Source: a virus
DNA length: 21,016 bases
Strand: one strand, 5' to 3'
IMG/VR virus record: IMGVR_UViG_3300042356_000450
Coordinates: 1 to 21,016 of that record
Shown here: piece by piece, positions 1 to 21,016 of the stretch
Numbering within the stretch: the stretch's first letter is position 1
How the letters are laid out: each line of letters starts with the position of its first letter
The notes under the pieces: generated by a model
Databases searched by the model: none
What the model saw: only the letters and a program-made list of their open reading frames with translations
Told to the model about the DNA's origin: nothing
Program-made: the position numbers and the translations under genes

Positions 1-1
1 G

Positions 2-3000
2 AAAGTTAGCGACATATCAACACACTGCTCTCTACCAACAAATATCTCTGTGGAAGATGATGGTTCCACACAGGAGTTTACAACCACTGGACTGTTAACC
101 AACACTCAGAAAGCAGAACTAGTCAAGCAAGGAGATCAGTTTGGGTTTTCTATGGCCATGAGTGGCGATGGAAATATTTTAGTTATAGGTGCCCCAAACA
201 GCGATGGACAATATTTTGCAAACTATCGAGGATTATGGAGACCAGACGTTGAATATGTCGAAGGAGAGACTGTAAGATTTCAAGGATCACCTGGCACAGC
301 ATATCAATATTATCAATTAGGTGACACATTTGACAGTACAGACAGCACATATCGCAGTTATAATGAAGATCCATCTGCTAGTGTTAATTGGCATCAGGTA
401 GGAGACAGCACTACTACACCTAGCGGTAAGATTTTTGTATATAAAAAAACTGCATACGATTCCTATGAATTTGTTCAAATGATCAATGCTGGCACACTGT
501 CGTCGTTCACCGACATAGATTCTGGGTTGGTGATTAGTACTGGGGATCAGTTTGGATTTGCCATGGATTTAGATGCCAATGGAAATACACTAGTAGTTTC
601 TAGTCCTAGGTCAGATGTAAACTATCAAGATCAAGGTGCAGTATATGTGTTAGAATTAGATCAATCAACAACTGAATTCCGAGTAAAACAGCGTCTGCAA
701 AGTTATGAAATCTATGCTGATGAATATTTTGGTTTTGCCGTATCAGTGAGTCCAGACAGTTCTAAAATAGCAGTCGGTGCTAGAAATACAAAAACACCTT
801 TCTCTATCAATTTTGATCTACTAGAAGGCACAACATTTGATAATGCAAGAACAAGATTTTATATTGATCAAGGATTTACTGGTGGTGTCTATGTGTTTGA
901 CAACAAAGATCAAATATTCTTTCTTACAGAAAAACTAGACAGCGATCTACAGACAGACGAATCATTTGGACACAGCATAGACTGTATAGGTTCAAAAATA
1001 CTAGTAGGATCACCTTATTATAAAAACACATCTACCAAAGCATATCAAGGCATAGCACGTCTGTTCACAGCTAGTGCAGATGCAAGTTGGACTGTGCTTA
1101 CAAGCCAACGACCATTGGTAGATTTAAGAAAAATTAAAAAAATTGAACTTTATGACAATGTAAACAATGTAAAAATACAAGACATAGATTTCGTCGATGC
1201 AGCTAGAGGAAAAATTCTTAATATAGCTGAGCAAGAAATAAAATACAAAACTCCATATGATCCTGCAGTGTATTCAATAGGAACTGCTGAAGTAGTAGTA
1301 GATTCCACAATAAACTGGTTAGAAAAAAATGTAGGAAAATTATGGTGGAATACTAGCACTGCAAAATTTCAATATGCAGAACAAAAAGATTCTGCTTACA
1401 AAACAGGAAATTGGAATCAACAGGCAGTGGGTTCGAGCATAGATGTGTATGAGTGGGTCGAAACTGTGTTATTGCCTAACGAATGGGCAGCATTGGCAGA
1501 CACTAATGCAGGACTAGCTCAAGGAGTTAGCGGACAACCATTATATCCCAACAATGATGTTTACAGTGTGAAATTTTTCTTTAGCCCAACCACTGGACTT
1601 GTCTCAGAAACATTATATTATTATTGGGTACGTAGCAAAGCTGTGACACCATCTAATATGCCAGATCGAACAAAATCAGCTGCTGATGTGGCCGGATTAA
1701 TTGCAAATCCAGCAGGATCAAATCTAGCTTTTGTTGCATTGATAGAATCTAACAAATTCCTCACATATAATTTTAAAACAATCATGCAGTCTGATACAGC
1801 GTTGTTGAATCTACAAATTAGCAACAGCTTAGAATCTCAAAGACCAATTCACAACGAATATCAACTACTTACAGAAGGCGTGGCTGATAATTTACCATCT
1901 TTAAAATTAGAAAACAAATGGATTGACAGTCTTATTGGTTCAGATATAGCAGGAAATAAAATTCCTGATATCGATCTTCCAGCTAAACAAAAATATGGTA
2001 TACAATATAGACCTCGACAGACTATGTTTGTTGATAGGTTGCTGGCATTGCAAATCGTTATAGAATATATCAATGATATATTATTAAATGAAACTTTTGC
2101 AGAAACCATAGAATATACTAATTTAAATAAAGTTGATACAGCTCCTAGTGATAAGTTGAATCTTTATGACATTGCAGTAGACACTGAAATAGAGTTACAG
2201 ACAGTAGGAACAACTAATACCAAACGTGCTGTATTGCGTGGTAATTTGATCAACGGTGAATTAGACACAATAGATATAATAGATCCGGGATACGGATATA
2301 AGCCTAAAGAATTATTTGATCAAGAACAGCCCGGAATCTATATTGGCCCTCCGGTGATTATTACCGGAGATGGTTTGAATGCCACAGCAGTGTGTCACAT
2401 TGACGGTCAAGGCAGAGTAATAGCTGTGGTGGTCACCAATCGCGGTAAAAATTACGGTGTCATCAAAGTTGATGTTAGATATTTTTCTGTTTTAGTAAAC
2501 AATGATGCAACTTTAAATAATTTCTGGAGTATATATTCTTGGGACGATCTACGTAAGACGTATTTCCGTAGTAGGTCACAGGCTTACGACACCACCAAGT
2601 ATTGGAATAAAGTGGATTGGTTTAGATCCGGATATAATGATACTCAACGTGTTGTTAAAGAGTATTCTAACATTTATGAAGTTGTAGATAGCCTTGTGAC
2701 GATTGGTGACATAATCAAAGTCAAAGAATATGCTGCCGGCGGCTGGGCGAAATTCCAAAAAACTCAAGAAATAGGTCAAACGTTTTTAGACAAGTATCTA
2801 TTGGTCGGTAGACAAAACGGTACAATACAATTTGATTCTATACTATATAACACCAGTGCAGTTGGAGTAGGATTCGATAATACACAGGCGTTTGATACCA
2901 CAACCTATGACATTGAAAATTCACAAGAACTTAGAAATATTTTTGCAGCAGTAAAAGAAAATATTTTTGTAGGTGATTACGCAGTAGAATGGAACAAATT

Positions 3001-6000
3001 ATTTTTTGCTTCAATAAGACATGTATTCAGCGAACAACAGTATGTAGATTGGGTGTTTAAAACCAGTTTCCTAAATGCCACGCATAACATTGGCACATTA
3101 GCAAGCCCACCGAATTACAAAAATGATAATTTATCAAGTTATCAAGATTACATCAACGAAGTTAAACCATTTAGAACCACAGTTAGAGAGTATATCAGCC
3201 GTTATGATCAACCAGAATCATACGCATCGGCAGCGATCGATTTTGATTTGCCACCGTCGTATTCAATCTTTGACGGTCGTGCCAATCCTGTTAATGCATC
3301 ATCACTAGAAATATCACAGTATCCATGGAAATGGTGGGCAGATAATAAAGGCTATGCAGTCACCGCTATAGAGGTATATCAGCAGGGCACAGAATATTTA
3401 ACTCCGCCTAGAGTTTTGATAGAAGGAGACGGCACCGGCGCTACTGCTAGAGCATTTATCTCGAATGGTAAAGTGGCAGGCATACAAATGTTAACTCAAG
3501 GTTCAGGATATATCAAAGCTCCGACAGTGACATTGGTAGGAGGAAATTCATCTACTGCTGTACAGGCCAAAGCCACTGCAATCATAGGAAATTCTCAAGT
3601 TCGTATGTTTGATGTTGCTTTGAAATTTGATAGACTTTCAGCTAACGGCATCTATGAAAATTTTTCGCAGACACAGACATTTATTGCCGGTGGCAGCAGT
3701 GCTGTATTCTTTTTAAATTATGCACCGACTAATGATAAAACTCGAATCAAGGTAACTAGAAAAATATTTGCCACGCAAAAAACACAAGTTGTGTTAGCTA
3801 GTGACTATCAGGTATCTCTGTATTATCAAGCCACCGGTGGTTATAATTTGCTTCGTGGAAAACTGATATTTAATACTGCTCCGACTATAAATGATGAAAT
3901 TATAGTGACTTATGACAAGAACATTTTGTTATTGGATGCTGTAAATAGAATAGAAAAGTCCTATAACCCAAAAACAGGAATGGCAGGCAAAGAAATAAAT
4001 CAACTCATGACTGGTATTGATTTTGGCGGAGTGAGAATACAAGGCACGACATTTGATGTCACCGGTGGTTGGGATGCCTTGCCTTGGTTCACCGACAGTT
4101 GGGATTCAGTAGAGATCAGCTCAGATTATTATCACGTAGCGGACGGAAGCACCGGATCAGTGACGTTACCATATATACCAGCAGCTGGACAGCAAATCAA
4201 CATATATATCAAACGTAAAAACACAAACATCACTGTGCGTATAGATGATGAAAATTACTCATCGGCACAAGATTCAAGCACAGGTGTTAATCCTGCAGCA
4301 GAAATGCCAACGTTTGTAGGTGATGGCGTAAATGCTGTAGTATTAATAGGCCCGTATATCAGCACTCAAGATGGTGATATCCTTATTTTCCGTCCTACAG
4401 ACAGTGATGGATCTGTAGTAATTACAGATGATAATATACTTGATACCAAACTCAGCGGTGGCTCGTTGTCAGCTATAAGTTCTGCTTACGCCACAGCTAC
4501 AGGCAAAACTGCAGAAGAGATATCTATCTTGGGCGGAACATTCATTGACAAAGATAACGTTCCGGCACCTGAAGAAAACATACCAGGACAAGTAATAGAC
4601 AGTGTTTCGATAAAAGTATATAACAACAAAACATCCGGAGCAGCTGCGTTACAATCAAAGATTACTATTTCCAATGGTCAAGACACTGCGTTTGCTATAG
4701 GTCAGACAGTTTTAGAAAACTCCTCAGTATTTGTTTATGTTGATAACACTGCAAAAGCGTTGAATCAACACTACACCATAGACCGTTCAGCTGCAACTGT
4801 GAATTTTATTTCAGCCCCAGCAATAGGCGAACTAGTGGAAATATTAAGCATAGGAATTGGCGGCCTCGGCATATTAGATTATCAAAGTTACATAGCAGAT
4901 GGCACTACTGGATTATTTCTTACCAATGCAGACTATGATGCTACTAGTGGTGTATTTGTTACACTAAATGGATCTCGAGTTGATGTAGGCTTCCGCAACA
5001 GCACAGATATCATAGATGCTGTAGGAAAAACTTTAGTTGAATTTGCAATAAAACCTCAGCTTGGCGATGTAATTAAAATAGCATGTCTAGCAGCATCGTC
5101 GGATGTGGATTCATTAGGACTGTCCCTAGTAAATGTAAATACTCAGACATTTTATTACGAAGGTAGCACACGCAGTTTTGATCTCGATGGATTTAGTGAA
5201 TTAGCCAGAGGATCGTCTCTAAGTTCTGCGATTGTGGAAGTCAACGGGCAATTACTTAGAGGTCCAGACACTAACTACGTAATATATGACGGCACTAATA
5301 ATCAGTTCATACTTGGAGTAGATCCGTTTGAATCAGGAGGCAGCATATTACCTTCTAATCTAAAAGTTTACATTAATGATGATCCCAGCACGTTTGTGAT
5401 TGATTACACATTCAACGGTCCTACCAAGGAATTGATCATCAAACCAGAAAAGCTATCACTGGGCGATAAAATCAAAATTGAAAACGATTTAAATGCACAG
5501 TATTTTATACAAGGAAATAATGTAATTATTGACAGTGAATTTGATTTTGGATTTCCTGGAGATTCTACAATATCCGATTCAACATATCCTGCAATCAATG
5601 TTACTTGGTTTGGTGAATATCCTTCTATGGATATTATTCAAGATGAAATCAAAGGCGGCAAAGTGAATTATCAATTGGCTAGATCTCCTATATCGGCCAG
5701 TTATGTATGGGTATACTTAAACGGCATCAGACTTCAACAAGAAAAAGATTACTTTGTGAGCCTGCCAAGAGCAGTGGTGTACCTCAATGTCACGACCACA
5801 CTTGACGATGATATCAAAATAATTACTTTTGGAAATGATATTTTTAAATTGCCCTCAGCTTACGAAATCCATAAAGACATGTTAAATGTATATCACTTTA
5901 ACAGATTTTCAAAAGCATCATGCAAATTAACAAAACCTTTGAGATATTTTGATACGACCATAGAAGTATCAGATGCTAGTTTGTTAGGGCATCCGATTAT

Positions 6001-6628
6001 GTCTAGAAATTTACCAGGAACTATATTCATTGAGGGCGAACGCATTGAATATATGTTGAAGACAGGAAATGTGTTGAGCCAGCTGCGTAGAGGAGTGCAA
6101 GGAACATCGATCGCAGAAACATATGCTATAAACACTGTGGTTGCTGATGTAGGGTATAGTGAAACGATTCCTTACAATGAAACACAACAGCGGATTGATT
6201 TTACCAGCGACGGTAGCACATTACTGATTGGGCCATTGGATTTTACTCCTGTAAAAGGCTCACGAAGCGGTCTCTGGTATAGAAAATCTATTCCGCTAAC
6301 TTATGGACCGTGCGACCAACTTGAAGTTTTTGCAGCAGGCCGTAGATTAAAAAAAGATCCACAGGATGTATACACCGAAATTAATGGAGCGGCAAGTCCT
6401 GAGGCAGATCAAACACAAGAAGCTGAGTTTAGTGTGGACGGTGTTTCACAGCAAATTAGATTAACCGCTGCGTTACCTGCTGGAACTAGGGTTACCGTAC
6501 TTAAACGACTAGGACAAACTTGGTATACGAGGGGCAATACTACAGCAGCAGATGGTGTGAGTCTAATAGACAGTTTGACGCCGGTGGCTAGATTCATTGT
6601 GGAAAAGACCACTGACATCCCTGAATAA
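2..6628 (+). CDS. Very large phage virion structural protein, 5'-truncated (FG-GAP propeller, CBM-like insert, repeated beta domains)
   Basis: The frame is open to the left edge, and the GTG at 50 has no Shine-Dalgarno site, so the true start lies outside the window. Residues are numbered from the Val at 50. FG-GAP-like repeats begin near residues 28, 165, 224 and 303 (pattern GDxFGxxxxxxxDGNxLVxGxP, followed by strands such as GAVYVL). An insert at 61-118 (W63 to W114) looks like a CBM5/12 chitin-binding-type module. Glycine-rich repeats (GxGYxxPPxVxIxGDGxxAxA type) lie near 745-809 and 1103-1182. The C-terminal half has about seven repeats of the type VxVNGxxLxxxxDY...F...P..GDxIxI. At least 2,208 residues are present, with no catalytic motif seen. 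The composition and the following fibre genes suggest a tail, baseplate or adhesion protein; large proteins of this general style occur in marine T4-like phages. The exact role is not known. Confidence 0.8.
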   Translation, partial: KVSDISTHCSLPTNISVEDDGSTQEFTTTGLLTNTQKAELVKQGDQFGFSMAMSGDGNILVIGAPNSDGQYFANYRGLWRPDVEYVEGETVRFQGSPGTAYQYYQLGDTFDSTDSTYRSYNEDPSASVNWHQVGDSTTTPSGKIFVYKKTAYDSYEFVQMINAGTLSSFTDIDSGLVISTGDQFGFAMDLDANGNTLVVSSPRSDVNYQDQGAVYVLELDQSTTEFRVKQRLQSYEIYADEYFGFAVSVSPDSSKIAVGARNTKTPFSINFDLLEGTTFDNARTRFYIDQGFTGGVYVFDNKDQIFFLTEKLDSDLQTDESFGHSIDCIGSKILVGSPYYKNTSTKAYQGIARLFTASADASWTVLTSQRPLVDLRKIKKIELYDNVNNVKIQDIDFVDAARGKILNIAEQEIKYKTPYDPAVYSIGTAEVVVDSTINWLEKNVGKLWWNTSTAKFQYAEQKDSAYKTGNWNQQAVGSSIDVYEWVETVLLPNEWAALADTNAGLAQGVSGQPLYPNNDVYSVKFFFSPTTGLVSETLYYYWVRSKAVTPSNMPDRTKSAADVAGLIANPAGSNLAFVALIESNKFLTYNFKTIMQSDTALLNLQISNSLESQRPIHNEYQLLTEGVADNLPSLKLENKWIDSLIGSDIAGNKIPDIDLPAKQKYGIQYRPRQTMFVDRLLALQIVIEYINDILLNETFAETIEYTNLNKVDTAPSDKLNLYDIAVDTEIELQTVGTTNTKRAVLRGNLINGELDTIDIIDPGYGYKPKELFDQEQPGIYIGPPVIITGDGLNATAVCHIDGQGRVIAVVVTNRGKNYGVIKVDVRYFSVLVNNDATLNNFWSIYSWDDLRKTYFRSRSQAYDTTKYWNKVDWFRSGYNDTQRVVKEYSNIYEVVDSLVTIGDIIKVKEYAAGGWAKFQKTQEIGQTFLDKYLLVGRQNGTIQFDSILYNTSAVGVGFDNTQAFDTTTYDIENSQELRNIFAAVKENIFVGDYAVEWNKLFFASIRHVFSEQQYVDWVFKTSFLNATHNIGTLASPPNYKNDNLSSYQDYINEVKPFRTTVREYISRYDQPESYASAAIDFDLPPSYSIFDGRANPVNASSLEISQYPWKWWADNKGYAVTAIEVYQQGTEYLTPPRVLIEGDGTGATARAFISNGKVAGIQMLTQGSGYIKAPTVTLVGGNSSTAVQAKATAIIGNSQVRMFDVALKFDRLSANGIYENFSQTQTFIAGGSSAVFFLNYAPTNDKTRIKVTRKIFATQKTQVVLASDYQVSLYYQATGGYNLLRGKLIFNTAPTINDEIIVTYDKNILLLDAVNRIEKSYNPKTGMAGKEINQLMTGIDFGGVRIQGTTFDVTGGWDALPWFTDSWDSVEISSDYYHVADGSTGSVTLPYIPAAGQQINIYIKRKNTNITVRIDDENYSSAQDSSTGVNPAAEMPTFVGDGVNAVVLIGPYISTQDGDILIFRPTDSDGSVVITDDNILDTKLSGGSLSAISSAYATATGKTAEEISILGGTFIDKDNVPAPEENIPGQVIDSVSIKVYNNKTSGAAALQSKITISNGQDTAFAIGQTVLENSSVFVYVDNTAKALNQHYTIDRSAATVNFISAPAIGELVEILSIGIGGLGILDYQSYIADGTTGLFLTNADYDATSGVFVTLNGSRVDVGFRNSTDIIDAVGKTLVEFAIKPQLGDVIKIACLAASSDVDSLGLSLVNVNTQTFYYEGSTRSFDLDGFSELARGSSLSSAIVEVNGQLLRGPDTNYVIYDGTNNQFILGVDPFESGGSILPSNLKVYINDDPSTFVIDYTFNGPTKELIIKPEKLSLGDKIKIENDLNAQYFIQGNNVIIDSEFDFGFPGDSTISDSTYPAINVTWFGEYPSMDIIQDEIKGGKVNYQLARSPISASYVWVYLNGIRLQQEKDYFVSLPRAVVYLNVTTTLDDDIKIITFGNDIFKLPSAYEIHKDMLNVYHFNRFSKASCKLTKPLRYFDTTIEVSDASLLGHPIMSRNLPGTIFIEGERIEYMLKTGNVLSQLRRGVQGTSIAETYAINTVVADVGYSETIPYNETQQRIDFTSDGSTLLIGPLDFTPVKGSRSGLWYRKSIPLTYGPCDQLEVFAAGRRLKKDPQDVYTEINGAASPEADQTQEAEFSVDGVSQQIRLTAALPAGTRVTVLKRLGQTWYTRGNTTAADGVSLIDSLTPVARFIVEKTTDIPE

Positions 6629-6631
6629 ATA
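6624..6631 (+). promoter_or_regulatory. Putative T4-type late promoter (AATAAATA)
   Basis: This octamer differs from the T4 late promoter box TATAAATA only at the first base. It overlaps the stop codon of the large structural gene and ends 25 bases before the chosen ATG at 6657. The same layout occurs at the two other boxes in this window. No -35 element is expected for this promoter class, which depends on a phage late sigma factor and sliding clamp. Confidence 0.5.
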
Positions 6632-6644
6632 CATGATGGAACAA

Positions 6645-6650
6645 AAAGAG
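6645..6650 (+). promoter_or_regulatory. Shine-Dalgarno site that decides the start at 6657
   Basis: AAAGAG lies six bases before the ATG at 6657. The in-frame alternatives (TTG 6597, ATG 6633, ATG 6636) have no comparable purine-rich site at a suitable distance. Confidence 0.5.
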
Positions 6651-6656
6651 ATAAAA

Positions 6657-7307
6657 ATGCCTAAAAATCAAGATCAATCAGCTCAAAATACACAATCTCG
6701 ACCCAACGAAACGGGCGGATTTAATTTTGAAGGTCATATCAAGATTCACGATCCTGAGACCAAAGAAATTTTTGTAGACAAACGCAATGCTATTCACTAT
6801 GAAAATATGAGTGTGGCCATGGTCAACAGTCTTAGTAATCAAGGATACGGTACAGTATATCAGATGATTTTTGGTACAGGCGGAACCACAGTCGATCCTA
6901 CAGGTCTTATCACTTATCTTACACCCAATACTGTTGGTGTTAATTCTAGCCTCTATAATCAAACCTACCAAAAAGTAGTGGATCAAAATGCTATTGAAAA
7001 CCAAGATCCTGTAAGAAATAAAATGGAAATTAGACATATCAGCGGAGCGACTTATAGTGATATTGTGATCAGCTGCTTGTTAGATTATGGAGAACCATTA
7101 GAACAAGAAGCATTTGACAACAGTGTTGACATGAATGGTGAATTTGTGTTTGATGAATTAGGATTAAAAAGCATCGGCCAAAACGGTGCTGAGGGAAAAC
7201 TATTAACACATGTGGTGTTTCACCCTGTGCAGAAAAGTCTTAACAGACTGTTACAGATTGACTACACTATCCGTGTGCAGAGTTTAACCGGATTCACTGA
7301 GATATAA
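6657..7307 (+). CDS. Conserved marine-phage virion structural protein (216 aa)
   Basis: The ATG at 6657 is chosen because it follows an AAAGAG ribosome site and a late promoter-like box. Longer in-frame versions would overlap the upstream gene. The N-terminal 15 or so residues are polar and Gln/Asn-rich. They lead into a segment with the motifs GHIKIHDPETKE and DKRNAIHYENMS (residues about 25-50), a glycine-rich stretch FGTGGTTVDPTG (near 75-90), and LLDYGEP and HPVQKSLNRLLQIDYTIRVQ near the C terminus. I recognise this pattern from structural proteins of marine T4-like phages but cannot give a T4 gene equivalent. No enzyme motif, signal peptide or membrane segment is visible. It ends two bases before the first fibre gene, so it is probably co-transcribed and co-assembled with the fibres. 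The structural role is inferred. Confidence 0.72.
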   Translation: MPKNQDQSAQNTQSRPNETGGFNFEGHIKIHDPETKEIFVDKRNAIHYENMSVAMVNSLSNQGYGTVYQMIFGTGGTTVDPTGLITYLTPNTVGVNSSLYNQTYQKVVDQNAIENQDPVRNKMEIRHISGATYSDIVISCLLDYGEPLEQEAFDNSVDMNGEFVFDELGLKSIGQNGAEGKLLTHVVFHPVQKSLNRLLQIDYTIRVQSLTGFTEI

Positions 7308-7309
7308 TC

Positions 7310-9427
7310 ATGCCATACATAGTTAATTTTACAGATAAAGAAAACAAAAGTCCTATCACGGTGTTTGATAATACTTCTAGTACAGACACTAGTCTCAAAT
7401 TTCCAGGTCGTAATGTTACCGGCTACGGTCAGATTATCGCAGAGAATTTTTTATCACTGCTAGAAAATTTTGCATCTACTAGTCAACCAGTTAACCCTGT
7501 AGAAGGACAGCTTTGGTATGATAGTACAAGTGGAACACAAACCCTAAAAATATGGGATAATACTGCATGGAAAGCAGCATCCGGAATACAAAAAGGAGTT
7601 AGTCAACCTTCAGTAGAAACTAGTAAAGTAGGAGAATTATGGGTAGACACTACCAATCAACAACTACGGATATTCACAGGCACACGATGGATATTAGTTG
7701 GGCCGGTTGAGAGTTCAGTTGGTGGCTTGAGATATGGACCGGTTATAGAAAAAATATCAGATTCTGATAACTTAGATAGATTTATTTTAACATTTTATAT
7801 TGCAGATATTCCTGTAATTATTTTTTCCAAAGACAGTTTTACACCGAAGACTTTGATCACTGGATTTGCTCTGATAAAATCAGGCATCAACATCAGTGCT
7901 CCTGCAACGTCAGGTGAAATTGCAAATTTTGTAGGGGGATTTTTACCTGTGCTAAATGGCACAGCAAGAAATGCTCAAGCATTGTTAGTAGGGGGAGTAG
8001 AAAAAGCTGCGGGAACATTCCTTAGATCAGATACCATCAACACCACTAATTTTGAAATAAAGATCAAAAACAATAACGGTATCTCTATAGGTGCTGATGA
8101 GACATTCAAGTTATCAGCTACAACAACATCTAGTAATATCTATAACTCTGCTGCAGGCAGTTCTATAGATCTACAGACAAATCGCAACGGTATTCCAGCA
8201 ACGGTTTTAAGAATTGTTGACAACAAAGTTGGTATAAATCAAAGCAATCCACTAGAAGCGTTAGACATTCAAGGCAATGCAAAAATCACAGGTTCTTTTT
8301 TTACTACCAGTAGCTTAGCCAGCACCAATTTAAATAACGGCAGTATTGTTACTCAAGGTGGAATTGCAGTTGCAAAAAACATAATTGTCGGCGACGGCAT
8401 CGATGTTACCGGTCCACTGCAAACTGCGTTTATATTACCAAAAATTACAAACACATATGATATAGGCACTGCAACAAGACGCTTCAATAATATACGTGCC
8501 AAAACAATCATCGCAGATACTATACAAGGAGTGCTTGACGGAAACATCAGTGGCAATGCTAACACTGCGACATCTCTCAGCACAATTACTAGTTTTCAAT
8601 TAGCAGGTGATGTGATTTCACCGGCTGTGCAATTTGACGGGCAAGTAGGCAGTTCTACTAAAATTCTTAATGCCACACTCACAGCAAATATTATTGCAGG
8701 TAAAGAAACTCCGGTGCCTAATCGTGGCAAAAAAGGCGATTTTATTTTAACCTACAGACCTAGTGAAAGCACTCTAGCTAGTTCTGGTCTTCTTAAACAA
8801 ACCAGAGAAGTGTTTCTTGGTGATCTAGCAGTGCCGATAGGAGCTATTCTGCCGTATGCAGGTATTACTGCTCCTGATGGTTACTTGTTTTGTGACGGTT
8901 CAGAAATTGAAAGGGTAAAGTTTACAGATCTGTTTGATGTGATCGGCAATGTATATAATGGAGCCACACCATTACTAGGAGTAAACACATTTAGATTACC
9001 TGATCTTAGAGGTAGATTTGCACTTGGTAAGGATAATATGGATAATGCTGGCACCGTGCCGACTATTGCAGGTCCTTATGTAGATGCTGGCGGCGGCGTT
9101 GCAGGCCGAGTTCCGGATGTGCAGGCCACAATACTTGGGGGGTCAGCAGGACAAAGTTCTGTAGCGTTGACATTGCCGAACCTACCAGAACACAGTCATA
9201 CACTGTCAACTCCCACTCAAGACTATTCTGCAGTTGCACTTACAACAACACTCGATCCGTTAGCCACTTCCGGACCTGGCCCAACAGCCCCAGGTCAGGC
9301 ACAATATCTCAAAGACAGCGGCGGAGTAAAAAAAGCCGTGGGAGTAACACTAGCAACACCAGTAGGTTTAATGAATCCTTTCTTGGCAATGAATTATATT
9401 ATAAGATCTGGACCACCAGCTTTCTAA
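7310..9427 (+). CDS. Tail-fibre protein with C-terminal phage tail-collar domain (705 aa)
   Basis: First of four paralogues that share an N-terminal module. Residues 1-135 contain GYGQ, ENFLSLLENFA and two GxLWxD...LxxxxGTxW units, followed by a second conserved block, IFSKDSFTPK, near 170-182. The middle is low-complexity and beta-rich (for example SGNANTAT), as expected for a trimeric fibre shaft. From about 508 a phage tail-collar domain (Pfam Phage_collar type) begins with PIGAILPYAG, TAPDGYLFCDG and LPDLRGRF (563-570). H628-S629-H630 follows in the LPNLPEHSHTL motif, and the C terminus is MNPFLAMNYIIRSG, a usual ending for the family. HxH motifs bind iron in some T4 fibre tips; only one is seen here. 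The likely role is host recognition at the tail, inferred from the family. Confidence 0.85.
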   Translation: MPYIVNFTDKENKSPITVFDNTSSTDTSLKFPGRNVTGYGQIIAENFLSLLENFASTSQPVNPVEGQLWYDSTSGTQTLKIWDNTAWKAASGIQKGVSQPSVETSKVGELWVDTTNQQLRIFTGTRWILVGPVESSVGGLRYGPVIEKISDSDNLDRFILTFYIADIPVIIFSKDSFTPKTLITGFALIKSGINISAPATSGEIANFVGGFLPVLNGTARNAQALLVGGVEKAAGTFLRSDTINTTNFEIKIKNNNGISIGADETFKLSATTTSSNIYNSAAGSSIDLQTNRNGIPATVLRIVDNKVGINQSNPLEALDIQGNAKITGSFFTTSSLASTNLNNGSIVTQGGIAVAKNIIVGDGIDVTGPLQTAFILPKITNTYDIGTATRRFNNIRAKTIIADTIQGVLDGNISGNANTATSLSTITSFQLAGDVISPAVQFDGQVGSSTKILNATLTANIIAGKETPVPNRGKKGDFILTYRPSESTLASSGLLKQTREVFLGDLAVPIGAILPYAGITAPDGYLFCDGSEIERVKFTDLFDVIGNVYNGATPLLGVNTFRLPDLRGRFALGKDNMDNAGTVPTIAGPYVDAGGGVAGRVPDVQATILGGSAGQSSVALTLPNLPEHSHTLSTPTQDYSAVALTTTLDPLATSGPGPTAPGQAQYLKDSGGVKKAVGVTLATPVGLMNPFLAMNYIIRSGPPAF
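7820..7845 (+). repeat. 26-base direct repeat, copy 1
   Basis: These 26 bases are identical to 9931-9956 in the next fibre gene. They encode the IFSKDSFTP block of the shared module. Identity including synonymous positions, within otherwise diverged genes, suggests recent recombination, gene conversion or duplication. Confidence 0.85.
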
Positions 9428-9438
9428 CAGAGTAAAAC

Positions 9439-11253
9439 ATGGCATATCAAATAAACAAAACTGACGGCACAATTGTAGCAACTGTAGCAGACGGCCAGAT
9501 CGACGATCTTTCCACTGATATCACTCTTATAGGAAAGAATTTCAGCGGTTTCGGCGAAGCATTTAACGAGAATCTTATTAAATTGCTAGAGCATTTTTCT
9601 AGTAATACAGCCCCCATACACCCCATTAAAGGTCAAATATGGTTTGACGCTAGCCAGTCAAAATTAAAAGTTTACAACGGTATTACTTTTGTTCCGGTAA
9701 GTTCGGCTACGGTATCGAGCTCCCAACCAAGCACACTGGCCACCGGTGACCTTTGGTATGACGATATCGGAAAACAACTATACTTTTTTGATGGGGTTAC
9801 AGCGGTGTTACTTGCACCGGCGTATAGTAGTGTGCAAGGTCTTAGCGGACTGAGAGTAGATACTATTTTAGATACACTAAATCAAACTAGGGTAGTAACT
9901 AGTCTTTATAATAATGGTGTGTTACTGGGAATTTTTTCCAAAGACAGTTTTACACCCAAAGTAGGAATCATAGGATTTAATGGCAATATAGAACCTGGTT
10001 TCAATGCAGGCACATTATCTAATTTTAAAATACGTGCGACTTGTATAAACAGCGATAGTTTAGGCGGAGCTCCGGCAACCACCTATGTTAGAACTGACAC
10101 TTCTAATAGCATAAATGGGCAACTGCAGATTACTAGTGATTTAGGTATCACAGTAGGTTCAGCAGGCCAGGCAAATCTATTTGTTAGTGCAGGAGATGTA
10201 TTGATAAGCAATGCTGCAACTGATAGGAATATTCAGTTGAGTGTTCGAAAGGGTATTACACAAGAAGCAGCTATCACGATTAATGCAGCAACAAGAAACA
10301 TCGATCTATATTCTGGATTTACCAACAGCACAGTGGTCGCCGGCGGCGATCTAATAGTCAATGGTAATCTCACAGTCGAAGGAACGACTACAACTATTAA
10401 TACCACAACAGTGGCGATAGAAGACAAAAATATTGTTATAGCTAATGTGGTTAGTCCTACAAACATCACGGCCGATGGTGCAGGTATCACAATCAAAGCG
10501 TCTACAGATAAAACTATAACTTACAACAACAGTAGTAATTGGCTTGATATATCCGAGACACTGAATTTAGCCGCAGGACGAGCAGTATATATTGGCGGAA
10601 CTAAGGTAATAGATGGCAACAGTCTGGGTTCGGCTATTACAAGTATTCCAGGAGTTAGTTCCTTTGGTACACAGACTGTAGTTAACATAGGTCCGGGTGC
10701 TCCTGCAGTCACTCAGATGAGACTGGAAAATCACAGAATCAGCACGGTGAGTACGAATTTTGATATTGAGTTAGAACCAGACGGCTCAGGAAATGTTGCA
10801 TTGATCGGGTCTCCAAGAATCACCGGCATGCAAGATCCTGTGGCAGCTCAAGATGCTGCCACCAAAGAGTATACAGATAACAGGGTGGAATCAAGACCTG
10901 TGATTTTTACTATTGATTTATCCGATGGCAAATCTAATACATATATTATTACAAACATATTGAATAATCTTGCTCCTGTGAGCGAGTATAGAGCATTCAC
11001 ATATGCTAGAATTTTATGTAATTTGATAAGCAATAACGCTCAATCTTTAAGTATAAATTCATTGCCACCGTCAATTTCCACAGCAGCATTTTTAACCAAT
11101 CTTGGTGGAGCCAGCAGCCAAGCAATCACAAACATTAGTTTCCCCACAGCAACTATAGCTGCGGCAAGTGTCTCGGTAACAAGAATTATCAAAGTATTTC
11201 GAATAATCGGAGGAGTGTGGACATGGCAGTCGGATCTACCACTACCTCCATAA
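9439..11253 (+). CDS. Tail-fibre protein, paralogue 2 (604 aa)
   Basis: Residues 1-130 carry the shared module: MAYQINKTDG, GFGEAFNENLIKLLEHF, GQIWFDASQSKLKVY and GDLWYDDIGKQLYFF, followed by IFSKDSFTPK. The beta-rich shaft contains the phage-fibre module NGNLTVEGTTTTINT...IEDKNI (starting near 307) and then ADGAGITIKAS. At about 464-480 the motif MQDPVAAQDAATKEYTDNRV occurs; similar DPxxxxDAATKxYVD motifs commonly sit just before the tip of phage fibres. The tip (485-604) is not recognised and ends in a Trp/Pro segment. It starts 11 bases after the collar-domain fibre gene, with CAGAG as a modest ribosome site. A receptor-binding or fibre-stem role is inferred. Confidence 0.8.
   Translation: MAYQINKTDGTIVATVADGQIDDLSTDITLIGKNFSGFGEAFNENLIKLLEHFSSNTAPIHPIKGQIWFDASQSKLKVYNGITFVPVSSATVSSSQPSTLATGDLWYDDIGKQLYFFDGVTAVLLAPAYSSVQGLSGLRVDTILDTLNQTRVVTSLYNNGVLLGIFSKDSFTPKVGIIGFNGNIEPGFNAGTLSNFKIRATCINSDSLGGAPATTYVRTDTSNSINGQLQITSDLGITVGSAGQANLFVSAGDVLISNAATDRNIQLSVRKGITQEAAITINAATRNIDLYSGFTNSTVVAGGDLIVNGNLTVEGTTTTINTTTVAIEDKNIVIANVVSPTNITADGAGITIKASTDKTITYNNSSNWLDISETLNLAAGRAVYIGGTKVIDGNSLGSAITSIPGVSSFGTQTVVNIGPGAPAVTQMRLENHRISTVSTNFDIELEPDGSGNVALIGSPRITGMQDPVAAQDAATKEYTDNRVESRPVIFTIDLSDGKSNTYIITNILNNLAPVSEYRAFTYARILCNLISNNAQSLSINSLPPSISTAAFLTNLGGASSQAITNISFPTATIAAASVSVTRIIKVFRIIGGVWTWQSDLPLPP
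9931..9956 (+). repeat. 26-base direct repeat, copy 2
   Basis: Exact copy of 7820-7845, at the equivalent place in the paralogous fibre gene. The bases on both sides differ at once (T/A before, G/C after). Confidence 0.85.
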
Positions 11254-11258
11254 TGAAT

Positions 11259-11264
11259 CAGGAG
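11259..11264 (+). promoter_or_regulatory. Strong Shine-Dalgarno site for the third fibre gene
   Basis: CAGGAG lies eight bases before the ATG at 11273, in the 19-base gap after the previous stop. It is among the strongest ribosome sites in the fibre cluster. Confidence 0.65.
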
Positions 11265-11272
11265 CGGCATAA

Positions 11273-13375
11273 ATGGCCTATGTAATAAACAAGTTCAACA
11301 AGGAACAATTAGTGGTGTTGCAAGATGGCACCATTGATACTACTACTAGTCTAGGATTGGTTGGTAGAAACTATGTAGGCTATGGCGAAATACAGAATGA
11401 AAATTTTGTGTTCCTCTTAGAAAATTTTGCTAATACAGCTCCTCCATCAAGACCGTTGACTGGACAGATATGGTTTAATACCACAAACGACATAGCTCAT
11501 GCCTATGATGGCACACAATGGAATCCTATAGGATCTGCTATTGTGAGTGCAACAGTCCCATCCAGTGCTAGCCCGGGATCGTTATGGTTCAAGACTCCTA
11601 TCAATCAATTGTTTACATATACCGGTACATCATGGAGATTGATAGGTCCAGAGGCCGTAGAAGGATTTGGATCTACCAAAGCAAGATCAGGAACACTGGA
11701 CGACAATACCGGTAATCCTCGTCCAGTGATATTCTTAGAAACCAATGGCGTGATATTTGCTATCTGCACTGCGGCAGCTTTTACTATCAACACAAACAAT
11801 CAAGTTGAGGGGTTCGGCAACAGTCTATTGGTGGGAATCAATCTTTCTAGCACAGCCAAGATCAATGGCAGTGTAACCGGCAATGCTGCCACAGCTGATC
11901 AGTTATCAACACCTAGACTAATCAATGGAGTACCATTTACAGCTGCGTCAAATATCACAATCACAGCAAATACTACCAATACATTGAAAAAAGGTGATTA
12001 TATTGTAGGATCAGATTTCAATGGTGCGGTGGAAAGAACATGGAACGTAGACGCATCGTCTGCCAATCTTATAGGCAAGATAGTTGCCAGAAATTCACAG
12101 GGCGGGTTTTCAGCAGGTATCATTACAGCAGATTTCGTTGGCAACCTTACCGGAAATGTCACAGCAACCAGCGGAACCAGCACATTTAACATAGTTCAGG
12201 CCACCCAATTTATTGGTGAACAGTTGTCCGGAAATGCAAACACTGCTACTAGATTAGCTACTGCTAGAACTATTAATGGTGTGAATTTTGATGGTTCTAA
12301 CAATATCACAGTCACAGCTGATGCTGCAACCTTGACGGGAAGCAGTCTTAATAATTCTGTGACACTGAGTGGACTCACACAGCTAGGAACACTGAGTTCG
12401 TTGAATGTCAGTGACACTGGAATATTGTTAGGCAGTGGAAATCAACTGAGGTTGTTTGTTCATTCGAGTGGTCCTACGATAAGATCTACTAGCGGAAAAT
12501 TAAAATTTGATATGTTAGGAATAGGACCCGAGTTATCGTTTATAGATGCTCCGGAATCATTGTCTTTAGGCGGTCCTAACGAGCCTGCAATTATTTCTGA
12601 TAATACATCAAATTTAGGTATTCCAGGTCATAAATTTAAGAATGTGTATGCAACATATTTCAAGGGCACTAATGTTGAAGTTAATAGCATAACGTCGGCA
12701 GACCCTGGTAATGATATAACAGCTAACGGCAATTTAATTGTAACTGGAAATTTAACAGTTCAAGGAAATGTAACAGCAGTCAATTCTACAGAACTTACAA
12801 TCGAAGACAAATTAATAACATTGGCCAGCGGAGCAGCTACAGCAGCTGAAGCTAACGGTGCTGGTATATTTATTAATGGGTCTGGCGCTTCGGTTATGTA
12901 TTCAAGCATTGGTAACAAGTGGGTTTTAAACAAAGTTTTAGATACAGGTAGTAATGATATTTTTACCACCGGGTTATTTAGAGGAACAGCAACAACTGCT
13001 CAGTATGCGGATCTAGCAGAAAATTATGTAGCTGACAGAGAATATGAACCTGGCACAGTTTTGGAAATTGGCGGAGAATATGAAGTTACTTTAGCTCACC
13101 CAGAAACTAATAAAATTGCTGGTGTTGTTTCTACTAATCCTGCGTATTTAATGAATTCCTTGTGTGCAGGCAACAATGTAGTTGCTGTAGCATTGCAAGG
13201 GCGAGTTCCGTGTAAAGTTACAGGAAAAATTAATAAAGGTGATATGTTAGTCAGCGCCGGTAACGGGTTTGCTAAAGCAACTAATCAACCGAAGTTCGGT
13301 AATATAATAGGTAAATCTTTAGAAAATTTTGACGGAACTGAAGGAATTATTGAAGTTTTAGTTGGAAGAAACTAA
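11273..13375 (+). CDS. Tail-fibre protein, paralogue 3, with YADLAE-type C-terminal tip (700 aa)
   Basis: The shared N-terminal module includes MAYVINKFNKEQ, GYGEIQNENFVFLLENFA, GQIWFNTT and GSLWFKTPINQLFTY. The shaft has two copies of a repeat containing TGNAATADQLSTPRLINGV and SGNANTATRLATARTINGV (about 204-225 and 319-342). A NLTVQGNVTAVNS...IEDKLI module begins near 484, homologous to that of the previous gene. The C-terminal 578-700 domain starts YADLAENYVADREYEPGTV and contains AGVVSTNPAYLMN, GRVPCKV and IIEVLVG. This tip is shared with the next gene. It resembles tip domains common in marine phage fibres and loosely resembles Peptidase_G2-type autocleaving chaperone domains; that link is a guess. 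The CAGGAG ribosome site supports the start. Confidence 0.82.
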   Translation: MAYVINKFNKEQLVVLQDGTIDTTTSLGLVGRNYVGYGEIQNENFVFLLENFANTAPPSRPLTGQIWFNTTNDIAHAYDGTQWNPIGSAIVSATVPSSASPGSLWFKTPINQLFTYTGTSWRLIGPEAVEGFGSTKARSGTLDDNTGNPRPVIFLETNGVIFAICTAAAFTINTNNQVEGFGNSLLVGINLSSTAKINGSVTGNAATADQLSTPRLINGVPFTAASNITITANTTNTLKKGDYIVGSDFNGAVERTWNVDASSANLIGKIVARNSQGGFSAGIITADFVGNLTGNVTATSGTSTFNIVQATQFIGEQLSGNANTATRLATARTINGVNFDGSNNITVTADAATLTGSSLNNSVTLSGLTQLGTLSSLNVSDTGILLGSGNQLRLFVHSSGPTIRSTSGKLKFDMLGIGPELSFIDAPESLSLGGPNEPAIISDNTSNLGIPGHKFKNVYATYFKGTNVEVNSITSADPGNDITANGNLIVTGNLTVQGNVTAVNSTELTIEDKLITLASGAATAAEANGAGIFINGSGASVMYSSIGNKWVLNKVLDTGSNDIFTTGLFRGTATTAQYADLAENYVADREYEPGTVLEIGGEYEVTLAHPETNKIAGVVSTNPAYLMNSLCAGNNVVAVALQGRVPCKVTGKINKGDMLVSAGNGFAKATNQPKFGNIIGKSLENFDGTEGIIEVLVGRN

Positions 13376-13388
13376 TAGTATTTGAATA

Positions 13389-13396
13389 GATAAATA
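13389..13396 (+). promoter_or_regulatory. Putative T4-type late promoter (GATAAATA)
   Basis: One mismatch, at the first base, from TATAAATA. It lies in the 48-base gap between fibre genes 3 and 4 and ends 27 bases before the ATG at 13424. This gap is the longest inside the fibre cluster, which fits a promoter here. Confidence 0.55.
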
Positions 13397-13423
13397 TAAA
13401 ACATAGCAGAGGTTCTTACTAAC

Positions 13424-15226
13424 ATGGCATATGAAGTCAACAAATTTAACGGTGTATTTTTAACGTCTGTAGCCGACGGCACCATCGACACCAATACCGA
13501 CCTAAGGCTAGTAGGTAAAAATTACGCAGGTTACGGCGAAGTGCAGAATGAAAATTTTGTGCACCTATTGGAAAATTTTGCCAATACAACAGCACCACCA
13601 AAAGCCATAACCGGACAAATTTGGTTTGATACAGCAATTAAAAAACTAAAATTTTATGATGGCGCTAAGTTTAAAACAGCCGGTGGTGCTGAAGCCAGCG
13701 CATCAGCACCTAGTGGATTATCTATCGGTGATTTTTGGTGGGACACAGCGGCTAAACAGTTGTATACATACACCGGGAATGATTTCACACTCATTGGTCC
13801 TATAGCTAGTCCCGATCTAGGCACATCAATTATTAGTCCGGCAGTGGTATATGGAACATTGGCTACTGCAGAAGGTCCTCATACTATACTTAAAGTCATA
13901 GCAGACAACAAAACCATAGCTGTGATCAGCAAGACTGCTTTTACTCTCGACACTAGTAAAAACCCCATTGACGATTTCACAGTGATTAAGAAAGGTGTAA
14001 CATTAGTAAAATCACAGACTGGTGTTTCTACGGATGATTTTACCTTTTGGGGCACCGCAAGCAATGCTACCAAGCTAGGCGGGTTCACCGCTGATCAATA
14101 TATTAAAACAGGTGAAAGTGCATTTATTTCTGAAGTGAATTTTGGTGATCCTGGATTTCAATTGGGCGATGGCAACGATCTCAGAGTCAGGGTTGAAAAC
14201 GGTACTGATGTAATTGTAGAAAATCGTTTAGGCAATGATATAACATTTAGGATCACAGTAGACGATGTTATCGATGAGAGAGATATTGCGATTATAAAAC
14301 GCACAGGCGTAGAACCTGGTATCTCTAATGCATACACATTAGGATCAACTACAAAGCGGTGGAGCAATGTTTTTTCTACAGCATTCACCGGTGCATTAAC
14401 CGGAGCAGTGACCGGAAACACCACAGGAGTTCATACAGGTAATGTGTTAGCCAATGACAGTACAGTTCTGATAAACGCTACGACGAAAGAAATAGGATTT
14501 GCCGGTGCTAATATTATTGGTACTCTTACTGGGTCAGTTACTGGGTCTGCGTCAACAGCGGTAAATGCCAGTAAACTAAACAATTTAGATCCGAGTGCTG
14601 TTATACCTGGATTAGCAATTTCGACAATAGCTGTGCGAAACTCCAACGGCGATATATTAGCCAATCAATTTGTAGGTATAGCAGACAACGCTGATAGAAC
14701 GTTCATCGATAGAACCAACGCAAGAATTGATCCTACGTGGGCGGATGGCACAGCCAGCACTCAATATAGAACTGCAAGAATCACAGCCACAGCTTACAGT
14801 ATAGCAGCTAGAGATGTCAGCGGTAACATCACCGCAAATATTTTTAATGGCACAGCCACAGCTGCTCGTTATGCAGATTTAGCTGAAAAATATCTTGCTG
14901 ATAAAGAATACGAAGCAGGAACAGTGATGATAATAGGTGGAGAAAAAGAAGTTACAGCCGGTGATGTTAATACTCGTGCTATAGGAGTCGTTAGTGCAGA
15001 TCCTGCTTTTATGATGAACAAAGATCTCGAAGGTGGGATATATGTTGCTCTCAAAGGAAGGGTTCCATGTAAGGCATACGGTTCAGTAACAAAAGGAGAT
15101 AGACTGATAGCTGGCCCAAGCGGCACAGCTATGGCAGCCCACGGTAATTATGCCAATGTGTTTGCAGTTGCTCTAGAATCAACCGGAACACGAACTGGCA
15201 ATATCATTGAAGTATTGGTGCTGTAA
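13424..15226 (+). CDS. Tail-fibre protein, paralogue 4, with YADLAE-type C-terminal tip (600 aa)
   Basis: The shared N-terminal module is closest to that of the previous gene: MAYEVNKFNG, GYGEVQNENFVHLLENFA, GQIWFDTAIKKLKFY and GDFWWDTAAKQLYTY. An 18-base stretch (13544-13561) is identical to 11393-11410. The second block reads VISKTAFTLDTSKN. The shaft contains glycine/threonine repeats such as TGALTGAVTGNTTG and LTGSVTGSAS. The tip at 483-600 starts YADLAEKYLADKEYEAGTV and contains IGVVSADPAFMMN, GRVPCKA and NIIEVLVL, matching the tip of the previous gene with moderate divergence. It lacks the NLTVQG module of genes 2 and 3, so the paralogues differ by gain or loss of central modules. AGAGG at 13408-13412 is a possible ribosome site, with longer than usual spacing. 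Confidence 0.82.
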   Translation: MAYEVNKFNGVFLTSVADGTIDTNTDLRLVGKNYAGYGEVQNENFVHLLENFANTTAPPKAITGQIWFDTAIKKLKFYDGAKFKTAGGAEASASAPSGLSIGDFWWDTAAKQLYTYTGNDFTLIGPIASPDLGTSIISPAVVYGTLATAEGPHTILKVIADNKTIAVISKTAFTLDTSKNPIDDFTVIKKGVTLVKSQTGVSTDDFTFWGTASNATKLGGFTADQYIKTGESAFISEVNFGDPGFQLGDGNDLRVRVENGTDVIVENRLGNDITFRITVDDVIDERDIAIIKRTGVEPGISNAYTLGSTTKRWSNVFSTAFTGALTGAVTGNTTGVHTGNVLANDSTVLINATTKEIGFAGANIIGTLTGSVTGSASTAVNASKLNNLDPSAVIPGLAISTIAVRNSNGDILANQFVGIADNADRTFIDRTNARIDPTWADGTASTQYRTARITATAYSIAARDVSGNITANIFNGTATAARYADLAEKYLADKEYEAGTVMIIGGEKEVTAGDVNTRAIGVVSADPAFMMNKDLEGGIYVALKGRVPCKAYGSVTKGDRLIAGPSGTAMAAHGNYANVFAVALESTGTRTGNIIEVLVL

Positions 15227-16128
15227 TGACTAGCGGAACACAAATATTTGCTTCGCAGTATGTGGCCATACAGGACAAGGCCGAATCTTTGTTAGGCATA
15301 GGATCTGCTACTAGGGGATATGGGCAAGCAGTGCAATCTTCGGATGTCTTCATCGGCAACTCGATCACCAAAGCACAGTGGGATCTATTGAGATTTGATA
15401 TCATCAATATAAGATTACATCAAGACGGTGTGATGCCCAATGTGGTGCAAGTTAATGTCGGCGATGCAATTGGATTTGGACCAAGTTCTCCAAATACCAA
15501 TTACGATATATTGTTAGAACAGGCTATTACAAATAGATTCAATCTTGCCGACAATCAATCCGTAGTCTCAGCTAAAGCCACACAGACATTCAGTTCTCCG
15601 TGGACAACACAAGCCCAGACAGTATTGACCTGTAACTTTGCTGATGCTACCACAGCCAGATATTTTTTCAATAGTGGTGGAAAAATCAGAATTACATCGG
15701 CGTTGACAGCTGGTGTATCAACCGCGCAGGTTACAGCTTGGGTAAACTTTTTGAACAGTGTTGGAACACGAAGCTTTGGTGCCGGCACGGATCCTACAGT
15801 TAATTACTACACTCTGACAAATTCTTATCAGACATTCTATCAAGATTCTCTCAGCAGCCCTTATTCTGCAAATAATTATAGACTTGAAGCCAAGACCGAT
15901 GTAGCAAATAACTCCACAGGAACAGCTACGCAAGTTCAGATACGTATTACACTGACAGACACGTATACTGATCCTGGACCAGAACCTAGTCCACCTCCAG
16001 GAGATTCTGTATCGGGCACGTTGACAGTAAATGTGGCAGAAGTCAAAGCTTCTGGACTGCTACAGCCATCAGGCAATTTTACAGTTACAGGACCGACATA
16101 TTCACTTTCAAGCATTGTAGCATCATAA
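15226..16128 (+). CDS. Putative virion protein, first of a paralogous pair (300 aa)
   Basis: The start overlaps the previous stop by one base (TAATG), which suggests translational coupling to the fibre gene. The N-terminal 60 residues contain QYVAIQDKAESLLGIGS, GYGQAV and WDLLRFDIINI. The middle contains ARYFFNSGGKIRIT, an FG-containing loop, and the SSPYSANNYRLEAK block (near 206-219), then LTDTYTDPG. A proline hinge (PPPGD from residue 256) leads into a short beta tail, GTLTVNVAEVKASG. All these landmarks recur in the next gene. I do not recognise a characterised family. The neighbours and the composition (Asn, Ser, Thr and Gly rich, with no signal peptide or membrane segment) suggest a structural or fibre-associated role. 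Confidence 0.7.
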   Translation: MTSGTQIFASQYVAIQDKAESLLGIGSATRGYGQAVQSSDVFIGNSITKAQWDLLRFDIINIRLHQDGVMPNVVQVNVGDAIGFGPSSPNTNYDILLEQAITNRFNLADNQSVVSAKATQTFSSPWTTQAQTVLTCNFADATTARYFFNSGGKIRITSALTAGVSTAQVTAWVNFLNSVGTRSFGAGTDPTVNYYTLTNSYQTFYQDSLSSPYSANNYRLEAKTDVANNSTGTATQVQIRITLTDTYTDPGPEPSPPPGDSVSGTLTVNVAEVKASGLLQPSGNFTVTGPTYSLSSIVAS

Positions 16129-16144
16129 TCTCTTAAATATTCTC

Positions 16145-17125
16145 ATGCCAGCTGTTAACAGTACAATAGTCCAAGCAGACTACAATTCGATAAGAAACAA
16201 AATCGTTGCTGTGTTAGGCAACGGCAGTGGAAACTCTGGATATGGTCAACAGGTCAGAATAGTCTCTACAGAAGTTCTTGAAGGACAACGAGTCACCATT
16301 AACGAATGGGCAAATCTACGATTTGACATCATCAATGCCTACAAGCACATCAACGGATCTAATCCGACTACGGCTGTGGTCGCAGACGGTGATACTATTA
16401 GATATACCAGTTCATTTACTCCTGATACCGGAACTCTCGACGTACCGCAAAAGCAATATGATGATTGGGCCGATAATATCACAACTAATAGATTTACGAT
16501 AGCCACTAGTGAATCAGCTACCACAGCAGCGACCACATCAAGCAGAACCGGAGCATGGATCAGCCAGTGTGAATGCGTCATACAGTTTTATTGGACCAAT
16601 GCCAATGATGCTAGATACTGGTTCAATAGTGGCGGTAAAATTAGGATCAGTGCGAGTCGAACCGGTGGGGTGCTTGGCACCCAGCAAAACACTAGTTGGA
16701 CTAGTCTTCTCAGTGCTGCAGGTACACAGAACTTTGGCGGTGCTGTGCCTAGTGCAGGAACTTCTCCTAACGATGGCACCAATTGGTATAAAACCACTAA
16801 TACTTTTCAAACATTTTATACAGCCACAGCCAGTAGCCCTTACGGATCTAACAACTATCGATTACAAGCTAGATGTGTTGATGTACCTTCGAACAGCGGA
16901 GGCACATCGGCTAGCGGTGAAATACGAGTGTTGTTCACAGACGGATACACCGACTCGGGTGCAATAGGTCCTCCGTTTTTAAACCCACCCCCGGGTGATG
17001 ACATAGATGGTACTCTCACAGTGAGTGTTTCGACATTATTTGCCACGGGTATCATGGCTCCTAGCAGCGCAGTATTCACCGTAACTCAACCCACAGTTTC
17101 TATTGGGGCTGTCACTGGCTCGTAA
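16145..17125 (+). CDS. Putative virion protein, second of a paralogous pair (326 aa)
   Basis: A diverged copy of the preceding gene. Shared blocks in the same order are GYGQQV, WANLRFDIINAYKH, ARYWFNSGGKIRIS, FGG, SSPYGSNNYRLQAR, FTDGYTDSG, the PPPGD hinge (281-285) and GTLTVSVSTLFATG. It is longer mainly through loop insertions, for example around GAVPSAGTSPNDGTNWY. The start at 16145 matches the start of the paralogue, but no clear Shine-Dalgarno site precedes it, so it may be read mainly by coupling or from an A/T-rich leader. Other reading frames are also long and open near 16500-16970, but they show no known motif. The function is unknown; a paired or hetero-oligomeric virion component is a reasonable inference. 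Confidence 0.7.
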   Translation: MPAVNSTIVQADYNSIRNKIVAVLGNGSGNSGYGQQVRIVSTEVLEGQRVTINEWANLRFDIINAYKHINGSNPTTAVVADGDTIRYTSSFTPDTGTLDVPQKQYDDWADNITTNRFTIATSESATTAATTSSRTGAWISQCECVIQFYWTNANDARYWFNSGGKIRISASRTGGVLGTQQNTSWTSLLSAAGTQNFGGAVPSAGTSPNDGTNWYKTTNTFQTFYTATASSPYGSNNYRLQARCVDVPSNSGGTSASGEIRVLFTDGYTDSGAIGPPFLNPPPGDDIDGTLTVSVSTLFATGIMAPSSAVFTVTQPTVSIGAVTGS

Positions 17126-17149
17126 TTTATTTCACACCACATAGTTCTC

Positions 17150-17157
17150 TATAAATA
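17150..17157 (+). promoter_or_regulatory. T4-type late promoter, perfect TATAAATA
   Basis: Exact match to the T4 late promoter box, in the 59-base gap between the structural genes and the glycosyltransferase cassette. It ends 27 bases before the ATG at 17185 and is followed by a strong ribosome site. This is the best-supported promoter of the window and probably drives the whole downstream operon. Confidence 0.72.
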
Positions 17158-17172
17158 AACTACGCAGTTTAT
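17155..17172 (+). repeat. Perfect 7-bp inverted repeat with 4-base loop
   Basis: ATAAACT and AGTTTAT flank the loop ACGC. The left arm overlaps the last three bases of the TATAAATA box, and the right arm ends one base before AAGGAG. There is no U-run after it, so a simple terminator is unlikely. In read-through RNA it could fold beside the ribosome site. RNA started at the late promoter would lack most of the left arm. Confidence 0.6.
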
Positions 17173-17173
17173 C

Positions 17174-17179
17174 AAGGAG
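17174..17179 (+). promoter_or_regulatory. Strong Shine-Dalgarno site AAGGAG
   Basis: Near-ideal ribosome site five bases before the ATG at 17185. It is the strongest in the window. Confidence 0.8.
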
Positions 17180-17184
17180 AACTC

Positions 17185-17535
17185 ATGAACGCACAGTTAA
17201 AAGCTGTATTGGATTTTGCCAATTATCAGCAGACTTTTTCAATCCACAAAAAAATTCTCAAAGAACGCACAGCTGCCAAACTGATGTACGGTTTCTCCGG
17301 CGGGCTGTTTGCCATTGATAGAAATCTGTTGACATTTGTTGAAATGCTGTGTAGCAAAGGCAGAGTTTCTGGAACGGTGCTGTTAGACGTCAATGAAAAT
17401 CCCATATTGATAGAAAATCTAGAAGCTTTTCGTGATGAAATCTTCAGCAGATATTTCGAAGTCACTAATGAATACTTTCAAGAATTTGATAAAATCAAGA
17501 AATCTAGATCTGTAGAAAAACTTATCACACAATGA
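17185..17535 (+). CDS. Small phage protein of unknown function (116 aa)
   Basis: First gene of the promoter-led cassette, with the strongest ribosome site of the window, so it may be made in quantity. The protein is mostly helical in character: a charged N-terminal helix (NYQQTFSIHKKILKERTAAK), a short glycine-containing segment YGFSGGLFAIDRN, then a likely beta-hairpin SGTVLLDVNENPILIENLEAF and a C-terminal charged helix EYFQEFDKIKKSRSVEKL. It has no signal peptide, membrane segment or catalytic motif. The VLLDVNENPILI segment resembles small conserved hypothetical proteins of T4-like marine phages. Its stop overlaps the next start as ATGA, so it is translationally coupled to a glycosyltransferase-like gene. 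The function is unknown; it may be a partner of the cassette or a small virion or assembly factor. Confidence 0.75.
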   Translation: MNAQLKAVLDFANYQQTFSIHKKILKERTAAKLMYGFSGGLFAIDRNLLTFVEMLCSKGRVSGTVLLDVNENPILIENLEAFRDEIFSRYFEVTNEYFQEFDKIKKSRSVEKLITQ

Positions 17536-18392
17536 CCAATGGCATTTTAATTTTCGCACACAATAATCGTGAAGTAGATTATGGATTATTAGCAGTGATC
17601 AGCGGCGGTCTTGCAAAAAAACATCTTAATGTTCCAGTTTCATTGGTCACAGATCTCAGCACCAAGGAATGGTTGATTGAATCACATACATGGCAGCAGG
17701 TTGAAACAGTATTCGAGCATGTGATAATTGTAGATAAACCTGTCACAGATAATCAACGTGGATTACACGACGGTGTAATCAATAAAAAAATACCATTTTG
17801 TAATACCAATAGACACTCTGTATGGGACCTCACACCCTACGATAGAACGCTACTGATAGACAGCGATTTTTTGATATTCAGTGATAATCTAAACAAATAT
17901 TGGAATGTGGAAGCTGACGTAATGATAGGTGATTCGATCAACGATATCTACAGTGAAGAAAGATTAGGCTACCTTGATAGATATGTCTGTGAAACCAGCT
18001 GTAAAATGTATTGGGCAACCACAGTGATGTTCACGAAAAATCCACAATCTAAACTGTTTTTTGATACTGTGAATTTAGTCAAAGAAAATTACAAGCACTA
18101 TGCTGATGTCTTCCGATTCGATCACAGACAATATCGAAATGACATAGCGTTTAGTGTTGCCAAACACATGCTAGATGGATTTGAGAACATGCACACACCA
18201 ACACTCCCACCCGTGTTATCAGTCATGGACAAAGACATACTCACTGCTGTCGACAAAGACAAATTAACATTCTTGATTGATCATCGATTAGATGCCACAT
18301 ATTGTGCAGCATCTGTGACTGGAGTTGATATACATGTGATGAATAAACAAAGTATATTGAGACATCGACAACAGTTAATGGAGTTGATATGA
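17532..18392 (+). CDS. GT8-like glycosyltransferase (286 aa)
   Basis: The N terminus GILIFAHNNREVDYGLLAVISGGLAKKH looks like the first strand and helix of a GT-A nucleotide-sugar fold. D110-S111-D112 in RTLLIDSDFLIF is a good DxD motif, which in this fold binds the metal and sugar nucleotide. ATTVMFTKN (162-170) fits the acceptor-side strand of GT8 enzymes. R202-N203-D204 in FDHRQYRNDIAFS matches the later conserved Asp region (ND/DE then AF). It overlaps both neighbours by four bases (ATGA), so it is tightly co-translated. The predicted action is cytoplasmic sugar transfer, with donor and acceptor unknown. The final family match would need profile searches, but the DxD context makes the call fairly firm. 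Confidence 0.72.
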   Translation: MTNGILIFAHNNREVDYGLLAVISGGLAKKHLNVPVSLVTDLSTKEWLIESHTWQQVETVFEHVIIVDKPVTDNQRGLHDGVINKKIPFCNTNRHSVWDLTPYDRTLLIDSDFLIFSDNLNKYWNVEADVMIGDSINDIYSEERLGYLDRYVCETSCKMYWATTVMFTKNPQSKLFFDTVNLVKENYKHYADVFRFDHRQYRNDIAFSVAKHMLDGFENMHTPTLPPVLSVMDKDILTAVDKDKLTFLIDHRLDATYCAASVTGVDIHVMNKQSILRHRQQLMELI

Positions 18393-19228
18393 ACTTTGGA
18401 TATCTGTTGTTTGTAGCACACTATGATGACATTGATTATCTCAAGTGCGCCTATGCTCTAGCTTTGAGTATAAAAACCACTCAAAAACCAGGGTATGACA
18501 GGGTGGCACTGGTAATTGACAACAAAGAATCACTTGCAAAATTATCAAGTCCGTGGGTGTTTGACACAGTGATCGAATGGGACCAAGAGAAATATTGGGA
18601 TGGCAGATCATGGATGGACCAACTGTCTCCGTTTGATCACACAGTATGCCTTGATGCTGATATGTTATTCCTACGAGATTACAGTCATTGGATTGATTAT
18701 TTTATTGCCAACAGCGAATTGTATGTGGCCAATCAGGTCTATACCTATAGAGGCGAAACAATCACAGATCGCACATATAGAAAAACCTTTGACAGAAATT
18801 GTCTGCCGGATTTATACTCCATGTGGACTTTTTTCTCTAAAGGATCTGTGCTATGCCAAGAATTTTTTGAATTAGGTCGACAGATTATAAAAAATCCCCG
18901 CGAATTCGCCAATCAGTTTTTAAGTGAACACAGGCCTAAGGTAATTGGCACAGATGAAGCATTCGCATTGGCTGCTAACATACTAGACATCACTGACGAC
19001 ATTGCCTACGATTTACCATTTCCTCGAGTAGTGCATATGAAACCAATGCTGCAAAAATGGCCATGGCCGGCTGATACTTGGAGCGATCATGTGGGATTTT
19101 ATCTTAATGCAGACGCTAGACTAAAGATAGGAAATTTTCAACAGAATGATATTGTGCATTACGTAGAGAAAAATTTAATCACAAATGAGTGTATACATAT
19201 CTTGGAGACTAAAGCATGGAAACTATAG
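18389..19228 (+). CDS. Second GT8-like glycosyltransferase (279 aa)
   Basis: GYLLFVAHYDDIDYLKCAYALALSIK is a typical first strand and helix of a GT8-like enzyme. D89-A90-D91 in HTVCLDADMLFL is the expected DxD metal-binding motif. GTDEAFALAAN (187-197) is the conserved acceptor-side block, and H216 in VVHMKPMLQKWPW fits the late His/Lys region that contacts the donor phosphates in GT8 enzymes. A TGGAG ribosome site lies about five bases before the start, which also overlaps the previous stop (ATGA). It resembles the upstream enzyme in layout but is well diverged, so the two probably use different substrates or act in turn. Acceptor candidates are virion proteins or host envelope glycans; this is inference only. 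Confidence 0.75.
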   Translation: MNFGYLLFVAHYDDIDYLKCAYALALSIKTTQKPGYDRVALVIDNKESLAKLSSPWVFDTVIEWDQEKYWDGRSWMDQLSPFDHTVCLDADMLFLRDYSHWIDYFIANSELYVANQVYTYRGETITDRTYRKTFDRNCLPDLYSMWTFFSKGSVLCQEFFELGRQIIKNPREFANQFLSEHRPKVIGTDEAFALAANILDITDDIAYDLPFPRVVHMKPMLQKWPWPADTWSDHVGFYLNADARLKIGNFQQNDIVHYVEKNLITNECIHILETKAWKL

Positions 19229-19833
19229 AAGATTTTGATAAATGGCTGAGAGAATACAAGCCACCAATTACACAGTATGTAGCGGTGTTTGATCCAAATA
19301 CGGGTCAAGTTATCAGCGTGGGGCCAGATCATGCTTTTGCAGATCAAAAACATATAGTGCAGATATCACAAGAAATTGCTGAATCCATAATCACAGCTGA
19401 AATACAGATACACAACTGTCAAATAAATGTAGAGTCAGGACAGTTAGACATAGCTGAAAAAAAGACACTAAACAAATTAGATGATGTGTTGCATAGAATT
19501 CCTGATATCAAATATTCAGATCAAATTGAATCGGATATACATATAACATATAATTCAAAAAACAAATATTTGAAAATTCAACTGTCTACAGAATACGGCG
19601 GAACCAAAAAATACAAAGGCAACGACGGAACAAGAAAATTTATTTGGGATGGTAGCACCGATCTGGATTTTTTAATCACAGATTACAACGATCCCAACTT
19701 GATTTTTCAGATGTTTTCTGTTAAACTAAATGAACTAATAGGGCATAATGTAACAATTAAAAATATTGACTATGATAAGTTTAGTGTGTATACAAGACGC
19801 CTATTTAAAAATTATGTGATTGAATATAAATGA
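19216..19833 (+). CDS. Conserved hypothetical phage protein (205 aa)
   Basis: The start overlaps the preceding gene by 13 bases and has a GGAG site (19204-19207) eight bases upstream. The N-terminal 60 residues resemble a small alpha/beta domain: QYVAVFDPNTGQVISVGPDHAF, then a helix HIVQISQEIAESIITAEI. The centre has a charged helix IAEKKTLNKLDDVLHRIP. The C-terminal half is beta-rich, with DIHITYNSKNKYLKIQLS, the charged turn YGGTKKYKGNDGTRKFIWDG, and a final region LIFQMFSVKLNELIG. No DxD or other catalytic motif, signal peptide or transmembrane segment is seen. It lies between glycosyltransferase-like genes with coding overlaps on both sides, so it is probably an accessory factor or acceptor for them. 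I do not recognise a characterised family. Confidence 0.72.
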   Translation: METIEDFDKWLREYKPPITQYVAVFDPNTGQVISVGPDHAFADQKHIVQISQEIAESIITAEIQIHNCQINVESGQLDIAEKKTLNKLDDVLHRIPDIKYSDQIESDIHITYNSKNKYLKIQLSTEYGGTKKYKGNDGTRKFIWDGSTDLDFLITDYNDPNLIFQMFSVKLNELIGHNVTIKNIDYDKFSVYTRRLFKNYVIEYK

Positions 19834-20747
19834 AAGTAATTGAATTTGATGTAGTTTTTTTAAGTTACGACGAACCTAACGCAGATCTGCATTATGCTGA
19901 CTTGTGTAATAAAGTACCTTGGGCTAAACGTATTCACGGAGTCAAAGGATCAGACCACGCCCATAAAGCCGCAGCAGAAGCCAGTGAAACAGATTGGTTT
20001 ATCACTGTTGATGCTGATAATATTGTAGATCCTAGATTTTTTAATATCGACCTTGACATGAGTGATCCCAAGATACAGGTCTATGGTTGGTGCGGCCGCA
20101 ATGCAATTAATGGTCTTCGATATGGCAACGGTGGATTGAAAATCTGGCGTAAAGATTTTGTTCTTAACATGAAAACGCATGAAAACTCCAACAGTGATCG
20201 CGGCCAAGTAGACTTTTGTTGGGAAGATGGGTATAGAAATTTTCCATTGACGTTCAGTGAAAGCGTTATCACAGGATCACCATTCCAAGCATGGAGAGCA
20301 GGATTCCGTGAAGGTGTTAAGATGACTTTGCTAGACGGGGTCAAAGTTCCTCCTATGGAAATTAAAGAACGCATATGGTGGCACAATATCCATAGACTGC
20401 GCATGTGGTCAACTGTGGGTGCTCACGAAGAAAACGGAATTTATGCAGTATATGGTGCTAGATTAGGAACATGGATGGCTAATTGCACACAGTGGAATTA
20501 TGTCGATGTTCGAGATTTTGAAATACTCAGAGATATATGGAATCAATACGGTAAACCGTATGAAGATGTAAACGGTGATGGTCTAGTAGATGAGATTAAA
20601 AATTTAGGCGAAAAAATAAAAATGAGTTTGGGATTAGATTGGCCGTTTCTTGATGCGCAGCAAAGTAAATTTACTTTAGATTTGTATAATGAAACCATGA
20701 ATCTCAACGACACTTATTTTAAGATGCCGGTGCCAGCCAATGTATGA
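19830..20747 (+). CDS. Phage glycosyltransferase-like protein with calcium-loop-like motif (305 aa)
   Basis: FDVVFLSYDEPNAD opens a GT-A-like domain, and WAKRIHGVKGSDHAHKAAA matches phage proteins in which a conserved GVKG segment precedes the active region. D61-A62-D63 in WFITVDADNIVDPRF is a likely metal-binding DxD. The middle has NAINGLRYGNGGLKIWRKD, and an aromatic region CWEDGYRNFPL. Near the C terminus (246-257) lies DVNGDGLVDEIK, which fits an EF-hand or dockerin calcium loop except that the twelfth position is Lys. The family is common in marine T4-like phages; the reaction is unproven. The start overlaps the previous stop (ATGA). A role in modifying virion or host glycans is inferred from the cassette. 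Confidence 0.72.
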   Translation: MKVIEFDVVFLSYDEPNADLHYADLCNKVPWAKRIHGVKGSDHAHKAAAEASETDWFITVDADNIVDPRFFNIDLDMSDPKIQVYGWCGRNAINGLRYGNGGLKIWRKDFVLNMKTHENSNSDRGQVDFCWEDGYRNFPLTFSESVITGSPFQAWRAGFREGVKMTLLDGVKVPPMEIKERIWWHNIHRLRMWSTVGAHEENGIYAVYGARLGTWMANCTQWNYVDVRDFEILRDIWNQYGKPYEDVNGDGLVDEIKNLGEKIKMSLGLDWPFLDAQQSKFTLDLYNETMNLNDTYFKMPVPANV

Positions 20748-21016
20748 TATTTTTTATGTTTCAAAAGGCGAAGGAAATACTAAAGATTGGAATGCAATAA
20801 AGTCTAGGTATCCCCTTGCTCAAAAATTAACAAACATAAAGTCTTACGAAGAAATTCGATCTAAATCTTTTACAAAAATGTTCTGGGTAATCTGGGACGA
20901 TATAAATCTTACAGAATTTAATTTATTAGATTATAAAGCCACTAAGTGGGATGACATGTATGTTCACGTTTTTAAAAACGGAGAACACTATGATGGTATT
21001 TGTTTGTTTCCTAAAT
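20740..21016 (+). CDS. Partial phage protein related to the preceding glycosyltransferase-like gene (3' cut by window)
   Basis: The ATG at 20740 overlaps the previous stop by eight bases, and the frame is open to the right edge (92 codons seen). The N terminus YDIFYVSKGEGNTKDWNAIKS aligns with the opening of the preceding protein (FDVVFLSYDEPNAD), and the segment YPLAQKLTNIKS matches its WAKRIHGVKG stretch. FWVIWDDINL sits where that protein has its DxD strand, but with WDD in place of DAD. KATKWDDMYVHVFKN and YDGICLFPK complete the visible part; this wording is familiar from marine T4-like phage proteins. The full length and active-site state cannot be judged. No strong ribosome site is seen, so coupling to the upstream gene is likely. 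Confidence 0.7.
   Translation, partial: MYDIFYVSKGEGNTKDWNAIKSRYPLAQKLTNIKSYEEIRSKSFTKMFWVIWDDINLTEFNLLDYKATKWDDMYVHVFKNGEHYDGICLFPK

Follow-up and report, generated by a model that had tools for sequence, protein, structure and literature searches.

Transferase genes behind the tail fibres of large uncultured water phages form a probable operon that runs on into radical-SAM enzymes

What do enzymes resembling sugar transferases do when their genes lie directly behind the tail-fibre genes of a phage? The question is raised by the end of the stretch of viral DNA analysed here (21,016 nucleotides, referred to as the window), where six open reading frames on the + strand are joined by overlaps of exactly 4, 4, 13, 4 and 8 bases, as the preliminary description had read them and as was reproduced from the ORF coordinates. 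The first gene, s116 (17185-17535), encodes a 116-aa protein whose function was not assigned from sequence. It is followed by GTa (17532-18392; a 286-aa putative GT8-like glycosyltransferase with DSD at residues 110-112), GTb (18389-19228; a 279-aa GT8/glycogenin-like putative glycosyltransferase with DAD at residues 89-91), u205 (19216-19833; 205 aa, likewise not assigned from sequence), GTc (19830-20747; a 305-aa predicted GT-A-fold glycosyltransferase with DAD at residues 61-63) and the 5' end of mGT (20740-21016), of which the window holds the first repeat only. The cassette had been described as a self-contained set of four genes starting at 17532; instead, it starts at 17185 with s116, has six ORFs in the window and continues beyond it through the rest of mGT into radical-SAM genes; in the contig G001 it spans some 13.8 kb with about 13 genes. 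The last gene is indeed partial, being cut by the window end, but its whole copies in 35 distinct relatives are 344-973 aa long and are followed by the radical-SAM genes. Overlaps were present at all five junctions in 63/63 loci with all six genes called, and the exact 4/4/13/4/8 pattern in 46 of these 63, a count that is favoured by choosing the start nearest the query start and that includes a few first genes cut by contig ends. The six genes probably form one transcription unit, within an operon of transferase genes that lies directly behind tail-fibre genes and runs on into radical-SAM enzymes in large uncultured water phages.

Four tail-fibre-like genes precede the cassette on the + strand (7310-9427, 9439-11253, 11273-13375 and 13424-15226). 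The first matches Pfam Collar (E 2e-17), the first and third, which were the two scanned, match PHROG tail and tail fibre families, and the second and fourth have, by sequence reading, an N-terminal domain in common with the others. Next come two fibre-cluster proteins on the same strand, a1 (15226-16128, 300 aa) and a2 (16145-17125, 326 aa), both candidate acceptors. Among the listed relatives, an a1/a2-like or fibre gene was found upstream of s116 for 58/58 distinct s116 proteins whose contigs extend 3 kb or more in that direction, and fibre-cluster genes for 22/22 with 6 kb or more; in a test independent of s116, fibre genes lay upstream of 58/58 distinct GTb proteins with 4.5 kb or more. 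The fibre neighbourhood, for which the preliminary description had suggested a check in metagenomes, was therefore borne out in all testable cases of both counts, and it holds even for relatives with identities as low as about 30%. A possible exception is L273, a contig from a bacterial bin with GTa-GTb-GTc and a radical-SAM gene, without s116 and with no fibre-profile match in the 5.4 kb upstream. The full run s116-GTa-GTb-u205-GTc-mGT was present in 68 of 97 distinct GTb proteins among the listed relatives, and 12 of the 97 had the same run without s116, with GTa/GTb starting within 140 bases of a contig end. Among the matches listed, s116 was directly followed by GTa in every s116-holding locus of three sets (71/71, 35/35 and 68/68). 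The sets, which share contigs, comprise the best 80 of 508 GTc relatives, the best 80 of at least 596 and the best 80 of at least 531 relatives; proteins cut by contig ends or more than 20% off the expected length were dropped before the upstream, order, linkage and identity counts.

On the downstream side, three genes of the relative L010 scored 307.5, 294.7 and 285.5 bits against N_Twi_rSAM (NF033640; curated cut-off 170), and a fourth radical-SAM gene, cut by the locus end, scored 38.6 bits. The family was found above its curated cut-off in 10/10 contigs examined, and a radical-SAM gene lay downstream of GTc in 48/48, 39/41 and 36/36 loci with at least 6 kb among the matches listed in the three sets. 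The number of these genes varies, and they are inverted in L127, L134, L138 and L142. The carriers appear to be T4-like phages: a gp23-type capsid protein (PF07068) was found in 4/10 contigs, G001 included (E 4e-97 or better; the other six contigs are shorter), and in 2/4 further contigs, while the window itself contains no capsid gene. The gene before the fibres of G001 is long, coding for 4605 aa, and nucleotide-sugar genes (PF02719, RmlD) occur in this contig outside the cassette. A plain hydropathy scan of cassette ORFs (12 in G001, 11 in G002 and 10 in G003, an overlap rule having dropped one G001 radical-SAM ORF, from 149,356) revealed no TM-like stretch, and in the same three contigs, large but incomplete, neither GtrA (PF04138; control found in 7/14 genomes) nor the Wzx flippase family PF01943 was detected; both results fit a cytoplasmic acceptor, for example a virion protein. 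These incomplete contigs also gave no match to PF00303 (thymidylate synthase/dCMP hydroxymethylase family; control in 9/14 genomes), and the cassette and downstream proteins that were scanned included no recognisable transporter or protease.

The cassette is preceded by a T4-type late promoter-like motif (17150-17158, + strand), with TATAAATA at 17150-17157 and the core TAAATAA at 17152-17158, 33 bases before s116. Although TATAAATA has a single copy in the whole 21-kb window, at least one copy occurred in 86/100 shuffles, so that the single copy is at chance level. The motif is significant because TAAATAA is kept at that spot, and not from the TATAAATA count: of the 73 distinct 60-mers that precede the cassette among the listed relatives, 59 contain the core, 58 of them at -31 to -35, against 0/346 upstreams of four inner cassette genes used as controls. 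A sister lineage, which accounts for 10 of the 14 distinct upstreams without TAAATAA, has a sigma-70-type promoter before the cassette, and in G013 of this lineage the structural-region genes keep TAAATAA while the cassette has the sigma-70-type promoter; cassette expression may therefore start early there. The late timing proposed earlier is thus in line with the motif of most relatives but is not uniform. The claim that the best promoter of the window leads the cassette did not hold, since the best sigma-70-type match of the scanned region (6500-21016) lies at 18789, inside the GTb gene, and it is the TATAAATA motif that leads the operon; a sigma-70-type site as leading promoter was accordingly discarded, the sites in that region numbering 51 against 43.5 +/- 6.1 in shuffles, near chance. 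Two other candidate signals were rejected. TATAAATA alone is not enriched (12, 5 and 9 copies in G001, G002 and G003 vs 24.0, 22.6 and 28.7 expected), and a hairpin around TAAATAA, whose stem reached 5 or more in 7/59 relatives vs a mean of 2.2 and a maximum of 6 in re-paired controls, showed no excess when whole contigs were scanned.

GTa, GTb and GTc are very probably glycosyltransferases, as predicted from alignments and modelling. The DSD and DAD motifs pointed out earlier were confirmed, and neither acidic residue varies in the alignments of 47 (GTa), 45 (GTb) and 31 (GTc) sequences, which include the window. Glycogenin is a protein-glucosylating enzyme, and the GTb profile matches it significantly (19 sequences, best E 4.2e-5, residues 9-100), whereas the GTa profile lists only glycogenin among PDB entries, at a non-significant E of 0.13. 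In the GTa family PF01501 was matched by 4/47 members (best E 0.002), and in the GTb family by 0/45 at E up to 0.1, with PF11051 in 5/45 and PF03407 in 1/45; a Pfam search with the window's own GTa and GTb gave nothing at E up to 1. GTb, and weakly GTa, thus resemble the nucleotide-binding half of glycogenin/GT8 (PF01501) including the DxD, while the C-terminal half is unmatched by both. GT8 enzymes have the C-terminal motif HxxGxxKPW; towards their C-termini, GTb (H216/K218) and GTa (H268/K272) have an invariant H and K whose spacing differs from it, and the glycogenin match of GTb ends before this region. Of the "two GT8-like enzymes" claimed earlier, the designation has a significant match behind it for GTb, the GTa match being weak.

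GTc confidently has a GT-A fold according to its AlphaFold2 model (pLDDT 90.9, pTM 0.89, built from a deeper alignment, a shallow one having given pLDDT 35.5), in which strand 56-61, a central strand, ends at the first D of D61-A-D63. A fold search returned the capsid glycosyltransferase of PBCV-1 (PDB 2p72/2p73/2p6w, Z 10.0-10.1), tied with unrelated nucleotidyltransferases, and the top match of a Foldseek search of the PDB was the peptide S-glycosyltransferase SunS (E 6.9e-5). Both have the GT-A fold in common with GTc over about residues 1-150, at 15-17% (PBCV-1) and 11-12% (SunS) identity; the Foldseek rows spread over several families, and the fold rows barely cover the region beyond about residue 231. 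Against Pfam nothing reached the cut-off (PF13704 at E 0.11), and the PDB matches of GTc profile A9, ammonium transporters at E 0.0035 and GmaR at E 0.1, were judged to be chance. GTc is under purifying selection (dN/dS 0.05-0.07) and is, by sequence identity, the most conserved protein of the cassette, exceeding GTb in 64/74 loci of the set chosen by GTb, among the matches listed; in the pair G001-G002 one radical-SAM gene reached 86.5% vs 88.7% for GTc. A claim that GTc is as conserved as the major capsid protein was cut back to this statement, because its ranks of 2/151 and 11/129 came from contigs selected by GTc similarity and because in G011, selected by the repeat protein, it ranks 41/125 (77.2% vs 88.8% for the capsid protein).

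The remaining proteins are less readily assigned. Window s116 has no match in Pfam or PHROG at E up to 1, and its family of 36 members has scattered PHROG matches only (E 0.0045 or weaker). The least conserved of the five genes whole in the window is u205, with 16-67% identity to the window protein among 41 relatives, and its profile finds no match in 6 distinct cases with the order s116-GTa-GTb-GTc-mGT; a C2_DCK match (E 0.0016) was below cut-off and was not used. Both proteins have conserved positions over their length. The mGT of L010 is 769 aa long, identical to the window in the overlapping part, and consists of about five 105-residue units, which resemble half a glycosyltransferase without its DxD, followed by an intact C-terminal glycosyltransferase domain.

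Searches with GTa, GTb, GTc, mGT and one distant GTc and mGT domain gave no match in 50,697 phage records. In bacteria, six Bdellovibrionota loci have a GTc relative beside the same radical-SAM family and no fibres, which weakens a role in fibres only; in the bacterial contig L292 a GTc relative lies beside genes read as GT2-like, and five Rhodobacteraceae loci and L285 have GTc relatives without other cassette genes.

It is plausible, and our tentative preference, that the targets of the cassette are adhesin and tail-fibre proteins made by the phage itself. The cassette's own promoter, which is late-type in the lineage of the window, would drive s116, GTa, GTb, u205, GTc and mGT and then the N-twitch radical-SAM enzymes. 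The products would be soluble and act in the cytoplasm during assembly, bringing radical-SAM and glycosyl chemistry to side chains of the tail-fibre and adhesin proteins encoded just upstream, and the mGT repeat protein would bind sugars or be a multivalent acceptor. For these enzymes, the activity, the sugar donor, the acceptor and the step order are what we infer. Counted for own-fibre modification are the fibre linkage (58/58), the GTc fold matches including the PBCV-1 enzyme and SunS, the likeness of GTb to glycogenin, the radical-SAM genes, the lack of TM stretches and flippase and, as a precedent, the jumbo phage XacN1, described as encoding two glycosyltransferases, with at least two glycoproteins found by proteomics (PMC5852040). 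Counted against it are the sigma-70-type promoter of the sister lineage, GTc in fibre-free bacteria, L273 and the nucleotidyltransferase ties. A further point against it is that enzymes of the GT2 and GT8 families are also used to make surface polysaccharide.

A strong rival, because GTc relatives occur in fibre-free bacteria, is that the enzymes alter the O-chain or another surface glycan of the host and thereby keep progeny or competing phages from sticking to infected cells or debris (superinfection exclusion). We regard this as somewhat unlikely, even though the sigma-70-type promoter of the sister lineage would permit early action, GTc relatives lie beside GT2-like genes in L292 and also occur in other bacterial loci without fibres, G001 has PF02719 and RmlD genes elsewhere, and host O-chain modification has been suggested for similar, GT8-rich fibre islands of pelagimyophages in the available part of the published account (PMC7029224). 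The late-type motif dominates (59/73), the tested ORFs have no TM-like stretch and the three large, incomplete contigs have no GtrA or PF01943. O-antigen conversion modules are not known to include a radical-SAM array or a repeat protein. A modified peptide or small glycan outside the virion, RiPP-like or secreted, for which u205 or s116 would be the precursor or carrier, would be suggested by radical-SAM and glycosyltransferase genes next to small proteins, by SunS as top Foldseek match and by the fibre-free pairing of GTc with radical-SAM genes in Bdellovibrionota; it is improbable, since typical precursors are short while these proteins have about 205 and 116 aa and are conserved lengthwise, neither a transporter nor a protease came to light among the scanned proteins, and the strict fibre linkage would be unaccounted for.

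The T4 alpha- and beta-glucosyltransferases glucosylate a modified DNA base, and the relatives with gp23 (PF07068) are T4-like, but a similar role for the transferases here seems most improbable given the lack of PF00303 in the incomplete contigs G001, G002 and G003 and the location of the cassette in the fibre region and not among replication genes. That the cassette is a passenger in an insertion-tolerant fibre region, with no functional tie to the fibres, would agree with the varying number and the inversions (L127, L134, L138, L142) of the radical-SAM genes, with L273 as the nearest to a fibre-free GTa-GTb case, also without s116, and with the hypervariability of this region in relatives, as described in the part of the source available (PMC7029224); the fixed order (68/97 full runs, 12/97 without s116 at contig ends), the purifying selection on GTc and the linkage in 58/58 cases make it highly improbable.

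If fibre proteins are modified, host range would depend on post-translational chemistry invisible to sequence-based fibre prediction, and radical-SAM chemistry would gain a role in virion assembly; if the host surface is modified instead, the cassette would be a strongly conserved exclusion system. The carriers, large water phages that turn up frequently in the viral contig collection, were not found among the phage records searched. It is tempting to speculate, although we consider it unlikely, that a phage assembly line couples radical-SAM chemistry and glycosylation on fibre proteins, that the DxD-less half-domains of mGT, variable in number, serve one active domain as a multivalent scaffold that reads the acceptor, and that the GTc-mGT-radical-SAM half common to predatory Bdellovibrionota reflects a shared way to remodel attachment structures.

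Among known systems, gtr-type O-antigen conversion modules carry a GtrA flippase-like membrane protein and T4-type DNA glucosylation needs a dCMP hydroxymethylase (PF00303 family), whereas PF04138 and PF00303 were each found in 0/3 cassette contigs, which may be incomplete. Closer to the proposed role are the mycobacteriophages Che8 and Rita, with glycosylated capsids (as cited in PMC11256854), and XacN1, where phage-encoded glycosyltransferases are tied to glycosylated phage proteins; a Che8 glycosyltransferase appears at rank 17 in a fold search with GTc, as a weak match (E 6.5e-4, TM 0.34), and the available portions of these accounts mention no radical-SAM array or repeat protein (PMC11256854, PMC5852040). 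The T4-like environmental genome TARA_ERS488813_N000010 resembles the cassette carriers, in a comparison by description only, in its many radical-SAM genes, reported as 12 and treated as iron-sulfur metabolism in a main text, as available, from which "glycosyl" is absent (PMC5332604). The closest known system is the host recognition cluster of pelagimyophages, which lies between the VrlC gene and the neck gene gp14. In the available part of its description, it is a T4-like island behind the fibres with several glycosyltransferases, GT8 being the most represented, and with radical-SAM cassettes in some genomes; it is variable and non-syntenic, and its freshwater members are without LPS-related and radical-SAM genes (PMC7029224). 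Compared with that cluster by description only, the cassette keeps one gene order in 97 distinct cases, with few exceptions, and has a promoter motif of its own.

The genes behind the fibre cluster form a real and conserved set. The cassette opens with s116 (17185-17535), followed by GTa (17532-18392) and GTb (18389-19228), both putative GT8/glycogenin-like transferases, then u205 (19216-19833), the GT-A-fold transferase GTc (19830-20747) and the repeat protein mGT, of which only the start lies in the window (20740 to the window end). The successive overlaps of 4, 4, 13, 4 and 8 bases reported in the preliminary description are exact in our ORF calls; the limits it set for the cassette were too narrow, since its start omits s116, its final gene is truncated by the window, and the cassette reaches radical-SAM genes in the longer contig G001. 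Several longer IMG/VR contigs encode proteins 100% identical to those of the window, including locus L010 on G001 (281,658 bases), in which the whole mGT has 769 aa. There, radical-SAM genes and two further ORFs come after mGT, overlapping or nearly so, until 152,610, beyond which the strand switches; by our own count the run from s116 (138,849) to the switch comprises 13 genes in 13.8 kb.

A single cassette gene order was found in 80/80 loci (the best 80 of 508 GTc relatives), as far as the DNA of each locus extends. Additional locus sets were queried with the mGT domain and with GTb (best 80 of at least 531), so that selection was not on GTc alone; the three sets have contigs in common. In the GTc, mGT and GTb sets, respectively, s116 has GTa immediately behind it in 71/71, 35/35 and 68/68 loci, a fibre gene or one resembling a1 or a2 (the fibre-cluster proteins directly upstream of s116) lies within 3 kb upstream in 47/47, 20/20 and 44/44 testable loci, and an N-twitch radical-SAM (rSAM) gene follows GTc in 48/48, 39/41 and 36/36 loci with enough sequence, the two without it being L139 and L148. 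The linkage of cassette and fibre genes, which had been proposed as a check in metagenomic contigs, holds for 58/58 distinct s116 proteins and, when s116 was not required, for all 58 distinct GTb proteins with more than 4.5 kb upstream, each of which is accompanied by s116 as well as by a fibre gene or an a1/a2-like one; locus L273, described below, is a possible exception. A fibre N-terminal domain was present within 6 kb of 22/22 distinct s116 proteins. Among 97 distinct GTb proteins, 68 have the full order s116-GTa-GTb-u205-GTc-mGT, 12 have this order minus s116 (every one at a contig end), 6 lack u205, 2 are rearranged with mGT ahead of GTc, and the remaining 9 are shorter runs. The rSAM genes are inverted in L127, L134, L138 and L142. 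Locus L023 points to an exchange whose breakpoint would lie between u205 and GTc: its GTc shares 97% identity with the window and the first part of its mGT 85%, against 47-69% for the neighbouring genes.

The later cassette genes also occur apart from the earlier ones. In 18 of the 80 mGT-set loci (the best 80 of at least 596) none of s116, GTa, GTb and GTc was found; of the seven inspected, four have mGT amid long genes read as structural (L131, L141, L144, L183), two have it inside islands of sugar-like or rSAM genes (L140, L152), and L188 has an rSAM gene about 3.5 kb upstream. Bacterial and archaeal genomes contain GTc relatives at 25 loci, which counts against a role restricted to fibres. 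Nine of these loci (L270-L272, L275, L276, L278, L286, L287, L290), whose MAG contigs bear the labels of one archaeon and of various bacteria, carry the cassette with s116 and fibre or a1/a2-like genes, and are probably misbinned phages. Six Bdellovibrionota loci (L274, L277, L288, L289, L291, L293) have GTc and N-twitch rSAM genes without fibres, together with mGT in L277 and L293, and five Rhodobacteraceae loci (L280-L284; Tateyamaria, Ruegeria, Cribrihabitans) have GTc alone of the cassette genes, as do L285 and L292, in the latter adjoining genes read as GT2. L279 has mGT-like and rSAM genes, and L294 an mGT-like gene alone. L273, from a gammaproteobacterial bin, carries GTa-GTb-GTc-rSAM without s116, behind two long proteins unmatched by fibre profiles; it is possibly a divergent variant or the single exception to fibre linkage. 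Since s116, GTa and GTb were detected neither in the Bdellovibrionota rSAM loci nor among the Rhodobacteraceae ones, the cassette looks like two halves, a fibre-tied s116-GTa-GTb and a GTc-mGT-rSAM part able to stand elsewhere.

The AlphaFold2 model of GTc (31-sequence alignment; pLDDT 90.9, pTM 0.89) predicts a GT-A fold in the N-terminal residues 1-150, with an invariant DAD. The top Foldseek PDB matches are the glycosyltransferases SunS (E 6.9e-5), PcManGT, chondroitin polymerase and hyaluronan synthase, with HddC also within the first five. In the VIA fold search the PBCV-1 capsid glycosyltransferase (Z 10.0-10.1) is tied with nucleotidyltransferases such as IspD, and the modelled fold thus indicates a sugar-nucleotide type of enzyme and not its acceptor. 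The two top matches in a viral structure library are 804- and 1076-aa proteins from uncultured phages (E about 1e-15), which by their length look like mGT relatives. The GTb profile (45 sequences) matches glycogenin with E 4.2e-5, and some GTb members match PF11051 or PF03407; for GTa glycogenin is the sole profile match and is non-significant (E 0.13), while 4/47 members match PF01501. GTa and GTb resemble each other weakly: they share 22% identity, with E 5e-5 when the 21-kb record was searched. The GTc fold model and the GTb match support the original reading of the cassette enzymes as glycosyltransferases. Pfam and PHROG searches gave no family assignment for s116 or u205.

The 35 distinct whole mGT proteins span 344-973 aa and end in a domain related to GTc (33-34% identity), with DGD as its motif in 29 and DAD in 6. 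Ahead of it are units of about 105 aa whose alignment covers the N-terminal half of the GT domain, with WPE, WDD, WPD or a similar tripeptide in place of DxD. By motif count there are 1-6 units per protein (0-6 with a stricter motif), and from these sequence features the units may be non-catalytic binding repeats of variable copy number.

Late expression, as initially proposed, is likely in the window's lineage and doubtful in a sister lineage. TAAATAA is found in 59/73 distinct s116 upstreams, 58 of which have it at -31 to -35, and in 0/346 upstreams of the four inner genes. Between -60 and -12 it precedes 8, 10 and 10 ORFs of the longer contigs G001, G002 and G003 (1.2, 1.0 and 1.4 expected), which by reading include sheath-like, head-region and fibre genes and also non-structural-looking ones, e.g. 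DnaJ-like. Such a pattern fits a late promoter of T4 type from which the genes would be transcribed as a single unit. A sigma-70-type promoter, with up to 2 mismatches of 12 allowed, stands in 10 of the 14 s116 upstreams that lack TAAATAA, compared with 2/59 of the others, and it is this promoter class that makes late timing doubtful in the sister lineage. The sigma-70-type promoter was observed at the place of TAAATAA in L139, L145, L147, L156, L157, L160, L162, L177, L178 and L198. In contig G013 s116 is preceded by TTGACA-17-TATTAT, and the counterparts of G001 structural-region genes retain TAAATAA; G014 (L189) has neither promoter type ahead of s116.

Among G001, G002 and G003 the dN/dS of GTc is 0.052-0.074, close to that of the capsid protein (0.060-0.117) and of an 889-aa protein taken for DNA polymerase (0.045-0.050); the three values that could be estimated for GTa/GTb are 0.14-0.20. 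By identity GTc ranks 2/151 and 11/129 among reciprocal best hits, and 41/125 in a genome not chosen via GTc.

Of the cassette ORFs of G001, G002 and G003, 12, 11 and 10 were tested and none shows a TM-like stretch; nor does any of these incomplete contigs have a member of the GtrA, PF01943 or PF00303 families. Both observations make a soluble acceptor more likely than lipid-linked glycans or a T4-type glucosylation of DNA, and a virion protein is a plausible candidate target. The capsid gene of G001 is of the T4 gp23 type (PF07068, E 5.8e-99). The long protein encoded at window positions 2-6628, corresponding to the last 2208 of 4605 aa in G001, is about 30% identical over 29-30% of its length to structural proteins of jumbo-phage virions, e.g. 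those of Pseudomonas phage PA5oct. Two further islands were observed in G001. Of its 18 NF033640 matches, the cassette region accounts for 5 and a second, larger island at 230,269-258,476 (L094, L095) for 13, and 15,938-32,737 (L083, L084) is a nucleotide-sugar and glycosyltransferase island, in which nine scanned proteins gave PF02719 (E 2.5e-96), RmlD, GT2, GT8, methyltransferases, a cupin and a 2OG-Fe(II) oxygenase. The latter island could be the source of the sugar donor of the cassette.

GTa, GTb, GTc and mGT had zero tblastn matches among 50,697 phage records (E limits 1e-5 to 1e-2), nor did a distant GTc or a distant mGT domain match there, and literature searches, with most subscription papers outside their coverage, found no description of this cassette. 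In pelagimyophages a host recognition cluster has been described that combines fibres with GT8-type transferases and, in a subset of genomes, with radical-SAM cassettes; the role proposed for it is a change of the host O-chain (PMC7029224). Glycosylated phage proteins are known as well: proteomics revealed glycoproteins for XacN1 (PMC5852040), and PMC11256854 cites glycans on mycobacteriophage capsid proteins. Radical-SAM genes number 12 in a T4-like genome from the ocean (PMC5332604). The cassette belongs with the fibre-linked islands of glycosyltransferase and radical-SAM genes known in T4-like phages.
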